Shown here: piece after piece, positions 1 to 64,000 of the stretch | Layout: the number at the start of each line of letters is the position of its first letter | How positions within the stretch are numbered: position 1 is the stretch's first letter | From: Achromobacter dolens | GTDB taxonomy: Bacteria > Pseudomonadota > Gammaproteobacteria > Burkholderiales > Burkholderiaceae_B | NCBI RefSeq assembly: GCF_902859745.1 | Contig: NZ_CADIJW010000001.1 | Location: forward strand, 124,001 to 188,000 | Length of the DNA: 64,000 nt | Reading direction: 5' to 3' | Notes under the pieces: model-generated | The model's database searches: none | Seen by the model: the letters and a program-made list of their open reading frames with translations, nothing else | What the model was told of the DNA's origin: nothing | Program-made: the position numbers and the translations under genes

Positions 1-295
1 TGACCACCGCATCGATGCGCCCGAAGGCGTCGATGGCGGTCTGGATGACGCGGCTGGCGCTGTCGTACGCGGCCACGCTGTCGGTGTTGGCGACGGCCTG
101 TCCGCCCGCCGCGACGATCTCGCTTGCCACGGCCTGCGCGGGGCCTTCGCCGCCGCCCTCGCCGGTGAGCGAGACGCCGATGTCGTTGACCACGACCTTG
201 GCGCCCGCCTGCGCCATGGCCAGCGCGATGCCGCGGCCGATGCCGCCGCCCGCGCCTGTAACGACCACTACCTTGCCGGAAACAATACCGCTCAT
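1..295 (-). CDS. SDR-family NAD(P)-dependent dehydrogenase, N-terminal part (runs off the left edge)
   Basis: Only the first ~98 codons lie in the window. The frame starts at an ATG (complement of 293-295) and reads MSGIVSGKVVVVTGAGGGIG, the Rossmann nucleotide-binding loop TGAGGGIGRG of short-chain dehydrogenases at residues 13-22. It is followed by VVVNDIG, the beta-2 element. The NDIG...GEGGG stretch resembles SDRs of the multifunctional-enzyme-2 / (3R)-hydroxyacyl-CoA dehydrogenase type, so a role in acyl-CoA or alcohol oxidation is likely. The catalytic Ser-Tyr-Lys lies outside the window, so substrate cannot be judged. It is divergent from the LysR gene at 444, which suggests LysR control. 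Confidence 0.85.
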   Translation of the reverse strand, partial: MSGIVSGKVVVVTGAGGGIGRGIALAMAQAGAKVVVNDIGVSLTGEGGGEGPAQAVASEIVAAGGQAVANTDSVAAYDSASRVIQTAIDAFGRIDAVV

Positions 296-349
296 TGGGG
301 CTTACTCCAGATGCCGCGGCGCGCGCCGCGTGGGAAACAGTTCCGCGTC

Positions 350-363
350 AAACCGTATGGTTT
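350..363. promoter_or_regulatory. Inverted repeat in the SDR/LysR divergent promoter region
   Basis: The 148-bp gap between the divergent SDR and LysR starts contains AAACC-GTAT-GGTTT, a perfect 5-bp inverted repeat with a 4-bp centre. It lies about 80 bp upstream of the LysR ATG. A short dyad here fits a LysR-type operator, but no protein-binding evidence can be read from sequence. The assignment is by position only. Confidence 0.35.
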
Positions 364-443
364 ACGGGGTTGCCCCATGGTATGGTCGTCACGGCATTCG
401 AAGAATTCAAAATTAGAAATGCCCCCCTTCTGTGTGGTGGAAC

Positions 444-1343
444 ATGAGACATGATCTGACTGACCTGCGGCTCTTCGTGAACGTGGGGGAAACGCTCAAT
501 CTGACCCGCGCGGCCGAACGCACCTTCCTGTCGCTGCCCGCCGCCAGCGCGCGCGTCAAGCACATGGAAGAGGCCTTCAAGGCGCGGCTGCTGGTGCGCA
601 TGGCGACGGGCGTGGCGCTGACGCCGGCTGGCGAGGTGCTGCTCAAGCACGCCAACGCGGTGTTTCGCCAGCTCGAATGCCTGAACGCCGACCTGCAGCC
701 CTACGCCAGCGGCCTGAAAGGGCGGCTGCGGCTGCTGGCCAACACCACCGCCACCAATTCCTTCCTGGCGGATGCGCTGTCGACCTTCCTGGCCGAGAAC
801 CCCGACGTGGACGTCGAGCTGGAAGAGAAGATCTCCGGCGACATCGTCATCGCGATCCGCGCGGGCGCCGGCGACCTGGGGCTGGTGGCCGGCAACATCG
901 ACGTCGAGGGCCTGGATGTGACGCCGCTGTTCCGCGATGAGCTCACCGTGGTCACGGCGCTGAACCATCCGCTGGCGGCGTCGAAGTCCGCCCATTTTGC
1001 CGACCTGATCGATGCCTATCAGTTCGTCGGCATCCATCCCGACAGCGCCATCCAGACCTTCCTGGAGGACATCGCCAGCGGCCTGGGCAAGCGCATCTGC
1101 CAGCGTGTGCACGTGGGCAGTTTCGAGGCCGTGTGCCGCATGGTCGAGGCCGGCGCCGGCATCGCCGTGGTGCCGCGCGCCTGCGCGGCGCGCTACAGCC
1201 GGCCCGATGCCTTGCACGTGTTGAAACTGGAAGATCCCTGGGCCCTGCGCGACCGCCTGCTGTGCCGCCAGCGCGGCCGCGACCTGCCCAGCTTCGCCGA
1301 GTGCTTCATCGAACACGTGCAGCGCGCGGCGCGAGGACAGTAG
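444..1343 (+). CDS. LysR-family transcriptional regulator
   Basis: A 299-aa protein with the LysR layout. An N-terminal winged helix-turn-helix covers about residues 4-62 (LRLFVNVGETLNLTRAAERT is the start of the recognition region). A periplasmic-binding-protein-like effector domain follows (GRLRLLANTT..., GDLGLVAGNID). The start was placed at the ATG at 444 rather than the in-frame ATG at 432 because the family begins within a few residues of the DLxxLRLF motif. Its LANTTATNSF and FEAVCRMVEAGAGIAVVP motifs closely parallel the LysR at 14783-15676, so both belong to one subfamily. It probably regulates the divergent SDR gene, the downstream Bug gene, or both. Confidence 0.93.
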   Translation: MRHDLTDLRLFVNVGETLNLTRAAERTFLSLPAASARVKHMEEAFKARLLVRMATGVALTPAGEVLLKHANAVFRQLECLNADLQPYASGLKGRLRLLANTTATNSFLADALSTFLAENPDVDVELEEKISGDIVIAIRAGAGDLGLVAGNIDVEGLDVTPLFRDELTVVTALNHPLAASKSAHFADLIDAYQFVGIHPDSAIQTFLEDIASGLGKRICQRVHVGSFEAVCRMVEAGAGIAVVPRACAARYSRPDALHVLKLEDPWALRDRLLCRQRGRDLPSFAECFIEHVQRAARGQ

Positions 1344-1664
1344 CCGCGGCGGGGGCGGTGTCGTGGCGCGGCGAGCGTGGCGTTCCGCCCGCGCCGACGG
1401 CTTGACGGGCCGCATGGCCGTCGCCGTGGCGCCACATCGGATGCGCGATAGTGTCCGTTCAGCGAACACGGCATCGCGGCGAAAGAGGGGCTTTTGAAAA
1501 TGTGTAGCGGCAAAAGCGGCCGCGCGGCAAATAATAAAAAAAGCCCCGGCCGCGCCTGACGCGCAGGCAGTAGAAAAATGGGGCCGGCAGGCGGCAAGGC
1601 ACCGCGTTGTTCCGGTGTGGTTTGCGGCCGCGCCACCGACAAGAACGAGACTCAGGAGACTGCC
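1344..1664. other. Intergenic region without a recognisable gene
   Basis: About 320 bp between the LysR stop and the Bug gene. It contains an A-rich run near 1530-1545 followed by a GC block, but I could not fold a convincing terminator. A Shine-Dalgarno-like AGGAGA lies at about 1653-1658, just before the chosen TTG start of the next gene. No conserved ORF is visible on either strand. Confidence 0.5.
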
Positions 1665-2648
1665 TTGCTAGATCCTCAACGCCGCCGCGTGATCGCGGGG
1701 CTGGGCGCTGCGTGCGCCACGACGTTGCTGCCCACCTTCGCCCGCGCCGCCGCCTGGCCCGGGCACGCCGTGACCTTCATCGTGCCGTTTCCGGCCGGCG
1801 GTCCGGTGGACACCACCGCGCGCTTCACGGCGCAGCCGCTGGGCCACCTGTGGTCGGTGCCGACGGTGGTGGACAACCGCTCGGGCGCCGGCGGCATCGT
1901 TGGCGCGCAGTTCGCCGCCAAGGCCGAGCCGGACGGCTACAACTTCTTTTTTGCTTCCATCCATCATGCGGTGCTGCCGAGCCTGCGCGGCGACCTGACC
2001 TACGACATCACGCGCGATTTCGTGCCGGTGGGCATGGCGGCGGTGTTCCCCATCGTGCTGGTGGTGAATCCGTCGCTGCCGGTGAATACGGTGAGCGAAC
2101 TCATTGCCTATGCCAAGGCGAATCCGGGCAAGCTGTCGTTCAGTTCCTCCGGAACGGGCGGCGGCACGCATCTGGCGGGCGAGCTGTTCAATGCGATGGC
2201 GGGCGTGAAGATCCAGCACATTCCTTACCGGGGCAGCGCGCCCGCGATGCAGGATCTGCTGGGCGGGCAGGTGCAGGTGATGTTCGCGGACGGACCGTCG
2301 GCGGTGCCGCACCTGAAGACGGGCAAGGTGCGCGCGTTGGGGGTGGGGAATCCGACGCGGTCGAGCATGTTGCCGGACGTGCCTACGATCGCCGAGTCCG
2401 GCGTGCCGGGGTACGAGGCGTATTCGTGGAGCGGGGTGTTGGCGCCGAAAGGAACGCCCGCCGACATCGTGGCGCGGGTCAATGCGGACATGGTGAAGGT
2501 GTTGTCGGATCCCGCGACGGCCAAGGCGATGGTGGCGGCGGGGGCGGAACCCAAGCCCGGCAGCCCGGAGGCGTTTGGCGCGTTCGTGCGCGGCGAAGTC
2601 CTGAAATGGCGGGAAGTGATCAACAAGGCGGGCATCAAGCTGGAATAG
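1665..2648 (+). CDS. Bug/TctC-family tripartite tricarboxylate transporter substrate-binding protein
   Basis: A 327-aa periplasmic binding protein of the Bug family, which is greatly expanded in Bordetella, Achromobacter and relatives. The start is a TTG at 1665 preceded by AGGAGA. It gives MLDPQRRRVIAGLG and a signal peptide ending near ARA-A, with a twin-arginine-like RRR, so Tat export is possible. Family motifs are visible: VTFIVPFPAGGPVDTTAR at the mature N-terminus, VDNRSGAGGIVGA, AEPDGY, HIPYRG and PTIAESGVPGYEAYSW. No membrane subunits (TctA/TctB) are nearby, so it is an orphan receptor. The ligand is probably a carboxylate but cannot be read from sequence. Confidence 0.92.
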   Translation: MLDPQRRRVIAGLGAACATTLLPTFARAAAWPGHAVTFIVPFPAGGPVDTTARFTAQPLGHLWSVPTVVDNRSGAGGIVGAQFAAKAEPDGYNFFFASIHHAVLPSLRGDLTYDITRDFVPVGMAAVFPIVLVVNPSLPVNTVSELIAYAKANPGKLSFSSSGTGGGTHLAGELFNAMAGVKIQHIPYRGSAPAMQDLLGGQVQVMFADGPSAVPHLKTGKVRALGVGNPTRSSMLPDVPTIAESGVPGYEAYSWSGVLAPKGTPADIVARVNADMVKVLSDPATAKAMVAAGAEPKPGSPEAFGAFVRGEVLKWREVINKAGIKLE

Positions 2649-2921
2649 GCGCCGTAGCACGCTGCGCAGGGGTTCCCGTCCCCGCGCGGTCCGGTGGCGC
2701 GTCCCCCCGCCGGGAACGCCAGCATGGCGAACCACGAAACTTTGCATTACATTTGCTGCCGATGCGCGCTCAGACGGCGCAACGCTCCAGCGTTCGGCAG
2801 TTGAACACGCTTGGTCTTCCCCGGGCGCTGGCTTCCATATGATTGCCGTGCCGCGGGATTCTGGCGGTTGTCCCCTCCGGGTCATCCTGGTACTGGGCAG
2901 GGCGGAAGCAAGGGGAAATTC

Positions 2922-5900
2922 GTGCTCCAAGGCAAATCCGGGCTTGTGGCCCACTGTGACGCGCCGGCGTCTTCGACCGTTCCGACGTCAGACCGCTACG
3001 ATTTCGCGCCTGCGGTGGCCAGCTTGCGGTCGGCCGCAAGCGTCATGCTCGCGGCCGGCAGCGCCGCCCTGGCGCTGGCCCTTTCGACCGCGGCGGCGCC
3101 CGCCTTGGCCGCCTGTTCCGCCAGCGACACGACGGGTTGCGGCGCGCCCGGCGGAGCGGGTTATCCCGGTCGCGGCGGCGCTGGCGGCAATGGCAATGGC
3201 CAGGGGGGCGGCGCCAGCGAGCTCGGCCCGGGCAACGTGACCGTGCAGGTGCCGGGAAGCTGGGGCGGCTCGGGAACGGGTGGCGCGGGGGCTGCCGGCG
3301 ACGCAGGCAACGCGACCGCCAACGCACCGGCACAAATGTTCCCGGGGTCTGGATTGGCCATCAACGCGCCGATCGCGGGCGACGCCGGCAATGCCGGCCG
3401 CGACGGCACCAATTTCGGCGGCGGTGGCAATGGCGGCAATACCGCGCTTCAGTACCTGGGCAACGATATCACCATCAACAATTCGGCGGCGGCCGTGGGC
3501 GGCGCGGGCGGCAATGGCGGCAATGTCTTCAACACGGGCAGCGGCAACGGCGGCGGCGGCGGCGGGGGCGGCAGCGGCTTGACGTCGGCCGGGGTGGTGG
3601 CTTCGGTCAACAATAACGGAACGATCACCGGTGGCGCTGGCGGCAACGGCGGCAGCGGCGGCTTTGGCGGCGGGGGAGGCGCCGGCGGCGACGGCCTGCT
3701 CGCGGTTGGCGGCAACGCCACCATCACCAATACCGGCAGCATCACTGGAGGCGCGGGCGGCAGCGGGGGAGCGGGTAATTCCGGCGCGGGGGCGGACGGG
3801 GCAGGCGGGGCCGGCATCAATCTTGCCGGCTCGCGCAATGTGATCCTCAATGTCGGCACCATCGCCGGCGGCGCCGGCAATGGCGGCGGGGTCGGTATCG
3901 TGACGCGCGGCATGGACACGATCGTCAATGCGGGCACCATCACCGGCGCGCTCAATGGCCCCGCGGGCACCCGCGCGGCGGCCATCCAGTTCGGCGGCAC
4001 GGGCAACACGTTGACGCTGCTGACGGGCTCCAACATCGTAGGCGGCCTGTTGTTCGATGCGGGGGCGACCGCCACCATTTCCGCGAGCCACGCCGGGCTG
4101 ACGCTGGGCAACGACGTGATCCTGACCGATGCCGCGTCCGGCGTCGCGTTCTCTTCGGCCACAAGCGGCCTGACGTTTGCGGGCGTCATCTCCGGCGCGG
4201 GCTCGGTAAGCGTCCAGGGCAGCAGGGTCCTGACGATGACGGGCGTCAACACCTACACGGGAACCACCACCGTCGACAGCGGCGCGACGCTCGCGCTTAC
4301 TGGCGGCGGCAGCGTGGCGGCATCCAGCGGGGTGACGAGCAACGGAACGCTGGACATTTCGGCGACGACGAGCGGCGCGTCCGTGGCCAGCCTTGCGGGC
4401 GGCGGGAGAGTCGCGCTCGGCGGCCGCACCCTGACCCTGACGAACGCGTCGGGCGTGTTTTCGGGCGTCATCGACGGCGCCGGCGGACTGGTGCTCAGCA
4501 GTGGCACGCAGACGCTTTCGGGGGTAAACACCTACACCGGCGCGACCACGATCAACGGCGGCACGCTGGTGCTCACCGGCGCGGGACGGCTGTCCGCGGC
4601 CTCGGCCGTCTCGCTCATGGGCAGCGGCGCGACGCTCGACCTGTCGGCGGCATCGGGCCAGACGCTGGCCGGCGTGTACGGGGTGGCCGGTTCGCGCCTG
4701 CTGGCCGGCGCCAGCACGCTGACGCTCGGCGCGGCCACCGACAGCGTCTATGAAGGCGAGCTCACGGGCAGCGGCGCGTTGGTCAAACAAGGGACCGGCA
4801 TGCTCGTGCTCAATGGTTCGAATGCCGGATTCACGGGCGCGACGACTGTCGCTCAGGGCAGGCTCCAGGTGGGCGATGCCGGCCATGGCGGCGCGGTGCT
4901 GGGCGGCGACGTGGCGGTCGGGGCGCAAGGCACGCTCGGCGGGCACGGCACGATTCTCGGCGATGTGACGAACGGCGGCATGGTGTCGCCCGGTGGATCC
5001 ATCGGCACGCTGAACGTGGGCGGCAATTACACCCAGGCGTCGAATGCGACCTTGGCCATCGAAGTCAGTCCGACCGAGGCATCGTTGCTGAAGGTCGGTG
5101 GCAGCGCCACATTGAACGGGACGCTGGCGATCACATACGCGCCGGGCACCTATTCGGCCACGCGCTACAACGTGGTGAGCGCGGCCAATGGCATCAGCGG
5201 GCGCTTCTCGTCGGTAACGGGTTCGCTGGCCTCCGGCGCGGACCTGAACGGCCTGCGCTCGTCGGTGGCCTATGGCGCCAACGAGGTCGCGTTGCTGCTG
5301 AGCAATCCGGCCGCGGGCATGCCGGGCGACACGCCGGTGATCATCGCGCCGACCCGCACCAGCATCTATACGGCGCTTGGCAGTGCCGCGTTGATGAGCG
5401 CGCAGTCGGCCACGGCGGCGGTGCTCGAACGCGCGACGCGGCGCGCCGTCGCGTCCGGGCCAGCCGACGCGACGGATACCGTTTCGGTCTGGGCGAACGC
5501 CACGGGACGGCATGGCCGGCTGTCCGGCTCGGGGGGGCTGCCCGGCTTCCAGGAAAACCAGTACGGCTTTCTCGCCGGCGCCGACAAGCGGGTGGATCGC
5601 AACACCTTCGGCCTGGCGATGGGCTATTCGCATGCCGAGCTGTCGGAAGAGAGCACGGAAAGCGCCGGCACGCGCGACACGGTGCGCCTGGCCACCTATG
5701 CCAGCCGCGACCTGGGGCCGGTCGATGTGACGGGCATGCTCGGCTACGGCCTGCATTTTCTGTCGCAAAAGCGGCCCTTCGAGAATGTCGGCACGGCCAA
5801 GGGCGATCATGTCGGGCAGGAATTCACGGCGGCGGCGCAAGTCAGCAAGCCCCTGGCGCTTGGCGGACTGGTCATGACGCCCCGGCTGGGATTGCGTTAT

Positions 5901-6293
5901 GCCTATTTCCACGCCAACAGCTTTGACGAAGGCGGCGCGAGGGGCCAGAACCTGCATGTCGGCTCGGACACCGCCCGCAGCCTGCAGCCCTACATCGGCA
6001 TGACCTTCGACACGGCGTTCGATAGCGCGCAGCGGCCGTTGAATCTCCAGTTCCGTGTGGCCTACGCCCACGAACTGCTTGATACCGGCCGCGCGATGAC
6101 AGTCGTGTCGCAGGACGGCACGCGCTTCGCCGCGCCGGGCGCCGATCTGTCGCGCGGATTCCTGACGTTCGGCGCGAGCGTCGGCTTGCCGCTGACGCGG
6201 CAACTGGACGTGTCTCTTGCCTATGATGCGCTCGTCAACACGTCCCGCGCGTCGTCGCAGGCGGGCAGCGTCAGGATGAGCTATCGCTTCTGA
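2922..6293 (+). CDS. Glycine-rich AIDA-like autotransporter (type Va secretion)
   Basis: A large surface protein of about 1123 aa. The GTG at 2922 is preferred because AAGGGG lies just upstream; a TTG at 2811 would add 37 residues. A hydrophobic signal (VMLAAGSAALALALSTAAAP) ends near ALAA-C. The passenger's first ~260 residues (nt 3160-3900) are glycine/asparagine rich, with repeated GGAGGNGG and T(I/S)TGGAGG units. A right-handed beta-helix region follows, with passenger-associated repeats of the VNTYTGxTT type (nt ~4243-4270, ~4528-4555, ~4825). The last ~270 residues form the autotransporter beta-barrel (VSVWANATGRHG, LGYGLHF) and end in the outer-membrane signature MSYRF. The likely role is adhesion or biofilm formation, inferred from the family. 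Confidence 0.9.
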   Translation: MLQGKSGLVAHCDAPASSTVPTSDRYDFAPAVASLRSAASVMLAAGSAALALALSTAAAPALAACSASDTTGCGAPGGAGYPGRGGAGGNGNGQGGGASELGPGNVTVQVPGSWGGSGTGGAGAAGDAGNATANAPAQMFPGSGLAINAPIAGDAGNAGRDGTNFGGGGNGGNTALQYLGNDITINNSAAAVGGAGGNGGNVFNTGSGNGGGGGGGGSGLTSAGVVASVNNNGTITGGAGGNGGSGGFGGGGGAGGDGLLAVGGNATITNTGSITGGAGGSGGAGNSGAGADGAGGAGINLAGSRNVILNVGTIAGGAGNGGGVGIVTRGMDTIVNAGTITGALNGPAGTRAAAIQFGGTGNTLTLLTGSNIVGGLLFDAGATATISASHAGLTLGNDVILTDAASGVAFSSATSGLTFAGVISGAGSVSVQGSRVLTMTGVNTYTGTTTVDSGATLALTGGGSVAASSGVTSNGTLDISATTSGASVASLAGGGRVALGGRTLTLTNASGVFSGVIDGAGGLVLSSGTQTLSGVNTYTGATTINGGTLVLTGAGRLSAASAVSLMGSGATLDLSAASGQTLAGVYGVAGSRLLAGASTLTLGAATDSVYEGELTGSGALVKQGTGMLVLNGSNAGFTGATTVAQGRLQVGDAGHGGAVLGGDVAVGAQGTLGGHGTILGDVTNGGMVSPGGSIGTLNVGGNYTQASNATLAIEVSPTEASLLKVGGSATLNGTLAITYAPGTYSATRYNVVSAANGISGRFSSVTGSLASGADLNGLRSSVAYGANEVALLLSNPAAGMPGDTPVIIAPTRTSIYTALGSAALMSAQSATAAVLERATRRAVASGPADATDTVSVWANATGRHGRLSGSGGLPGFQENQYGFLAGADKRVDRNTFGLAMGYSHAELSEESTESAGTRDTVRLATYASRDLGPVDVTGMLGYGLHFLSQKRPFENVGTAKGDHVGQEFTAAAQVSKPLALGGLVMTPRLGLRYAYFHANSFDEGGARGQNLHVGSDTARSLQPYIGMTFDTAFDSAQRPLNLQFRVAYAHELLDTGRAMTVVSQDGTRFAAPGADLSRGFLTFGASVGLPLTRQLDVSLAYDALVNTSRASSQAGSVRMSYRF

Positions 6294-6296
6294 CTG

Positions 6297-7250
6297 TCAG
6301 CGCAGCAGCGCTTGCCTGGCTGCCTGGTATTCCGCTTCGAGCAGATTCACCAGCTCGTGTACCGCCAGCACTTCCTGCGCGGCGCCCACGCCCTGGCCGG
6401 CGCTCCAGACGTCTTTCCAGGCTTTGGGGCGAGTGTTCTTGTCCAGGTTCGGGGGCGGGGCGTCGTAGTCGGGAAGCCGGGCGGGGTCCAGTCCCACGGC
6501 GCGGATGCTCTCGCTCAGATAGTTGGCGGGCACCCCCGAGAAGTACGGGGTGTAGGTGACGTCGGCGGCCTGGGCGCGCAGGATCATTTCGCGGTAGGCG
6601 TCGTTGGCCAGGGATTCGCGGGTGGCGATGAAGCGGGTGCCCATGTAGGCGAAGTCGCAGCCCAGGGCCTGGGCGGCGAGGATGTCCTTGCCGTGGCTGA
6701 TGCAGCCGGACAGGGCCAGGGGACCAGCGTAAAAGGCACGGATTTCGTTGACGAGGGCGATCGGGTTGAGCCGGCCGGCATGGCCGCCGGCGCCGGCGGA
6801 GACCAGGATCAGGCCGTCGACGCCCGCCTCCAGGGCGCGGCGGGCGTGGCGCACCGTGGTGACGTCGTGGTAGACCTGGCCGTCGTAGGCGTGGACGGCG
6901 CGCACCACCGCTTCGGGTGGATGCAGCGAGGTGATGACGAGCGGCACGCGGCGCTCGGCGCAGATGGCCAGGTCGCCCTGCCAGCGGGCGTTGCTGGGAT
7001 GGACGATGAGATTGACGCCATAGGGCGCGATCACAGCGTGCGGCGCCGCCCGGCGCGCGCGCGCCAGCCTGTCCTCGATGCGCGTGATCCACTCGTGAAG
7101 CTGTTCCTGCGGCCTGGCGTTGAGCGCAGGGAAGGTGCCGATGATGCCGGCGCCGCATTGCGCCGCCACCAGGTCCGGGCCGGAGACCAGGAACATGGGG
7201 GCGCCGATGATGGGCAATCGGGTCTGCATGCGCAATGCGGTTGGCGTCAT
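6297..7250 (-). CDS. Nitronate monooxygenase (2-nitropropane dioxygenase family)
   Basis: A 317-aa FMN-dependent TIM-barrel enzyme. It starts MTPTALRMQTRLPIIGAPMF, the characteristic N-terminal PI(I/V)xAPM element. It carries GVDGLILVSAGAGGHAG (FMN phosphate binding, about residues 140-160), LSGCISHGKDILAAQALG and AYMGTRFIATRES, all family signatures. These enzymes oxidise alkyl nitronates; many relatives have unknown physiological substrates, and some act in detoxification or in lipid-related clusters. It is the last gene of the five-gene minus-strand operon, 19 nt after the Bug gene. It converges tail-to-tail with the autotransporter, with only 3 nt between stops. Confidence 0.9.
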   Translation of the reverse strand: MTPTALRMQTRLPIIGAPMFLVSGPDLVAAQCGAGIIGTFPALNARPQEQLHEWITRIEDRLARARRAAPHAVIAPYGVNLIVHPSNARWQGDLAICAERRVPLVITSLHPPEAVVRAVHAYDGQVYHDVTTVRHARRALEAGVDGLILVSAGAGGHAGRLNPIALVNEIRAFYAGPLALSGCISHGKDILAAQALGCDFAYMGTRFIATRESLANDAYREMILRAQAADVTYTPYFSGVPANYLSESIRAVGLDPARLPDYDAPPPNLDKNTRPKAWKDVWSAGQGVGAAQEVLAVHELVNLLEAEYQAARQALLR

Positions 7251-7269
7251 AGGCGGTGTTCCCTGAAAG

Positions 7270-8253
7270 TCAGTTGGCCTGAATGTTGGCGCTCTGGATC
7301 ACATCGGCCCACAGCGCATATTCACGGTCGATGCGCTGTTGCAGCGCGGCGCCGTCGCCGGTGTTGATGGTGTAGCCGCCGTCGGTCATGGCGCGGCGGA
7401 AGGCGGGGTCCTTCGACACCTCGGACAGGGCGCGGGTCAGGCGCGCCTGCACCGCATCGGGCAGCTTGCGCGGGCCGACCAGCGCGTACCAGCCGACCAC
7501 CTCGTAGTCCTTCATGCCGGCCTCGATCATGGTGGGCACGTCGGGCAGCTCGGGGTTGCGGGTGCGGGAGGTGACGGCCAGCGCGCGCGCCTTGCCGCTC
7601 TTGATGAACGGAATCGCGGTGCTGGTGATGTCGAACATGAAAGTGATCTTGCCGCTGACCACGTCCATCATCGCCGGCGAGTTGCCGCGATAGGGCACGT
7701 GCAGCATCGGCACGCCGGCCTGCTTCTTCAGCAGTTCGGCCGACAGGTGGTTCGACGCCCCGATGCCGGCCGAGCCGAACGACACGGCATCGGGATGGGC
7801 GCGGGCGTAGTCGACCAGCTCGCCCACGCTCTTGGCCGGGGCCTGCGGGCCGATCAGCAGCACGTTGGCGTAGTCGACGACCAGGCCGATCAGCGAGAAG
7901 TCCTTGCGCGGATCGAACAGGGTGCTGCGCTGGACCAGCGGCGACATGGTCAGCGTGGGGCTGGCGGCAAAGCCCAGCAGGTAGCCGTCGGGCGGCGCCT
8001 TGGCGGTGGCGTCGGAGGCGATCATGCCGCTGGCGCCGGCGCGGTTCTCGACCACGACCGCCTGGCCCAGTTTGTCGCCCAGGTACTTGGCGAAGACGCG
8101 CGCGGTGGTGTCCACGGGGCCGCCGGGGGCGTAGCCCACCAGCAGGCGAATGGGGCGGTCGGGGTAGGCGCTGTCGGCGGCGGCGCTGGCGCCGGTCGCC
8201 ATGGCCGCCACGGCGGCGGCCGCGGCGAGCAGGGTCTTGATGTTCACGCTCAT
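7270..8253 (-). CDS. Bug/TctC-family substrate-binding protein
   Basis: A 327-aa exported binding protein. AAGGAG precedes the ATG (8253). The signal peptide MSVNIKTLLAAAAAVAAMAT is followed by cleavage near SAA-A. Motifs include PIRLLVGYAPGGPVDTTAR, VENRAGASGMIA, APPDGYLLGF, HVPYRGNSPAMMD and VPTMIEAGMKDYEVVGW. It sits inside an operon for acyl-CoA metabolism, between the acyl-CoA ligase (49 nt upstream) and the nitronate monooxygenase. This suggests that it captures the carboxylic acid that the ligase activates. That link is inference from gene order. Confidence 0.92.
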   Translation of the reverse strand: MSVNIKTLLAAAAAVAAMATGASAAADSAYPDRPIRLLVGYAPGGPVDTTARVFAKYLGDKLGQAVVVENRAGASGMIASDATAKAPPDGYLLGFAASPTLTMSPLVQRSTLFDPRKDFSLIGLVVDYANVLLIGPQAPAKSVGELVDYARAHPDAVSFGSAGIGASNHLSAELLKKQAGVPMLHVPYRGNSPAMMDVVSGKITFMFDITSTAIPFIKSGKARALAVTSRTRNPELPDVPTMIEAGMKDYEVVGWYALVGPRKLPDAVQARLTRALSEVSKDPAFRRAMTDGGYTINTGDGAALQQRIDREYALWADVIQSANIQAN

Positions 8254-8302
8254 GTCTCCTTGTGGAATGAGCCGGTCGAGGAGCGGAACAGCGGGGCCGC
8301 GC

Positions 8303-9823
8303 CTACGCCAGCCTTTCTTTCAGCGGCTGCTTGAGGATCTTGCCGCTGACGGTGGTGGGAATCGTGTCGATGCAGTGGATCTGCGCCGGCCGCTTGTACG
8401 GCGCCAGTTGGGCGCGCAGGTGCAGCATCAGCAGATGGGTGTCCAGGCGCGCGCCGGCCAGGGGTTCGACGAAGGCGATGACTTCCTCGTTGTGGTCCTC
8501 GGTGGGGCGGCCCACCACCGCCGACAGGCGCACGCCGGGAAAGGCGTTGATGACCGCCTCCACCTCGATCGGGTAGACGTTGAAGCCGGACCGGATGATC
8601 AGGTCCTTGGAGCGGCCGGCGATGTAGAGCGCGCCGCGGTCGTCCAGGTAGCCGATGTCGCCGGTGTTGAGCCAGCCGCCGGGCAGCAGCGCCTGCGCGG
8701 TCTGCGCCGGGTCGCGGTAGTAGCCCAGCATCACGCCGGGGCCGCGGATCAGGATGTCGCCGCGTTCGCCCGGGCGTGGCGCGTCGTCGTCGGGACGGCC
8801 GATGCGCAATTGCACGCCGTCCACCGCGTAGCCGGCGCTGCAATCGGTCGGCGGGGCGTCGATGTCGGTGATGAACATGGAGCCGGCGTATTCGGTGATG
8901 CCATAGCCGTGATGCATGGCGACGCCGAAGTAGCGTTCGGCGTCGCGCTTGAGCGTCGGGTCGAGCGCCGCGCCGCCGGTGTAGAGATAGCGCAGCGCCG
9001 GGGCGCGCAATTCGGCGCGCGGCGGCGCGGCCGCCAGCATGCGGTTGAACATGGTCGGCACGCCCTGCAGGATGCTGACGCCGGGGTGGGCCAGCGCCTT
9101 GAAGGCGTCCTCGGGATCGAAGCGGCTGCGCAGCACCAGGCTGGCGCCGCCGTGCAGCGTCGCCATCAGCACGGTGGCGATGCCGAAGATGTGCGACAGC
9201 GGCAGGGCGGCGTAGCCGATGTCGCGTGGCGTCAGGCGGCGCGACGCGGCCGAGACGCCGGCGAAATGCAGCAGGCCGCGGTGCGGCACCATGACGCCCT
9301 TGGGCGCGCCCGTGGTGCCGGACGTGTAGATCACGGTGGCGACCTCGGCGGCCTGGGCGCCGGTTTCGGGTTGGGTAGGAGAATCCGCGCGCCGTGCCCG
9401 CACGCCTGACCCCCAGGCGGCGGCATCGGCGGGTTGCGCGCCGGCCGCGTCGGCATGGGCGGCGGCGGCGCCGGAAACCCCGCTGGTGTAGAGCGTGATC
9501 TCGGGTTGGGCGTGGGCGCTGATGGCGGCGATTTCCCGCGTCGACAAGCGCGCGTTCACGCCAACCGGCCAGGCTCCGATGATGCCGCAGCCGAACAACG
9601 CGGCGATCATGGCGGCGCAGTTCTCGCCGACCATCAGCACCCGGTGGCCCGGCTTCACGCCCGCCGCCGCCAGCCAGCGCGCCGCGTCCTCGGCGCGTTG
9701 CCACAGTTGCGCATAGGTCAGGATGCCGCCGCCTTCCTCGTACAGGCAGATGGCGTCGGGCTGGCTGCCGGCCTGGCGGGCCAGCAACTGGTGGATGCGG
9801 GTGAGCGGTTCTGAGTGCGACAT
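8303..9823 (-). CDS. AMP-dependent acyl-CoA synthetase/ligase
   Basis: A 506-aa member of the ANL superfamily that forms acyl-CoA from a carboxylic acid, ATP and CoA through an acyl-adenylate. The start is the ATG at 9823 (MSHSEPLTRIHQLL). The open frame continues upstream but overlaps the thiolase gene. Motifs in order: P-loop IYTSGTTGAPKGV (about residues 160-172), YGITEYAG (A5), LNTGDIGYLD (A7), and the hinge and C-terminal GRSKDLIIRSGFNVYPIEVE (A8). The C-terminal SGKILKQ holds the catalytic Lys. It follows the thiolase by 17 nt. The chain-length preference cannot be stated. Confidence 0.93.
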   Translation of the reverse strand: MSHSEPLTRIHQLLARQAGSQPDAICLYEEGGGILTYAQLWQRAEDAARWLAAAGVKPGHRVLMVGENCAAMIAALFGCGIIGAWPVGVNARLSTREIAAISAHAQPEITLYTSGVSGAAAAHADAAGAQPADAAAWGSGVRARRADSPTQPETGAQAAEVATVIYTSGTTGAPKGVMVPHRGLLHFAGVSAASRRLTPRDIGYAALPLSHIFGIATVLMATLHGGASLVLRSRFDPEDAFKALAHPGVSILQGVPTMFNRMLAAAPPRAELRAPALRYLYTGGAALDPTLKRDAERYFGVAMHHGYGITEYAGSMFITDIDAPPTDCSAGYAVDGVQLRIGRPDDDAPRPGERGDILIRGPGVMLGYYRDPAQTAQALLPGGWLNTGDIGYLDDRGALYIAGRSKDLIIRSGFNVYPIEVEAVINAFPGVRLSAVVGRPTEDHNEEVIAFVEPLAGARLDTHLLMLHLRAQLAPYKRPAQIHCIDTIPTTVSGKILKQPLKERLA

Positions 9824-9840
9824 GGTTGCTGCGGTCGGAG

Positions 9841-11013
9841 TCAAAGCGTGGCGGCGGTGCCGAGGATGGCGGTGGCCTGGCTGGACAGCGTGCCGCCGTT
9901 GCCGTGCACCAGCGCCAGTTCGGCGTTGGCCACCTGGCGCGCGCCGGCCTCGCCGCGCAGTTGCCGCACGGCCTCGATCATGATGAAGACGCCGTACATG
10001 CCCGGATGCACGCAGCACAGGCCGCCGCCGTTGGTGTTGACCGGCAGCCGGCCGCCGGGCGCGATGGCGCCGTCGGCGATGAAGTCCTTGCTCTCGCCCT
10101 TGGCGCAGAAGCCCAGGTCTTCCAGGAACAGCAGGGTGTTGATAGTGAAGGCGTCGTACAGCTCGACCACGTCGATGTCCTGGGCCGAGACGCCCGCCAT
10201 GGCATAGGCGCGGCGGCCCGATTCGCTGGCGGCGGTGACGGTCAGGTCCTCCATCGACGAGATCTGCCGGTTCCACACGGCGGTGGCGTTGCCCAGCACG
10301 TAGACCGGCGGGCGCGGCAGGTCGCGGGCGCGGTCGGCGCGCACCAGCACATAGGCGCCGGCGCCGTCGGTGACCAGGCAGCAATCGCGCACGCTCAACG
10401 GGTCGGACACCATGCGCGCGGCCAGGATCTGTTCCAGCGTGGCCGGCTCGCGCAACTGCGCCTCGGGATTGAGCTGGGCCCATTGATTGGCGGCCAGCGC
10501 GACCTGTGCCAGGTGTTCGCGGCGGGTGCCGTACTGGTGCATGTGGCGCGCCGCGGCCAGCGCATACGACGACAGCGGGCTCAACGGGTCGTACGGCGTC
10601 TCGTAGGGTTGCGGATCGAACTGCTTGCGCACGCGGCCGATCTCGGCGCGGCTCAGCGTCGAGGTGCGTTGCGTGCTGCCATAGCAGACCAGCACCGCGT
10701 TGCATTGGCCCGAGGCCAGCGCGTGCAGCGCCGGCAGCAGGTGCGCCACGAAGCTGGAACCGCCCAGCATGGTGCTGTCGATGAAGCTGGGGCGGATGCC
10801 CAGGTGCTCGATGACCGGCATCGCCCACATCGGCGCCGCCACGCTGGCGGTGCAGAGGCCGTCGATGTCGCGCATCGACAGGCCGGCGTCGGCCACCGCG
10901 CGCTGCGCCGCCTGCACCAGGATTTCCATTTCGGTGTAGCCGTGGGCCTGGCCCAGGCCGGCATGGCCGACGCCCGCCACCGCGACGGCGCCGCGCAGAT
11001 CGTTCAGCGTCAT
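9841..11013 (-). CDS. SCP2-type thiolase / acetyl-CoA acetyltransferase-like protein
   Basis: A 390-aa thiolase-superfamily protein. The ATG at 11013 overlaps the stop of the upstream DUF35 gene (ATGA). Visible features are VAVAGVGHAGLGQAHGYTEM, DGLCTASVAAPMW, NTNGGGLCCVHPGMYGVF (the region that carries the catalytic His) and the C-terminal LVHGNGGTLSSQA. This layout is the non-specific lipid-transfer / SCP-x thiolase group, which works with a DUF35 OB-fold partner in side-chain and steroid-type beta-oxidation. The C-terminal motif where classical thiolases place the proton-relay Cys (CxG) reads HGNGG here. It may therefore be a retro-aldol (Ltp2-like) lyase rather than a true thiolase. Confidence 0.87.
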   Translation of the reverse strand: MTLNDLRGAVAVAGVGHAGLGQAHGYTEMEILVQAAQRAVADAGLSMRDIDGLCTASVAAPMWAMPVIEHLGIRPSFIDSTMLGGSSFVAHLLPALHALASGQCNAVLVCYGSTQRTSTLSRAEIGRVRKQFDPQPYETPYDPLSPLSSYALAAARHMHQYGTRREHLAQVALAANQWAQLNPEAQLREPATLEQILAARMVSDPLSVRDCCLVTDGAGAYVLVRADRARDLPRPPVYVLGNATAVWNRQISSMEDLTVTAASESGRRAYAMAGVSAQDIDVVELYDAFTINTLLFLEDLGFCAKGESKDFIADGAIAPGGRLPVNTNGGGLCCVHPGMYGVFIMIEAVRQLRGEAGARQVANAELALVHGNGGTLSSQATAILGTAATL

Positions 11014-11408
11014 TGCGCCTCCTTGTTGGGAACAAAGACCAGCAGGCCGCGGCCTTCCGTCACGGCCACCTGGGCCCGCACCGCCATGCCGATGCGCACG
11101 GCGTCGGGCGCCACGCCCTCGACCCGGCTCATCAGGCGCACGCCTTCGAGCAGGTCGACCAGCACCACGTTGTAGTCGCCGCCCGCCTCGGGCTTGCGCC
11201 GCACGGTGGTGGTGGAATAGACGGTGCCGCGCCCGTCCGGCGTGCGCCAGGACAACTGGTCCGCGCCGCAATGCGGGCAGAGCATGCGGGGATAGAACAC
11301 GGCGCGGTCGCAGGCGTCGCAATGCTGGATCTGGAAGCGTCCCTGATCGAGCGCCTGGCGGTATTGCGCCTCGACGCCTTCGGTGGCGGGTGGGTCGGTT
11401 GCGGTCAT
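11010..11408 (-). CDS. Zn-ribbon/OB-fold DUF35 protein, partner of the SCP2-type thiolase
   Basis: A 132-aa protein. The start was placed at the ATG at 11408 (MTATDPPATEG) because an upstream in-frame ATG would add an atypical extension. A rubredoxin-like zinc ribbon (CDACDRAVFYPRMLCPHCGA, two CxxC knuckles at about residues 32-51) is followed by an OB fold with GTVYSTTTV. DUF35 proteins form tight complexes with SCP2-type thiolases and aldolases and bind acyl-CoA. The 4-nt overlap with the thiolase gene supports that pairing. It is the first gene of the minus-strand acyl-CoA operon. Confidence 0.92.
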   Translation of the reverse strand: MTATDPPATEGVEAQYRQALDQGRFQIQHCDACDRAVFYPRMLCPHCGADQLSWRTPDGRGTVYSTTTVRRKPEAGGDYNVVLVDLLEGVRLMSRVEGVAPDAVRIGMAVRAQVAVTEGRGLLVFVPNKEAQ

Positions 11409-11611
11409 GGCATACGGTTTCGGGTGGATGAGCCGCCAGTGTCGGGGCTGGCGCCGGCAGGTGCCATTCTTCATTGCTGAAGCAGGCCTTTTGCCGGCCC
11501 GTAGTGCCCGTTCGCGATGGCCCTACACCGAGGCAAAAGCCCGCCTTCGGCAACCGCAGATTGTCCGGCGCCGGGTCGGCATGGCTAGATAGCCGCCAAA
11601 GGAGGTAGGCC
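11409..11611. promoter_or_regulatory. Divergent promoter region between two acyl-CoA operons
   Basis: A 203-bp gap separates the DUF35-led minus operon from the dehydrogenase-led plus operon, so both promoters must lie here or close by. An AGGAGG Shine-Dalgarno sequence sits at about 11600-11605 before the ATG at 11612. I found no strong inverted repeat that I would assign as an operator. Confidence 0.5.
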
Positions 11612-12802
11612 ATGAATCTGACCTGGACGCCGGAAGAGATCCGGTTCCGCGAAATGGTGCGCGCGTTCGCCGCCGACCGGCTGCCGCGTGACATCCGCGA
11701 CAAGGTGCGCCGGCACCAGCGGCTGGAGCGCGATGACTACGTGCGCTGGCACAACATTCTGGCCGACCAGGGCTGGGGCGCGCCGAACTGGCCCGTCGAG
11801 CACGGCGGCACCGGCTGGAACGCGCTGGAACGGCTGATCTTCGAAGTGGAATGCTTCAAGGCCGGCGCGCCGCGCCTGTTGCCGTTCGGCCTGTCCATGA
11901 TCGGGCCGGTGCTGATGAAGTACGCCAGCGCCGAGCAGCAGGCGCGCTTCCTGCCGCGCATTCCACGGGTGCAGGACTGGTGGTGCCAGGGCTATTCCGA
12001 ACCGGGTTCGGGGTCGGACCTGGCCTCGCTCAAGACCCGCGCGGTGCGCGATGGGGATGAATACGTGGTCAACGGCCAGAAGACCTGGACCACGCTGGCG
12101 CAGTACGCCGACTGGATGTTCTGCCTGGCGCGCACCGACCCCGAGGCGCGCGCCCAGCGCGGCATCTCGATGCTGCTGCTGGACATGCGCGCGCCGGGCG
12201 TGAGCGTGCGTCCGATCCGCACGCTCGACGGCGGGCACGATGTTAACGAAGTGTGGCTGGAGAACGTGCGGGTGCCGGTCGCCAACCTGGTGGGCGAGGA
12301 GAACCAGGGCTGGACGTATGCCAAGTACCTGCTGGGCCACGAACGCACCGGTATCGCCGGCCTGGGCCATTGCCATCGCGAACTCGGCATCCTCAAGGAC
12401 ATGGCGGCCCGCGCCACGTCGCGCGGCCGGCCGCTGCTGGCCGACAGCCGCATGCGGGACCGCATCTCGCGTATCGAGGTCGACATCATGGCGCTGGAAA
12501 TGCTGTTGCTGCGCGTGGCGGCGAGCAATGGCGGCACGCCCGGCCCGGAGGCCTCGGTGCTGAAGATCCGCGGCTCCGAGATCCAGCAGGACCTGGCCAT
12601 GCTGCAGATGGAAGTGGCCGGCCCCGACGCCTGGCCGTACGACCCCGAATGGATGCTGGCCGAGGCCGCGTATCACGGCCCCTGGCCGGAGATGGCCGCG
12701 GCATCGGGCGCGGGCTATGCCGACATGCGCAAGACCTCGATCTACGGCGGCACCACCGAAGTGCAGAAGGGCATCATCGCCCGCCTGGTGCTGGGCCTGT
12801 AA
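11612..12802 (+). CDS. Acyl-CoA dehydrogenase
   Basis: A 396-aa flavoprotein that introduces an alpha,beta double bond into an acyl-CoA. AGGAGG precedes the ATG. The N-terminal helical domain (TWTPEEIRFREMVRAF) is followed by the beta domain with CQGYSEPGSGSDLASLKTRA (about residues 127-147) and VNGQKTWTT. The C-terminal helical domain has YLLGHERTGIAGLG and ends IYGGTTEVQKGIIARLVLGL. The position of the MCAD catalytic Glu (Y-E-G-T) reads Y-G-G-T, so the base lies elsewhere, as in several other subclasses. It pairs with the adjacent second dehydrogenase gene, possibly as a heteromer. Confidence 0.94.
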   Translation: MNLTWTPEEIRFREMVRAFAADRLPRDIRDKVRRHQRLERDDYVRWHNILADQGWGAPNWPVEHGGTGWNALERLIFEVECFKAGAPRLLPFGLSMIGPVLMKYASAEQQARFLPRIPRVQDWWCQGYSEPGSGSDLASLKTRAVRDGDEYVVNGQKTWTTLAQYADWMFCLARTDPEARAQRGISMLLLDMRAPGVSVRPIRTLDGGHDVNEVWLENVRVPVANLVGEENQGWTYAKYLLGHERTGIAGLGHCHRELGILKDMAARATSRGRPLLADSRMRDRISRIEVDIMALEMLLLRVAASNGGTPGPEASVLKIRGSEIQQDLAMLQMEVAGPDAWPYDPEWMLAEAAYHGPWPEMAAASGAGYADMRKTSIYGGTTEVQKGIIARLVLGL

Positions 12803-12864
12803 TCCGCCAATCCGGACGCCCGCCTGGATTGCAAGACAGGCGCGCGCCGCAAGGAGCACGACAC

Positions 12865-13977
12865 ATGGATTTCCTCTATACCGAAGAACAGCGCATGCTG
12901 GCCGACAGCCTGCGCCGCCTGGTGGACCAGGCGTGGACCCGGCCTCGGCGCCGCGCCCGCGAGGCCGCCGGCCGGCTCGATCCGGCGGCCTGGAGCGCGC
13001 TGGCCGAGCTGGGCGTGCTGGGGCTGAACATTCCGCAGGAAGCGGGCGGCTTCGGCGAAGTGCCGGCCAGCCTGCTGCCGGTGCACCTGGAACTGGGGCG
13101 CGGGCTGGTGGCCGAGCCGGTGATCCCGAGCGCCGTGATGGGCGCGGCCCTGATCGGCGCCTGCGACGCCGCCGCGCGTGAACGCTGGTTGCCCGCCATC
13201 GCCTCGGGCGAGCAGGTGGTCAGCGTGGCGTACCAGGAACCCGGACGCCGCTACCAGGCCGATCCGAATGGCTGCCGCGCAACGCGCGACGGCAACGGCT
13301 GGCGTTTGGACGGCGCCAAGCACCTAGTGTGGCATGGCGCCGCGGCCCATGCCTGGTTGGTGAGCGCGCGCGCCGACGACGGCGCCACGCTGCTGCTGGC
13401 GGTGCCGGCGGATGTCACTGGGGTACGCGTCACCGACACGCCGACGCTGGACGGCGCGCGTTGCGCCCGGCTGGATTTCGACGCGGCATCGCTTGGCGCG
13501 GATGCGCTGCTGGCGCGGGGCGAGGCGGCCGACGCGGCCCTGGCGCAGGCGCTGCAATGGGGGACGGCCGCGCTATGCGCCCATGCGGCGGGCGCGATGG
13601 AGCGGTTGCTGGAGATCACCGTCGACTATCTCAAGACGCGCAAGCAGTTCGGCCAGCCGCTGGCCGCGTTCCAGGCCTTGCAGCACCGCCTGGCGGAAAT
13701 GCTGGTGGCCAAGGAACTGGCGCTATCGATGGCCTACGTGGCGGTGGCCGCGCTGACCGAACCCGACCCGGCGCAGCGCCGCCGCATGCTGGCCTCGGCC
13801 AAGCTCGAAATCGCGCGCGCGGGCCGGCTGGTGGCGCAGATGGCGGTGCAATTGCATGGCGGCATGGGCATGACTGACGAGCTGGAGGTGGGCGACTACT
13901 TCAAGCGCCTGACGGTGGTGGACCTGCTGCTGGGCGACAGCGCCGAGCAACTGGCGGTGCTGGAGGAACTGGCATGA
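12865..13977 (+). CDS. Acyl-CoA dehydrogenase, second (shorter) subunit type
   Basis: A 370-aa acyl-CoA dehydrogenase-like protein. The ATG at 12865 has AAGGAG upstream and gives MDFLYTEEQRMLADSLRRLV. The open frame runs far upstream in the preceding gene but without family similarity. A diverged middle domain (SVAYQEPGRRYQAD) is followed by a C-terminal domain with DYLKTRKQFGQPLAAFQALQ and QLHGGMGMTDELEVGDYFKR. Adjacent long and short dehydrogenase genes are typical of the heterotetrameric enzymes of steroid and branched-chain breakdown, so it may form a complex with the product of 11612-12802. It overlaps the next gene by 4 nt (ATGA). Confidence 0.9.
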   Translation: MDFLYTEEQRMLADSLRRLVDQAWTRPRRRAREAAGRLDPAAWSALAELGVLGLNIPQEAGGFGEVPASLLPVHLELGRGLVAEPVIPSAVMGAALIGACDAAARERWLPAIASGEQVVSVAYQEPGRRYQADPNGCRATRDGNGWRLDGAKHLVWHGAAAHAWLVSARADDGATLLLAVPADVTGVRVTDTPTLDGARCARLDFDAASLGADALLARGEAADAALAQALQWGTAALCAHAAGAMERLLEITVDYLKTRKQFGQPLAAFQALQHRLAEMLVAKELALSMAYVAVAALTEPDPAQRRRMLASAKLEIARAGRLVAQMAVQLHGGMGMTDELEVGDYFKRLTVVDLLLGDSAEQLAVLEELA

Positions 13978-14774
13978 GCCATGACCGCTACACCGAGATC
14001 ACGTTCACGCTGGAGCAGGGCGTCGGCGTCATCACCCTCAACCGCCCCGAGCGCCTGAACAGCTTTACCGCCGTCATGCACGCCGAGCTGGCGCGGGCGC
14101 TGGACGCGCTGGAGGCGCACGCCGGCTTGCGCGGCGTGATCCTGACCGGCGCCGGCCGCGGCTTCTGCGCCGGCCAGGACCTGGGCGAGCGCAAGCCGGC
14201 CGAGGACGGTTCGCGCCGCGACCTGAGCGAGAACCTGGAAAAACTGTACAAGCCGCTCATCCTGCGGCTGCGCGCGCTGCCGGCGCCGGTGGTGTGCGTC
14301 ATGAACGGCGTGGCGGCCGGCGCTGGCGCCAGCCTGGTGCTGGCCTGCGACGTGGTGTTCGCGGTGGAGTCGGCGCGCTTCGTCCAGGCCTTCAGCAAGA
14401 TCGGCCTGCTGCCGGACGCCGGCGGCACCTGGTTCCTGCCGCGCCTGGTGGGCTCGGCGCGCGCCATGGGCGCGGCCTTGTTCGGCGAGGCCGTCAGCGC
14501 GCGCCAGGCCGAGGCCTGGGGGTTGATCTGGCGCGTGGTGCCGGATGCGGACCTGGCCGCGACGCTGGCCGAGGTCCGCGCCACCCTGGCGGACGGGCCG
14601 ACGCGCGCCTACGCCGCCACCAAGCAGGCGCTGCATGCGTCCAGCGGCAACACGCTGGCGCAGCAGTTCGACCTGGAATGCGCCTTGCAGCGCGAGCTGG
14701 GCTACACCGACGACTACCTGGAGGGCATGCGCGCCTTCGCGCAGAAGCGCGCGCCGGCGTTCACGGGGCGCTAG
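13974..14774 (+). CDS. Enoyl-CoA hydratase/isomerase, PaaG-like
   Basis: A 266-aa crotonase-fold protein. Features are VITLNRPERLNSF, GAGRGFCAGQDLGER (oxyanion hole 1, about residues 60-75), NGVAAGAGASLVLACD (oxyanion hole 2) and FSKIGLLPDAGGTWFLPRLVG. The PDAGGTW block is that of 2-(1,2-epoxy-1,2-dihydrophenyl)acetyl-CoA isomerase (PaaG), which also isomerises enoyl-CoAs. No other paa genes are here, so a hydratase or isomerase step in the local acyl-CoA pathway is more likely than phenylacetate breakdown. It is co-transcribed with the two dehydrogenases; stop and start overlap by 4 nt. Confidence 0.92.
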   Translation: MSHDRYTEITFTLEQGVGVITLNRPERLNSFTAVMHAELARALDALEAHAGLRGVILTGAGRGFCAGQDLGERKPAEDGSRRDLSENLEKLYKPLILRLRALPAPVVCVMNGVAAGAGASLVLACDVVFAVESARFVQAFSKIGLLPDAGGTWFLPRLVGSARAMGAALFGEAVSARQAEAWGLIWRVVPDADLAATLAEVRATLADGPTRAYAATKQALHASSGNTLAQQFDLECALQRELGYTDDYLEGMRAFAQKRAPAFTGR

Positions 14775-14782
14775 GGCCTGCG

Positions 14783-15676
14783 TCAGGCCGCCGCCGGCTG
14801 CCGGATCTGCTCGATCAGTTCACGCGCGCAGCCGGGCAGGGCGTCGATGTCGCGCACCAGCAGCTTGCGTTCGCGCACCACCCAGGGCTCGTCCAGCTCC
14901 ACCACGCGCAGCTTCATCTCCGCGCCGTAGCGGCGCGCGGCCGAATCCGGGATCACGCCGACGCCGACGCCCGCCTGCACCATCCGGCAGATGGAATCGA
15001 AGCTGTAGAGCTGGATGCGTTGCGGCAGGCGCTGGCCGATGCGCTCGAGCTGGTCGCGCAGGAACGCCACCAGGGTCGAGCCCTCATGCATGGTGATGAA
15101 CGGATAGCGCACCGCGTCGGCCAGCTTGACCTTGTCCTGGTCCTGCAGCGGATGGCCATTGGGCACCACCAGCACCAGCCGGTCGGTGCTGAAGTGGATG
15201 GTCTGCAGTTCGGGCGCGTCGACCGGCCCGGCGACGATGCCCAGGTCGGTGGTGCCGTCCAGCACGCCGCGCACGATGTCGCGCGTCAGGCGTTCCTGCA
15301 GGTCGACGGTGACGCCGGGATGGCCCGCCAGGAACCGCGCCAGGATGTCCGGCATGAATTCGGTGACCGCCGTGGTGTTGGCGAAGATGCGGATGTGGCC
15401 GGCATCGCCGTCGGCCTGCTCCTGGAAGTCGTGCTTCAGGTGATCGACCTGGCGCATGATGACCCGCGCGTGCTGCAACAGCCGCTGGCCGGCCGGGGTG
15501 ATTTCCACGCCGCGGCTGTCGCGGTACAACAGGCGGGTGTTGAGCTGGTTCTCCAGCGCCTTGATGCGCACGCTGACCGCGGCCAGCGACAGGTGGGCGC
15601 GCTTGGCGGCCTGCGTCAGGCTGGGGGATTCGGCGATGTGGATGAACAGGCGGAGGTCGGCGAGATCGAAGTGCAT
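14783..15676 (-). CDS. LysR-family regulator, probable RipR-type activator of the itaconate operon
   Basis: A 297-aa LysR protein starting MHFDLADLRLFIHIAESPSL at 15676. The winged HTH covers residues 1-60 (SPSLTQAAKRAHLSLAAVSV). The effector domain has IFANTTAVTEFMPDIL, DLGIVAGPVDA and YSFDSICRMVQAGVGVGVIP. It is divergent from the hydratase/CoA-transferase/lyase operon with a 136-bp gap. This is the same arrangement as the LysR gene and ich-ict-ccl genes of the Pseudomonas aeruginosa itaconate cluster, as I recall it. It converges with the PaaG-like gene, 8 nt away. Confidence 0.92.
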   Translation of the reverse strand: MHFDLADLRLFIHIAESPSLTQAAKRAHLSLAAVSVRIKALENQLNTRLLYRDSRGVEITPAGQRLLQHARVIMRQVDHLKHDFQEQADGDAGHIRIFANTTAVTEFMPDILARFLAGHPGVTVDLQERLTRDIVRGVLDGTTDLGIVAGPVDAPELQTIHFSTDRLVLVVPNGHPLQDQDKVKLADAVRYPFITMHEGSTLVAFLRDQLERIGQRLPQRIQLYSFDSICRMVQAGVGVGVIPDSAARRYGAEMKLRVVELDEPWVVRERKLLVRDIDALPGCARELIEQIRQPAAA

Positions 15677-15812
15677 GGCGCCTATATTACGGCGGCGGGC
15701 GCCGGGCGCACGATTCAGGCGCCCCAAAGCCGGCCTTGAGGAAAAATGAATTCACAGTGTCCCCGCCATGCGGGATGCTAGCCACCAGATCAATCATCAG
15801 AGGAATATCGGC
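15677..15812. promoter_or_regulatory. Divergent promoter region of LysR and the putative itaconate operon
   Basis: A 136-bp gap with an AT-containing patch (TATATTAC near 15683-15690) that could supply a -10 element for the LysR gene. A weak AGAGGAA lies before the ATG at 15813. LysR binding is expected here by arrangement, but I could not single out a palindrome with confidence. Confidence 0.4.
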
Positions 15813-16643
15813 ATGACATCGACAGACCCGGCCGGCTGGATCGGCAGCGGCGAGCGCCAGGCGGACGCGATGGACCCCGGCCATGCGGCGCGCATCGCCG
15901 CCACGCTGGGCGGCCCCGCGCCCGCCGTGGGCGACCCCTTGCCCCCCTTGTGGCAATGGGCGTTCTTCATCAGCACGGTCGCGGCCGATGGCTTGGGGAC
16001 GGATGGGCACCCGGCCCGCGGCGGCTTCCTGCCGCCGGCGCAGGACCGCAACCGCATGTGGGCCGGCGGGCGCGTCGAATTCCGCCAGCCGCTTAGGGTG
16101 GGCGTGCCGGCCGAACGGGTTTCGGTGGTGGCCGACGTCAAGGAAAAGGCCGGCCGCACCGGCGCGCTGCTGTTCGTGACGGTGCGCCACGAATACCGCC
16201 AGGACGGCGAGGTGGCCATCCTGGAAGAGCAGGACATCGTCTACCGCCAGCCCACGCCGCCCAAGCTCGCCGGCACCGAGCCGGCGCCGCAGGCGCAGTG
16301 GCGCGACACCATCGAGCCGACCTCGGTGCTGCTGTTCCGCTATTCGGCCGTGACCTTCAACGGCCACCGCATCCATTACGACCATCCCTACGTCACCGCC
16401 ACCGAAGGCTATCCGGGCCTGGTGGTGCACGGCCCGCTGATCGCCACCGAGATGGTCGCCGCCTTCCTGCGCGCCCACCCCGGCGCGCGCCCCACGCACC
16501 TGTCGTACCGCGGCCTGCGGCCGCTGATCGCGCCCACGCCCTTCCAGGTCGCCGGCCGCATCGACGAGCCGGGTCTGGCCCGGCTCTGGGCCGAGCAGGA
16601 CGGCACGCTGGCCCACCAGGCCGAACTGAGGTTCACCGCATGA
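15813..16643 (+). CDS. ich: HTD2/MaoC-like acyl-CoA hydratase, probable itaconyl-CoA hydratase
   Basis: A 276-aa protein of the FAS1-like dehydratase / mesaconyl-CoA hydratase type with a double hot-dog fold. The ATG at 15813 is preferred over one at 15768 because of the upstream AGAGGAA. The N-terminal hot dog has PLWQWAFF and the GG(R)xEFRQPLRVG strand. The C-terminal hot dog has the hydratase motif RYSAVTFNGHRIHYDHPYV (about residues 182-200) with the catalytic Asn-x-His. VVHGPLIATEM follows. In itaconate catabolism this enzyme hydrates itaconyl-CoA to citramalyl-CoA. The assignment rests on the neighbouring CoA-transferase and CitE-like lyase; mesaconate is an alternative substrate. Confidence 0.75.
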   Translation: MTSTDPAGWIGSGERQADAMDPGHAARIAATLGGPAPAVGDPLPPLWQWAFFISTVAADGLGTDGHPARGGFLPPAQDRNRMWAGGRVEFRQPLRVGVPAERVSVVADVKEKAGRTGALLFVTVRHEYRQDGEVAILEEQDIVYRQPTPPKLAGTEPAPQAQWRDTIEPTSVLLFRYSAVTFNGHRIHYDHPYVTATEGYPGLVVHGPLIATEMVAAFLRAHPGARPTHLSYRGLRPLIAPTPFQVAGRIDEPGLARLWAEQDGTLAHQAELRFTA

Positions 16644-17833
16644 GCACGCCAGCCCCCCGCCCGCTGGACGGCATCACCGTCGTCAGCCTCGAGCACGCCA
16701 TCGCCGCCCCGTTCTGCACCCGCCAGCTCGCGGACATGGGCGCACGCGTCATCAAGATCGAACGTCCCGGCGCGGGCGACTTCGCCCGCGGCTATGACGA
16801 GCGCGTGCGCGGCCTGTCGTCGCACTTCGTCTGGACCAACCGTTCCAAGGAAAGCCTGACGCTGGACCTCAAGCGCGACGAAGCCGGCGACATCATGGAA
16901 CGCCTGCTGCAACAGGCCGACGTGCTGGTGCAGAACCTGGCGCCCGGCGCCGCCGCGCGCCTGGGCCTGTCGTTCGAGGCGCTGCACGCCAGGCACCCGC
17001 GCCTGATCGTCTGCGACATCTCAGGCTATGGCGAAGGCGGCCCCTACCAGGACAAGAAGGCCTACGACCTGCTGATCCAGAGCGAAAGCGGCTTCCTGTC
17101 GGTCACCGGCACCGCCGACGACCCGGTCAAGGCCGGCTGCTCCATCGCCGACATTTCGGCCGGCATGTACGCCTATTCCGCCATTCTCAACGCGCTGCTG
17201 CTGCGCCAGAAGACCGGCCTGGGCAGCCGCCTGGACGTCTCCATGCTCGAGAGCATGGTCGAGTGGATGGGCTTCCCGATGTACTACGCGTTCGAGGGCG
17301 CGGCGCCGCCGGTGCGCGCCGGCGCGGCCCACGCCTCGATCTATCCCTACGGCCCGTTCCCCACCGGCGATGGCAACACCATCATGCTGGGCCTGCAGAA
17401 CGAACGCGAATGGCGCGTGTTCTGCGCCCAGGTGCTGCGCCAGGCCGAGCTGGCCGAGGACCCGCGTTTCGCCACCAACTCGCTGCGCACCGCCAACCGC
17501 GAGGCCCTGCGCGCGCTGATCGTCGCGGCCTTCGCCGACCTCAGCGTGCAGCAGGTCACCGACCGGCTGGAAGACGCGCAGATCGCCAACGCCCGGGTCA
17601 ACGACATGGCCGGGGTCTGGGCCCACCCGCAATTGCGGGCGCGCGACCGCTGGAGCCAGGTCGACAGCCCGGCCGGCGCGCTGCCGGCGCTGCTGCCGCC
17701 GGCCAGCAGCAACGCCTTCGCGCCGCGCATGGCGGCGGTGCCCGCCGTGGGCCAGAACACGGATGCGGTGCTAGCATCACTGGGATACGCGCCCGAACAG
17801 GTGGCGCGATTCCATGCTTCGGAGGTGGTGTGA
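16640..17833 (+). CDS. ict: Class III (CaiB/BaiF) CoA-transferase, probable itaconate CoA-transferase
   Basis: A 397-aa class III CoA-transferase; its ATG overlaps the hydratase stop by 4 nt. Motifs: SLEHAIAAPFCTRQLADMGA at the N-terminus, VIKIERPGAGDFARGYD (CoA-binding), LTLDLKR, and DISGYGEGGPYQDKKAYDLL. The Asp of AYDLL is the expected catalytic aspartate that forms the acyl anhydride. MLESMVEWMGFPMYY and the C-terminal NDMAGVWAHPQLRARDRW complete the fold. In the ripABC/ich-ict-ccl pathway it activates itaconate with succinyl-CoA. The specificity is inferred from gene context. Confidence 0.8.
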   Translation: MSTPAPRPLDGITVVSLEHAIAAPFCTRQLADMGARVIKIERPGAGDFARGYDERVRGLSSHFVWTNRSKESLTLDLKRDEAGDIMERLLQQADVLVQNLAPGAAARLGLSFEALHARHPRLIVCDISGYGEGGPYQDKKAYDLLIQSESGFLSVTGTADDPVKAGCSIADISAGMYAYSAILNALLLRQKTGLGSRLDVSMLESMVEWMGFPMYYAFEGAAPPVRAGAAHASIYPYGPFPTGDGNTIMLGLQNEREWRVFCAQVLRQAELAEDPRFATNSLRTANREALRALIVAAFADLSVQQVTDRLEDAQIANARVNDMAGVWAHPQLRARDRWSQVDSPAGALPALLPPASSNAFAPRMAAVPAVGQNTDAVLASLGYAPEQVARFHASEVV

Positions 17834-18663
17834 TGCATTCCGTCGTTCGTACCGCGCTGTTCGTGCCGGCCTCCCGTGCCGAACGCATCCCCAAGGCCCT
17901 GGCCAGCGGCGCCGATGCCGTCATCGTCGACCTGGAAGACGCGGTCGAGCACCTGGCCAAGGCCTCGGCCCGCGAAGCGCTCTGCGACTTCCTCGGCACC
18001 CAGCCGCAGGCGCGGGTGTGGGTGCGGATCAACGACGCCTCCACCTCGTGGCACGACGACGACCTGAAGGCCTGCCGCGGCAAGCCCGCGGTGGCCGGGA
18101 TCCTGCTGCCCAAGGCCGAAAGCCTGGCGCAGGTGCGCCACGTGGCGCAGGCGGGGCTGCCGGTCATTCCGATCCTGGAAACCGCGCGTGGCATCCTCAA
18201 CGCCGCCGAGGTCGCCGGCACGCCCGGCGTGGCGCGGCTGGCGTTCGGCAGCCTCGACTACGGCCTGGACCTGGGCCTGGCGCCGGACACCGCCGGCGCC
18301 GAAGCCGTGCTGGACCACGCCCGCGTGCAGGTGCTGCTGCAGACCCGCGCCGCCGGGCTGGCGCCGGCGCTGGACGGCGTGTTCCCGGGGGTCGAGGACC
18401 ACGCCGGGCTGTCCGCCGCCGCCGCGCGCGCCCAGCAGATGGGGTTCGGCGGCATGCTGTGCATCCATCCCGCGCAGGTGCCGGTGATCCACGCCGCCTT
18501 CGCGCCCGATCCGGCCGAGCTGGCCTGGGCCCGCCGCGTGGTTGACGCGCATCGCGACAAGGCCGCCGGCACCTTCATGCTGGACGGCAAGATGGTGGAC
18601 GCGCCCGTCATCACCCGCGCCCGCCGCGTGCTGGCGCAGGCCGGCGAATCCAGCGCCGCTTGA
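17833..18663 (+). CDS. ccl: CitE-like lyase (HpcH/HpaI fold), probable citramalyl-CoA lyase
   Basis: A 276-aa TIM-barrel lyase; its ATG shares one base with the CoA-transferase stop (TGATG). Motifs: RTALFVPASRAERIPKAL, IVDLEDAVEHLAKASAR (Mg2+/CoA site, about residues 33-50), ARVWVRIND, ILLPKAES, PILETARGILNA, and CIHPAQVPVIHAAF near the C-terminus. CitE-like proteins without CitD/CitF partners act on malyl- or citramalyl-CoA. Here it would split (S)-citramalyl-CoA to acetyl-CoA and pyruvate as the last step of itaconate breakdown. Tight coupling of three genes supports one pathway. Confidence 0.8.
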   Translation: MHSVVRTALFVPASRAERIPKALASGADAVIVDLEDAVEHLAKASAREALCDFLGTQPQARVWVRINDASTSWHDDDLKACRGKPAVAGILLPKAESLAQVRHVAQAGLPVIPILETARGILNAAEVAGTPGVARLAFGSLDYGLDLGLAPDTAGAEAVLDHARVQVLLQTRAAGLAPALDGVFPGVEDHAGLSAAAARAQQMGFGGMLCIHPAQVPVIHAAFAPDPAELAWARRVVDAHRDKAAGTFMLDGKMVDAPVITRARRVLAQAGESSAA

Positions 18664-18718
18664 TCCCGTCCGGCGGTGTCCGGCCTACAATCCGGCAAAT
18701 CTTTCCGCGGACGGTCTC

Positions 18719-19615
18719 ATGAGTGCAGCGCTTTTCATCGGGCATACCTACATCGACGTCACCGTGCTGGCCGACGAATGGCCCACCGGCGACGAGAAAA
18801 GCGTGGCGCGCGACTACGCCGTGTCGTTCGGCGGCAATGCCGTCACCGCGGCGTTCGCCTGCGGCAAGCTGGGCACGAAGCCCGACCTGATCTGCTCGCT
18901 GGCGCCGGACTGGCTCGGCCACATGTATACGGACATGGCGGCCGCGCACGGCGTCACGCTGCACGGGCGCCAGGTGCGGCGCTCGTCGCTGTCGTTCATC
19001 ATGCCCAACCATGGCAAGCGCGCCATCGTGCGGGCGCGCGATGCCGACTACCTGAACGATTTTCCGCGCCTGGACGTCAGCGGCTACCGCGCGCTGCATC
19101 TGGACGGCCACCAGCCCGACGCCGCGCTGCACTATGCGCGCGCCTGCCGCCAGGCCGGCATCCTGACCTCCCTCGATGGCGGCGGCGTGCGCGAGAACAC
19201 CGACGAACTGCTGCGCCACATCGACGTGGCCGTCTGCGCCGAACGCATGTGCGAGCAGTTGGACCTGTCGCCGCATGGCTTGCTGGACCTGCTGAAACAG
19301 CGAGGTTGCCGCATCGGGGCGGTGACGCTGGGCGAGCGCGGCATGCTCTGGTACGACGAAACCGGCGCGGTCGACACGCTGCCGTCGCTGGACGTGCCGG
19401 CCGATCGCATCATCGATACCTCCGGCGCGGGCGACGTGTTCCACGGCGCCTATGTCTGGTCGTACCTCAACCGGCCCGAGCTGGCCTGGAAGGAACACTT
19501 CACCTTCGCCCGCGCCGCCTCGGCGCACAAGATCCAGCACCTGGGCAACGAGGCGGGGCTTCCCGGCGTGGACGACGTCGAACGCGCCATGCTGGCGTTC
19601 GCGCCCAAGGCGTGA
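18719..19615 (+). CDS. PfkB-family carbohydrate kinase
   Basis: A 298-aa ribokinase-like sugar kinase. The ATG at 18719 gives MSAALFIGHTYIDVTVLADEW, and the SFGGNAVTAAFACGKLG motif (PfkB signature 1, about residues 35-51) follows. The second signature DTSGAGDVFHGAYVW holds the catalytic Asp (about residue 240) and anion hole. VTLGERGMLWYDE precedes it. The substrate could be a keto-sugar acid, fructose derivative or ribose and cannot be decided. It lies 55 nt after the CitE-like gene, so co-transcription is possible, though a role in itaconate metabolism is not obvious. Confidence 0.9.
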   Translation: MSAALFIGHTYIDVTVLADEWPTGDEKSVARDYAVSFGGNAVTAAFACGKLGTKPDLICSLAPDWLGHMYTDMAAAHGVTLHGRQVRRSSLSFIMPNHGKRAIVRARDADYLNDFPRLDVSGYRALHLDGHQPDAALHYARACRQAGILTSLDGGGVRENTDELLRHIDVAVCAERMCEQLDLSPHGLLDLLKQRGCRIGAVTLGERGMLWYDETGAVDTLPSLDVPADRIIDTSGAGDVFHGAYVWSYLNRPELAWKEHFTFARAASAHKIQHLGNEAGLPGVDDVERAMLAFAPKA

Positions 19616-19681
19616 CGCGGCCGCAGGGCCGATCTTCACGGTAATCAGGAAGGCGGCGGCAACCGCGCCGCCCGGCGCGGT

Positions 19682-20164
19682 TCAGTCCAGGCGTTCGATC
19701 GGCTGGTCGGTGATGTCGCCGAGCCAGGCGTCGAGGCCGCGGCCGGCCAGCGTCAGCGTCGGCGCCAGGTCGCGCAGCGGGCGCAGCACGAAGGCGCGCA
19801 ACTGCATGCGGGGGTGCGGCAGGATCAGGCGCTGGTGCGCCAGCGTGGTGTCGCCGTACAGCAGCAGGTCCAGGTCCAGGGTGCGCGGCGCATTGCGGTA
19901 GGGCCGCTCGCGGCCATGGCGCGATTCCAGCGCCTGCAGCCGGTCCAGCAGGTCCAGCGGCGCGAGTGTGGTGTCCAGCGCGGCGACCGCGTTGACGAAG
20001 TCCGGGCCGGTGGCGTCCACCGGCGCCGTGCGATAGAAGGGCGAGGCCGTCACCGCGATGATGCCGTCGGTGGCGGCCAGCTCGGCCAGCACGCTGCGTA
20101 TTGTTGCCGCGCTGTCGCCCAGGTTGGCGCCCAGCCCGATGTAGGCGCGCACGGGGGCGGCCAT
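19682..20164 (-). CDS. folK: 6-hydroxymethyl-7,8-dihydropterin pyrophosphokinase (HPPK)
   Basis: A 160-aa enzyme of folate synthesis that transfers pyrophosphate from ATP to 6-hydroxymethyl-dihydropterin. It starts MAAPVRAYIGLGANLGDSAA; the GLGANLGD loop binds substrate. The HPPK signature RTLDLDLLLYGD (about residues 88-99) holds the Mg2+-binding aspartates, and LILPHPRMQLRAFVL follows. An alternative ATG 8 codons upstream lies over the pcnB stop. It is 4 nt after pcnB on the same strand, the usual pcnB-folK order of beta-proteobacteria. Confidence 0.95.
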   Translation of the reverse strand: MAAPVRAYIGLGANLGDSAATIRSVLAELAATDGIIAVTASPFYRTAPVDATGPDFVNAVAALDTTLAPLDLLDRLQALESRHGRERPYRNAPRTLDLDLLLYGDTTLAHQRLILPHPRMQLRAFVLRPLRDLAPTLTLAGRGLDAWLGDITDQPIERLD

Positions 20165-20168
20165 GGCC

Positions 20169-21548
20169 TTATTCGGCGCTGCTGGCATTGCCGGCGGCGG
20201 GGCCGCGCGAGGAGGGGCGACGGCGCGGCCGGCGCTTGCGCGCGGCCGGCGCCGGGCCGTCGCTGGCGTCGCGCGGCAGGCGCGAGACTTCCTCGATCAT
20301 GTCGGCGCGGGTGGCATCGTCGGCGTTGGCCAGGTCCATCCACCACTGCGCCAGCACGCTGTCGAACTCGCCGGCGGCGGCGCGCAGTTGCAGGAAGTCG
20401 CAGGCGGCGCGAAAGCGCGGTTGTTCGATCATGCGGAAGATGGTCTTGCCCATGCGGCGCTCGAAGCGCGGCTGCATGAACCAGATCTCGCGCATGTCCG
20501 ACGAGAAGCGGCGCTGGATCGCGAGCTTCTCGGTCTGCTCGTCGAGCACCGAGTCGGCGGCCTGCGACAGCGCCGGGATGGTGTGTTCGCCCTGGGCGCG
20601 CAACTGCTTCCAGCGCACTTCCACCTGCTGCCACAGCAGCGCGGCGAACAGGAAGCTGGGGCTGATGGTCTTGCCGGCGCGCACGCGGGCGTCGGTGCGT
20701 TCCAGCGCCAGTTCCACGAAGTGTTCGCCGCCCGGCTGTTCCAGCACCACGTCCAGCAGCGGCAGCAGGCCGTTGTGCAGGCCGTCGGCGCGCAACTGGC
20801 GCAGGCAGTCCATGGCGTGGCCGCAGGTCAGCAGCTTGAGCATCTCGTCGAACAGGCGCGAGGCCGGCACGTTCTCGATCAGGTCGGCCATGGTGCGGAT
20901 CGGCTGGCGCGTGGCCGGGTCGATCGTGCCGTTCAGCTTGGCGGCGAAGCGCACCGCGCGCAGCATGCGCACCGGATCTTCGCGGTAGCGCTTGGCCGGG
21001 TCGCCGATCATGCGGATCTGGCGCTTCTTCAGGTCGGCCACGCCGTTGTGGAAGTCGATCACTTCCTCGTTGTGCGGGTCGTAGTACAGCGCGTTCATGG
21101 TGAAGTCGCGGCGCGCCGCGTCTTCCTCGTGCGTGCCGAACACGTTGTCGCGCAGGATGCGGCCGTGCGCGTCGGTTTCCTGGTCTTCCGAGGCGGGGGC
21201 GCGGAAGGTGGAGGTTTCGATGATCTCCTGGCCGAACACCACGTGCACCAGTTGGAAGCGGCGGCCGATGATGCGGGCGCGGCGAAACAGCGGGCGGATC
21301 TGTTCGGGCGTGGCGTTGGTGGCGACGTCGAAGTCCTTGGGTTCCAGGCCGACGATCAGGTCGCGCACCGCGCCGCCGACGATATAGGCTTCATAGCCAT
21401 GCTGGCGCAACACCTCGCATACCTTGATGGCGTGGCGCGAGACATTGCGGCGGTCGATGCCGTGCTTGTCGCGTCCGATGCGCAAAGGCCCCCGGGCTGC
21501 CGGCGCGAACAGTCGGCCGACGAATTTTTTTATGGTTTCGGTGATCAT
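20169..21548 (-). CDS. pcnB: Poly(A) polymerase I
   Basis: A 459-aa class II nucleotidyltransferase that adds 3' poly(A) tails to RNA and promotes decay. Features: YIVGGAVRDLIVGLEPKDFD, the active-site GGxVRD plus DxD block at about residues 54-73; RRDFTMNALYYDP; and RYREDPVRMLRAVRFA in the RNA-binding head. A long basic C-terminal tail (RKRRPRRRPSSRG) is typical of PcnB rather than tRNA CCA transferase. It is immediately downstream of the HAD phosphatase gene (stop at 21549, start at 21548) and upstream of folK. Confidence 0.95.
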   Translation of the reverse strand: MITETIKKFVGRLFAPAARGPLRIGRDKHGIDRRNVSRHAIKVCEVLRQHGYEAYIVGGAVRDLIVGLEPKDFDVATNATPEQIRPLFRRARIIGRRFQLVHVVFGQEIIETSTFRAPASEDQETDAHGRILRDNVFGTHEEDAARRDFTMNALYYDPHNEEVIDFHNGVADLKKRQIRMIGDPAKRYREDPVRMLRAVRFAAKLNGTIDPATRQPIRTMADLIENVPASRLFDEMLKLLTCGHAMDCLRQLRADGLHNGLLPLLDVVLEQPGGEHFVELALERTDARVRAGKTISPSFLFAALLWQQVEVRWKQLRAQGEHTIPALSQAADSVLDEQTEKLAIQRRFSSDMREIWFMQPRFERRMGKTIFRMIEQPRFRAACDFLQLRAAAGEFDSVLAQWWMDLANADDATRADMIEEVSRLPRDASDGPAPAARKRRPRRRPSSRGPAAGNASSAE

Positions 21549-22247
21549 TTAGGACTTGGCATCTATGACGTGGTCGAACAGATCGATCACTTGCCAGCCG
21601 CGTTCCTGGGCGATGGCGCGCAGGGTGGGGCTGGGGTTGGCGGCGATCGGGCGGGTCACCTTTTCGAGCAGCGGGACATCATTGACCGAATCGCTATAGA
21701 AAAACGATTCGGGGAAATCCGCAAGCCCCAGGCCCATGGCGGCCAGCCAGTCGTTCACGCGCACCACCTTGCCTTCCTTGAAGCTGGGGGTGCCGAGGAT
21801 GCGGCCGGTGTAGCGGCCGCGCTGGACTTCGGCGTCGGTGGCCACCAGGTGGGGGATGCCGAAGGCGCGGGCGATGGGGGCGGTGACGAAACTGTTGGTG
21901 GCGGTGACCACGGCGCACAGGTCGCCGGCTTCCAGGTGCGATTCGACCAGCGCGCGCGCGGCGGGGGTGATCGACGGGCGGATGACCTCGGCCATGAAGG
22001 CCTCGTGCCAGGCGGCCAGATCGAACGGCGCGTGCGCCGCCAGCAGGCCCAGCATGAACTCGGCGGCCTGTTCGGCGGTGAGTTCGCCGCGGTTGTAGCG
22101 GTCCATCAGGTCGTCGTTCTGGCGACGGGCCTCGTCCGGATCGCCGGCGCGGCCGGTGCGCGCCAGGTAGTCGGCCCATTGGTAGTCGCTGTCCAGCGGC
22201 AACAGGGTGTGATCCAGGTCGAACAGGGCGAGACGTCGGGAGGTCAT
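21549..22247 (-). CDS. HAD-superfamily phosphatase (SerB-like, subfamily IB)
   Basis: A 232-aa hydrolase. HAD motif I is LALFDLDHTLLPLDSD (nucleophile Asp at about residue 10), motif II lies in VVTATNSFVTAPIA, and motif III is YSDSVNDVPLLEKVTRPIAA. The four-helix cap between motifs I and II is that of phosphoserine phosphatase-like IB enzymes. The substrate is unknown; relatives in this position are often annotated as SerB-like or histidinol-phosphatase-like. It overlaps the hda stop by 4 nt, and all four genes hda-HAD-pcnB-folK appear to form one operon. Confidence 0.9.
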   Translation of the reverse strand: MTSRRLALFDLDHTLLPLDSDYQWADYLARTGRAGDPDEARRQNDDLMDRYNRGELTAEQAAEFMLGLLAAHAPFDLAAWHEAFMAEVIRPSITPAARALVESHLEAGDLCAVVTATNSFVTAPIARAFGIPHLVATDAEVQRGRYTGRILGTPSFKEGKVVRVNDWLAAMGLGLADFPESFFYSDSVNDVPLLEKVTRPIAANPSPTLRAIAQERGWQVIDLFDHVIDAKS

Positions 22248-22945
22248 GTGCGTTGTGAATCCGGGTCTGCGAGCATGGCGCGCAGCAGGGGCAGGGTGAT
22301 GGGACGGCCGGTGGCCAGCGAGTATCGGTCCAGCGCGTCCAGCAAGGCCGCCAGCTTGCGGATGTCGCGCTCGTGGTGCGTCAACATCCAGTTGATGATT
22401 TCGGGCGCCAGGTGCAGGCCGCGTTCGGCCGCCTGGGCCGCCAGCGCCGCCAGCTTGTCGGCGTCTGACAGCGGGTCGAGGCGGAACACCAGGTCCCAGC
22501 CCAGCCGGGTGCGCAGGTCTTCGCGCAGCGGCATCGACAGCGTCGAGCGGTCGCCCGCCACGGCCAGCGCGAAGGCGCGGCCGGTGGCGGCCGATTCGCG
22601 CCAGCGGTTGTACAGGGCAAAGAGGCCCGCCTGGCGGTGCTCGTCCATGAGGTGCACGTCGTCCACCGCCACGAACTTGGGCATGGGCGACTTGGAGTCG
22701 GCCTCGGCCAGCACGCGCAGGATGTTGGCGCTGTTGGCCGCTTCGATGTAGACGGCGTCGGGGCGCGCGGTCAGCGCGCGCAGCAGGTGGCTGCGGCCGC
22801 AGCCGGCCGCGCCCCAGATGTACAGCGCGCGGCCGGGAGCGAGCGTGCGCACGGCCGCCAGCGCCTCTCCGTTGGGACCGGCGATGAAATTGTTCAGCGA
22901 GGGCGCTGGCGCGGGAAGAACGTCGAGCAGCAGCTGGCGGTTCAT
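22244..22945 (-). CDS. hda: DnaA-homologous regulatory inactivator Hda
   Basis: A 233-aa AAA+ protein similar to DnaA domain III, without the DNA-binding domain IV. It starts MNRQLLLDVLPAPAPSLNNF; the QLxLD motif near the N-terminus is the expected sliding-clamp-binding site. The Walker A region reads WGAAGCGRSHLL (about residues 44-55), with Arg in place of the usual Lys, as in known Hda proteins. Walker B is FVAVDDVHLM. Hda with the DNA-loaded clamp stimulates ATP hydrolysis by DnaA and so limits re-initiation. It is the first gene of the minus-strand operon, divergent from purM. Confidence 0.93.
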   Translation of the reverse strand: MNRQLLLDVLPAPAPSLNNFIAGPNGEALAAVRTLAPGRALYIWGAAGCGRSHLLRALTARPDAVYIEAANSANILRVLAEADSKSPMPKFVAVDDVHLMDEHRQAGLFALYNRWRESAATGRAFALAVAGDRSTLSMPLREDLRTRLGWDLVFRLDPLSDADKLAALAAQAAERGLHLAPEIINWMLTHHERDIRKLAALLDALDRYSLATGRPITLPLLRAMLADPDSQRT

Positions 22946-23261
22946 GAGAGGTTATCGATCAGGCGGGTAGAGCCAGGCTCCAGGGTGAGCCCATGGCCGG
23001 CGGCGGCGTTGCCCGCCAGAAACTGGCAAAATCGCTATCGGCCAACCCTACACTTTAAACCACCCGGGGCGCCGGTGTCGCGTCCAAGCCCTTTGCCTGG
23101 CTTGGGTTTGCGCCAAAATGGCGCCGCGCCGGGCCGGAGCCGTCCCGCCCGCCGCTGGCGGCTTTCGCCGGGCGCTGGCCAGGACCGGGCCGCAACATCG
23201 TAAAATGCAGGGCGTTCCACCCCAATTCCCAGCAATTGTTACATATCCCACGGCATTTCTC
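22946..23261. promoter_or_regulatory. Intergenic region between divergent hda and purM
   Basis: 316 bp with no convincing gene. A GC-rich stretch holds several short self-complementary blocks near 23085-23130. A possible -10 element for purM (TAAAAT) lies near 23200. I see no riboswitch fold; a purine riboswitch would be unexpected in this group. Confidence 0.5.
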
Positions 23262-24311
23262 ATGACGAATCAACCCAAAGCTCCCCTGACCTACCGTGAC
23301 GCCGGTGTCGACATCGACGCGGGCGACGCCCTGGTCGACCGTATCAAACCGCTTGCGGCGCGCACCATGCGTCCCGGGGTGCTGGCCGGTATCGGCGGCT
23401 TTGGCGGCCTGTTCGAAGTGCCCAAGCACTACAAGGAGCCTGTGCTCGTTTCCGGCACCGACGGCGTCGGCACCAAGCTGCGCCTGGCGTTCGACTGGAA
23501 CCGCCACGACACTGTCGGCATCGACCTGGTGGCGATGAGCGTCAACGACATCCTGGTGCAGGGCGCCGAGCCGCTGTTCTTCCTGGATTACTTCGGTTGC
23601 GGCAAGCTTTCGGTGGACACGGCGGCGTCGGTGGTGGGCGGCATCGCCAAGGGCTGCGAACTGTCGGGCTGCGCCCTGATCGGCGGCGAAACCGCCGAAA
23701 TGCCGGGCATGTACCCCGACGGCGAATACGACCTGGCTGGGTTCGCGGTGGGCGCGGTCGAGAAGTCGGCCATCATCGACGGCAAGTCGATCAAGGTCGG
23801 CGACGTGGTGCTGGGCCTGGCGTCCAGCGGCGCGCACTCGAACGGCTATTCGCTGCTGCGCAAGATCCTGGAGCGCGCCGGCGCCAAGCCCGACGACGAC
23901 TTCCACGGCCAGCCGCTGGTCGACGTGGTCATGGCCCCGACCCGCATCTACGTCAAGCAGGTGCTGGCCGCGCTGGCCAAGCACGGCGCCGCCATCAAGG
24001 GCCTGGCCCACATCACCGGCGGCGGCCTGCTCGACAACGTGCCGCGCATCCTGCAGGACGGCCTGTCGGCCCGCCTGCGGCGCGACAGTTGGGAAATGCC
24101 CAAGCTGTTCCAGTGGCTGCAGGAGCAGGGCGGCGTCGAGGACACCGAGATGTACCGCGTCTTCAACTGCGGCATCGGCATGGTGCTGGTGGTGGATCCG
24201 GCCCAGGCCGACGCGATCGCCGCCACGCTGCGCGAGCAGGGCGAAACCGTCAGCAAGCTGGGCGAGATCGTCGCGCAGACCGAAGGCATGCCGCAGACCG
24301 TGGTGGTCTGA
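23262..24311 (+). CDS. purM: Phosphoribosylformylglycinamidine cyclo-ligase (AIR synthetase)
   Basis: A 349-aa enzyme that closes the imidazole ring in purine synthesis (FGAM + ATP to AIR). The start ATG at 23262 gives [20 protein letters not shown]; the YxxAGVD(I)xxG motif marks PurM. Further signatures: [53 protein letters not shown] and [14 protein letters not shown]. The length equals that of the family. It is followed by an intrinsic terminator and appears to be monocistronic. Confidence 0.97.
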
Positions 24312-24335
24312 GCCGGCTGGCCTTGCAATGAACAA

Positions 24336-24361
24336 CCCGCCCTGGTGGCGGGTTTTTCTTT
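24336..24361 (+). terminator. Intrinsic terminator of purM
   Basis: CCCGCC-CTGGT-GGCGGG is a 6-bp perfect GC stem followed by TTTTTCTTTC. It lies 25 nt after the purM stop and just before the stop of the converging unknown gene, so it may reduce read-through from the plus strand only. Confidence 0.85.
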
Positions 24362-24371
24362 CGCAGTCCGG

Positions 24372-24866
24372 CTAGAAGAACTTGACCCGGCCCGCGTCCT
24401 CGCGGAATGCTTCTCCCGTATCCAGGTCCGTGCGCCAGATGGTGTCGTGAACGGACAGAAAGCCACGCACCTCCCGGTTGGCGTCCCGCGCGTCGCGCCA
24501 GGCCGCCTGGAACCAGGCGAGGTAGGTCTCCGTCATTATTTCGCGCAGTTCATCGCCGAAATCGTCGTCCTCGTTGTCCATGGCTTCGGTCAACGCGGCG
24601 TCGACATCGGGCGGAATCAACGGGTACTGCAATGCCAACCGCAGGCCCCGGCCACAGTAGCCGGAACGCGTGTTCAAGGGAATCGCGACGGGAGCGAACG
24701 ACTCCCAGTCGTACTCGAAGTGGATGGCGTCCACGGTCTCCCTGGAAACGCCCTGGTCCAGCGTGAACGGGCGTTCGCCGAGCAACCGCTGGATTTCGCC
24801 GATCAAGGCCTCGTTCTGCCTGCGCAGCCCGGCGGCAAAAGACTGGTTCGCTTCGTTGATTTCCAT
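24372..24866 (-). CDS. Unknown acidic protein, 164 aa
   Basis: A 164-aa open frame with an ATG (MEINEANQSFAAGLRRQNEA) and no signal peptide or membrane segment. I recognise no family. It contains an acidic run (TEAMDNEDDDFGDELREIM) and several tryptophans and tyrosines (FEYDWESFAPVAI, YLAWFQAAWRDARDA, HDTIWRTDLDTGEAF), which suggests a compact globular cytoplasmic protein. Codon use is slightly less GC-biased at third positions than in purM and miaA. It stands alone between purM (convergent) and miaA (same strand, 84 nt away). No weak point of the frame suggests decay. Confidence 0.7.
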   Translation of the reverse strand: MEINEANQSFAAGLRRQNEALIGEIQRLLGERPFTLDQGVSRETVDAIHFEYDWESFAPVAIPLNTRSGYCGRGLRLALQYPLIPPDVDAALTEAMDNEDDDFGDELREIMTETYLAWFQAAWRDARDANREVRGFLSVHDTIWRTDLDTGEAFREDAGRVKFF

Positions 24867-24950
24867 CCGTTCGATATCCCGTGGTCAGGCGCTGCCGCAG
24901 GGGCCGGCTACGGCGAAAAGGTCAGGCGCGAAGGCGGGCAGCCTCTTGCG

Positions 24951-25904
24951 TCAGAATGCATCGTCCAGCGCCGTGGCCACCGCGTCGATGGTCCGCGCCA
25001 CCGCATCGGCCGCCAGGCAGTCGACGATCACGCGCTCGGGCTGGGCGCGCAGCCAGGTGATCTGGCGCTTGGCCAACTGGCGGGTGGCGGCGATGCCCTG
25101 TTCGCGGGCTTCCTCCAGGCTGATCTCGCCGTCGAGATGGGCCCACATCTGGCGGTAGCCGACGCAGCGCACCGACGGCAGGCCCGGGTGCAGGTCGGCG
25201 CGTGCATGCAGGCCGCGCACTTCTTCCAACAGGCCGCTGGCCAGCATCGCGTCGAAGCGTTTTTCGATGCGCGCGTGCAGCGCGGCGCGCGCCGAGGGTT
25301 CCAGGCTGATGGTCAGGTAGCGGTGGTCGTCGCCGACGGCGGCGCGCTGGCGGCCGAGCAGCGCCGACATGGGTTGGCCCGACAACCGGCAGATTTCCAG
25401 CGCGCGCTGGATCCGCTGGCTGTCGTTGGGCGCCAGGCGCGCGGCGGTGACGGGATCCAGCCGCGCCAGCTCGGCGTGCAGCGCCGGCCAGCCGTCGCGG
25501 GCGGCGCGCGCTTCCAGCTCGGCGCGCAAGGCCGGATCGGCCTGCGGCAGGTCGTCCAGGCCGTCGCGCAGCGCCTTGTAGTACATCATGGTGCCGCCGG
25601 CCAGAAGCGGAATGCGGCCGCGCGCGCGGATCGCGTCGATCAGGCGCAGCGCGTCGGCGCGGAATTCGGCCGCAGAATACGACTGCGCCGGATCCCGGAT
25701 ATCCAGCAGGTGCTGGGGCACCTGCGCTTGTTCGGTCGGCGAGGGCTTGGCGGTGCCGATGTCCATGCCGCGGTAGATGGTGGCCGAATCGACGTTGACG
25801 ATTTCCAGCGGCCAGCGTTCGGCCAGCGCCAGGGTGGAGGCGCTCTTGCCGGCCGCGGTGGGGCCGGCCAGGCAGATGACGAGGGGAGGGGCGGACACGG
25901 ACAA
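24951..25904 (-). CDS. miaA: tRNA dimethylallyltransferase
   Basis: A 317-aa enzyme that adds the dimethylallyl group to N6 of A37 in tRNAs reading UNN codons. The P-loop [17 protein letters not shown] is at about residues 11-27. [20 protein letters not shown] (DMAPP/tRNA-binding) and [17 protein letters not shown] follow, with [12 protein letters not shown] and the C-terminal [10 protein letters not shown]. It lies 3 nt downstream of the mutL stop, giving the widespread mutL-miaA pair. Confidence 0.97.
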
Positions 25905-25907
25905 GGC

Positions 25908-27854
25908 CTATTGCCCGCGCAGGAACAGCTTGTCCAGGTCGGACACCGACCACTGCACCCAGGTCGGCCGGCCGTGGTTGCACTGGTCGGCGCGCTCGGT
26001 GGCCTCCATCTGCCGCAGCAGGCCGTTCATCTCTTCGATCGTGAGCTTGCGGTTGGCGCGCACCGAGCCATGGCAGGCCATGGTCGAGAGCAGTTCGTTG
26101 CGCTGTTCGGTCAACAGGCGCGACACCCCCACGCCGGCCAGGTCGCGCAGCACGGCGCGGGCCAGCGTCTCGATGTCGCCGCGCGCCAGGATGGCGGGCA
26201 CCGAGCGCACGGCGATCGACGTGGGGCCGGACGGCCGCATCTGGAAGCCGAGGTCTTCGAGCTGTTCCTCGAATTCCTCGACCACCGCCACATCCTTTTC
26301 CTGGGCGTGGAACACCACCGGCACCAGCAGGTCCTGGCGCGGCAGGCTGCGCGCGTCCAGCGCCTGCTTGAGCTGTTCGTAGACCACGCGCTCATGGGCC
26401 GCGTGCATGTCCACCAGCACCATGCCGCGGCGGTTCTGCGCCAGGATGTAGATACCGTGCAACTGGCCCAGCGCCATGCCGAGCGGGTGTTCCTCGTCGG
26501 CCGGCAGCGTCGGCGCGGGGGCGGCCTGCGGCGCCAGCGCCGCTACGTCGCGCAGCGGTTCGACGCGCGCGGCGGTGTCTTCGGTCAGCGGGCGATACAG
26601 CGATTGCCAGTCGGCGGCGGGAATCCCGGCCGGCTCGGCGTGCAGCCGGAACGGCACCTGCGTATGCGGGCGCTGCGGCGTCGGCGAAGGACGCAGGCCG
26701 TAGGCGGGCGCGGCGCCCGGGCTGGCGGCGGTATAGCCGGGGCGAGGCGTGTCGGCCGGCGCGGAGGCGGGCAAGCCGCCGGGCGCCGTGGGCGCTGATG
26801 GCGCCACGGTCTCGAATCCGTCATCGTCATCGCGCGGCGCCGCGGCCGGCGCCACCGCCGACGATCCGCCCGTCTGCGCCAGCGTCTGGCTGACCGCGTG
26901 GTTGACGAAGCGGTGCACCGCGCCACTGTCGCGAAAGCGCACCTCGTGCTTGGCCGGATGCACGTTGACGTCGACCGCGGCCGGGTCGATGTCCAGGAAC
27001 AGCACGTAGGCCGGCTGGCGGTCGCCATGCAGCACGTCGGCGTAGGCGGCGCGCAGCGCGTGGCTGACGGTGCGGTCGCGCACGTAGCGGCCGTTGACGT
27101 ACAGGTACTGCCGGTCGGCGCGGGCGCGGGCCGCGGTGGGGCGGGTGATCATGCCTGCCAGGCTGACCGTGCCGACGCTGTGCGACAGCAGCAGGCCGTG
27201 TTCGGCGAATTCCGCGCCCAGCACGTCGCGGATGCGCTGCGGCGGTTCGGCCGGCAGCCACTGGCGCTGCGCGCGGTCGTGGTGGAACAGGCGGAAGGCG
27301 ATCTGCGGATGGGCCAGCGCGATGCGCTCCATGGCGTCGACGCAGTGGCCGAATTCGGTGGCTTCCGAGCGCAGGAACTTGCGCCGCGCCGGCACCGCGT
27401 CGAACAACTGGCGCACGTCCACGGTGGTGCCCGGCGGGCCCGAGGCGGGGGTGACCTGCATGCTGCCGGCCTGGATCTGCCAGGCATGCTCGCCATCGCG
27501 CGTGCGCGAAATAATGGAGACCTGCGCCACCGAGGCAATCGAGGCCAGCGCCTCGCCGCGGAACCCCATGGACGCGACCGATTCCAGTTCGTGGAGGTTG
27601 CGGATCTTGCTGGTGGCGTGGCGCGCCAGCGCCAGCGGCAGCTCATCCGGTGGAATGCCGCCGCCATCGTCGGTCACGGCAATGCGGCGGATGCCGCCGC
27701 CCTCCAGGCGCACCTCGATCGCGCGGGCGCCGGCGTCGATGGCGTTCTCGAGGATTTCCTTGAGCACCGAGGCGGGTCTCTCGATCACTTCGCCCGCGGC
27801 AATCTGGCTGATCAGCAGATCGGGCAGCGCAAGAATGGAGCGGCGTTCTGTCAT
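25908..27854 (-). CDS. mutL: DNA mismatch repair protein MutL
   Basis: A 648-aa protein; the ATG at 27854 gives [20 protein letters not shown], and an ATG 7 codons upstream is possible. The N-terminal GHKL ATPase has [17 protein letters not shown] (motif I), [11 protein letters not shown] and [13 protein letters not shown] (motif III). A proline/alanine-rich linker covers about residues 360-450. The C-terminal domain carries [12 protein letters not shown], which fits the metal-dependent endonuclease motif D-x-H-A-x2-E-x4-E, plus ACHGSVRAN and CNHGRPT. MutL should therefore nick DNA itself, as expected in bacteria without MutH. Confidence 0.97.
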
Positions 27855-27951
27855 GGGGGGTTCCGGTGTAGCCATAGGGAGGATTTTAGCCTCTGGATAC
27901 GGTGGGCTATAGTCGTGGCCTGATTCCCCTTCCGCCTTCAGGGACGTATTG

Positions 27952-28590
27952 ATGCTTGAATTTTTCCAAATGGTGCTCCACATCGACCAGACTCTCGGGG
28001 TCTGGGTCCAGCAGTATGGCGTGTGGGTCTATCTGGTGCTGTTCCTGATCGTTTTCGCGGAGACCGGATTGGTGGTGCTGCCGTTCCTGCCGGGCGATTC
28101 GCTGCTGTTCATCGCTGGCGCCTTCGGCGCCACGGGCAGCCTCGATCCGGTGTTGCTGGGGGCGCTGCTGATCGTGGCCGCCATCACCGGCAACAGCGTG
28201 AACTACGCCATCGGCCGCTACATCGGGCCGCGCGTGTTCTCGATGAATCTGCGCTTCCTGGATCGCGGCGCCCTGATGCGCACGCACGCTTTCTATGAGA
28301 AGCATGGCGGCAAGACCATCGTCATGTCGCGCTTCATTCCGGTGGTGCGCACGTTCGCGCCGTTCGTGGCCGGCGTGGCCGACATGCCGTTGTCGCGCTT
28401 CCAGCTTTTCAATGTGCTGGGCGCACTGCTGTGGGTGGTCAGCCTGGTGGCGGCGGGCTATTTCTTCGGCAATATCCCGCTGGTGAAAGAGCACCTGAAC
28501 ACCATCGTCCTGATCGGCCTGGCCGCGGCCATCGTGCCGGTGGTCGGCGCGGCCCTGTTCAAGCTGCTGCGCGCGCGCCGGGGCGGCTGA
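27952..28590 (+). CDS. DedA-family membrane protein (SNARE-associated / VTT domain)
   Basis: A 212-aa inner-membrane protein, about five hydrophobic segments. The start is the ATG at 27952; a TTG directly before it is also possible. DedA signatures: [18 protein letters not shown] (about residues 42-59), [33 protein letters not shown] and [14 protein letters not shown]. The family is implicated in lipid carrier recycling (undecaprenyl phosphate translocation) and envelope or membrane-potential homeostasis. It is divergent from mutL. It ends 48 nt before the converging TonB receptor stop. Confidence 0.92.
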
Positions 28591-28638
28591 CCGCGGCAAA
28601 CCGAGCCTGGCCACCCCGGAAATGGAAAAGCGACGGAA

Positions 28639-31074
28639 TCAGAACATCGCGGTGACGCTTAGCTGGTAGGTCCTGCCAGGCGCGGTGCCCAAGGCGATAT
28701 CACGCAGATCCTGCTCCGAGGTCGTCGTCATTTTTCTATTGCTGGCGTATTCCCAGTATCTGCGGTTGGTGAGGTTGTAGACTCCCATCGCCACTGTCAG
28801 GTGTTTCTTCACGTTGTAGTAGGCCGTCAGATCGAAAATGCTGTATCCGGGTACGCGCAGGTAGTTCTTTTCGTATTTTTCGGAATATTCCTCGAATGAG
28901 AGGCTGCCATTGTTCGGGAAATTCTGGCGGACAGGATCGACGGCTTGCTTGCCCTTGACGAAGGTGGCGGTAAGGCTCGCGCCGTAGCGGTTTTGGGGGT
29001 CATCCCAGGCCAATGATGCAATGGCCTTGACAGGCAACACGCTGTCCAGCTCCACCCAGCCATCACCCGAATACGATGATTTCGATTTGCCCTGGTTGTA
29101 TCCCACGGCAAAAGTGCTGCTCAATCCGTGGGCGGCGCCGAACAGCGCGCCATAATCGATCCGGGTGACGACCTCGGCGCCATAGATGTATGCCTTGTCC
29201 CGGTTCTCCGCGATGGTGAGGCTGGAGATCGAGGCCGGAAGCCTGGCCAGCAGGCTTTGCACGCCCGGTTTCGGCGCGCCTGTCTGGTAGTCCCTCAACG
29301 CGTATTTCCGGTTATAGATGAAATTGTCGTAGCTGTTGTAGAAGACATTGCCGCGCACCGTAAGGCCACGGGCTGCCTTGCCAACCACCCCTAATTCAAA
29401 CTGGTTGCTGGTTTCGGACTTGAGGTCGGAATTGCCCACCATGGCGGGCGAGGCGCGCCCAATCCTGGGGTGCAGCCAGATTCCCGCTATCTGGCTGCTG
29501 GTGGGGTAGGAGACTCCGCGTTTGTACTGCAGGTAGGTATTGAACCCCTGTTTGAACGCATACATGACGGTCAACGAAGGCAATAGCTTCCCGTCCGTAA
29601 ACGTCTTGCCATGTATCTCGTTGATTTCCGCCAGCGTCAATGCGCCCAGCGCGTTGTCGTCGGACGGGGCCTCAAAGCCCTGCGGGTTGATTTTGTGCCG
29701 CGAGTATTTCAGTCCCGGCATCACCGAAAACGCGCCGATGGTGATGGTGTCGCTCAGCCATACATTCGTGTCATAGGTTCTGTTGTTGCCCTGTGGCTGC
29801 AAGGTGGGATAGTCCGCGCCGACTTGGTCAAACGGCCGGGAAAAATCCGTTATCGAGAAATTCACGCCGTAATTCAATGCCTGCGCGCCATAGTCCTTGG
29901 TGATTTCGCTTTGCAGGCCATAAGTCTTGGTGTTCATGTTGGAGAAAGTCGAAACATTCTCCAAGGGGTTCTCCGTCTCCATTCCGGTCGACCACGACCT
30001 GGATGAAGTGACGATGTCCTGCGCTGAAACGGTGTCATCGCCAACGCGCGTTTGCTGATAGAAGACCTTGCTTTCCATCGTATCCATCAGCGCGTTGTTT
30101 CGCGGCGTGAAAACGTGCGCCAGGCTGATCGAATCGCGTTGCGTGGAATTCCGTTGCCTGCTTGCGCCGACAACGCTTTCCTGGGGAGCGCGGCTGTTCA
30201 GTTTTTTGTACATGGGCGCGCTCTCCCTGCTGGATTTACGGTAGAAATCCAGCGTGCCTATGATCCGGCCGCTGCCGCCGGTGTCGATCACGCCGTTGAT
30301 CAGCGCGGCATCGGAATGCCAGCGCATCGGATAAGTATCCAGATAGCCGCTGTTGTTCCGCGTCTGCCTGCCATCACGTCGGCTGTAGGCGAACAATGCC
30401 CTGGCGCTGTCATTGCCGAACGCGGTGGTCACGCCGTTGTGCCAGCCATGATCGGAGGAGTCGAACTCGCCGGTGTATTCCAGGTAGCTGCGTTTACCGT
30501 CCGTGAGATAGGCGTCCGGTGATTTGCTGACGAATGACACAGAGCCGCCGACCACGTTCTTGACCGTGTTCTGGCGCGATCCGGAAGCGATGTTCACCTG
30601 GCCGTACAGATAGGGATCGATGTAATCGCGGCCAATGCCAAAAGTGTCTTCACCGCTGGAGACCGCGTAACTGCGCCCGGTGGCGTCCGGCAAGGGGATG
30701 CCATTGACATCCAGCGCCACCCGGTTGCCGTCCAGGCCGCGAATGTTGTAGCTGCTGTAACCGCCACGGTCAAAACCCGATTTGCCGTTGCGGGACCCGC
30801 TGTTCACGCCCGATGCGCTGATCAGCGGTTGGTAGCGCATGATGGTGCCAAAGTTGTTGCCACCCGTCCTTTTCAGCTCATCGGCGGAAATGGATTGCGT
30901 GGTGACATCTTCCGGCCTGATGGTTGCGCTAACAGTGATCGGCGAAAAAATCTTCAGCCCATCACGAGCGTCGTGCCTGGCCTCGCCGGGCGTGGCCTCG
31001 TTCGGGACGGTCTGGCCATAAGAGCTTGTGGACAACAGGAGGGCTGCCGCCAGCGATATTTTCGTGCGTTTCAT
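28639..31074 (-). CDS. TonB-dependent outer-membrane receptor, haem/haemoglobin-receptor-like
   Basis: An 811-aa outer-membrane receptor. The start at 31074 (MKRTKISLAAALLLSTSSYG) has AGGGA about 10 nt upstream and gives a clean signal peptide. A TonB-box-like ITVSATI lies near residue 47. The plug domain has SADELKRTGGNN, YNIRGLDGNRVALDVNGIPL and GSRQNTVKNVVGGSVSFVSKSP. A beta-barrel of ~650 residues ends in YQLSVTAMF with the terminal Phe. The plug pattern resembles haem/haemoglobin receptors, but I cannot confirm the ligand. Base composition is less GC-rich than the neighbours, hinting at transfer. No Fur box was clear upstream. Confidence 0.85.
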   Translation of the reverse strand: MKRTKISLAAALLLSTSSYGQTVPNEATPGEARHDARDGLKIFSPITVSATIRPEDVTTQSISADELKRTGGNNFGTIMRYQPLISASGVNSGSRNGKSGFDRGGYSSYNIRGLDGNRVALDVNGIPLPDATGRSYAVSSGEDTFGIGRDYIDPYLYGQVNIASGSRQNTVKNVVGGSVSFVSKSPDAYLTDGKRSYLEYTGEFDSSDHGWHNGVTTAFGNDSARALFAYSRRDGRQTRNNSGYLDTYPMRWHSDAALINGVIDTGGSGRIIGTLDFYRKSSRESAPMYKKLNSRAPQESVVGASRQRNSTQRDSISLAHVFTPRNNALMDTMESKVFYQQTRVGDDTVSAQDIVTSSRSWSTGMETENPLENVSTFSNMNTKTYGLQSEITKDYGAQALNYGVNFSITDFSRPFDQVGADYPTLQPQGNNRTYDTNVWLSDTITIGAFSVMPGLKYSRHKINPQGFEAPSDDNALGALTLAEINEIHGKTFTDGKLLPSLTVMYAFKQGFNTYLQYKRGVSYPTSSQIAGIWLHPRIGRASPAMVGNSDLKSETSNQFELGVVGKAARGLTVRGNVFYNSYDNFIYNRKYALRDYQTGAPKPGVQSLLARLPASISSLTIAENRDKAYIYGAEVVTRIDYGALFGAAHGLSSTFAVGYNQGKSKSSYSGDGWVELDSVLPVKAIASLAWDDPQNRYGASLTATFVKGKQAVDPVRQNFPNNGSLSFEEYSEKYEKNYLRVPGYSIFDLTAYYNVKKHLTVAMGVYNLTNRRYWEYASNRKMTTTSEQDLRDIALGTAPGRTYQLSVTAMF

Positions 31075-31388
31075 GTTCCAGAATCCCTGCATGATGAATA
31101 CAGGATTGCGCTGGAACGCAAGGCGGAGCGGATAGCAGGCGGACGGCCATGGGTCTTTCCAAAAGATGGCCGCTAATCTACCGGGGTCGCTTTCCGGTAT
31201 CTGTATGGATCCGTCTGAAACTCCGGCGACAAGTCTCGTACTTGCCGGCATATAGGATGGTGTAACCCGACGCTTTTGATAGCCGCACCGTATTCAAGCC
31301 GCAGCCAGATCGTCCGAAGGCAACGACGGCGCGCCGCAAAAGAAAAGGGCCATGCGCAGGCATGGCCCAATTCGTATCCGGCATGGTC
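31075..31388. other. Intergenic region between TonB receptor and amiC
   Basis: 314 bp holding the probable promoter of the TonB receptor and the amiC terminator at its right end. It has a lower GC content than the flanks. I looked for a Fur-type site in it and found none I would defend. Confidence 0.5.
31337..31368 (-). terminator. Intrinsic terminator of amiC
   Basis: Read on the minus strand, GGGCCATGC-CTGC-GCATGGCCC is a perfect 9-bp stem followed by TTTTCTTTT. It lies 21 nt beyond the amiC stop and separates the tsaE-amiC operon from the TonB receptor gene. Confidence 0.88.
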
Positions 31389-32768
31389 TTAGCTGACGTC
31401 GCCGAGCCGCGCCAGCGGCGGGTTGGCGGTGAAGTAGCGCTGGATGCCCGTCAACATGGCCTGCGCCAGTTTCTCCTGGTGCGCCGTGGTCTTGAGCAGC
31501 GCCTCTTCCTGCGGGTTGCTGATGAAGGCGGTTTCGACCAGCACCGACGGGATGTCCGGCGCCTTCAACACGGCGAAGCCAGCCTGCTCGACGCTGTTCT
31601 TGTGCAACCGGTTGATCTTCTTGATCTCGTCCAGGAAGGCGTTGCCGACCTTGAGCGAGTCATTGATCTGTGCGGTGGTGGACAGGTCCAGCAGCACCTT
31701 GGCCACCTGGCGGTCATGGCTGCCCAGGTTGACGCCGCCGATCAGGTCGGCCGCGTTTTCCTTGTCGGCCATCCAGCGCGCCTGGGCGCTGCTGGCGCCG
31801 CGCTGCGACAGCGCGAACACCGAGGAACCGTTGGCCGAGGGCTTGATCCAGGCGTCGGCGTGGATCGACACGAACAAGTCGGCGTGCACCCGGCGCGCCT
31901 TCTGTACGCGCACGTGCAGCGGCACGAAGAAGTCGTCGTCGCGCGTGAGGTAGGCGCGCATGTAGGGCTGGGCGTCGATCAGCGCCTTCAGGCGCCGGGC
32001 GATGCGCAGCACCACGTCTTTCTCGCGCAGGCCGCTGCCGCCGATGGCGCCCGGGTCCTCGCCGCCGTGGCCGGGATCCAGCGCGATGGTCAGCATGCGT
32101 TGCTTGCCACGGCCGGCAGAGGCGGGCGGCGACTTCGGCACCGGCAGCGGCGCGGCCGGCTGCTGGCCGCGCACGCGGGGCGGTTCGGGCGGGTCGGCGC
32201 GGGTGGCCGGATTGCGCTGGATGTCCTCGAGGATGCGCGCCAGTGGATCGTCGGCGTCGGGACCGCTCTTGTTCAGGATGGCGACCAGCGGGTCCTGCGC
32301 GATCTTGGGATACAGGTCGAGCACCAGGCGGTACTGGTAGTCCGCCACCGGCTTGAGCGTGAAAACCTGGGGCGCCACGGCCTGCTTCAGGTCGAACACC
32401 AGCCGCACCACGTTGGGCCGGTTCTGCGCCACGCGCAGGCTCTGGATATAGGGATCGTCGGGGCGGACCTTGGACACCAGGTCGTTGAGCGCTGCGCTCA
32501 GGGTCAGTCCCTCGATATCGACCACCAGGCGGTGGGGATTTTCCAGAGTGAACTGTTCAGCCTTGAGCTCGCTGTCCAGCTCCAGCGTGACGCGGGTGTA
32601 TTCGTCGGCCGGCCAGGTGCGCACGGCCAGGATGGTGGCGGCCTGCGCCAGCCGCGGCACCACCGGCAGGACGAGCAGGGTGGCGGCGACGCTGATCAGG
32701 CGACGTCGGGTGGCGCCTGCCGCAGGGAGGGCGCCGTGTCGGGCGGGGGGACAATCGCGTTCAACCAT
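31389..32768 (-). CDS. amiC: N-acetylmuramoyl-L-alanine amidase (AmiC type)
   Basis: A 459-aa periplasmic zinc amidase that cuts the peptide from murein and aids daughter-cell separation. The start at 32768 gives MVERDCPPARHG; the RRR before a hydrophobic run (LISVAATLLVLPVV) suggests a Tat-type signal. An AMIN domain (about residues 40-150; RTWPADEYTRVTLELDSE) targets it to the septal wall. The C-terminal Amidase_3 domain has LDPGHGGEDPGAIG (zinc His), FVSIHADAW and LVETAFISNPQEE (catalytic Glu). It overlaps the end of tsaE by 73 nt in another frame, the standard tsaE-amiC order. Confidence 0.95.
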   Translation of the reverse strand: MVERDCPPARHGALPAAGATRRRLISVAATLLVLPVVPRLAQAATILAVRTWPADEYTRVTLELDSELKAEQFTLENPHRLVVDIEGLTLSAALNDLVSKVRPDDPYIQSLRVAQNRPNVVRLVFDLKQAVAPQVFTLKPVADYQYRLVLDLYPKIAQDPLVAILNKSGPDADDPLARILEDIQRNPATRADPPEPPRVRGQQPAAPLPVPKSPPASAGRGKQRMLTIALDPGHGGEDPGAIGGSGLREKDVVLRIARRLKALIDAQPYMRAYLTRDDDFFVPLHVRVQKARRVHADLFVSIHADAWIKPSANGSSVFALSQRGASSAQARWMADKENAADLIGGVNLGSHDRQVAKVLLDLSTTAQINDSLKVGNAFLDEIKKINRLHKNSVEQAGFAVLKAPDIPSVLVETAFISNPQEEALLKTTAHQEKLAQAMLTGIQRYFTANPPLARLGDVS

Positions 32769-33235
32769 GTTTGTCCTCGAGCGGTGTGCGCGGTCAGCGT
32801 GACATCGCGTCCTTGGCCGGCGTACGACAGGGAAATCTGCAGGTCGGGAGGGGGCAAAAGGCCCTCGGCCCGTTCCGGCCATTCAATCAAAACGACCGCA
32901 TCCTCACGCAGCAAATCCCGGAATCCGGCGTCCAGCCATTCGCGCGAATCACTAAATCTATAAAAATCAAGGTGATAGAAGTATAAGTTAGAAACTTTAT
33001 AGGATTCAAGCAGCGCGTAGCTGGGACTCTTGATTCGGCCTGTGATGCCGCATTCCCGCAACAATGCCCTGGAGAAGGCCGTTTTTCCTGCCCCCAGGTC
33101 TCCCTGAAGATGGATACATGCGCCTGCCAGCCCGGTTTCGCGGCCGGAGACAAGCGGGGCGAGCTGTCGCGCCAGCGCCTCGGTGGCGGCTTCGTCGGGC
33201 AGGTGCAGGGTCAGGCTGCGAAGGGGAGCGGACAT
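32696..33235 (-). CDS. tsaE: tRNA threonylcarbamoyladenosine biosynthesis ATPase TsaE
   Basis: A 179-aa P-loop ATPase that works with TsaB and TsaD to make t6A37 in tRNA. Walker A is LQGDLGAGKTAFSRALL (about residues 43-59). IKSPSYALLESY and YHLDFYRF follow, with VLIEWPERAEG as the characteristic Walker-B-like E-W-P-E motif. The C-terminal ~25 residues (from about APPDVA backwards) extend over the amiC start. The region 32930-33010 is unusually AT-rich for this genome, but the protein motifs are intact. Confidence 0.95.
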   Translation of the reverse strand: MSAPLRSLTLHLPDEAATEALARQLAPLVSGRETGLAGACIHLQGDLGAGKTAFSRALLRECGITGRIKSPSYALLESYKVSNLYFYHLDFYRFSDSREWLDAGFRDLLREDAVVLIEWPERAEGLLPPPDLQISLSYAGQGRDVTLTAHTARGQTWLNAIVPPPDTAPSLRQAPPDVA

Positions 33236-33320
33236 GGCGCGGGTCGCGGGGCGAGTGGTAAAAGGTCAGGATGGGAACACGGTTCGAACGCAATTATAGG
33301 AATTCGGGTTTCTGCTAATC

Positions 33321-33341
33321 TTATAAGTGATTGCTATTCTC
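33321..33341 (-). promoter_or_regulatory. Possible Fur-binding site upstream of fumC
   Basis: On the minus strand the site reads GAGAATAGCAATCACTTAT, which keeps the GA-AAT...AAT-C-A...T pattern of the Fur consensus (11 of 19 positions by eye). It lies 65-85 bp upstream of the fumC ATG in an AT-rich patch within GC-rich DNA. Iron-independent fumarase C is Fur- or iron-regulated in several proteobacteria, which fits. Confidence 0.4.
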
Positions 33342-33405
33342 AAATACGTCCGGCCAGGCGGGTTCCGCCGGCCGTGACGGACGCCGCCACGGAGCAGTAA
33401 GCGCC

Positions 33406-34797
33406 ATGAAGACCCGCATCGAAAAAGACACTTTTGGCCCCATCGAGGTCCCCGAGGATCATCTCTGGGGCGCGCAGACGCAGCGTTCGCTGCATTTTTT
33501 CGCGATCTCCACCGAAAAGATGCCCGAGCCGCTGGTCATTGCGATGGCGCGCCTGAAGCGCGCGGCCGCCAAGGTCAACGCCGACCTGGGCGAACTCGAT
33601 CCCAAGATCGCCGACGGCATCATCCGCGCCGCCGATGAAGTCATCGCGGGCAAGTGGCCCAACGAATTCCCGCTGTCCGTGTGGCAGACCGGCTCGGGCA
33701 CGCAGAGCAACATGAACATGAACGAGGTGCTGGCCAACCGCGCCTCGGAGCTGCTGGGCGGCGTGCGCGGCGAAGAACGCAAGGTGCACCCCAACGACCA
33801 CGTCAACCGCGGCCAGTCGTCCAACGATACCTTCCCCACCGCCATGCACGTGGCCGCCGCCGTCCAGGTCGAGCACCACCTGCTGCCGGCGCTGAAGACC
33901 CTGCGCGCCACCTTCGCCGCCAAGAGCGCCGAGTTCTACGACATCGTCAAGATCGGCCGCACCCACCTGCAGGACGCCACCCCGCTGACGCTGGGCCAGG
34001 AACTGTCCGGCTACGTCGCCCAGCTCGACCTGGCCGAACAGCAGATCCGCGCCACGCTGCCGGGCCTGCACCAGTTGGCCATCGGCGGCACCGCCGTCGG
34101 CACCGGCCTGAACGCGCACCCGCAGTTTTCCGCCAAGGTCTCGGCCGAACTGGCCCACGCCACCGAAACCGCCTTCGTCTCCGCGCCCAACAAGTTCCAG
34201 GCCCTGGCCTCGCACGAAGCCCTGCTGTTCGCCCACGGCGCCCTCAAGTCGCTCGCCGCCGGCCTCATGAAGATCGCCAACGACGTGCGCTGGCTGTCCA
34301 GCGGCCCGCGCTCCGGCCTGGGAGAAATCAGCATCCCCGAAAACGAACCCGGCAGCTCCATCATGCCGGGCAAGGTCAACCCGACCCAGTGCGAAGCCAT
34401 CACCATGCTGGCCGCCCAGGTCATGGGCAACGACGTCGCCATCAACATCGGCGGCGCCAGCGGCAACTTCGAGCTGAACGTCTACAAGCCCCTGGTGATC
34501 CACAACTTCCTGCAGTCCGTGCGCCTCCTGACCGACGGCATGGCCAGCTTCGACAAGCACTGCGCCGCCGGTATCCAACCCAACCGCGAACGCATCGCCG
34601 AACTGGTCGACCGCTCGCTGATGCTGGTCACCGCCCTGAACCCCCACATCGGCTACGACAAGGCCGCCCAGATCGCCAAGAAGGCGCACAAGGAAGGCCT
34701 GTCGCTGAAGGAATCGGCCCTGGCCCTGGGCTACGTCACCGAAGCCCAATTCGCCGAATGGGTCGTGCCCGGCAGCATGACCAACGCCGGCAAGTAA
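33406..34797 (+). CDS. fumC: Fumarate hydratase class II
   Basis: A 463-aa iron-independent fumarase of the TCA cycle (fumarate to L-malate). The ATG at 33406 ([20 protein letters not shown]) has GGAGCAG upstream. Signatures: [52 protein letters not shown] (catalytic His) and the superfamily signature [15 protein letters not shown] at about residues 323-337. The full family length is present. It appears monocistronic, with a strong terminator after it. Confidence 0.97.
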
Positions 34798-34805
34798 TCC
34801 CGCCG

Positions 34806-34842
34806 CAAAAAAAAGCCGCCCCGACTGGGGCGGCTTTTTTTT
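34806..34842 (+). terminator. Intrinsic terminator of fumC
   Basis: AGCCGCCCC-GACT-GGGGCGGCT is a perfect 9-bp stem flanked by A8 on the left and T7 on the right, so it can act in both directions. It lies about 10 nt after the fumC stop. Confidence 0.93.
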
Positions 34843-35350
34843 GCGCGCCGCGCTTGATGGCGCGGCCGCACCCCGCCACTGACCGACTACCTCGCCACCT
34901 ACAGGAGGATGTGACCCCTCTGCGTCGCCCCAATCTCTCATCACGACGCACTGCGCGCGCTGTCATCGCTGCCATTGCGCGCCGTCCGCGCAAACGCGCA
35001 GCGCACACCGCCCCGACACCCACAACCACGTATGCCAGGTCCGGCCGCCCGCGCGGCCGGCCCTGGCGGGCAACGCACTCCCTTCCCTGTCCCTCGGCCC
35101 AGCAGCGCGACATTTCTCAAACCCCGTAGCCCCTCGCGGCGGCGTTGGGCCGAGTGAGCAACCTCGATGCGCCCGAGGGAATCCGAAGGAGTCGCCGAAG
35201 GCGAAGACGAGGAGGACAACGGGGCAGTCCGGAGCGAACGCTCCGGACCGCAATCGTGGGCGCTCACTCGGCCCAACGCCGCCGCGAGGGGCGACCTACG
35301 AAGAAAGCAACCGCCGCAAAACCCCCCGAGCCGCGCAACCAAGAAAGCCC
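34843..35350. other. Gene-free region between fumC and the AEC permease
   Basis: About 510 bp with no supported gene. The left part is an arginine-codon-rich GC stretch without family similarity. The right part holds the long inverted repeat described separately. The AEC permease gene ends at 35351, so both flanking genes point into this region. Confidence 0.6.
35130..35291. repeat. 30-bp perfect inverted repeat flanking a 102-bp core with its own hairpin
   Basis: The 30-bp arms at 35130-35159 and 35262-35291 are exact reverse complements; the left arm begins CCCCTCGCGGCGGCG and ends GAGTGAGC. The core between them includes a second perfect dyad, GTCCGGAGC-GAAC-GCTCCGGAC, at 35227-35248. The structure could form a cruciform or a long RNA stem. 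It sits between two converging genes, as palindromic intergenic repeats often do. I see no transposase or flanking target duplication. Confidence 0.85.
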
Positions 35351-36250
35351 CTAAGCGCTCCCCACCAACAACACCCAAGCAGGAATCGTCACAGCAGAAA
35401 ACAATGTCCCCAGGGAAATGAGCACAGCCACCATCCTCCCATCTCCCCCCATCCGCATCGCCAGCACATAAGCCGCCGAAGCCGTCGGCAACGCCGCGAA
35501 CAACAACAGCATCCGCGCCTCCAGCGGCGCCAGCCCCAGCAACCTGGCCACGCCCAGCGCCACCAGCGGCAACGCCACCAGCTTCACCGCCAGCATCCAC
35601 GCGATCAACCCGCCATAGCCCTTGCCCCCTTCCCACGCCAGGCTGGCGCCCACGCACAGGATCCCCAGCGCGATCGCCGCCGCGCCCAGCCGCGCCAGCA
35701 CCGTGTCCACCGGCCCCGGCAGATGCAGCCCCGCGAGATTGCACGCCAGCCCCGCCAGGGTCGACACCACCAGCGGATTGCGCGCCAGCTCGCGCAGCAG
35801 GTTGCCGCCGTTGTGGCGCGCCAACCCGTACACCGCCGCCACGTTGGCCATCGGCACCGCGAAGCCGATGATCAGCGCCATCACGGTCTGTCCGGGCGTG
35901 CCGCCCAGGCTGGCCGATAGGGCCAGTCCGATATACGTGTTGAAGCGGAAGCCGCATTGCGCCGAAGATGCCAGGCCGAGCGAGGAGGGCTTGAGGACGA
36001 GGCCCGCCAGCCACGACAGCGCCACGCCAGAGAGGAGCACCGCCGCCGTCGCCTGCAACAGTATTGCGGCATTGCCCGCGCTGATCGGCGTGCGCAGGAT
36101 GGATTGGAACAGCAGGGCGGGGAACAGCACGAAGTACACGAGGCGCTCGGCGCCAGCGAAGAATTCGCGCGAGAAATTGAGTTTGTGCCGCAACGCCCAA
36201 CCCAGCGCGACCAGCATGAAATCAGGGAAAACCAGCAGTGCGACCGACAT
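35351..36250 (-). CDS. AEC-family transporter (auxin efflux carrier fold)
   Basis: A 299-aa integral membrane protein with about ten hydrophobic segments in two halves. It starts MSVALLVFPDFMLVALGWAL. The RYFVLFPALLF-like stretch (RLVYFVLFPALLFQSIL) and the CGFRFNTYIGLALSASLGG block are typical of the AEC family, as are GLACNLAGLHLPGPVDTVL and LVALPLVALGVARLLGL. Members export or import organic acids such as malate or malonate; the substrate cannot be assigned. It is divergent from the Bug gene at 36496, with 245 bp between. Confidence 0.9.
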   Translation of the reverse strand: MSVALLVFPDFMLVALGWALRHKLNFSREFFAGAERLVYFVLFPALLFQSILRTPISAGNAAILLQATAAVLLSGVALSWLAGLVLKPSSLGLASSAQCGFRFNTYIGLALSASLGGTPGQTVMALIIGFAVPMANVAAVYGLARHNGGNLLRELARNPLVVSTLAGLACNLAGLHLPGPVDTVLARLGAAAIALGILCVGASLAWEGGKGYGGLIAWMLAVKLVALPLVALGVARLLGLAPLEARMLLLFAALPTASAAYVLAMRMGGDGRMVAVLISLGTLFSAVTIPAWVLLVGSA

Positions 36251-36495
36251 GTCGATAATGTGTTTTTCGAGCGCGTCGGCCGGGGATCGGCTCGCTATGC
36301 GATCGTAAGCATTTGCTGCTATTCTCCGTCATTCTGGCGGGCGCGTGTGCCACAAGCAACTCAAAACAGCACGGCTTTCTGCCCTGCATACCAAGCGATG
36401 CGCCCCCACCGTTAACTGCTGACTCGTCTACAGACGGGCGCGCCACAAAACGGTCCGTTCACATGCGGGCTCGCACATTAGGAGGAAACACACAC

Positions 36496-37479
36496 ATGAA
36501 TAAAGTTCGCTCCCTGGCTATCGCTGTCGCGTTGGCCGCCGGCACGATCGGCGCTTCGGCCGCGCATGCCGCCGACAACTACCCCAACAAGCCGATTCGC
36601 GTCATCGTCCCGTTCGCGCCCGGCGGCTCCACCGACATCATCGCGCGCCTCGTGACGCAGCGCATGAGCCAGGAACTGGGCCAGCCGATGGTCGTCGAGA
36701 ACAAGGGCGGCGCCGGCGGCGCCATCGGCGCGGCCGAAGCCGCGCGCGCCGCGCCGGACGGCTACACGCTGTCGATCGCCACCGTCTCGACGATGGCCGT
36801 CAACCCGGCGTGCCGCCCCAATGACCTGCCCTACGATCCGATCAAGGACTTCCAGGCCGTCACCAACTTCGCCAACACCGCCAACGTGGTCGCCGTGAAC
36901 CCGAAGTTCCCGGCCAAGGACTTCAAGGGCTTCGTCGAAGAACTGAAGAAGAACCCCGGCAAGTACTCGTACGGCAGCTCGGGCACCTGCGGCGTGCTGC
37001 ACCTGATGGGTGAATCGTTCAAGATGGCCACCGGCACCGACATCGTGCACGTGCCCTACAAGGGGTCGGGCCCGGCCGTGGCTGACGCCGTCGGCGGCCA
37101 GATCGAAATCATCTTCGACAACCTGCCGTCCTCGATGCCGCAGATCCAGGCGGGCAAGCTGAACGCCATGGCCATCGCCTGGCCCGACAACATCGCCTCG
37201 CTCAAGGGCGTGCCCAACTTCAAGGAAGCCGGCTTCCCGGTGCTGAACCAGCCGGTCTGGTACGGCCTGCTGGCGCCCAAGGGCACCCCGATGGACGTCG
37301 TCAACAAGCTGCGTGACGCCGCCGTCGTGGCCCTGAAGGACCCCAAGGTGATCAAGGCGCTGGACGACCAGGGCTCGGCCCCGTCGGGCAACACGCCGGA
37401 AGAGTTCGCCAAGGAAATCAAGGAACAGTACGACTGGGCGAAGGACGTCGTGAAGAAGCAGAACATCAAGCTGGATTGA
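36496..37479 (+). CDS. Bug/TctC-family substrate-binding protein
   Basis: A 327-aa periplasmic receptor. A perfect AGGAGG lies 9-14 nt before the ATG at 36496. The signal peptide MNKVRSLAIAVALAAGTIGA ends near AHA-A. Motifs: PIRVIVPFAPGGSTDIIAR, VENKGGAGGAIGAAEAA, GSSGTCGVLHLMGE, HVPYKGSGPAVADAV and APKGTPMDVVNKL. Codon use and the strong ribosome site suggest high expression. The two cysteines (NPACRP and GTCGV) are at positions where relatives may form a disulfide. It is an orphan receptor, 245 bp from the divergent AEC permease. Confidence 0.93.
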   Translation: MNKVRSLAIAVALAAGTIGASAAHAADNYPNKPIRVIVPFAPGGSTDIIARLVTQRMSQELGQPMVVENKGGAGGAIGAAEAARAAPDGYTLSIATVSTMAVNPACRPNDLPYDPIKDFQAVTNFANTANVVAVNPKFPAKDFKGFVEELKKNPGKYSYGSSGTCGVLHLMGESFKMATGTDIVHVPYKGSGPAVADAVGGQIEIIFDNLPSSMPQIQAGKLNAMAIAWPDNIASLKGVPNFKEAGFPVLNQPVWYGLLAPKGTPMDVVNKLRDAAVVALKDPKVIKALDDQGSAPSGNTPEEFAKEIKEQYDWAKDVVKKQNIKLD

Positions 37480-37526
37480 TGGGGCAACGGCGCGGCTTTT
37501 TTGCCGGCCGTCCGCCACCGGCCTGA

Positions 37527-37559
37527 GCAAGAGGCGCCCCGCGGGGCGCCTCTTGCTTT
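37527..37559. terminator. Bidirectional intrinsic terminator between Bug and LysR genes
   Basis: GCAAGAGGCGCCCC-GC-GGGGCGCCTCTTGC is a perfect 14-bp stem with a 2-nt loop, followed by TTTG. It lies 47 nt after the Bug stop and 28 nt before the stop of the converging LysR gene, so it can serve both. Confidence 0.85.
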
Positions 37560-37587
37560 GTGGCGCGAGGGACCCGCGCCGGCGCGG

Positions 37588-38478
37588 TCAGCGTTCCAGC
37601 GCCGCCTGGCTTGCTTCGCAGGCCGCGCGCAATCGATCGATCAGGTCGCGATGCACCGCCGTCAGCGGGTCCTGGCTGCGCGTCAGTACACTGATCGGCA
37701 CGCCCAGCGTGGGCGACAGGCGCCGCAGGCGCATGTCGGGCCGCAGCATCGCCTGGGCGGTGATGGCGTCGACGATGGCATCACCGGCGCCGGCCTGCGC
37801 CAGTGCGCAGGCGACGTAGTGAGTCTGCACGCGGATCGCGGCGGGCGGGTCCACGCCCTGCGCGTCCAGGGCCATCCGCAGCAACGCGCCGGCGGCGTCG
37901 CTGGCGTCCAGCAGGATCAGGCTGTCGCCGGCGATGTCGGCCAGCGCCAGCGGGCCGCCGCCGGGGCCGCGGCCCAGGTGGACCAGTTCGGTCTGGCCCA
38001 GTTCGGTGCGCGTCAGGCCCGGCGTCTCGCCGGTGTCGAAGGTCACCGCCAGGTCCAGCTCGCGTGTCAGCATGCCGCGCACCAGCTCGCTGCTGTGATA
38101 GGTGTGGATATCGAAGGTCAGGCCCGGTTGCGCATCGCGGCTGTCGCGCACCACGCCGGGCAGCAGGCCCAGGCCCAGCGCCGGGGCGCAGCCCAGCCGC
38201 AGGTGCGCATGGGGCCGGTCGCGCAGGCTGGCGGCCAGCCGGCGCACGCTGTCCAGGTCCTGGTTCAGGCGCGCCACTTCGGGCGTCAGGATGTCGGCCT
38301 CGCGCGTGGCCACCAGGCGGCCCTTGACGCGTTCGAACAGCTTGAAGCCCAACTGCGACTCGGCGCTCGCCAGCAGCTTGCTGGCGGCGGGCTGGGTGAT
38401 GTGCAGCGCCGCGGCGGCCTGGGTCAGGGAGCCGGTGCGGCGGATGGCTTCGAAGATCTCGATGTGGCGCAGGCGCAT
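37588..38478 (-). CDS. LysR-family transcriptional regulator
   Basis: A 296-aa LysR protein. The start at 38478 (MRLRHIEIFEAIRRTGSLTQ) places the HTH at residues 1-60 (GSLTQAAAALHITQPAASKL). The effector domain includes LRLGCAPALGLGLLPGVV, ELDLAVTFDTGE and VACALAQAGAGDAIVDAI. The N-terminal pattern is that of the GcvA/CysB-like MetR-AmpR branch seen near amino-acid-related genes. It is divergent from the gamma-glutamyltransferase gene with 128 bp between, so it probably regulates that gene. Confidence 0.92.
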   Translation of the reverse strand: MRLRHIEIFEAIRRTGSLTQAAAALHITQPAASKLLASAESQLGFKLFERVKGRLVATREADILTPEVARLNQDLDSVRRLAASLRDRPHAHLRLGCAPALGLGLLPGVVRDSRDAQPGLTFDIHTYHSSELVRGMLTRELDLAVTFDTGETPGLTRTELGQTELVHLGRGPGGGPLALADIAGDSLILLDASDAAGALLRMALDAQGVDPPAAIRVQTHYVACALAQAGAGDAIVDAITAQAMLRPDMRLRRLSPTLGVPISVLTRSQDPLTAVHRDLIDRLRAACEASQAALER

Positions 38479-38606
38479 GGAGCAATGGGGGATATCGGCG
38501 CAATGCCGCATTCTACGGCGCGGCGGCGCGCGTGCGACAGCGGCGCGGGTCTTGTCTATCATGGACATCCAAGCCGGGCGTCCGGCGTCATCCTGGAGCC
38601 CGTCCC

Positions 38607-40364
38607 ATGCGTGTGTGCCGTTCCCCCGCCGCTTTCCTGATCGCCGCCGTCCTGGCCGTGGCGCCCTCGGCCTGGGCGCGTACGCCGACCGCGGCCGAGG
38701 ACCTGAATCCGGAAGCCGCCAGCGGCAGCCAGGCGCGCACGCTGGTGCGCGCAGCGCACTTCATGATGGTGTCGGCCAATCCGCTGGCGACCGCGGCCGG
38801 CGATGAAATGCTCAAGCGCGGCGGCAGCGTGGTGGATGCCGCCATCGCCACGCAGTTGGTGCTGAACCTGGTCGAGCCGCAATCCTCCGGCATCGGCGGC
38901 GGCGCCTTCATGGTGGTGTATTCGGCCAAGGACCGCGCCATCGTCACTTACGACAGCCGCGAGACCGCGCCGGCGGCGGCGCGGCCCGATCGCTTCCTGG
39001 ATGCCGAGGGCAAGCCGCTGCCGTTCGCGCAGGCGGTCAACAACGGCATGGCCGTGGGCGTGCCGGGCCTGCTGCGCGGCCTGGAGATGGCGCACAAGCG
39101 CCAGGGCAAGCTGCCGTGGGCCGACCTGTTCCAGCCCGCCATCCGGCTGGCCGAGCAGGGCTTCGCGGTGTCGCCGCGCCTGCACAAACTGCTGGCGGGC
39201 AACAAGGAATTGCCGCGCCAACCGGCCGCCGCGGCCTATTTCTATGCGCCGGACGGCAGCGCCTGGCCGGTTGGCCACGTGCTGAAGAATCCCGCCTTTG
39301 CCGCCACGCTGCGGGCCGTGGCGCAGGGCGGCGCGGACGCCTTCTACCAGGGCGATATCGCCCGCGACATCGTGGCCGCGGTGCATGCGCATCCCAAGCC
39401 GGGCGACCTGGCGCTGGCCGACCTGGCGGGCTATCAGGCGCGGCAGCGCGAGCCGGTCTGCGGCGCCTATCGCGGCTACGAGCTGTGCGGCATGGGGCCG
39501 CCCAGCAGCGGCCCGATCGCGGTGCTGCAGATGCTGGGCGAACTGGAGCAATATCCGATCGGCGATTTCGCGCCCGGCAGCGTCGAGGCGGCGCATTATT
39601 TCGCCGAGGCCGGCCGGCTGGCGTTTGCCGACCGCGACTTCTACGTGGCCGACCCGGATTTCGTCCGTGTGCCGGTGCGCGCGATGCTGGATCCGGCGTA
39701 CCTGCGCGCGCGCGGCGCGCTGATCCGGCCCGACCGCAGCATGAAGGTCGCGCTGCCCGGCGACCCCGAAGGCAAGCTGCTGTCGCTGGGCCGGGACAAC
39801 GCCCTGGAGCAACCCTCCACCAGTCATCTGGTGGCGGTGGACGCGGACGGCAATGCGTTGTCGATGACCACCACCATCGAGAACGAATTCGGCAGCAAGA
39901 TCTTCGTGCGCGGCTTCCTGCTGAACAACGAGATGACGGATTTTTCGTCGTCGTTCAAGGATCCCGAAGGGCGGCTGGTGGCCAACCGCGTCGAACCCGG
40001 CAAGCGCCCGCGCAGCGCGATGGCGCCGATGATCGTGCTGCGCGACGGCAAGCCTTACCTGCTGGTGGGATCGCCAGGCGGCAGCGCCATCATCAACTAC
40101 GTCGCCAAGACCATCTTGGCGGTGCTCGACTGGAAGCTCGACATCCAGGCCGCGGCGGCCCTGCCGAACCTGGGCAGCCGCAACAAGGAGACCGAGCTGG
40201 AGAAGGGCACCGCGCTGGAAGCGCTGGCGCCGGCCCTCGAGCGCATGGGGCATCCGGTGAAGATCACCGAGTTCCCCAGCGGCATCCACGGCATCGTGAT
40301 CGATGCCGATGGCTTGCAGGGCGGGGTCGATCCGCGCCGTGAGGGGTTGGCCAAGGGCGGTTGA
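38607..40364 (+). CDS. ggt: Gamma-glutamyltransferase
   Basis: A 585-aa Ntn-hydrolase made as a periplasmic proenzyme that cleaves gamma-glutamyl bonds such as in glutathione. The signal peptide MRVCRSPAAFLIAAVLAVAP ends near AWA-R. The large subunit has GGSVVDAAIATQLVLNLVEP, SSGIGGGAFMVVYS and YDSRETAP. Self-cleavage is expected before Thr405 in EQPSTSHLVAVD, which matches the catalytic Thr of known enzymes. The small subunit has TTTIENEFGSKI, LLNNEMTDFS and VGSPGGSAIINYV. It can supply Glu and Cys-Gly from extracellular glutathione. The LysR gene is divergent; an APC permease gene converges. Confidence 0.95.
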   Translation: MRVCRSPAAFLIAAVLAVAPSAWARTPTAAEDLNPEAASGSQARTLVRAAHFMMVSANPLATAAGDEMLKRGGSVVDAAIATQLVLNLVEPQSSGIGGGAFMVVYSAKDRAIVTYDSRETAPAAARPDRFLDAEGKPLPFAQAVNNGMAVGVPGLLRGLEMAHKRQGKLPWADLFQPAIRLAEQGFAVSPRLHKLLAGNKELPRQPAAAAYFYAPDGSAWPVGHVLKNPAFAATLRAVAQGGADAFYQGDIARDIVAAVHAHPKPGDLALADLAGYQARQREPVCGAYRGYELCGMGPPSSGPIAVLQMLGELEQYPIGDFAPGSVEAAHYFAEAGRLAFADRDFYVADPDFVRVPVRAMLDPAYLRARGALIRPDRSMKVALPGDPEGKLLSLGRDNALEQPSTSHLVAVDADGNALSMTTTIENEFGSKIFVRGFLLNNEMTDFSSSFKDPEGRLVANRVEPGKRPRSAMAPMIVLRDGKPYLLVGSPGGSAIINYVAKTILAVLDWKLDIQAAAALPNLGSRNKETELEKGTALEALAPALERMGHPVKITEFPSGIHGIVIDADGLQGGVDPRREGLAKGG

Positions 40365-40438
40365 GGGTTTTCAGTCGTGACAGGCCGCTCGGCGTTCGAG
40401 GCGCCCGGCCCCGCAAGGGCGGGGCCGGGCGCAACGGC

Positions 40439-41842
40439 TCATTCCAGCGCCGAAGGATCCAGCCGCATCTTTTCCTCGCGGCTGCGCGCCAGGTAGGTCA
40501 CGCCCCACATCGCCACGCCCAGCAACAGCAGCCAGCCCGCCACCTGGTACTGGATCAGGTCGCGCCCGGTCAGCGGCGTGACCAGGAACAGGCAGGCGGC
40601 CGCGCCCAGCCACGGCACGATGCGGTTGATGCGGAAATGCTCGTGCTTGACCTGGTCGCGGCGCAGCACCAGCACCGCCACGTTGACGAAGGCGAACACG
40701 CCCAATAGCAGCAGCGCCGTGGTGCCGCCCAGGGCGCGGATGGCCTCGGAATCGGCCAGCGCCACCAGGATGATCAGGCCGAAGGCCAGCGCGGTGGTGA
40801 ACAGGATGGCCGTCCACGGGGTCTGGTTGCGGCGATGCACGTGCGCCAGGAAGGCCGGCAGCACGCCCTGGCGTGACATGCCGTACAGCAGGCGGCTGGC
40901 CATCATCATGTTGATCAGGGCCGAGTTGGCCACGGCGAACATCGAGATCACCGGCATGATGTATTCCACCGGCAGGCCGGGCGCGGCGCGCTTGACCACC
41001 AGCACCAGCGGCGTGCTGCTGCTGGCCAGTTCGCCCACCGGCACCAGCGCCACCGCGCAGATCGACACCAGTACGTAGATCACTGCCGTCAGGCCCAATC
41101 CGGTCAGCATCACCTTGGGGAAGATGCGGCTGGGATTGTGCGTTTCCTCGGCCATGTTGACGGAGTCCTCGAAGCCGACCATGGCGAAGAATGCCAGCGC
41201 CGTGGCCGAGGTGACGGCCAGGAATACGCTCTTGTCTTCCGGTGTGTCGAAAGCGATGACGCGCGAGAAATCGGCCTGGCCTTCCGACATGGCATAGAAG
41301 CCAAGCAGAATGACCATCAGCAGGCCCGACAGCTCGATCAGGGTCAGGACCACATTGGCCCGCACGCTTTCGGACGCGCCGCGCAGGTTCACCAGCATCA
41401 CCAGCGCCATGAATCCCAGCGCGCCCACGGTGATCCAGGTCTTGCTGGCCTCGACGCCGAAGGCCGCGAACAGGTTGGCCGCGAAAGCCTGCGACGCCGT
41501 CGCGGCCGAGGTCAGGCCCGAGCACATCACGGTGAAGCAGACGATGAAGGTCAGGAAATGCACGCCGAACGCCTTGTGCACGTAAAGCGCGGCGCCCGCC
41601 GCTTTCGGGTACTTGGTGACCAGTTCCAGGTACGACAGCGCGGTCAGCAGCGCCACGCCGAAGGCCACCAGGAACGGCAGCCAGGCCGCGCCGCCGACTT
41701 CCTTGGCGACCTGTCCGGTCAGGGCGTAGACGCCGGTGCCCAGGATGTCGCCGACGATGAAAAGCAGCAGCAGCTTGGGGCCCATCACCCGCTTGAGCGG
41801 GGCGTTCTGTTGCGGCTCGCCGCTGGAGGCGTTCGTGGCCAT
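40439..41842 (-). CDS. APC-family amino acid permease
   Basis: A 467-aa inner-membrane protein with 12 or more hydrophobic segments. The start at 41842 (MATNASSGEPQQNAPLKRVM) has AAGGAGAAAG upstream. The unwound TM1 motif reads FIVGDILGTGVYALTGQVA. Further family marks are AFGVALLTALSYLELVTKYP, FFAMVGFEDSVNMAEETHNP (TM6) and LYGMSRQGVLPAFLAHVHRR. It transports amino acids or related cations; the substrate is not readable. It lies next to ggt, so uptake of amino acids released by that enzyme is a reasonable guess only. Confidence 0.9.
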   Translation of the reverse strand: MATNASSGEPQQNAPLKRVMGPKLLLLFIVGDILGTGVYALTGQVAKEVGGAAWLPFLVAFGVALLTALSYLELVTKYPKAAGAALYVHKAFGVHFLTFIVCFTVMCSGLTSAATASQAFAANLFAAFGVEASKTWITVGALGFMALVMLVNLRGASESVRANVVLTLIELSGLLMVILLGFYAMSEGQADFSRVIAFDTPEDKSVFLAVTSATALAFFAMVGFEDSVNMAEETHNPSRIFPKVMLTGLGLTAVIYVLVSICAVALVPVGELASSSTPLVLVVKRAAPGLPVEYIMPVISMFAVANSALINMMMASRLLYGMSRQGVLPAFLAHVHRRNQTPWTAILFTTALAFGLIILVALADSEAIRALGGTTALLLLGVFAFVNVAVLVLRRDQVKHEHFRINRIVPWLGAAACLFLVTPLTGRDLIQYQVAGWLLLLGVAMWGVTYLARSREEKMRLDPSALE

Positions 41843-42164
41843 AGTCTTTCTCCTTGTTCTCGTTCGATGGGGGAGTCGCGCCAGGGCAACGTCGAGGGAG
41901 CGGGCCTGCTGCGCGGATGTCGCCGCGCGTCGCTCCCCCGGAGCCCGCCGGGAGGGGCGGGCCGGTGTGATGGGGAAAAGTCTAAATCGGCCGCGCGCGC
42001 GGCAGTGCAACAGTCATGCAACGAATTGTCTGTGCATGCAAGACATGCAAGCGCGTGTAGGGAAAGGCGGCAATCCCGGGTGCGATTGCCGCTTGGTCGG
42101 GCATGAAAATGCCCGCGCGAGGCGGGCGGGAAGGCGCTCGGAGCGGGGGGCGCAGCCCTGGCCG
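41843..42164. promoter_or_regulatory. Promoter region of the APC permease with CATGCAA repeats and hairpins
   Basis: 322 bp without a gene. Three copies of CATGCAA occur at 42015-42021, 42035-42041 and 42044-42050, about 170-210 bp upstream of the permease ATG, an array that could bind a regulator. Two hairpins lie to the right: GCGGCAATC/GATTGCCGC at 42067-42092 and GCCCGC/GCGGGC at 42111-42127. The latter, followed on the minus strand by ATTTTC, may end the CoA-transferase operon. Confidence 0.5.
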
Positions 42165-43286
42165 CTATGGCTGGGACGGCGCCAGGTCGGGCGGCAGGCG
42201 GCGCAGCGTGGCGGGCGTGCGCGACAGCTTGATCGGCGAACCGACGCCGCGGTAGTCGCCCTGTTCCAGCACCATGCCGCGATGCTTCGTGTGCGGATGG
42301 GCCAGCGCCTGGTCCACGGTCTGCACCGCCGCGGCCGGCACGCCGGCGCGCAGCAGGCGGTCCGCCAGCGCCGCGGCGTCGTGCTGCGCGAGCAGCGCGG
42401 ACAGGTCGTCGCGCAGGGCCTGGCGGTGCGCCAGCCGGTCGGCGTTGGCGGCATAGCGCGGGTCCGTCGCCAGCGCCGGCGCCTCCAGCACCTGCGCCAA
42501 CTGCGCGAACTGGCGGTTGTTGCCGACCGCCAGGAAGATCGGGCCGCTGGCCGTGGGCAGGGTTTCGTAGGGCGCGATGTTCGGATGCGCGTTGCCGCTG
42601 CGGCCCGGCGTCTTGCCGCTGTAGAAGTAATTGGGCGCGTGCGGATGCAGCAGCGACAGCGCGCAGTCGTACAGCGTGATGTCGAGGAACTGGCCCAGGC
42701 CGCTGCGCACGCGTTCGTTCAGCGCCAGCAGGATCGCCACTGCCGCGTTCAGGCCCGTCACCATGTCCACCACCGGCAGGCCGACGCGGGTGGCGTCGCC
42801 ATCGGCCTCGCCGTTCACGCTCATCAGTCCGCACATGGCCTGCGCGCAGGCGTCGTAGCCCGGCAGGCCGCCCAGCGGGCCATCGGCGCCGAAGCCGCTG
42901 ACGCGGCAGTGGATCAGTTTCGGGAAGCGTTCTTTCAAGGTGTCGTAACCCAGCCCCCATTTCTCCAGCGTGCCTGGCTTGAAGTTCTCGACCAGCACGT
43001 CGGCGTCGGCCAGCAGGTGGCGCAGCAGTTCCTGTCCGGCCGCCTGCGACAGGTCCAACGTCATGCCGCGCTTGTTGCGGTTGACGCCGACGAAGTACGA
43101 CGCGGTATCGCCCAGGAACGGCGGGCCCCAGCCGCGCGTCTCGTCGCCGCCGGGCGGCTCGATCTTGAGCACGTCGGCGCCGTGGTCGGCCAGGATCTGG
43201 GTGCAATAAGGACCGCCCAGCACGCGCGACAGGTCGATCACTTTGCAGCCGGCGAGGGCGCCGGCATCGGGAAGCTTGGGAGCCAT
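42165..43286 (-). CDS. Class III (CaiB/BaiF) CoA-transferase
   Basis: A 373-aa enzyme that moves CoA between carboxylic acids. The N-terminus reads CKVIDLSRVLGGPYCTQILA, then DVLKIEPPGGDETRGWGPPF. The catalytic Asp is expected in GGLPGYDACAQAMCG (about residue 150), and the VVDMVTGLNAAVAIL helix follows. The C-terminal domain has NRQFAQLAQVLEAP and HPHTKHRGMVLEQ. It is the last gene of a minus operon with a Bug receptor and an acyl-CoA dehydrogenase, so it probably activates the acid imported through that system. Confidence 0.92.
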   Translation of the reverse strand: MAPKLPDAGALAGCKVIDLSRVLGGPYCTQILADHGADVLKIEPPGGDETRGWGPPFLGDTASYFVGVNRNKRGMTLDLSQAAGQELLRHLLADADVLVENFKPGTLEKWGLGYDTLKERFPKLIHCRVSGFGADGPLGGLPGYDACAQAMCGLMSVNGEADGDATRVGLPVVDMVTGLNAAVAILLALNERVRSGLGQFLDITLYDCALSLLHPHAPNYFYSGKTPGRSGNAHPNIAPYETLPTASGPIFLAVGNNRQFAQLAQVLEAPALATDPRYAANADRLAHRQALRDDLSALLAQHDAAALADRLLRAGVPAAAVQTVDQALAHPHTKHRGMVLEQGDYRGVGSPIKLSRTPATLRRLPPDLAPSQP

Positions 43287-43299
43287 GGAGCCTCTGCGG

Positions 43300-44277
43300 T
43301 CAGTCGATGGAAACGTTGGCGCTCTTGATGAGCGTGCGCCACTTGGGCACTTCGGCCGTGATGAAGCGGGACAGTCCCTGCGGCGTCTGGTCCTGGGCGC
43401 GCACGATGCCCTGGCTGCGCAGCGTCTGTTCGATCGCGGGGTCCGACAGCGCGGCCTGGAATGCCTGGTTCAGTTTGGCCACGGTCTCGGGCGGGGTGGC
43501 CTTGGGCGCGACGATGCCGAAGAACACGCTGACGTCATAGCCCGACAGGCCCTGTTCGGACAGCGTCGGCAGGTCCGGCAGCGCGTCCGAGCGTTGCGCG
43601 CTGGCCAGGCCGATGGCGCGCAGCTTGCCGGCCTTGATGTATGGCAGCGCCGTCAGGATGTCGGTGAACGACATCGACACCTGGCCGCCCAGCAGGTCGT
43701 TGAGCGCCGGCCCGGTGCCCTTGTACGGGATGTGCATGATGCGGGTGCCGGCCATCTGGTTGAACAGGATGCCGGCCAGGTGCGAGGACGCGCCGTTGCC
43801 GGACGAGGCATAGCTGAGCTTGTCCGGGTTCTTTTTGGCGTAGGCGATCAGTTCCTGCGCGTTGTTGGCGGGCACTGACGGGTTCACCACCAGGATGTTG
43901 GGCAGGTGGCCGATGCGGATGATGGGCGCGAAGCTGGTCTCGGGGTTGTAGCCCTGGTTCTTGTACAGGCTGACGTTGATGGCCAGCGGTCCCGAGGTGC
44001 CGAACAGGATGGTGTAGCCGTCCGGCTTGGCGGCGGCCACGTATTCGGAACCGATGTTGCCGCCGGCGCCGGCGCGGTTCTCGACGATGACGGTCTGGCC
44101 CAGCGGCTGCTTGAGCTTTTCGGCCAGGCGGCGCGCCAGCGCGTCGGTCGGGCCGCCGGGCGGGAACGGCACCACCAGCGTGACGGGGCGCGACGGATAG
44201 GCGTCGGCCGCCAGCGCGGGAGGGACGGCGGCGATGGCGGCGGCCGCCAGCAGCAGGGGGGTGAACAGGCGTTTCAT
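43300..44277 (-). CDS. Bug/TctC-family substrate-binding protein
   Basis: A 325-aa exported receptor. The start at 44277 follows GGAGACAACC and gives the signal peptide MKRLFTPLLLAAAAIAAVPP, cleaved near ALA-A. Motifs: PVTLVVPFPPGGPTDALAR, VENRAGAGGNIGSEYVAA, HIPYKGTGPALNDLL, LPTLSEQGLSGYDVSVFFG and APKATPPETVAKL. It lies 13 nt before the CoA-transferase and 55 nt after the acyl-CoA dehydrogenase in the same operon. This resembles the Bug gene inside the 7-11 kb operon. Confidence 0.92.
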   Translation of the reverse strand: MKRLFTPLLLAAAAIAAVPPALAADAYPSRPVTLVVPFPPGGPTDALARRLAEKLKQPLGQTVIVENRAGAGGNIGSEYVAAAKPDGYTILFGTSGPLAINVSLYKNQGYNPETSFAPIIRIGHLPNILVVNPSVPANNAQELIAYAKKNPDKLSYASSGNGASSHLAGILFNQMAGTRIMHIPYKGTGPALNDLLGGQVSMSFTDILTALPYIKAGKLRAIGLASAQRSDALPDLPTLSEQGLSGYDVSVFFGIVAPKATPPETVAKLNQAFQAALSDPAIEQTLRSQGIVRAQDQTPQGLSRFITAEVPKWRTLIKSANVSID

Positions 44278-44332
44278 GGTTGTCTCCAGTGGTGGGCGCG
44301 CCGGCTGTGCCGCCGGCGTCGGGGGCGCCAGG

Positions 44333-46042
44333 CTACAGCGCGTGTTGCAGGATGCCGCGGCAGGCGGCGCTTTCGTCGAGGGGAATGGCGTAGGGATCGC
44401 GCGGCGCCAGGCGGTGCTGCAGCACCTGGTCGGCCAGCAGCGCGCGGCTGGCCAGGCCCTCGCCGGCGGCTTCCCAGCGCAGCGCCGCCATCGACACCGC
44501 GTGGTACAGCAGCGAGGCGGCCTGCCGCGCCAGTTCGGCGTGGTCGCCCTGCGCGGCATGTTCGGCCAGCGCATAGGTCCGCTCCAGCGCATCGGCCTGG
44601 GTGGCGGCGAGCGCGGACGGGCAGGGCAGGCCGTCGGCCAGCAACTGGTCGATATGGCGGCGTAGCGCGGGCAGCGAGCCTTCCTTCTTGATGGCGCGCA
44701 GCACGTCCAGCGCCACGATGTTGCTGGTGCCTTCCCAGATCGAGCCCAGGTGCGCGTCGCGCACCAGGCGCGGCTCGGTCCATTCCTCGATATAGCCGCA
44801 GCCGCCGCGCACTTCCATGGCGTCGCCGGTGACCTTGCGCGCATCGCGGCAGGCGCGGAACTTGATCAGCGGCGTCAGGATGCGCGCCAGCGCCGGGTCG
44901 CCCTGGCCCTGGTCGGCGTCCGCCAGGGCCAGGGCGGTCTGGAACATGACGCTGCGGGCCTGTTCGGCCCATACCGTCATTTTCACGAGCTGGCGTTGCA
45001 TCAGCGGCATGTCGATCAGGCGCTTGCCGAACGCGCGGCGGTGCTGCGAGACGTACGTGGCCTCGGTGACGGCGCGGCGCATCAGGCCGGCCGCGCGCAT
45101 GCCGTTGGACAGGCGCGAGTTGTTGATCATGTCGGCCATGTGCTTGAAGCCCTTGCCACGCTCGCCCACCAGCCACGCCAGCGCGCCTTCCAGGCGGATT
45201 TCGCCGCTGGCCATGGAACGGGTGCCGAGCTTGTCCTTCAGGCGCAGGATGCGGTAGTGGTTGTGCGTGCCGTCGGCCAGGTCGCGCGGCAGCAGGAACA
45301 GCGACACGCCCTTCAGGCCGGGCTCGCTTTCGCTGCGCGCCAGCACCATGGCGAAGCCGGCATCGGGATTGGAGCAGAACCACTTGTCGCCGTGGATGCG
45401 CCAACTTCCGTCGTCCTGGCGCGTGGCCGTGACCTCGGTGGCGCTGACGTCCGAGCCGGCGCCCTGTTCGGTCATGAACATGGCGCCCTGGCGCAGGGCG
45501 TCGAAGTCCTGGCTGGTGACCTGCGGCAGCACCCGCTCGACCAGCGCCGGGTCGCCGAACTTGCGCAGCGTGCGCGCCAGCGAGTCGGTCATGCTGACAG
45601 GGCAGCACAGGCCGAACTCGGCCTGCACGAACAGATGGCTGAGCGCGTACTTGGCGGCGGCCGGCATCGGTTCGGGCCAACCCAGCACGCCGCCGCGATG
45701 CGACAGCGCCGCCAGGCCGAATTCGCTGTAGGCCAGGCGTTCCAGCTCGATATAGGCCGGATGCTTGTCGATGCGCGACTCGTCGGCGCCGGCGCGGCTG
45801 CGCACCGACAGAGTGGGGGGATGCTTGTCGGCGGTGGCCGCCAGCTCGTCCATCAGGCCGCCGGCCAGTCCGCCCAGGCGGTCCAGGTGCGGCAGCAGGT
45901 GCGCGTGCAGCGCGGCCGGCAGGTAGCGCCGGGCCAGCGGCGCGGCGTACGGATCGGCGCGGAACAGGTTCAGACCGCGCGCGTCCGGGACGGGCGTGGC
46001 GGCGTGGGCGGGGGCGACGGGGGGCTGGGCGGGGGTATCCAT
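44333..46042 (-). CDS. Acyl-CoA dehydrogenase, AidB-like
   Basis: A 569-aa flavoprotein, longer than classical acyl-CoA dehydrogenases. It has the AidB-type N-terminal extension, followed by FMTEQGAGSDVSATEVTA (about residues 193-210) and GDKWFCSNPDAGFAMVLARS. RILRLKDKLGTRSMASGEI, NNSRLSNGMRAAGLMRRA and the C-terminal SIWEGTSNIVALDVLRAI follow. The W-E-G-T keeps the MCAD-type catalytic Glu. AidB is an alkylation-response flavoprotein, but in this operon a true acyl-CoA substrate is more likely. It is the first gene of the operon, divergent from a LysR gene. Confidence 0.9.
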   Translation of the reverse strand: MDTPAQPPVAPAHAATPVPDARGLNLFRADPYAAPLARRYLPAALHAHLLPHLDRLGGLAGGLMDELAATADKHPPTLSVRSRAGADESRIDKHPAYIELERLAYSEFGLAALSHRGGVLGWPEPMPAAAKYALSHLFVQAEFGLCCPVSMTDSLARTLRKFGDPALVERVLPQVTSQDFDALRQGAMFMTEQGAGSDVSATEVTATRQDDGSWRIHGDKWFCSNPDAGFAMVLARSESEPGLKGVSLFLLPRDLADGTHNHYRILRLKDKLGTRSMASGEIRLEGALAWLVGERGKGFKHMADMINNSRLSNGMRAAGLMRRAVTEATYVSQHRRAFGKRLIDMPLMQRQLVKMTVWAEQARSVMFQTALALADADQGQGDPALARILTPLIKFRACRDARKVTGDAMEVRGGCGYIEEWTEPRLVRDAHLGSIWEGTSNIVALDVLRAIKKEGSLPALRRHIDQLLADGLPCPSALAATQADALERTYALAEHAAQGDHAELARQAASLLYHAVSMAALRWEAAGEGLASRALLADQVLQHRLAPRDPYAIPLDESAACRGILQHAL

Positions 46043-46096
46043 GGCGGCATCCTGCGCAAAAGGGGAGTTTCCGGCATGGTGCGATGATGGATTAAT

Positions 46097-46121
46097 CTAT
46101 ACAAATACCGTTTTGGTGTAG
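46097..46121. promoter_or_regulatory. Candidate LysR operator in the divergent promoter region
   Basis: CTATACAAATACCGTTTTGGTGTAG is an imperfect dyad: ATACC/GGTGT and outer CTA/TAG arms. It lies in an AT-rich patch midway between the starts of the AidB-like gene (46042) and the LysR gene (46184). Size and position fit a LysR binding site. Confidence 0.45.
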
Positions 46122-46183
46122 ACCTATCCAATAAAAATATGGATCTCGGGCGCCGTCGGCAGGCGTGCCCCGGGAGGAGACCG

Positions 46184-47116
46184 ATGGACCTGGATCCGCG
46201 CTTGTTGCGCTATTTCATCGCCGTGGCCGAAGAACGCCATTTCAGCCGCGCCGCCGCGCGCCTGCACATCTCCCAGCCGCCCTTGAGCTACGCCATCCGC
46301 CAGCTCGAGGACAACGTCGGCGCGCGCCTGCTGGCGCGCACCAGCCGGCACGTCGAACTGACCGCCGCCGGCCAGGTGCTGTACCGCGAGGCCCTGACGC
46401 TGCTGCGCCAGGCCGAGGACGTGCGCATGCTGGTGCAGCGAGTCGACGCCGGCCTGCGCGGCCGGCTGCGCATCGGCTTCGTGGGCTCGATGCTGTACCG
46501 CGGCCTGCCGGCGCTGCTGGCGTCGATGCGGGCCGAACTGCCGGACGTGGAACACGTGCTGACCGAATTGAATTCGCACGACCAGATCGAGGCGGTGCGG
46601 CGCGGCGAGCAGGACCTGGGCTTCATCCATGCCAACCCCGTGCCGGCCGGGGTGGCGGCGCGCGACCTGCTGGCCGAACCTTTCGTGGTGTGCCTGCCGC
46701 AAAGCCATGCGCTGGCCGGGCGGCGTTCGTTGGCGTTGGCGGACCTGGCCGGCGACGATTTCGTGTTCTTCGCACGCGCCGCTTCACCCAGCTATTACGA
46801 GACCGTGCTGTCGCTGTGCGTGGCGGCGGGCTTCATGCCCGTGGTCCGGCACGAGGTGCGCCACTGGCTCAGCGTGGCCTCGCTGGTGTCGCAGGGGCTG
46901 GGCGTGTCGATCGTGCCGTCGTGCCTGTCGCGCAGCGGCCTGGCGGGCACCCGGTTCATCGCGTTCGAGCACGAGGCGCGCTCGGTCAGCCAGGTGATCT
47001 GGCCGGACGAGGATCGTTCGCCGCTGCAGGAAAAGGCGCTGGCGCTGGTCGAGCGCCAGTTTCCCGCAGCCGAGGCGGGTCAAGCAAAACGCCGGCACGG
47101 TGGCCGGCGTTCATGA
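46184..47116 (+). CDS. LysR-family transcriptional regulator
   Basis: A 310-aa LysR protein. The ATG at 46184 has GGGAGGAGA upstream and is preferred over an ATG at 46139. The HTH (HFSRAAARLHISQPPLSYAI) is at residues 18-37. The effector domain has LRIGFVGSMLYRGLPALL, DLGFIHANPVPAGV and VASLVSQGLGVSIVPSCLSR. The sequence is of the BenM/CatR-like type that controls aromatic or organic acid breakdown. Divergent placement suggests that it controls the AidB-like/Bug/CoA-transferase operon. Confidence 0.93.
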   Translation: MDLDPRLLRYFIAVAEERHFSRAAARLHISQPPLSYAIRQLEDNVGARLLARTSRHVELTAAGQVLYREALTLLRQAEDVRMLVQRVDAGLRGRLRIGFVGSMLYRGLPALLASMRAELPDVEHVLTELNSHDQIEAVRRGEQDLGFIHANPVPAGVAARDLLAEPFVVCLPQSHALAGRRSLALADLAGDDFVFFARAASPSYYETVLSLCVAAGFMPVVRHEVRHWLSVASLVSQGLGVSIVPSCLSRSGLAGTRFIAFEHEARSVSQVIWPDEDRSPLQEKALALVERQFPAAEAGQAKRRHGGRRS

Positions 47117-47159
47117 GGCGGGCGGCGCCCCGCCGGGGAATGCGGATGCCGGTGCTGTC

Positions 47160-48014
47160 CTAGCGGAACACCACGGTCTTGTTGCGGTTCAGCAGGATGC
47201 GGTGCTCGACGTGGCTGCGCACGGCGCGCGACAGCACCAGCGACTCGATGTCGCTGCCGACCTGGGTCAGGTCCTGCGCCGTCATGGTGTGGTCGACGCG
47301 CTCGATGTCCTGGTCGATGATCGGGCCTTCGTCCAGGTCCGAGGTGACGAAGTGGGCGGTGGCGCCGATGATCTTGACGCCGCGCGCATGCGCCTGGTGG
47401 TACGGGCGGGCGCCCTTGAAGCTGGGCAGGAAGCTGTGGTGGATGTTGATGGCGCGGCCATTGAGCGCGCGGCACATGTCGGCCGACAGGATCTGCATGT
47501 AGCGCGCCAGCACCACCAGGTCGATCTCGTAGCGGTCCACCAGCGCCAGCACCTGGCGTTCCTGTTCCGCCTTGGTGTCGGGTGTGACGGGCAGGTGGTG
47601 GAACGGGATGCCGTAGGACGCCGCCAGGCTGGCGTAGTCGTTGTGGTTCGAGACGATGGCGGCCACTTCGGCATGCAACTGGCCGCTGTGCACGCGGAAC
47701 AGCAGGTCGTTCAGGCAGTGGCCCTGCTTGCTGACCATGATCAGCAGGCGTTCCTTGCGACGCGCGTCATGAAGCTGCAAATCCATGCCGTACTCGGCCG
47801 CCATCTCGTCCAGCCGGGCGCGCAGCGCGTCCGGGGCCGCGCCGGCCGGCAGGTCGAAGTGCACCCGCAGGAAGAAGCGGCCGGTCTCTTCGTCACCGAA
47901 CTGCTGCGAATCGAGGATGTTGCAACCCGATTCGAACAACAGGCCGCTGACGCGGAAGACGATGCCGGTGCGGTCGGGGCAGGACAGGGTCAGGATGTAG
48001 TCGTTGTGCTGCAT
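47160..48014 (-). CDS. purU: Formyltetrahydrofolate deformylase
   Basis: A 284-aa enzyme that hydrolyses 10-formyl-THF to formate and THF, balancing one-carbon pools. An N-terminal ACT domain (LTLSCPDRTGIVFRVSGLLF, residues 7-26) is followed by the formyltransferase-like domain. That domain has SNHNDYASLAASYGIPFHHL, INIHHSFLPSFKGARPYHQA (catalytic His), GATAHFVTSDLDEGPIIDQ (catalytic Asp) and HRILLNRNKTVVF at the C-terminus. It lies 3 nt after the FAD oxidoreductase gene on the same strand. Confidence 0.96.
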   Translation of the reverse strand: MQHNDYILTLSCPDRTGIVFRVSGLLFESGCNILDSQQFGDEETGRFFLRVHFDLPAGAAPDALRARLDEMAAEYGMDLQLHDARRKERLLIMVSKQGHCLNDLLFRVHSGQLHAEVAAIVSNHNDYASLAASYGIPFHHLPVTPDTKAEQERQVLALVDRYEIDLVVLARYMQILSADMCRALNGRAINIHHSFLPSFKGARPYHQAHARGVKIIGATAHFVTSDLDEGPIIDQDIERVDHTMTAQDLTQVGSDIESLVLSRAVRSHVEHRILLNRNKTVVFR

Positions 48015-48017
48015 GAT

Positions 48018-49672
<1,655 letters not shown>

Positions 49673-49717
49673 GCAATTGAGAAATGGGGCGGGCGCCGTG
49701 GCCGGCGCCCGGCGGCG

Positions 49718-50347
49718 TCAGGGCGACAGGCGCTCGATCTTCCAGCCCTGGCCGTCGGCGACGTAGCGCAGGCGGTCGTGCAGGCGCGAGGGCCGGCCTT
49801 GCCAGAATTCCATCGAGGTGGGCTTGAGGCGGTAGCCGCCCCAGTGCGGCGGGCGCGGCGGCTGGTCGCCATAGCGGGCGCGGAATTCCTGCTCGCGCGC
49901 TTCGAGTTCGGCGCGGGTGATGGGCTGGCTCTGGCGCGAGGCCCAGGCGCCGATGCGCGAACCGGCCGGGCGGCTGTGGTAGTAGGCGTCCGATTCCTCG
50001 GCAGGCACTTTTTCCACCACGCCCTCGATGCGCACCTGGCGCTCGAGCGGTTGCCAGAAGAACAGCAGGCAGGCGCGCGGCTCGGCCAGCAGGTCGGCGC
50101 CCTTGCGCGACTCGTAGTTGGTGAAGAACGTGAAGCCGTGTTCGTCGAAACCCTTGATCAGGACGATGCGGGCGCTGGGCTGGCCGGCGGCGTCGACGGT
50201 GGCCAGGGTCATGGCGTTGGGCTCGGGCACCTTGGCGGCCAGGGCCTCGTCGAACCAGCGGGTGAACTGCTCGAACGGGGACGCGGCGGCCTCGCTTTCC
50301 AGCAGCACGTTCTTTTCGTAGCTTTGACGCAGATCGGAGACAGACAT
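49718..50347 (-). CDS. pdxH: Pyridoxamine 5'-phosphate oxidase
   Basis: A 209-aa FMN enzyme that makes pyridoxal 5'-phosphate. Visible motifs: [40 protein letters not shown] (FMN/PLP site), [40 protein letters not shown] and the C-terminal signature IERLSP. The length matches the family. It begins the pdxH-flavin reductase-FAD oxidoreductase-purU run on the minus strand. Confidence 0.97.
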
Positions 50348-50499
50348 GGGACGTTTGATTCAGCGTTGATAACAAGCAGTTTATACCGCCGAAGAAACGC
50401 TCCCCTCATTGACCCCGCGCAGGGGCCGGACAAGTTTTTGCGCCGCGAGGGCCTCTGGCGCCTTTCGGCCAGGCCTGGCGGCCCCGCGCCGGGCTCGCT

Positions 50500-51153
50500 T
50501 CAGGCGCCCTCGGGCAGGGTGTGGCTGTCCTGTTCCAGGCGCCGGGCGATGGCGTCCAGGCGGGCATCGTGGATGCCGGCGGCGCGCAGGGCCTGGGCGG
50601 TCTGCACCACGTAGTCGGTGCAGGGGCCGTAGCGGCCGGCGGCCCGCCGCACGATGGCCAGCAGCTCGGCCTCGGGCAGCGCGCGGATGTAGGCCGGGTT
50701 GTCCCGGTTCATGATGAAGACCAGGGCGCGGACCGGGCCGGCCTCCGTGCTGCAATTGATCCAGCGGGGCAGGTAGGCGCCGGTGGACATTTCCCGGTCC
50801 CACAGGGCGGGGAAATAGGTCGGCACCTGGCGGCCGGCCAGGCGGTAGACCACGCCGCGGCAGGAGCCGCCGCGATCCAGGCCGAACACCAGCCCGGGGC
50901 ATTCCGGCGTGCCGCGGTTGACCCGCGACCACAGGCACAGCGCGCGGTGGTGGCCGCGCAGGGTGGCCAGGCGCCGTTCCTCGAAGTCGAAGTCGGGGCG
51001 CCAGATCAGTGATCCGTACCCATATACCCAGACGTCTTCCCCGTCCCGCCAATGCTGCAAGGCCGCCTGCAGCGATGCCTGCCGCTCTTCGGGCGTCCAC
51101 AGGCGAAAAGGCAGGCTGGCGCCGGCCACGGGAGGAGAAGACTGCATGTTCAC
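50500..51153 (-). CDS. ChaC-like gamma-glutamylcyclotransferase
   Basis: A 217-aa protein of the ChaC family that degrades glutathione to 5-oxoproline and Cys-Gly. The fold's motif VWVYGYGSLIWRPDFDFEER (about residues 40-59) contains the Y-G-S-L substrate loop. GVVYRLAGRQV follows, and the expected catalytic Glu lies in the region of the RALPEAELLAIV helix or the preceding strand; I could not place it with certainty. It starts 2 nt after the MFS stop. Together with ggt at 38.6 kb it makes two glutathione-degrading enzymes in this window. Confidence 0.9.
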   Translation of the reverse strand: MNMQSSPPVAGASLPFRLWTPEERQASLQAALQHWRDGEDVWVYGYGSLIWRPDFDFEERRLATLRGHHRALCLWSRVNRGTPECPGLVFGLDRGGSCRGVVYRLAGRQVPTYFPALWDREMSTGAYLPRWINCSTEAGPVRALVFIMNRDNPAYIRALPEAELLAIVRRAAGRYGPCTDYVVQTAQALRAAGIHDARLDAIARRLEQDSHTLPEGA

Positions 51154-51155
51154 GA

Positions 51156-52364
51156 CTACGGTTTCCGGTCAGACTCGAGCGGGGGGTTGCGATTGGCCCA
51201 GCCCCCGGCCATCAGGGCCACGGAATAGGCCCAGAACAGGGGAGCGACGCCAATGACCGCACCCAGCGCGCCGAAGGTCAGCGGCAGGGACACCTGGGAA
51301 CCGTTGATCAGCGCCATCCGCAGCCCCACGGCTTCAGCGGCGCGGCCGGGCGGCGAATGCTGGTGCAGTAGTGAAAGCATACTCGGTTGGCAGCATCCCA
51401 GCGCAAGCCCCAGGATGAAGGACAGCACGATCAGGACGCCAACGTCGGTGAACAGCGGGTAAAGCATGAAGTCGATGGCGGCGGTGGCCATCGCCACCCG
51501 CACCAGCGTCCAGGAACGCACCCGGCGCTGGATCAGGGGCAGAACCAGGCGGATGATGAACGTTGCCGCCGCGAAGGACGCAAGAATGACGCCGATGGTG
51601 GTGGCGGACAGGCCGATGGCAACGCCGAAGATGGGCACCACGAACAGATGCGTGTCCCAGGCTCCGGACAGGATGGTGTTGACCATCAGGATGCGGCGCA
51701 GCGCGGGCACCGCCAGCAGCTCGGTCACGCGGCGGCGCTGCGCTTCCTTGGCGCCGGCCAGTTGCGAATCCACCGCCTTCAATTGGTGCCGCAGCGCGTA
51801 CAGGCCGGCGGCCGACAGCAGCGGGCCCAGCGTCAGCAGGCCGAAGGCCAGCCGGGTGCCGAGATGGTCGATCGCCAGTCCGGCGATCAGCGGACCCGAG
51901 AAACCCGAACCGGCCAGCGCCAGCGACATCAGCGAGAAATTACGCAGGCGCTGGGTTGGCTCGGCATGGCCCAGCAGGTCCTGCGTGGCCACCTGGTGCA
52001 GCATGAAGCCGATACCGATGCAACAGGACGCCACCAGCAGCGCGAACTGGGTCTGCGACAGGAACGGCAGCGCCGTGCCCACCGCCACCAGCGTGGTGCC
52101 GATGACCAGCGGCCGGACGATGCCGACCCGGTCCACCCAGCGGCCGGCGCGCACCGAGAACAGCATGGGCAGCACCGCGAACACGGCCACCAGGGTGCCG
52201 ACCTTGAAGGTCGACAAGCCCATCTGCAGCGCCGTCAGGGACACGGTGATGCGTCCACCGGTCAGCGCCACGTGGTTCAGCATGGCCAGCACGCACAACA
52301 GCGCCGCCCCGGAAAACTCCGGGGCGGCGCTGTTTGAAGAGGGGGAGGGGGGCGGATTGGACAC
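51156..52364 (-). CDS. Major facilitator superfamily transporter
   Basis: A 402-aa membrane protein with twelve predicted segments. It starts MSNPPPSPSSN with a hydrophilic tail. The A-motif-like loop is RAGRWVDRVGIVRP between TM2 and TM3, and TM4-5 contains ASCCIGIGFMLHQVATQDLLG. The second half has LGLALGCCQPSMLSLLHQHS, similar to drug-efflux and sugar-efflux MFS members. The substrate is unknown. It is co-oriented with chaC. Confidence 0.88.
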   Translation of the reverse strand: MSNPPPSPSSNSAAPEFSGAALLCVLAMLNHVALTGGRITVSLTALQMGLSTFKVGTLVAVFAVLPMLFSVRAGRWVDRVGIVRPLVIGTTLVAVGTALPFLSQTQFALLVASCCIGIGFMLHQVATQDLLGHAEPTQRLRNFSLMSLALAGSGFSGPLIAGLAIDHLGTRLAFGLLTLGPLLSAAGLYALRHQLKAVDSQLAGAKEAQRRRVTELLAVPALRRILMVNTILSGAWDTHLFVVPIFGVAIGLSATTIGVILASFAAATFIIRLVLPLIQRRVRSWTLVRVAMATAAIDFMLYPLFTDVGVLIVLSFILGLALGCCQPSMLSLLHQHSPPGRAAEAVGLRMALINGSQVSLPLTFGALGAVIGVAPLFWAYSVALMAGGWANRNPPLESDRKP

Positions 52365-52779
52365 GGATACGGCTTAACTGCATTCATTCTGTCCCTATCG
52401 TCGCCCTATGTCGAGGCGTGGTTTTTTTGCGCCGCCGCATTTCGCGATCGCCAGTGGCAACAAGATAGGCGCCATCTATGGCCCATCTGGGATAGGGATG
52501 CGGCAAGATGGCACCATGTTGGCGGCACGGTTCCATAGAATGGAAACGCTAATGCGCCGCAACAGATGTATCGTTCGTGCAACGGAACAATTTTGCCCGC
52601 CCCGGACCCAATGCCGGGGCCTTTACCGTTTTTCACCCTTTCGCCACAGATTGGCCATGCTTTGACGCAGCCCCCCGTTTAGGATGAGCGGGCAGTATGG
52701 GTACGCACAGCCGGCCCGATCCGTATCGAGTTATTCGAGCGGTGGACGATGCCTCCGCCGCCTCCTCCGAACTGGTTCA
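52365..52779. promoter_or_regulatory. Intergenic region upstream of macA
   Basis: 415 bp between the divergent MFS and macA genes. Short open frames here have no family similarity. The stretch holds the palindrome at 52528-52548 and an AT-rich segment near 52420-52500, so promoters for both flanking operons are expected. Confidence 0.5.
52528..52548. promoter_or_regulatory. Palindromic operator candidate upstream of macAB
   Basis: CGGTTCCATAGAATGGAAACG contains the perfect dyad TTCCAT-AGA-ATGGAA; with its outer bases it is a 9-bp arm with one mismatch. It lies about 230 bp before the macA ATG and about 165 bp before the MFS start. This is the size of a TetR/MarR-type operator. Confidence 0.45.
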
Positions 52780-53964
52780 ATGAAAAAGCCTCGTAGCAAA
52801 GTCCAGCGTTACGTCCTGATCGCCGTCGTTCTCCTGATCATCGCCTTTGGCGTCCGCGCCGCCTTCTTCTCGTCGCCGCAGCCGCCTACTTTCGCCGTGG
52901 CCGAGGTCGTCCGCGGCAATCTCGAAGACAGTGTGCTGGCCAGCGGCACCATGGATGCCATCGAGCGTGTCAGCGTCGGCGCGCAAGCCACCGGCCAGTT
53001 GAAGTCGCTCAAGGTGGCGCTGGGCGATCGGGTGACCCGAGGCCAGTTGGTCGCCGAGATCGACGACCTGACCCAGCAGAATGAATTGCGCAATACACAG
53101 GCCGCGCTGCAGACGCGCCGCGCCGAGCGCGCCGCCAAGGTCGCCACCCTGAAGCAGGCCGAGCTGGCGTTTCGCCGCCAGCGCCAGATGCTGGCGGCCG
53201 ACGCCAGTTCACGCGAGGCGTATGAATCTGCCGAGGCCACGCTGAGCGTGACGCGGGCGGAGATCGCCGCGCTCGACGCCCAGATCGTCCAGGCCGAGAT
53301 CGAGGTCGACAAGGCCAAGGTCAACCTGGGCTACACCCGCATCGTGTCGCCCATCGACGGCGTGGTGGTGGCGGTGGTCACCAAGGAAGGCCAGACCGTC
53401 AACGCGATCCAGAGCGCGCCCACCATCATCAAGGTGGCCCAGGTGGCCACCATGACCATCAAGGCGCAGATCTCGGAGGCCGACGTGACCCGCGTCAAGC
53501 CGGGCCTGCCGGTCTATTTCACCATCCTGGGCGAGCCGGACCAGCGTTACCACGCCACGCTGCGCGCGGTGGAGCCGGCGCCGGATTCGATCCAGAAGGA
53601 CGATGCCACCGCGTCGCTGACCTCTTCCAGCTCCACCTCCACCAGCGCGGCCGTCTACTACAACGGTCTGTTCGACGTGCCCAACCCGGACGAGAAGCTG
53701 CGCATTTCCATGACCGCGCAGGTTTCCATCGTGCTGGGCGAGGCCCGTGACGCCGTGGTGGTGCCGGCCTCGGCCCTGGGCAAGCGCGGCCAGGACGGCC
53801 GCTACGAGGTGCGGGTGGTCGGCAAGAACAACCAGACCGAGACCCGCCAGGTCAGGATCGGCATGAACAACAACGTGCAGGCGCAGGTGCTGGAAGGCCT
53901 GGAGGTGGGCGAGCGCGTGGTGTCGGCCGACGCCGCGCCGGTGGCCGCCGCGGCGGGACGCTGA
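52780..53964 (+). CDS. macA: MacA-type periplasmic adaptor (membrane fusion) protein
   Basis: A 394-aa adaptor. The start at 52780 ([20 protein letters not shown]) gives a single N-terminal membrane anchor. A biotinyl-lipoyl half ([20 protein letters not shown]) is followed by a coiled-coil hairpin at about residues 100-185 ([20 protein letters not shown]). The second lipoyl half is [20 protein letters not shown], and beta-barrel and membrane-proximal domains follow. MacA links the MacB ATPase/permease to the outer-membrane channel and exports macrolides, peptides or lipopeptides. Its stop is 1 nt from the macB start. Confidence 0.95.
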
Positions 53965-53965
53965 C

Positions 53966-55924
53966 ATGGCCGAACCGTTGATTTCGCTGTCCGGGGTCCG
54001 GCGCGAATTCCCCGCGGGCGAGCAGACCATCGCCGTTCTCAAGGACATCAACCTGACCATCGAGGCCGGGGAAATGGTGGCCATCGTCGGCGCGTCCGGT
54101 TCGGGCAAGTCGACCCTGATGAACATCCTGGGCTGCCTGGACCGCGCCACCAGCGGCGACTACCGCGTCAGCGGCCGCAGTACCGGAGAACTGGATCCGG
54201 ACGAGCTGGCCGAGCTGCGCCGCGAGCATTTCGGCTTCATCTTCCAGCGCTACCACCTGCTGTCCGACCTGACGGCGCAGGGCAACGTCGAAGTGCCGGC
54301 CGTCTACGCCGGCAAGCGTCGCGAGGCCCGGCTGAAACGCGCCGCCGACCTGCTCGAGCGCCTGGGGCTCGGCGAACGCACCGGCCACCGGCCCGGCCAG
54401 TTGTCCGGCGGCCAGCAGCAGCGTGTGAGCATCGCCCGCGCGCTGATGAATGGCGGCGACATCATCCTGGCCGACGAGCCGACCGGCGCGCTGGACACGC
54501 ACACCGGCCAGGAAGTGCTGCGCATCCTGGAGGAACTGAACGCCGCCGGCCACACCATCATCCTGGTCACCCACGACATGAACGTGGCGCGGCACGCGCA
54601 GCGCATCATCGAGATCAGCGACGGCGAGATCGTCTCGGACCAGCGCAACCCCGACGCGCCGCGCATCGAGGTCAAGCGCGAGGAGGCGGCGCCGCTGCCG
54701 CCGCGGCCGGCCTGGCAGGCCTACCTGGACCGCTGCGGCGAAGCGCTGCGCATGGCGCTGCTGGCCATGAACGCGCACCGCCTGCGCACCTCCCTGACCA
54801 TGCTGGGCATCATCATCGGCATCGCCGCGGTGGTGTCAGTGGTGGCGCTGGGCGAGGGTTCGCGCCAGAAGATCCTCGAAGACATCAGCGAGATCGGCAC
54901 CAATACCGTCGAAGTGTTTCCCGGCAAGGACTTCGGCGACGAAAAGGCCCTGACCATCCGCACCCTGGTGCCGGCCGATGCCGAGGCCCTGTCACGCGAG
55001 TCCTACGTGGACAGCGTCACGCCCGAGGTTTCCACCAGCAACACGCTGCGCTATCGCAACGTGGCGGTGAATGGCTCGATCCAGGGCGTGGGCGAGCAGT
55101 ATTTCCGGGTGCGCGCCGTCAAGCTGGCGCAGGGCAAGTTCTTCGACGCCACCAGCGTGGCGCGGCGCGCCCAGGAAGTGGTGATCGACGAGAGCACCCG
55201 CAAGACCCTGTTCGGTTCGCACACCGACCCGATCGGCCAGATCGTGTTCCTGGGGTCGATGCCGGCGCGGGTGATCGGCGTCACCAAGAAGAACGACACG
55301 GTGTTCGGCAACAACGAGACCTTGAACGTGTGGATTCCCTACACCACGGCGCTGTCGCGCGTGCTGGGGCAGCAGCATCTCAAAAGCATCACCGTGCGCG
55401 TCAACGACGCCGCGCCGCCGGCGGCGGCCGAACAGGCCATCACCAAGGTGCTGCTGCGGCGCCACGTGGTGAAGGATTTCTTCGTGTTCAACACCGACGC
55501 GATCCGCAAGACCATCGAGCGCACCACGGCCACCATGACGCTGCTGGTGTCGCTGATCGCGCTGATCTCGCTGATGGTCGGCGGCATCGGCGTCATGAAC
55601 ATCATGCTGGTGTCCGTGACCGAGCGTACCCGCGAAATCGGCGTGCGCATGGCGGTGGGCGCGCGTCGCAGCGACATCATGCAGCAGTTCCTGATCGAAG
55701 CCGTGCTGGTCTGCCTGATCGGCGGCGCCGTGGGCATCGCGCTGTCGCTGGGCCTGGGCGTGCTGGTCTCGAAAGCGACCGGCGGGTCCTTCCGCATGAT
55801 CTATTCCACCGCGTCGATGGTGGCGGCATTCACCTGCTCGACGCTGATCGGTGTGCTGTTTGGTTATCTCCCGGCGCGCAACGCGGCGCGCCTGGATCCC
55901 GTCGAGGCCCTGGCCCGGGAATGA
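53966..55924 (+). CDS. macB: MacB-type ABC exporter, ATPase-permease fusion
   Basis: A 652-aa protein. The N-terminal ATPase has Walker [17 protein letters not shown] (about residues 41-56), [19 protein letters not shown] (Q-loop), signature [15 protein letters not shown], Walker [13 protein letters not shown] and H-loop LVTHDMN. TM1 lies at about residues 270-295 ([20 protein letters not shown]). A large periplasmic domain and three more membrane segments ([20 protein letters not shown]) end at [15 protein letters not shown]. It acts by mechanotransmission with MacA and an outer-membrane channel. The ATPase part is a homologue of the truncated and intact ATPases at 60.2 and 62.4 kb. Confidence 0.96.
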
Positions 55925-57357
55925 GAACGATGAAAGCTGTTTCCCTGATCCGCAAACCCGCCGCCCTGGCTCTGGTGCTGGCCCTGGCCGGCTGCGGCGG
56001 CCTGCTCAAGAGCGAATACGAAACGCCGCGGACGCAGTCGCCGGCCGCCTGGCTCCACGGCACGGGCGCCGACGCGCCGGCCAACGCGCTGGCCGCTGGA
56101 GGCGCCTGGTGGCGCAATTTCAACGACCCGGTGCTGGACGGCCTGGTCGATGGCGCGTTGGCGCGCAACAACGACCTGGCCGCCGCCGCCATCCGCGTGC
56201 GCCGCGCGCAATTGCAGGCCGGACTGGCACAGGACCAACTTATCCCGCAACTGTCCGGCACCGGCAACGTGACGCGCGCGCGCAACCTGCGCGGCGAACG
56301 CGAAATCACGCGCACCAACAGCGCCGAACTGTCGATCGGCTACGAGGTCGACCTGTGGGGCAAGCTGTCGCGCCAGCTCGACGCCGCCGAGTGGGAAGCG
56401 CTCGCCAGCGAGCAGGACCGCCAAAGCTCCGCGCTGTCGCTGGTGGGCACCACCGCCACGCTGTATTGGCAGACCGCCTTCATCAACCAGCGCATCGCCA
56501 GCAGCCTGGAGAGCATCGCCTACGCCCGCAAGACGCAGGAACTGGTGCGCGCGCAATATGCCGCCGGCGGCGCCTCGGCGCTGGAAGTGGCCGAGGCCGA
56601 GCAGACCGTGGCCAGCCAGCAGGCGGCGCACGCGCTGCTGGTGCAGCAACGGGTGGAATACGTGAACGCGCTGGCGATCCTGTTCGACGGCCCGCCCGAC
56701 CGCACCATGGCCGACCCGCAACGCCTGCCGCAGTACCCGCTGCCGCAGGCGCGCGAAGGCGTGCCGGCCGAACTGCTGGGCCGCCGTCCCGACCTGCGCG
56801 CCGCCGAACTGCGCCTGCGGGAGTCGCTGTCCAATATCGACGCGGCCCGCGCCAGTTTCTATCCGACCCTGAACCTGACCGGCGCGCTGGGCAGCTCCAG
56901 CCCGACGCTGTCGAATGTGCTGCAGAACCCCGTGGGCACGCTGACGGGGGCGCTGACGCTGCCGTTCCTGCAGTTCAACCGCCTGAACCTGAACCTGAAG
57001 GTCTCGCGCGCGGATTTCGACGAACGGGTGGTGAGCTTCCGCCAGGCGCTGTACCAAGCCATGGCGGATGTGGAAAACGCGTTGTCGAACCGGACGCAGT
57101 TGCGCCTGCAGGCTGAGCAGTTGGACGCGTCGCTGAAGGCGGCGCGCGAGGCGGAGCGCCTGTACGAGGTGCGCTACCGAGCGGGATCGGTGTCGTTGCG
57201 GTTCTGGTTGGATGCGCAAGAGAAGCGGCGCGCAGCCGAGATCGCGCGGGACGAGAATGCCCTGAATCGGTTGGTGAATCAGGTGAAGGTCTATCAGGCG
57301 CTGGGAGGAGACGATGCCGTCGTCATGGCCGGTGCTGGCGCGGTGGACGGCCGATGA
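55921..57357 (+). CDS. NodT-family outer-membrane efflux lipoprotein (TolC-type channel)
   Basis: A 478-aa outer-membrane factor. The ATG at 55921 overlaps the macB stop by 4 nt. The lipobox LALAGCGG puts the lipidated Cys at about residue 24. Two outer-membrane efflux repeats are visible: [20 protein letters not shown] with [20 protein letters not shown], and [20 protein letters not shown] with [13 protein letters not shown]. It completes a tripartite MacAB-channel pump in one operon. The last ~100 bp are slightly less GC-biased. Confidence 0.94.
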
Positions 57358-57699
57358 GCGGATCGCGCCCATAGCGCGTTGAAAAAAGCCCCGGCGTCGG
57401 CGCGCGATATCGCCGGCGCCAGCGCTGAAATCCGATCGCGTCCGATCCTCCTGGCCGCGTCAACTTCGATATTGGCTCGGGCAGTTCGCAAGCTGACCCG
57501 CAGCGCTTCGGCCTGTTCCCGAATCGTCGCCTATGCCGTCAGATTCGGACGGTTTCACCTGATGCAATAGAAGACGGAAAGCAGCGTCAGCCGACGCTGA
57601 ATCATGAAGGCCGTCGCTACAATCGATTGACCGCGCAATACCCCGCCAGACTGATCACGTTCACCGCAACGTACGATCACCGTCACCGAAATACTCAGA
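57358..57699. other. Intergenic region between the efflux operon and the LysR gene
   Basis: 342 bp with no supported gene. An A-rich tract followed by a GC-rich dyad (57380-57425) may end the efflux operon, but the stem is imperfect. GC content begins to fall within this stretch, so it is a candidate for the left boundary of the accessory region. Confidence 0.45.
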
Positions 57700-58608
57700 A
57701 TGAACTTGCGACTGCTGAAGTACTTCGCTGTGTTGGCCGACGAGTTGAACTATCGCCGCGCCGCCGAACGGCTGCATATTGAAATCTCGCCGTTGTCTCG
57801 GGCGATTCAATCGCTGGAAACCACCTTGGGGGTGTCTCTTTTTGTGCGGTCCAACCGGGGCACCCTGCTCACGCCGGAGGGGGAAGCGCTACGGGAGCAC
57901 ATTCCGGCCATATTCAGCGCAATCGGTCAGGCGCGCGACAGCGTCCTAGGCGTGGCCGTTGGCAATCGCGGCGCGCTACATATTGCCCTGTCAGAAGGAA
58001 TGAACCCGACGCGATTGGCCGCGTTGATGGCCGGTTGCCGCGCGGACGAGCCGCGCGTGGTCATCCATTTTTCGGAGGTGCCGTTCGCCCAGCAACTCGC
58101 AGGCCTGGACCAAGGCCTTTACGACCTGGGTTTCGCTCCATCCGACCACGTGGGCCGCGGCATCGTGGCTGAACGAGCCTGGCAAGACCCGATCCATGTG
58201 ATTCTCCCCACCGGCCACCCGCTGCTGGCGATGGAAGTGATTCCATTGAGCGCGGTTCTCAGGCATCCCCTGGTGCTTGGCGATCCGAAGTATTGCGAGG
58301 GATGCCGCCGGCAAATCGACCGCTTGATCAGTAAGGGTTCGGCCCAACCTCTCGTGGCGGCGCAGGTGCAATCGACCTATCTCATGCTTTCGATGGTGGC
58401 CGCTGGCGTCGGCCTCGCACTGGTGGGCGCTTCCCAGGCCCTTTCAAGCTGGGAACTCGGCATCCTCAGCCGTCCGCTGGCCGAGCCGGCGGCGTTGACG
58501 ACCTGGCTCCTGCGCTCAACCCGCGTCGCACGCCAGAACGTGACGCGCTTCGTTGAGCGGGTGATTGCCATGCGCGAAGACACCTCTCCACCTTCCCGCG
58601 CGCGGTAA
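57700..58608 (+). CDS. LysR-family regulator of the type often found with integrative elements
   Basis: A 302-aa LysR protein. The HTH lies in LNYRRAAERLHIEISPLSRA (residues 17-36). The effector domain has LHIALSEGMNPTRLAALMAG, FSEVPFAQQLAGLDQGLYDL, LGFAPSDHVGRGIVAE and LGDPKYCEGCRRQIDRLI. The combination LxxGLYDxGFAxSDxVGxGIVAE with CEGxxRQ is, from memory, that of LysR regulators repeatedly seen beside integrative and conjugative elements in beta- and gamma-proteobacteria. No such element is visible on this side of the window. A terminator-like dyad follows at 58664. Confidence 0.9.
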   Translation: MNLRLLKYFAVLADELNYRRAAERLHIEISPLSRAIQSLETTLGVSLFVRSNRGTLLTPEGEALREHIPAIFSAIGQARDSVLGVAVGNRGALHIALSEGMNPTRLAALMAGCRADEPRVVIHFSEVPFAQQLAGLDQGLYDLGFAPSDHVGRGIVAERAWQDPIHVILPTGHPLLAMEVIPLSAVLRHPLVLGDPKYCEGCRRQIDRLISKGSAQPLVAAQVQSTYLMLSMVAAGVGLALVGASQALSSWELGILSRPLAEPAALTTWLLRSTRVARQNVTRFVERVIAMREDTSPPSRAR

Positions 58609-58663
58609 ACGGCCACTATCGGTGCGTGAGCCTGGCTCGATCACATCCACACGTTACCTTTTG

Positions 58664-58703
58664 GGCCTATCACGTTGCCCATAAGGCAACGTGATAGGCC
58701 TTT
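58664..58703 (+). terminator. 16-bp perfect inverted repeat, terminator-like, between LysR and the duplicated module
   Basis: GGCCTATCACGTTGCC (58664-58679) and GGCAACGTGATAGGCC (58685-58700) are exact reverse complements with a CATAA loop, followed by TTTC. It can terminate the LysR transcript. The corresponding place in copy B (about 60585-60630) keeps CGTTACCTTTT and ATAAGGCAACGT but has lost the left arm, so the dyad is part of the duplicated unit. Confidence 0.75.
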
Positions 58704-58800
58704 CGCCGTTCTAGATTGAAAGATCCAATTCCCTGCCTTTGTAGCGCTTTTGGAAAAGAAGTCAGGGGCGTCAATTGCTGGAATCAATCAGGAGCTGCTT

Positions 58801-59652
58801 GTGCAAGTATCCAATTCAACGCTGTCAGGTCCGAGCGGCCCGCTCGGTTTCAACTATTCGTCGACGCGGTTCACCACCGACGCGAATGGGGAGGCCCGCT
58901 TCACCGAAGTCATGGGTTCTGCGAAGCAAAAATATATCGAAAGCCCCCCCGCATCGAAGGCCGTGACCCTGTCTGATAAGGCGGTGGCGCTGTCAAGCCA
59001 GGAGACCGAAGATGAGGATGCAGATCTCAGCTTGTTGGCGTGCTGGACACCGGCTGAGCTGGCGCGGTTCACCAGGAACTATACGGAAAGCGAGCGGCTC
59101 GAGGAACTGGATATTATGGTTTTTAACAGTCAATATTCACCGGGGTGCGATTGCAGTGAGCTTACTGAAGATGGTGGTCAGATTTACTATGCGACCACGA
59201 AGATTCCGGTTACCGCAGAAAGTGAAATTGTCGACAGGCGGCAGTCAGATACGTTCGTTGCGCAGTTGAAATCGATGTATAAGGCCGAAAGGAACAAAGG
59301 CAGCTCAGCGCTGGATATCTACAAGAAGATCGGAAAATTGATTCTGGCCCAACCGGATGATTTTGCTTATAGGTTCGGATTCAGTGTCACGTTTCGCGAG
59401 AGGGTGGAGTCCATGCAATGGGGGGGACGTGCTAACCCGGTCGAACGGCAGCGCGGTGATTTTTCTACCCTCAGTCACGCCGCTTCAGACGAATCGAATG
59501 TCGCGATGTTGAAAAAAATGAAAGATGGGTTTTCGCACAACACGCTGCAACAGAAAGTACATGATATGGAGCGAGACAGGCAGCATCAGTTGATGGACCT
59601 GTTGTATGGGAAAGTGAACCATAAGTCGAAACCCACAGGTCGCCAGGCGTAA
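58801..59652 (+). CDS. Unknown protein, copy A of a duplicated pair (283 aa)
   Basis: The start is the GTG at 58801, with AGGAGC seven nt upstream; the same signal is present in copy B. The first ~60 residues (MQVSNSTLSGPSGPLGFNYS... to DKAVALS) are almost identical to copy B at 60732, with about four base changes in 196 nt. The rest is roughly half identical by eye. No signal peptide or membrane segment is seen. The N-terminus is rich in Ser, Thr and Gly. Two nearby cysteines (GCDCSE) are conserved as CDCSD in copy B. The C-terminus keeps MERDR...LMDLLYGK. The family is unknown to me. The gene is AT-richer than the core genome, which suggests transfer. Confidence 0.75.
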   Translation: MQVSNSTLSGPSGPLGFNYSSTRFTTDANGEARFTEVMGSAKQKYIESPPASKAVTLSDKAVALSSQETEDEDADLSLLACWTPAELARFTRNYTESERLEELDIMVFNSQYSPGCDCSELTEDGGQIYYATTKIPVTAESEIVDRRQSDTFVAQLKSMYKAERNKGSSALDIYKKIGKLILAQPDDFAYRFGFSVTFRERVESMQWGGRANPVERQRGDFSTLSHAASDESNVAMLKKMKDGFSHNTLQQKVHDMERDRQHQLMDLLYGKVNHKSKPTGRQA

Positions 59653-59663
59653 ATCAGGTTTCT

Positions 59664-59691
59664 CCGAAAAATGCGCATGTCGCATTTTCGG
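59664..59691 (+). terminator. Hairpin after copy A unknown gene
   Basis: CCGAAAAATGCG/CGCATTTTCGG forms an 11-12-bp stem 12 nt after the stop of the 283-aa gene. There is no clear T-tract after it, so termination is probable but not certain. Copy B has a different but equally placed hairpin with a T-tract at 61612-61645. Confidence 0.55.
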
Positions 59692-60003
59692 AAAGGCGTC
59701 GGCATATTGGATTCGCCGGGCCTAATAAAGATGGTCAGACAGAACCCCGCTAGGCGTAGCGCTTCGTGGGGATCGGGCCGACCATAGCTTTTTATGGCTA
59801 GGGGCAAAACCATATTTTTCTGACCGATACGGTAACGCGTGTTCCCAAAATAGCAATAAACGACGCCGTTGCTGCGTTCAAATTGATGTGCAGGTTGTCA
59901 ACCTGTCCACCCCGTATGTTGTCAAGCTGAAAGCAAGTCATCTAAGGGGGGGCATCAATCGCTGATTGATGCGTAGTTTCATACCTAGCCCTGGAGAGAT
60001 GTC
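59692..60003. promoter_or_regulatory. Upstream region of the decayed secreted-protein gene, with a palindrome
   Basis: This ~310-bp stretch is recognisably homologous to 61646-61905 in copy B (for example CGCGTGTTCC, TTCAAATTGA, GTTGTCAACCTG and ATCGCTGATTGATGCG). It contains the perfect palindrome CAGGTTG-T-CAACCTG at 59891-59905. It holds no gene of its own that I can support. Confidence 0.6.
59891..59905. promoter_or_regulatory. Conserved palindrome CAGGTTG-T-CAACCTG (copy A)
   Basis: A perfect 7-bp dyad with a one-base centre, about 100 bp upstream of the secreted-protein gene start. Copy B retains it as CAGGTT-ATC-AACCTG at 61792-61806, at the same distance. Conservation in position and symmetry in two otherwise diverged upstream regions suggests an operator. 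Confidence 0.55.
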
Positions 60004-60151
60004 ATAAAAACCCCATTGCTGCGTGCAGATATCGCAGTATTTTAATGGCAAACTCGCCGATAAGCCTTTCCATGTGAAATATACTGGAACAGGGCTTGGG
60101 CCATATCCTCGCTATATCCTTGCCACGATGGTGGTTTATTACAACGACTGA
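60004..60151 (+). pseudogene. Decayed copy of the small secreted protein gene
   Basis: The start has become ATA (KTPLLRA aligns with KNGLLNA of copy B). An internal deletion of about 250 bp then joins to the 3' end in another frame. That end reads QYFNGKLADKPFHVKYTGTG, then LGPYPRYILATMVVYYND and TGA at 60149-60151, against QYFVGSPADNTFYVKYTGTG and PRYIISSMVVYYND in the intact gene at 61906-62316. It cannot make the protein. It shows that the duplicated unit included this gene. Confidence 0.85.
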
Positions 60152-60163
60152 GAAAACAGCAAT

Positions 60164-60204
60164 GGATGGCGATTTGTTTTCGATTTGAAAATAAATCGCC
60201 ATCC
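60164..60204 (+). repeat. Hairpin after the decayed secreted gene
   Basis: GGATGGCGATTTGTTTTC (60164-60181) and GAAAATAAATCGCCATCC (60187-60204) form an 18-bp stem with one mismatch and a 5-nt loop. It lies between the secreted-gene remnant and the ATPase fragment. Copy B has an unrelated stem in the same place at 62329-62369, so a structure is kept although its sequence changed. Confidence 0.7.
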
Positions 60205-60238
60205 GAAATATATAAGCTGATTCTGGACATCGTGACCG

Positions 60239-60478
60239 ATGCAGAGCAAAGAGGCGTCGTCGGGCCATCCGCTCGTTCAAATCACACATGTCAGCCATGC
60301 CTATCGCATGAGCAGCCAATCCGTATCCATGCTACGGGACGCGACGCTCGAAATCCATCCTGGCGAAACCTGCACGCTGCTTGGAGCGTCCGGTTCCGGC
60401 AAGAGCACCTTGCTCAGTATCCTGGGCTTGCTCGACCGGCTTTCGGCGGACCGGTTCCTACCTGGGAAACCCCGCTAG
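60239..60478 (+). pseudogene. Truncated MacB-like ABC ATPase fragment (copy A)
   Basis: A 79-codon frame whose first ~70 codons match the intact ATPase at 62417-63121. [40 protein letters not shown] (Walker A) and [11 protein letters not shown] are present. Similarity stops abruptly after the D-loop-proximal LLDR block, and the frame ends GKPR. The Q-loop, signature, Walker B and H-loop are absent, so it cannot hydrolyse ATP. It marks the 3' breakpoint of copy A. Confidence 0.85.
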
Positions 60479-60731
60479 GGGGCAACTCCCGGCAACAGAA
60501 AAACCTCATCAGGTTGACTAGCCATTGCCGGGCGAATTGCTCCCATGTGTGCAGTGAGTACCGCCTTCGGGTGGGTTGCCCGTACGTTACCTTTTCGGTC
60601 TGGCGCGTTTCTTATAAGGCAACGTCAAGGGCCACTCGCCGTTCTAGATTGAAAGATCCAATTCCTTGCCCTTGCGCCCATTTGGAGAACAGCCAATGGC
60701 ATCAATGGCTTGAATCAATCAGGAGCTACTT
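60479..60731. promoter_or_regulatory. Junction and promoter region of copy B
   Basis: About 250 bp. From about 60585 onward it is homologous to the region before copy A. Both hold CGCCGTTCTAGATTGAAAGA followed by TCCAATTCC (copy A from 58704, copy B from about 60638), which probably includes the promoter of the unknown gene. Both also hold AATCAATCAGGAGCT immediately before the GTG. Confidence 0.6.
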
Positions 60732-61571
60732 GTGCAAGTATCCAATTCAACGCTGTCAGGTCCGAGCGGCCCGCTCGGATTCAACTATTCGTCGACGCGG
60801 TTCACTACGGACGCGAATGGGGAAGCCCGCTTCACCGAAGTCATGGGTTCTGCGAAGCAAAAATATATCGAAAGCCCCCCCGCATCGAAGGCCGTGACCC
60901 TGTCTGATAAGGCGGTGGCGCTGTCAAATAAGGAGTCGGAAGATAAGGATGCAGATCTCAGCTTGTTGACGGCCTGGACACCTGAAGAGTTGGCTCGCTT
61001 TGCTAACAACTATACCGAGGAGGAACGGTATCAACGGCTCGAGACTTGGGCTTTCTTCGGCGATGGGGCCGCATGTGACTGCAGCGACGCAATTTATGGG
61101 GGGCCGGATTACTACGCGACTACGAGAATTCCGATCACTCCTGAAAGTAAAATGATCGATAAACGACAAGCCGATGCGTGCAATGCCGAATTGAAAGCCA
61201 TGTATGCCGCCGAGAAGGCAAAGGGCAGTTCAGCAATGGATATCTATAAAAAAATGGGGCATGTGATTTTGTCTCAGCCGAACGATTTCGCCTACAGATT
61301 CGGATTGAGTGTCAAGTATCGTGAAGCGGTAGAGTCAATGGATCCGTGGGGAGGTCACGGGAATCCGTTCGTTAATGGTATTACGTCCATCACGTATGTC
61401 CCACCAGATGAATCAGACGCTGGGACGCCTACGCAGACAAAGGATGAAATTTCCCGAAGCGTGTTGCAGCACAAAGTGCATGCTATGGAACGGGACAGGC
61501 AATACCTGCTGATGGATTTGCTTTATGGAAAATTGGGTCATACGTCGAAGGCATCCAATCGCTCGGTATAG
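60732..61571 (+). CDS. Unknown protein, copy B of a duplicated pair (279 aa)
   Basis: The start is a GTG with AGGAGC seven nt upstream. Residues 1-62 are virtually the same as in copy A; from about residue 65 the two diverge but still align. Shared marks are DADLSLL(T/A)xWTPxELARF, NYTExER, CDCS, YYATT(R/K)IP, DKRQ/DRRQ, DIYKKxGxxILxQPxDFAYRFG, V(H)xMERDRQ and LMDLLYGK. It is mainly helical in appearance, with no export signal or membrane segment. The function is unknown. Its codon use is AT-richer than the core genome. A terminator follows, so it is probably monocistronic from its own promoter. Confidence 0.8.
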   Translation: MQVSNSTLSGPSGPLGFNYSSTRFTTDANGEARFTEVMGSAKQKYIESPPASKAVTLSDKAVALSNKESEDKDADLSLLTAWTPEELARFANNYTEEERYQRLETWAFFGDGAACDCSDAIYGGPDYYATTRIPITPESKMIDKRQADACNAELKAMYAAEKAKGSSAMDIYKKMGHVILSQPNDFAYRFGLSVKYREAVESMDPWGGHGNPFVNGITSITYVPPDESDAGTPTQTKDEISRSVLQHKVHAMERDRQYLLMDLLYGKLGHTSKASNRSV

Positions 61572-61611
61572 ATTATTAATTTCAGAGTGGCACGCTCTTA
61601 TGTGCCTTTCC

Positions 61612-61645
61612 GAAAAAAACCCGATGCGTTCCATTGGGTTTTTTT
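61612..61645 (+). terminator. Intrinsic terminator after copy B unknown gene
   Basis: AACCCGATG-CGTTC-CATTGGGTT is a 9-bp stem with one G-T pair, flanked by A7 and T7. It lies about 45 nt after the stop of the 279-aa gene. Confidence 0.85.
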
Positions 61646-61905
61646 ATGATCGTGGCTCAATCTGATTTTTCTCTTTGATGTAGCGACGGTCCGCTAAGCA
61701 ATGATGGGATTTTTCATGGTCTGACCAATTCGGTCGCGCGTGTTCCAAAAATAACAACATGCAATCCCATTGTGGCGCTCAAATTGAGTTGCAGGTTATC
61801 AACCTGTCGTCCTGTATGTTGATCGGGCCTCGCCAGCAAAAGCCGGGGAAGTTCAGCATCAGCCGATGATCGATACGAAGTTCACCTTTTTTTGGAAGAG
61901 ATTTT
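61646..61905. promoter_or_regulatory. Upstream region of the small secreted protein gene
   Basis: About 260 bp without a gene, homologous to 59692-60003. It holds the palindrome CAGGTT-ATC-AACCTG (61792-61806). TTTTTTTGGAAGAGA lies just before the ATG at 61906 and provides a GGAAGAG ribosome-binding site. Confidence 0.6.
61792..61806. promoter_or_regulatory. Conserved palindrome CAGGTT-ATC-AACCTG (copy B)
   Basis: A 6-bp dyad with a 3-bp centre, 100 bp upstream of the secreted-protein ATG. It is the counterpart of the 59891-59905 palindrome in copy A. It is a likely regulator binding site for the secreted-protein/ABC transcript. Confidence 0.55.
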
Positions 61906-62316
61906 ATGAAGAATGGATTGCTGAATGCGTTGATAGCTGCTTCGCTGCTGTTCTCCGGCAGCGCATTCGCCGGGGATTATGTTTGGTCCGCTGATAATGG
62001 TAGCGACTCCGTGTCAAGGAAGGGGGCGACAACAATTGTTATGTATCGGCCGGCTAATTTTCTCGTCTCACCCTCGGGTAAAAAAATAAAGGGTGTGCAA
62101 GTGCAGCTTCGAGATAGCGCCCAGGCGGATGTATCGATGCAGGTTTGCTACGGTAATACAGTTAATTGCCTTCCGATATCCTACGATGGGAGAATTTACC
62201 AATATTTTGTTGGCAGTCCTGCCGATAATACGTTCTATGTCAAATATACCGGTACGGGTGCCGGGCCGTACCCCAGGTACATAATTTCCTCGATGGTGGT
62301 GTATTACAACGACTAA
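61906..62316 (+). CDS. Small secreted protein with two cysteines (136 aa), possibly FlhE-like fold
   Basis: A Sec signal peptide, MKNGLLNALIAASLLFSGSA-FA, ends near AFA-G, leaving a mature protein of about 113 aa rich in beta-prone residues. Two cysteines (MQVCYGNTVNCLP) are six residues apart and probably form a disulfide in the periplasm. The C-terminal part, with VQLRDSAQADVSMQVCYG, then PADNTFYVKYTGTG and ISSMVVYYND, resembles the layout of the flagellar-associated protein FlhE (two Cys, short G-rich turn, S-x2-V-x-V-N-Y ending). That link is only a pattern judgement. It sits directly before an ABC ATPase gene, which suggests a joint function. Confidence 0.8.
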   Translation: MKNGLLNALIAASLLFSGSAFAGDYVWSADNGSDSVSRKGATTIVMYRPANFLVSPSGKKIKGVQVQLRDSAQADVSMQVCYGNTVNCLPISYDGRIYQYFVGSPADNTFYVKYTGTGAGPYPRYIISSMVVYYND

Positions 62317-62328
62317 GCAAGTTCCGAT

Positions 62329-62369
62329 CGATAGTGGGTCATTGCCGGTTTGGCTATAACCCGCTATCG
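62329..62369 (+). repeat. Hairpin between secreted protein gene and ABC ATPase gene
   Basis: CGATAGTGGGT (62329-62339) and ACCCGCTATCG (62359-62369) pair with one mismatch around a 19-nt loop. There is no T-tract, so it may act as a processing or attenuation element rather than a full terminator. It has the same position as the 60164-60204 stem in copy A. Confidence 0.6.
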
Positions 62370-62416
62370 AATACATTTGAATCGATTTGGACCTTTTGAC
62401 TGATGCGGCTTGCAAG

Positions 62417-63121
62417 ATGCTGCACCATCCGCTCATTCACGTCACACATGTCAGCCATGCCTATCGCATGAGCAGCCAATCCGTATCCGTGCTACGGGAC
62501 GTGACGCTCGGGATCCACCCCGGCGAAACCTGCGCGCTGCTTGGGGCGTCCGGTTCCGGCAAGAGCACCTTGCTCAATATCCTGGGCTTGCTCGACCGGC
62601 CGTCGGCCGGCCAGTTCCTGTTTCGCGGACGCGACATGCTGGATATGGACGAGAACGCTCGCGCCTGGGTTCGCAATCGAGAGATCGGGTTCGTTTTTCA
62701 GTCCTTCAACCTGTTGCCCCGTATGAACGCCCTCGATAACGTTGCCTTGCCACTGTTCTATCGTGGTATCCCGCGAGCCCAGGCGCGGGCCACGGCCACG
62801 GATTGGCTTCGTCAAGTTGGATTGGCCGATCGCGGCGGGCATCTCCCTGCCGATCTCTCCGGCGGGCAGCGCCAGCGGGTCGCCATTGCCCGCGCCTTGG
62901 TCGGCAATCCCTCCGTCATTCTTGCGGACGAACCGACCGGTAATCTGGATCAAGCTTCAGCCGAGAGCATCATGGCCTTGCTCATGGGGCTGAATCGCGA
63001 GCGGGCGGTCACGATCGTGATGGTGACGCATGATGCCAACCTGGCTGACCGCTTCTCGCGCCAGCTCCATGTGCGCGACGGTGTATTGCATGAACCCTGC
63101 CACTGCGATGAAAGACGTTGA
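62417..63121 (+). CDS. MacB/LolD-type ABC transporter ATPase (intact copy B)
   Basis: A 234-aa ATPase. The ATG at 62417 is preferred; a TTG at 62387 would add 10 residues, and neither has a strong ribosome site. Walker A is [17 protein letters not shown]-loop [20 protein letters not shown], signature [16 protein letters not shown], Walker [14 protein letters not shown]-loop VMVTHDAN. All catalytic residues are present. Unlike macB at 54 kb, the permease is a separate gene 6-18 nt downstream. Such ATPase-permease pairs export peptides or lipoproteins or act as mechanotransmitters. An adaptor gene is not seen before it; it may follow the window edge. Confidence 0.92.
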
Positions 63122-63139
63122 TTTCCGGTGTTCCGGTGC

Positions 63140-64000
63140 ATGCGCGGTCCATCGCTGACGCAAACTGCGCTGCAAGCGGCCGACAGCCTGCGCCAAATGG
63201 GTCGCAGGGCCTTGTTGGCTTTGCTCGGCATCATGGTCGGCAGCACCGCCATCATCGCGCTCCTGAACATCGGGCATAGCGCCGCCGAACAGGTGATGCG
63301 CATGTTCAAGGACATGGGTACGGACATCCTGGTGGTGACTTTCCCTGTGACGGGCGCCAAGCCGCGCGCGCTGCCCCGCGCGTTGGATGCCGGCGCGTTG
63401 GCGCAAGCCGTGCCGGGCATCCGCCATGCGGCGCCCCTGTCGGTCTACAACGTGCCGCTGCGTTTCCCGGGACGTACGATGGTTCCCAGGATCGTAGGCA
63501 CGACGCCGGATCTTGCCGCCGCGATGAATCTGCGCATGGATCGCGGCCGTTTCCTGTCGCCGTTCGATCGTCATGCCACGTTTGCCGTCGTCGGTGCGGA
63601 AATCGCGCGTGAACTGGGCAGTCCGGCGCATCCGCTCGCCCTGGGGGCCTCGCTGCAAATTGGCGGCTACTTCTATCAGGTCATCGGCGTCACGCGCAGC
63701 ATGAAGGGGAATCCGCTGATTCCGGTCGATGCGGACCGATCGGTGATCGTTCCCGTTGAAGGGCTGCACCGATTGTTTCCCAAGCCTGAACTCGGCGCCA
63801 TCCTGGCCAGGGCGACGCCTATGGCCGACCTTGTGGAAACGGCCAGCGCGCTGCGCGAGTATGTCGGCACGCAGGTGCCCGGCAGGGAGGTCCAGGTGGA
63901 TATTCCCCGGCAATTGATCGATGGTCTCGAGCGCCAGTCCCGAACCTTCTCATATCTGCTCGCGGGACTGGGCGCGATCTCATTGCTGGTGGGCGGCGTG
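63140..64000 (+). CDS. MacB-like (FtsX-domain) ABC permease, cut by the window edge
   Basis: The frame is open from a GTG at 63128 or the ATG at 63140 to the end of the window, about 287 codons. TM1 covers about residues 22-45 (RALLALLGIMVGSTAIIALL). A MacB-type periplasmic core follows (DILVVTFPVTGAK, VPRIVGTTPDLAAAMNLRMD, GRFLSPFDRHATFAVVGAEI, IGVTRSMKGNPLIPVDADRS). The sequence LAGLGAISLLVGGV at the edge begins TM2, so two more membrane segments should lie beyond. It pairs with the ATPase just upstream. GC content rises again here, unlike the two unknown genes. Confidence 0.9.
   Translation, partial: MRGPSLTQTALQAADSLRQMGRRALLALLGIMVGSTAIIALLNIGHSAAEQVMRMFKDMGTDILVVTFPVTGAKPRALPRALDAGALAQAVPGIRHAAPLSVYNVPLRFPGRTMVPRIVGTTPDLAAAMNLRMDRGRFLSPFDRHATFAVVGAEIARELGSPAHPLALGASLQIGGYFYQVIGVTRSMKGNPLIPVDADRSVIVPVEGLHRLFPKPELGAILARATPMADLVETASALREYVGTQVPGREVQVDIPRQLIDGLERQSRTFSYLLAGLGAISLLVGGV

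What the first reader, a model, noticed from the sequence alone, without database searches (positions are those of the whole stretch)
58620..64000. Tandemly duplicated accessory module: unknown ~280-aa protein, small secreted protein, MacB-like ABC exporter
Seen directly: two successive units have the same order, namely promoter block, GTG-started unknown gene, hairpin/terminator, palindrome, small secreted gene, second hairpin, ABC ATPase. Copy A is decayed in the last two genes; copy B is intact and continues into a permease. The region is AT-richer than its surroundings. Known from families: MacB-type exporters move peptides, toxins or lipoproteins. Inference: the secreted protein and the ~280-aa protein are substrate, accessory or immunity parts of a transferred export or antagonism system. 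I recognise no described system with this set.
Basis: partly seen in the sequence, partly recalled or inferred. Interest (0 to 1): 0.85.

Follow-up and report, generated by a model that had tools for sequence, protein, structure and literature searches.

The report
Mobile export module with swappable cassettes
A small genomic island in an Achromobacter bacterium carries genes for a pump across the outer membrane together with tandem, recombining pairs of an unknown protein and a secreted protein related to the flagellar protein FlhE; similar sets turn up on plasmids of unrelated bacteria, so this looks like an undescribed, diversifying protein-export module whose job is still unproven.

Summary
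Two units (unknown gene, small secreted gene, ABC gene) lie at 58651-63121; copy A has lost most of its secreted gene and all but about 65 codons of its ABC gene. Beyond the window the operon continues: permease, TolC-like channel, HlyD-like adaptor. The whole is a 9.8-kb island (57322-67096), absent from 5 of 5 relatives examined (near-clean empty site in 4); the exporter orthologue is in 3 of 43 genus genomes, with 2, 3 and 4 units.

The secreted protein is a divergent FlhE-fold protein. The unknown protein (UNK) has no known relative, no signal peptide, a conserved, probably disordered start and a variable body. For the same slot in two genomes, body and secreted gene differ by synonymous distance above 1.3, but start, regulator and permease by 0.02-0.08: cassettes are exchanged by recombination, under purifying selection.

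Of 27 exporter loci examined (alpha-, beta-, gammaproteobacteria, many on plasmids), 13 carry both a small secreted gene and an UNK-type gene, 5 one of them, 9 neither.

Best reading: a MacB-type tripartite system that exports the FlhE-like protein from the periplasm, with UNK as its polymorphic partner or payload. Function is inferred; the paper searches found no description.

The parts
57322..64000 (.). Genomic island (window part; runs on to 67096, C1:181322-191096)
   Evidence: Absent from G020, G018, G011, G007 and G041; gap left at the site about 400, 80 and 75 bp in G020, G018, G011, about 510 bp in G007, and 5.1 kb of other genes in G041
57700..58608 (+). LysR-type regulator, first gene of the island
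   Evidence: PF03466 3.6e-28, PF00126 2.4e-19; about 98% in the other 2 island genomes, nothing above 31% in the 5 island-free loci
58651..58741 (.). Upstream block of unit A with a 17-pair inverted repeat (possible lysR terminator)
58801..59652 (+). UNK copy A, 283 aa, intact, GTG start
   Evidence: 96% identical to G040 slot 2
59891..59905 (.). Palindrome CAGGTTGTCAACCTG upstream of secreted gene A
60026..60148 (+). Remnant of secreted gene A (residues 96-136 only)
60266..60460 (+). Truncated ABC gene A (residues 14-78)
60584..60674 (.). Upstream block of unit B, inverted repeat decayed
60732..61571 (+). UNK copy B, 279 aa, GTG start
61792..61806 (.). Palindrome CAGGTTATCAACCTG upstream of secreted gene B
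61906..62316 (+). SEC: secreted FlhE-fold protein, 136 aa, signal peptide by eye, two invariant Cys (81, 88)
   Evidence: Foldseek top hit 4qxl FlhE E 2.5e-5
62387..63121 (+). ABC ATPase, LolD/MacB type (TTG start listed; the real start may lie near 62417, inference)
   Evidence: LolD model 6.7e-73, MacB 6e-65, both under cut-off
63128..64000 (+). MacB-like permease, 400 aa, ends at 64330 beyond the window; then TolC-like 64323-65804 and HlyD-like 65797-67071
   Evidence: MacB_PCD 8.1e-29, FtsX 4.3e-22, OEP 8.3e-38, HlyD_3 5.7e-16

Best explanation
A mobile, recombining protein-export module. Shown: the island carries a complete MacB-type tripartite pump gene set (ATPase, permease, adaptor, outer-membrane channel) behind tandem cassettes, each of an UNK gene and a Sec-signal FlhE-fold gene; cassettes have been exchanged through homologous flanks (the conserved 5' end of UNK and the 5' end of the ABC gene), and truncated ABC fragments lie between units. 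Inferred: SEC crosses the inner membrane by Sec, forms its disulfide and is moved out through the pump, as MacAB-TolC does for the Sec-delivered toxin STII, or serves the pump as periplasmic chaperone; UNK, with its conserved N-terminus and variable body, is the polymorphic partner or payload that SEC and the pump serve, its inner-membrane route being unknown; the array is a store of alternative cassettes that diversifies the exported product.
For: Gene set and order. Recurrence: another genus with SEC-UNK-ABC-permease-channel (L057); Citrobacter, Pantoea, Rahnella and Deefgea plasmids with secreted gene, UNK3 and pump; Rhizobium, Azospirillum and G1006 with analogous genes; a Pantoea plasmid with annotated FlhE on both sides of the pump. 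SEC as FlhE fold. Cassette exchange: the last slot in G000 and G010 has dS 0.02 in UNK codons 1-65, 1.39 in the rest, 1.35 in SEC, against 0.06 in permease and 0.08 in LysR; copy A joins the upstream part of G040 slot 1 (93-97%) to the body of G040 slot 2 (91-99%, mostly 98-99%). Function kept: dN/dS about 0.1-0.2 in bodies. MacB-type pumps act from the periplasm and export STII (PMC5985334, passages).
Against: No secretion was tested. UNK has no signal peptide, and MacB does not move substrates across the inner membrane. 9 of 27 pump loci examined have neither partner (5 of these are one genus), and 5 have only one. The UNK families are not detectably homologous (hhalign probability 0.2). The shared N-terminal motif is present in only 9 of 23 proteins. 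UNK and SEC also occur without the pump. The UNK model is poor (pLDDT 47). The fronts of UNK are not equally alike: G010 slots 1 and 2 differ more (dS 0.19-0.56).
Confidence: 0.45

Rival explanations
1. Toxin-immunity arrays: UNK is a polymorphic antibacterial effector and SEC its periplasmic immunity protein; upstream units are orphan pairs as in Rhs or CDI loci.
For: Paired, co-varying cassettes, conserved UNK start with variable body, truncated downstream gene fragments, plasmid and transposon settings; solitary SEC genes.
Against: UNK A is intact beside a broken SEC; in G040 slot 2 UNK is intact although SEC lost its start, and in slot 3 there is no SEC match while UNK is frameshifted. No toxin or immunity model matches. 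Two Pantoea megaplasmids hold UNK3 with no adjacent SEC-like gene annotated; one has a 146-aa lipoprotein-like gene 2 kb upstream beyond an IS.
Confidence: 0.2
2. SEC is the exported product and coats the surface; arrays serve antigenic or phage-escape variation, and UNK is a cytoplasmic helper or regulator.
For: FlhE belongs to a superfamily with the spirochete flagellar sheath protein FlaA (PMC11247099 section 6); SEC alleles differ by dS above 1 in 12 of 15 pairs; Sec signal and Cys pair suit a MacB substrate.
Against: The UNK body is as divergent as SEC, odd for a helper; silent storage copies would not need an upstream region of their own, yet every unit has one.
Confidence: 0.15
3. An ordinary small-molecule efflux pump beside unrelated hitchhiking genes.
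For: Pump relatives at 48-52% identity in 5 genomes of one genus of the same class have no UNK or SEC; 9 of 27 loci lack both.
Against: 13 of 27 loci carry both kinds of gene, with non-homologous UNK families in the same place; the 15.6-kb Deefgea plasmid carries little cargo besides this set.
Confidence: 0.12

Closest known systems
MacAB-TolC and related MacB-type tripartite pumps
   Same: MacB_PCD/FtsX permease, LolD/MacB-like ATPase, HlyD-like adaptor, TolC-like channel; known to export the Sec-delivered peptide toxin STII (PMC5985334, passages)
   Different: ATPase and permease are separate genes; ATPase scores under the MacB and LolD cut-offs; coupled to FlhE-like and UNK cassettes in tandem
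FlhE (PF06366), proposed periplasmic chaperone of the flagellar rod
   Same: Fold (4qxl top hit), size, signal peptide, Cys pair shared with FlhE-family relatives, weak profile similarity
   Different: Not in a flagellar operon; tandem and divergent; the window protein itself has no Pfam FlhE match
Rhs / CDI orphan cassette arrays (recalled, no call)
   Same: Conserved N-terminal part, variable rest, tandem displaced modules, truncated fragments
   Different: Small proteins, no large toxin carrier, no toxin or immunity domain found, pump genes downstream instead
Darobactin-type exporters (ABC_ATP_DarD; their biology recalled)
   Same: ATPase similar (3.3e-61, cut-off not reached)
   Different: No modification enzyme or short precursor gene recognised in the island; UNK is about 280 aa

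Membership tests
MacB-type tripartite exporter | MacB periplasmic core plus FtsX C-terminal domain in the permease | tested here: met
   PF12704 8.1e-29, PF02687 4.3e-22
MacB-type tripartite exporter | Cognate ATPase, HlyD-like adaptor and TolC-like channel in one operon | tested here: met
MacB-type tripartite exporter | Transport of a periplasmic substrate through the channel | not testable with these tools
   needs a secretion assay
FlhE family (PF06366) | Match to the Pfam profile above its cut-off | tested here: not met
   1 of 7 members of A3 matches at all, at E 0.0025; the window protein does not. Of 8 relatives or SEC-position proteins, 4 pass (L055, L060, L061, L074)
FlhE family (PF06366) | FlhE fold | tested here: met
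   Foldseek 4qxl E 2.5e-5, TM 0.62/0.71, on a model of mean pLDDT 67
FlhE family (PF06366) | Gene follows flhB and flhA in a flagellar operon | tested here: not met
   window neighbourhood
Polymorphic toxin / CDI-Rhs system | Conserved N-terminal region with exchanged C-terminal region | tested here: met
Polymorphic toxin / CDI-Rhs system | Recognisable toxin domain | tested here: not met
   no NCBIfam, PADLOC or PHROG model for the window UNKs, and in Pfam only a sub-threshold CTD11 match of copy A at E 0.26; no PDB match. An unknown toxin is not excluded
Polymorphic toxin / CDI-Rhs system | Specific immunity protein | not testable with these tools
   SEC co-varies but UNK A persists without its own SEC
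Polymorphic toxin / CDI-Rhs system | Carrier: RHS, haemagglutinin repeat, LXG, PAAR or the like | tested here: not met
   none among the island proteins scanned

The most novel reading that the evidence does not exclude
A new class of polymorphic secretion system in proteobacteria: MacB-type tripartite pumps that export a family of N-terminally tagged, cassette-swapped proteins (several unrelated bodies) with FlhE-fold periplasmic partners, spread on plasmids and islands; this would be a non-flagellar function of the FlhE family.
Probability: 0.3. Interest if true: 0.85.

Novelty: new variant of a known kind. Interest (0 to 1): 0.62.

Why it matters
Halte et al. [quoted passage not shown] A recurrent FlhE-like/UNK/MacB-type set gives that question a concrete, testable candidate. 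If the pump exports these proteins, it adds protein secretion with cassette-based diversification to a pump family best known for drug efflux.

Tried and rejected
Phage origin: no UNK match in phage records; none among viral contigs by peptide-pattern scans. Window UNK on plasmids: none; two distant UNK1 queries also none. Anti-phage defence: PADLOC hits only to ATPase or permease parts, none for UNK or SEC. Structured RNA between the genes: no Rfam family. UNK fold: model too poor, Foldseek best E 1.9. Homology of the UNK families: not found. SEC2 as FlhE-like: not found; SEC3 as FlhE-like: found. Positive selection on UNK: not seen, dN/dS about 0.1-0.2. E. coli carriers: none by distant blastn with one Citrobacter query. 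Simple recent tandem duplication: rejected, bodies are near saturation at synonymous sites while 5' ends are nearly identical in G000 and G040.

The regular expression for the N-terminal motif was chosen after seeing sequences, start codons of several UNK-type proteins were chosen by me, and 8 of the 23 proteins are UNK1 relatives; so 9 of 23 against 1.07 expected (0 of 19 in the last 90 residues) is a lead only. Two plasmid hits (H4, H9) were not fetched and H15 only in part; H4 and H9 are left out of the count of 27, and H15, the near-twin of H11, is not counted again. On checking I mended one claim of my draft: the G041 site is not empty but holds 5.1 kb of other genes.
Full report
Setting. 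The window is C1:124001-188000 of a 6.29-Mb genome. UNK is in 3 of 43 genus genomes: the window genome (2 copies), G010 (3) and G040 (4, one frameshifted; five matches because of the break). The permease orthologue at 98% is in the same 3 of 43; three others have relatives at 39-51%.

The island. Past position 64000 the operon goes on: permease to 64330, TolC-like channel (64323-65804), HlyD-like adaptor (65797-67071), then a conserved ThiF-like gene. That gene is in 42 of 43 genus genomes. I fetched its locus from 5 island-free genomes. In 4 of them the upstream MacAB-type operon and the ThiF-like gene are near neighbours, with about 400 (G020), 80 (G018), 75 (G011) and 510 bp (G007) between the aligned flanks; in G041 the same place holds 5.1 kb of other genes, among them CoA-transferase-like ones (names by eye). 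So this is a variable site, and the island is about 57322-67096, including the LysR gene, which the finding left out. I saw no flanking repeat in the two end sequences that I printed and no integrase gene among those I identified; I did not search further.

The units. In each of the three genomes the array is UNK, SEC, ABC fragment (58-78 codons), repeated, with the last ABC gene intact and followed by the pump. Exceptions: the window's copy A keeps only the tail of SEC, G040 slot 2 has no ABC fragment match and slot 3 no SEC match. Truncated downstream genes also follow UNK-type genes elsewhere: an ABC fragment after a UNK2 gene in G199 (L058), and in a Rahnella plasmid what looks by eye like a truncated permease start that runs into a UNK2 gene (L085). 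Along the unit alignment (windows of 100 columns), paralogues in G000 and G040 are 91-97% identical from 36 columns before UNK to about codon 55 (G040 slot 3 excepted, 50-69%), then 37-75% through the UNK body. G010 slot 3 and copy B of the window share 95-99% of the front, 59-76% of the UNK body, 65-70% of SEC, and 77, 90 and 96% of the successive windows of the ABC start. Copy A matches G040 slot 1 upstream (93-97%) and G040 slot 2 in the body (91-99%, mostly 98-99%): a crossover inside the shared front, with loss of a unit. Synonymous distances say the same: codons 1-65 dS 0.02, body 1.39, SEC 1.35, permease 0.06, LysR 0.08 for the last slot of G000 and G010. Against a uniform picture: while fronts of six of the eight intact UNK genes differ from each other by dS 0.02-0.15, those of G010 slots 1 and 2 differ by 0.19-0.56; values above about 2 are saturated. 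dN/dS in bodies is about 0.1-0.2, so these are maintained proteins, neither decaying nor visibly under positive selection.

The secreted protein. Its profile (A3) finds relatives in 36 of 268 family genomes, the island genomes included. Of eight relatives or SEC-position proteins tested, Pfam FlhE passes its cut-off in four: L060, L061, L074 and L055, the last from G005, which the A3 search did not list. A three-dimensional model (mean pLDDT 67) has FlhE 4qxl as its best match in the PDB. A profile of ten SEC and FlhE-like proteins hits 4qxl at 6.9e-12; five of its rows were themselves Pfam FlhE matches, so this supports the alignment more than the window protein. The secreted proteins of Citrobacter, Pantoea CFBP8756 and Rahnella plasmids match that profile (93.5%, E 2.3e-7), although Pfam does not see them. 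A second set (SEC2: G016, pALTS33, Shewanella, Rhizobium; the Rhizobium member only 22% identical) is not detectably FlhE-like.

The unknown protein. No NCBIfam family and in Pfam only a sub-threshold match at E 0.26, no PADLOC or PHROG model for the window proteins, no PDB sequence. Relatives share the central region: 6 of 268 family genomes, 3 of 399 order genomes including its own, and G005 by a local search at E 4e-4, 9 genomes in all; G384 was found with a profile that already held the G005 protein. The pump is next to UNK1 in 5 of 9 (G000, G010, G040, G059, G005); G199 has an ABC fragment nearby; G057 (SEC, UNK, UNK) and G398 have no pump within the stretch fetched; G384 ends at a contig edge. 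Two further families take the same place: UNK2 (A9) and UNK3 (A8), not detectably homologous to UNK1. UNK2, UNK2 and UNK3 segments are fused in one 791-aa protein on plasmid pALTS33, with SEC2 and another UNK2 upstream, behind a Tn3 transposase. In 22 of 23 UNK-type proteins Ser, Thr, Asn and Gln make up 30-53% of the first 60 residues and more than in the rest; the Azospirillum protein is the exception; none shows a hydrophobic run of eight in the first 35 residues.

Census of pump loci. I examined 27: seven genus or family genomes, twelve plasmid loci, eight genomes of a phylum search. Both a small secreted gene and an UNK-type gene: 13 (G000, G010, G040, G005, G016, G059; Citrobacter, Pantoea CFBP8756, Rahnella aquatilis, Deefgea, Azospirillum B510, Rhizobium; G1006). 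UNK-type only: Rahnella aceris, Methylosinus. Secreted only: Enterobacter, Pantoea CFSAN047153 (annotated FlhE on both sides of the pump), G930. Neither: G042, Azospirillum argentinense, Legionella, five genomes of one genus of the same class, G824. In Azospirillum, G1006, Rhizobium and Methylosinus 'UNK-type' rests on position, size and (except Azospirillum) composition, not homology; in G1006, Rhizobium and Methylosinus it is on the strand opposite to the pump. Azospirillum B510 has three tandem UNK-type genes with conserved ends and a variable middle, a second case of a diversified array at such a pump.

Mechanism. MacB-type pumps do not carry substrates across the inner membrane; STII reaches the periplasm by Sec and is then exported by MacAB-TolC (PMC5985334, passages). 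SEC, with a signal peptide and an invariant Cys pair, fits that route as substrate or periplasmic partner. UNK fits the pattern of an exported polymorphic protein (common start, varied body) but its route is not explained. I hold the module and the cassette exchange as shown, export of SEC as likely, export of UNK as open.

Literature. Searches of the held library for FlhE with MacB, FlhE with ABC transporter/TolC/tandem, MacB-like with small secreted protein, FtsX-like permease with polymorphic toxin, darobactin/MacB/HlyD/exporter/bacteriocin, Achromobacter/MacB/tandem, and FlhE domain with ABC transporter listed no paper whose title or abstract start describes this set; subscription papers are mostly not held. 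Read: PMC11247099 (abstract, section 6, passages; found) and PMC5985334 (passages). PMC8277102 and the other papers were seen in listings only.

Noticed in passing
window 53966-57357: A separate MacAB-type fused pump gene and an outer-membrane channel gene lie directly upstream; they are conserved in the island-free relatives fetched, so the island inserted beside another MacB-type operon.
   Followed up: partly
L140 6468-11478 (G041): At the same insertion site another genome holds 5.1 kb of unrelated genes (IclR-like regulator, CoA-transferase-like, enoyl-CoA-hydratase-like; by eye), so the site is a variable spot.
   Followed up: no
L142 (pALTS33) 4489-8527: A 791-aa protein fuses UNK2, UNK2 and UNK3 segments, with SEC2 and another UNK2 upstream, behind a Tn3 transposase on an IncP plasmid.
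   Followed up: partly
L096 1456-4369 (Azospirillum sp. B510 plasmid): Three tandem 252-aa proteins with conserved ends and variable middles beside a MacB-type pump.
   Followed up: partly
L059-L075: Solitary FlhE-like genes in many genera of the family, in scattered contexts without the pump.
   Followed up: partly
L087 4663-12087 (Pantoea plasmid): Two FlhE genes flank the pump operon and a gene annotated flgE lies next door.
   Followed up: no
window 29001-31000: Another stretch of lower G+C (57-60%) in the window.
   Followed up: no
L146 4296-7038 (Shewanella plasmid): SEC2 followed by two tandem UNK2 genes with nearly the same start, and a further small protein with a similar start, without a pump within the stretch fetched.
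   Followed up: no
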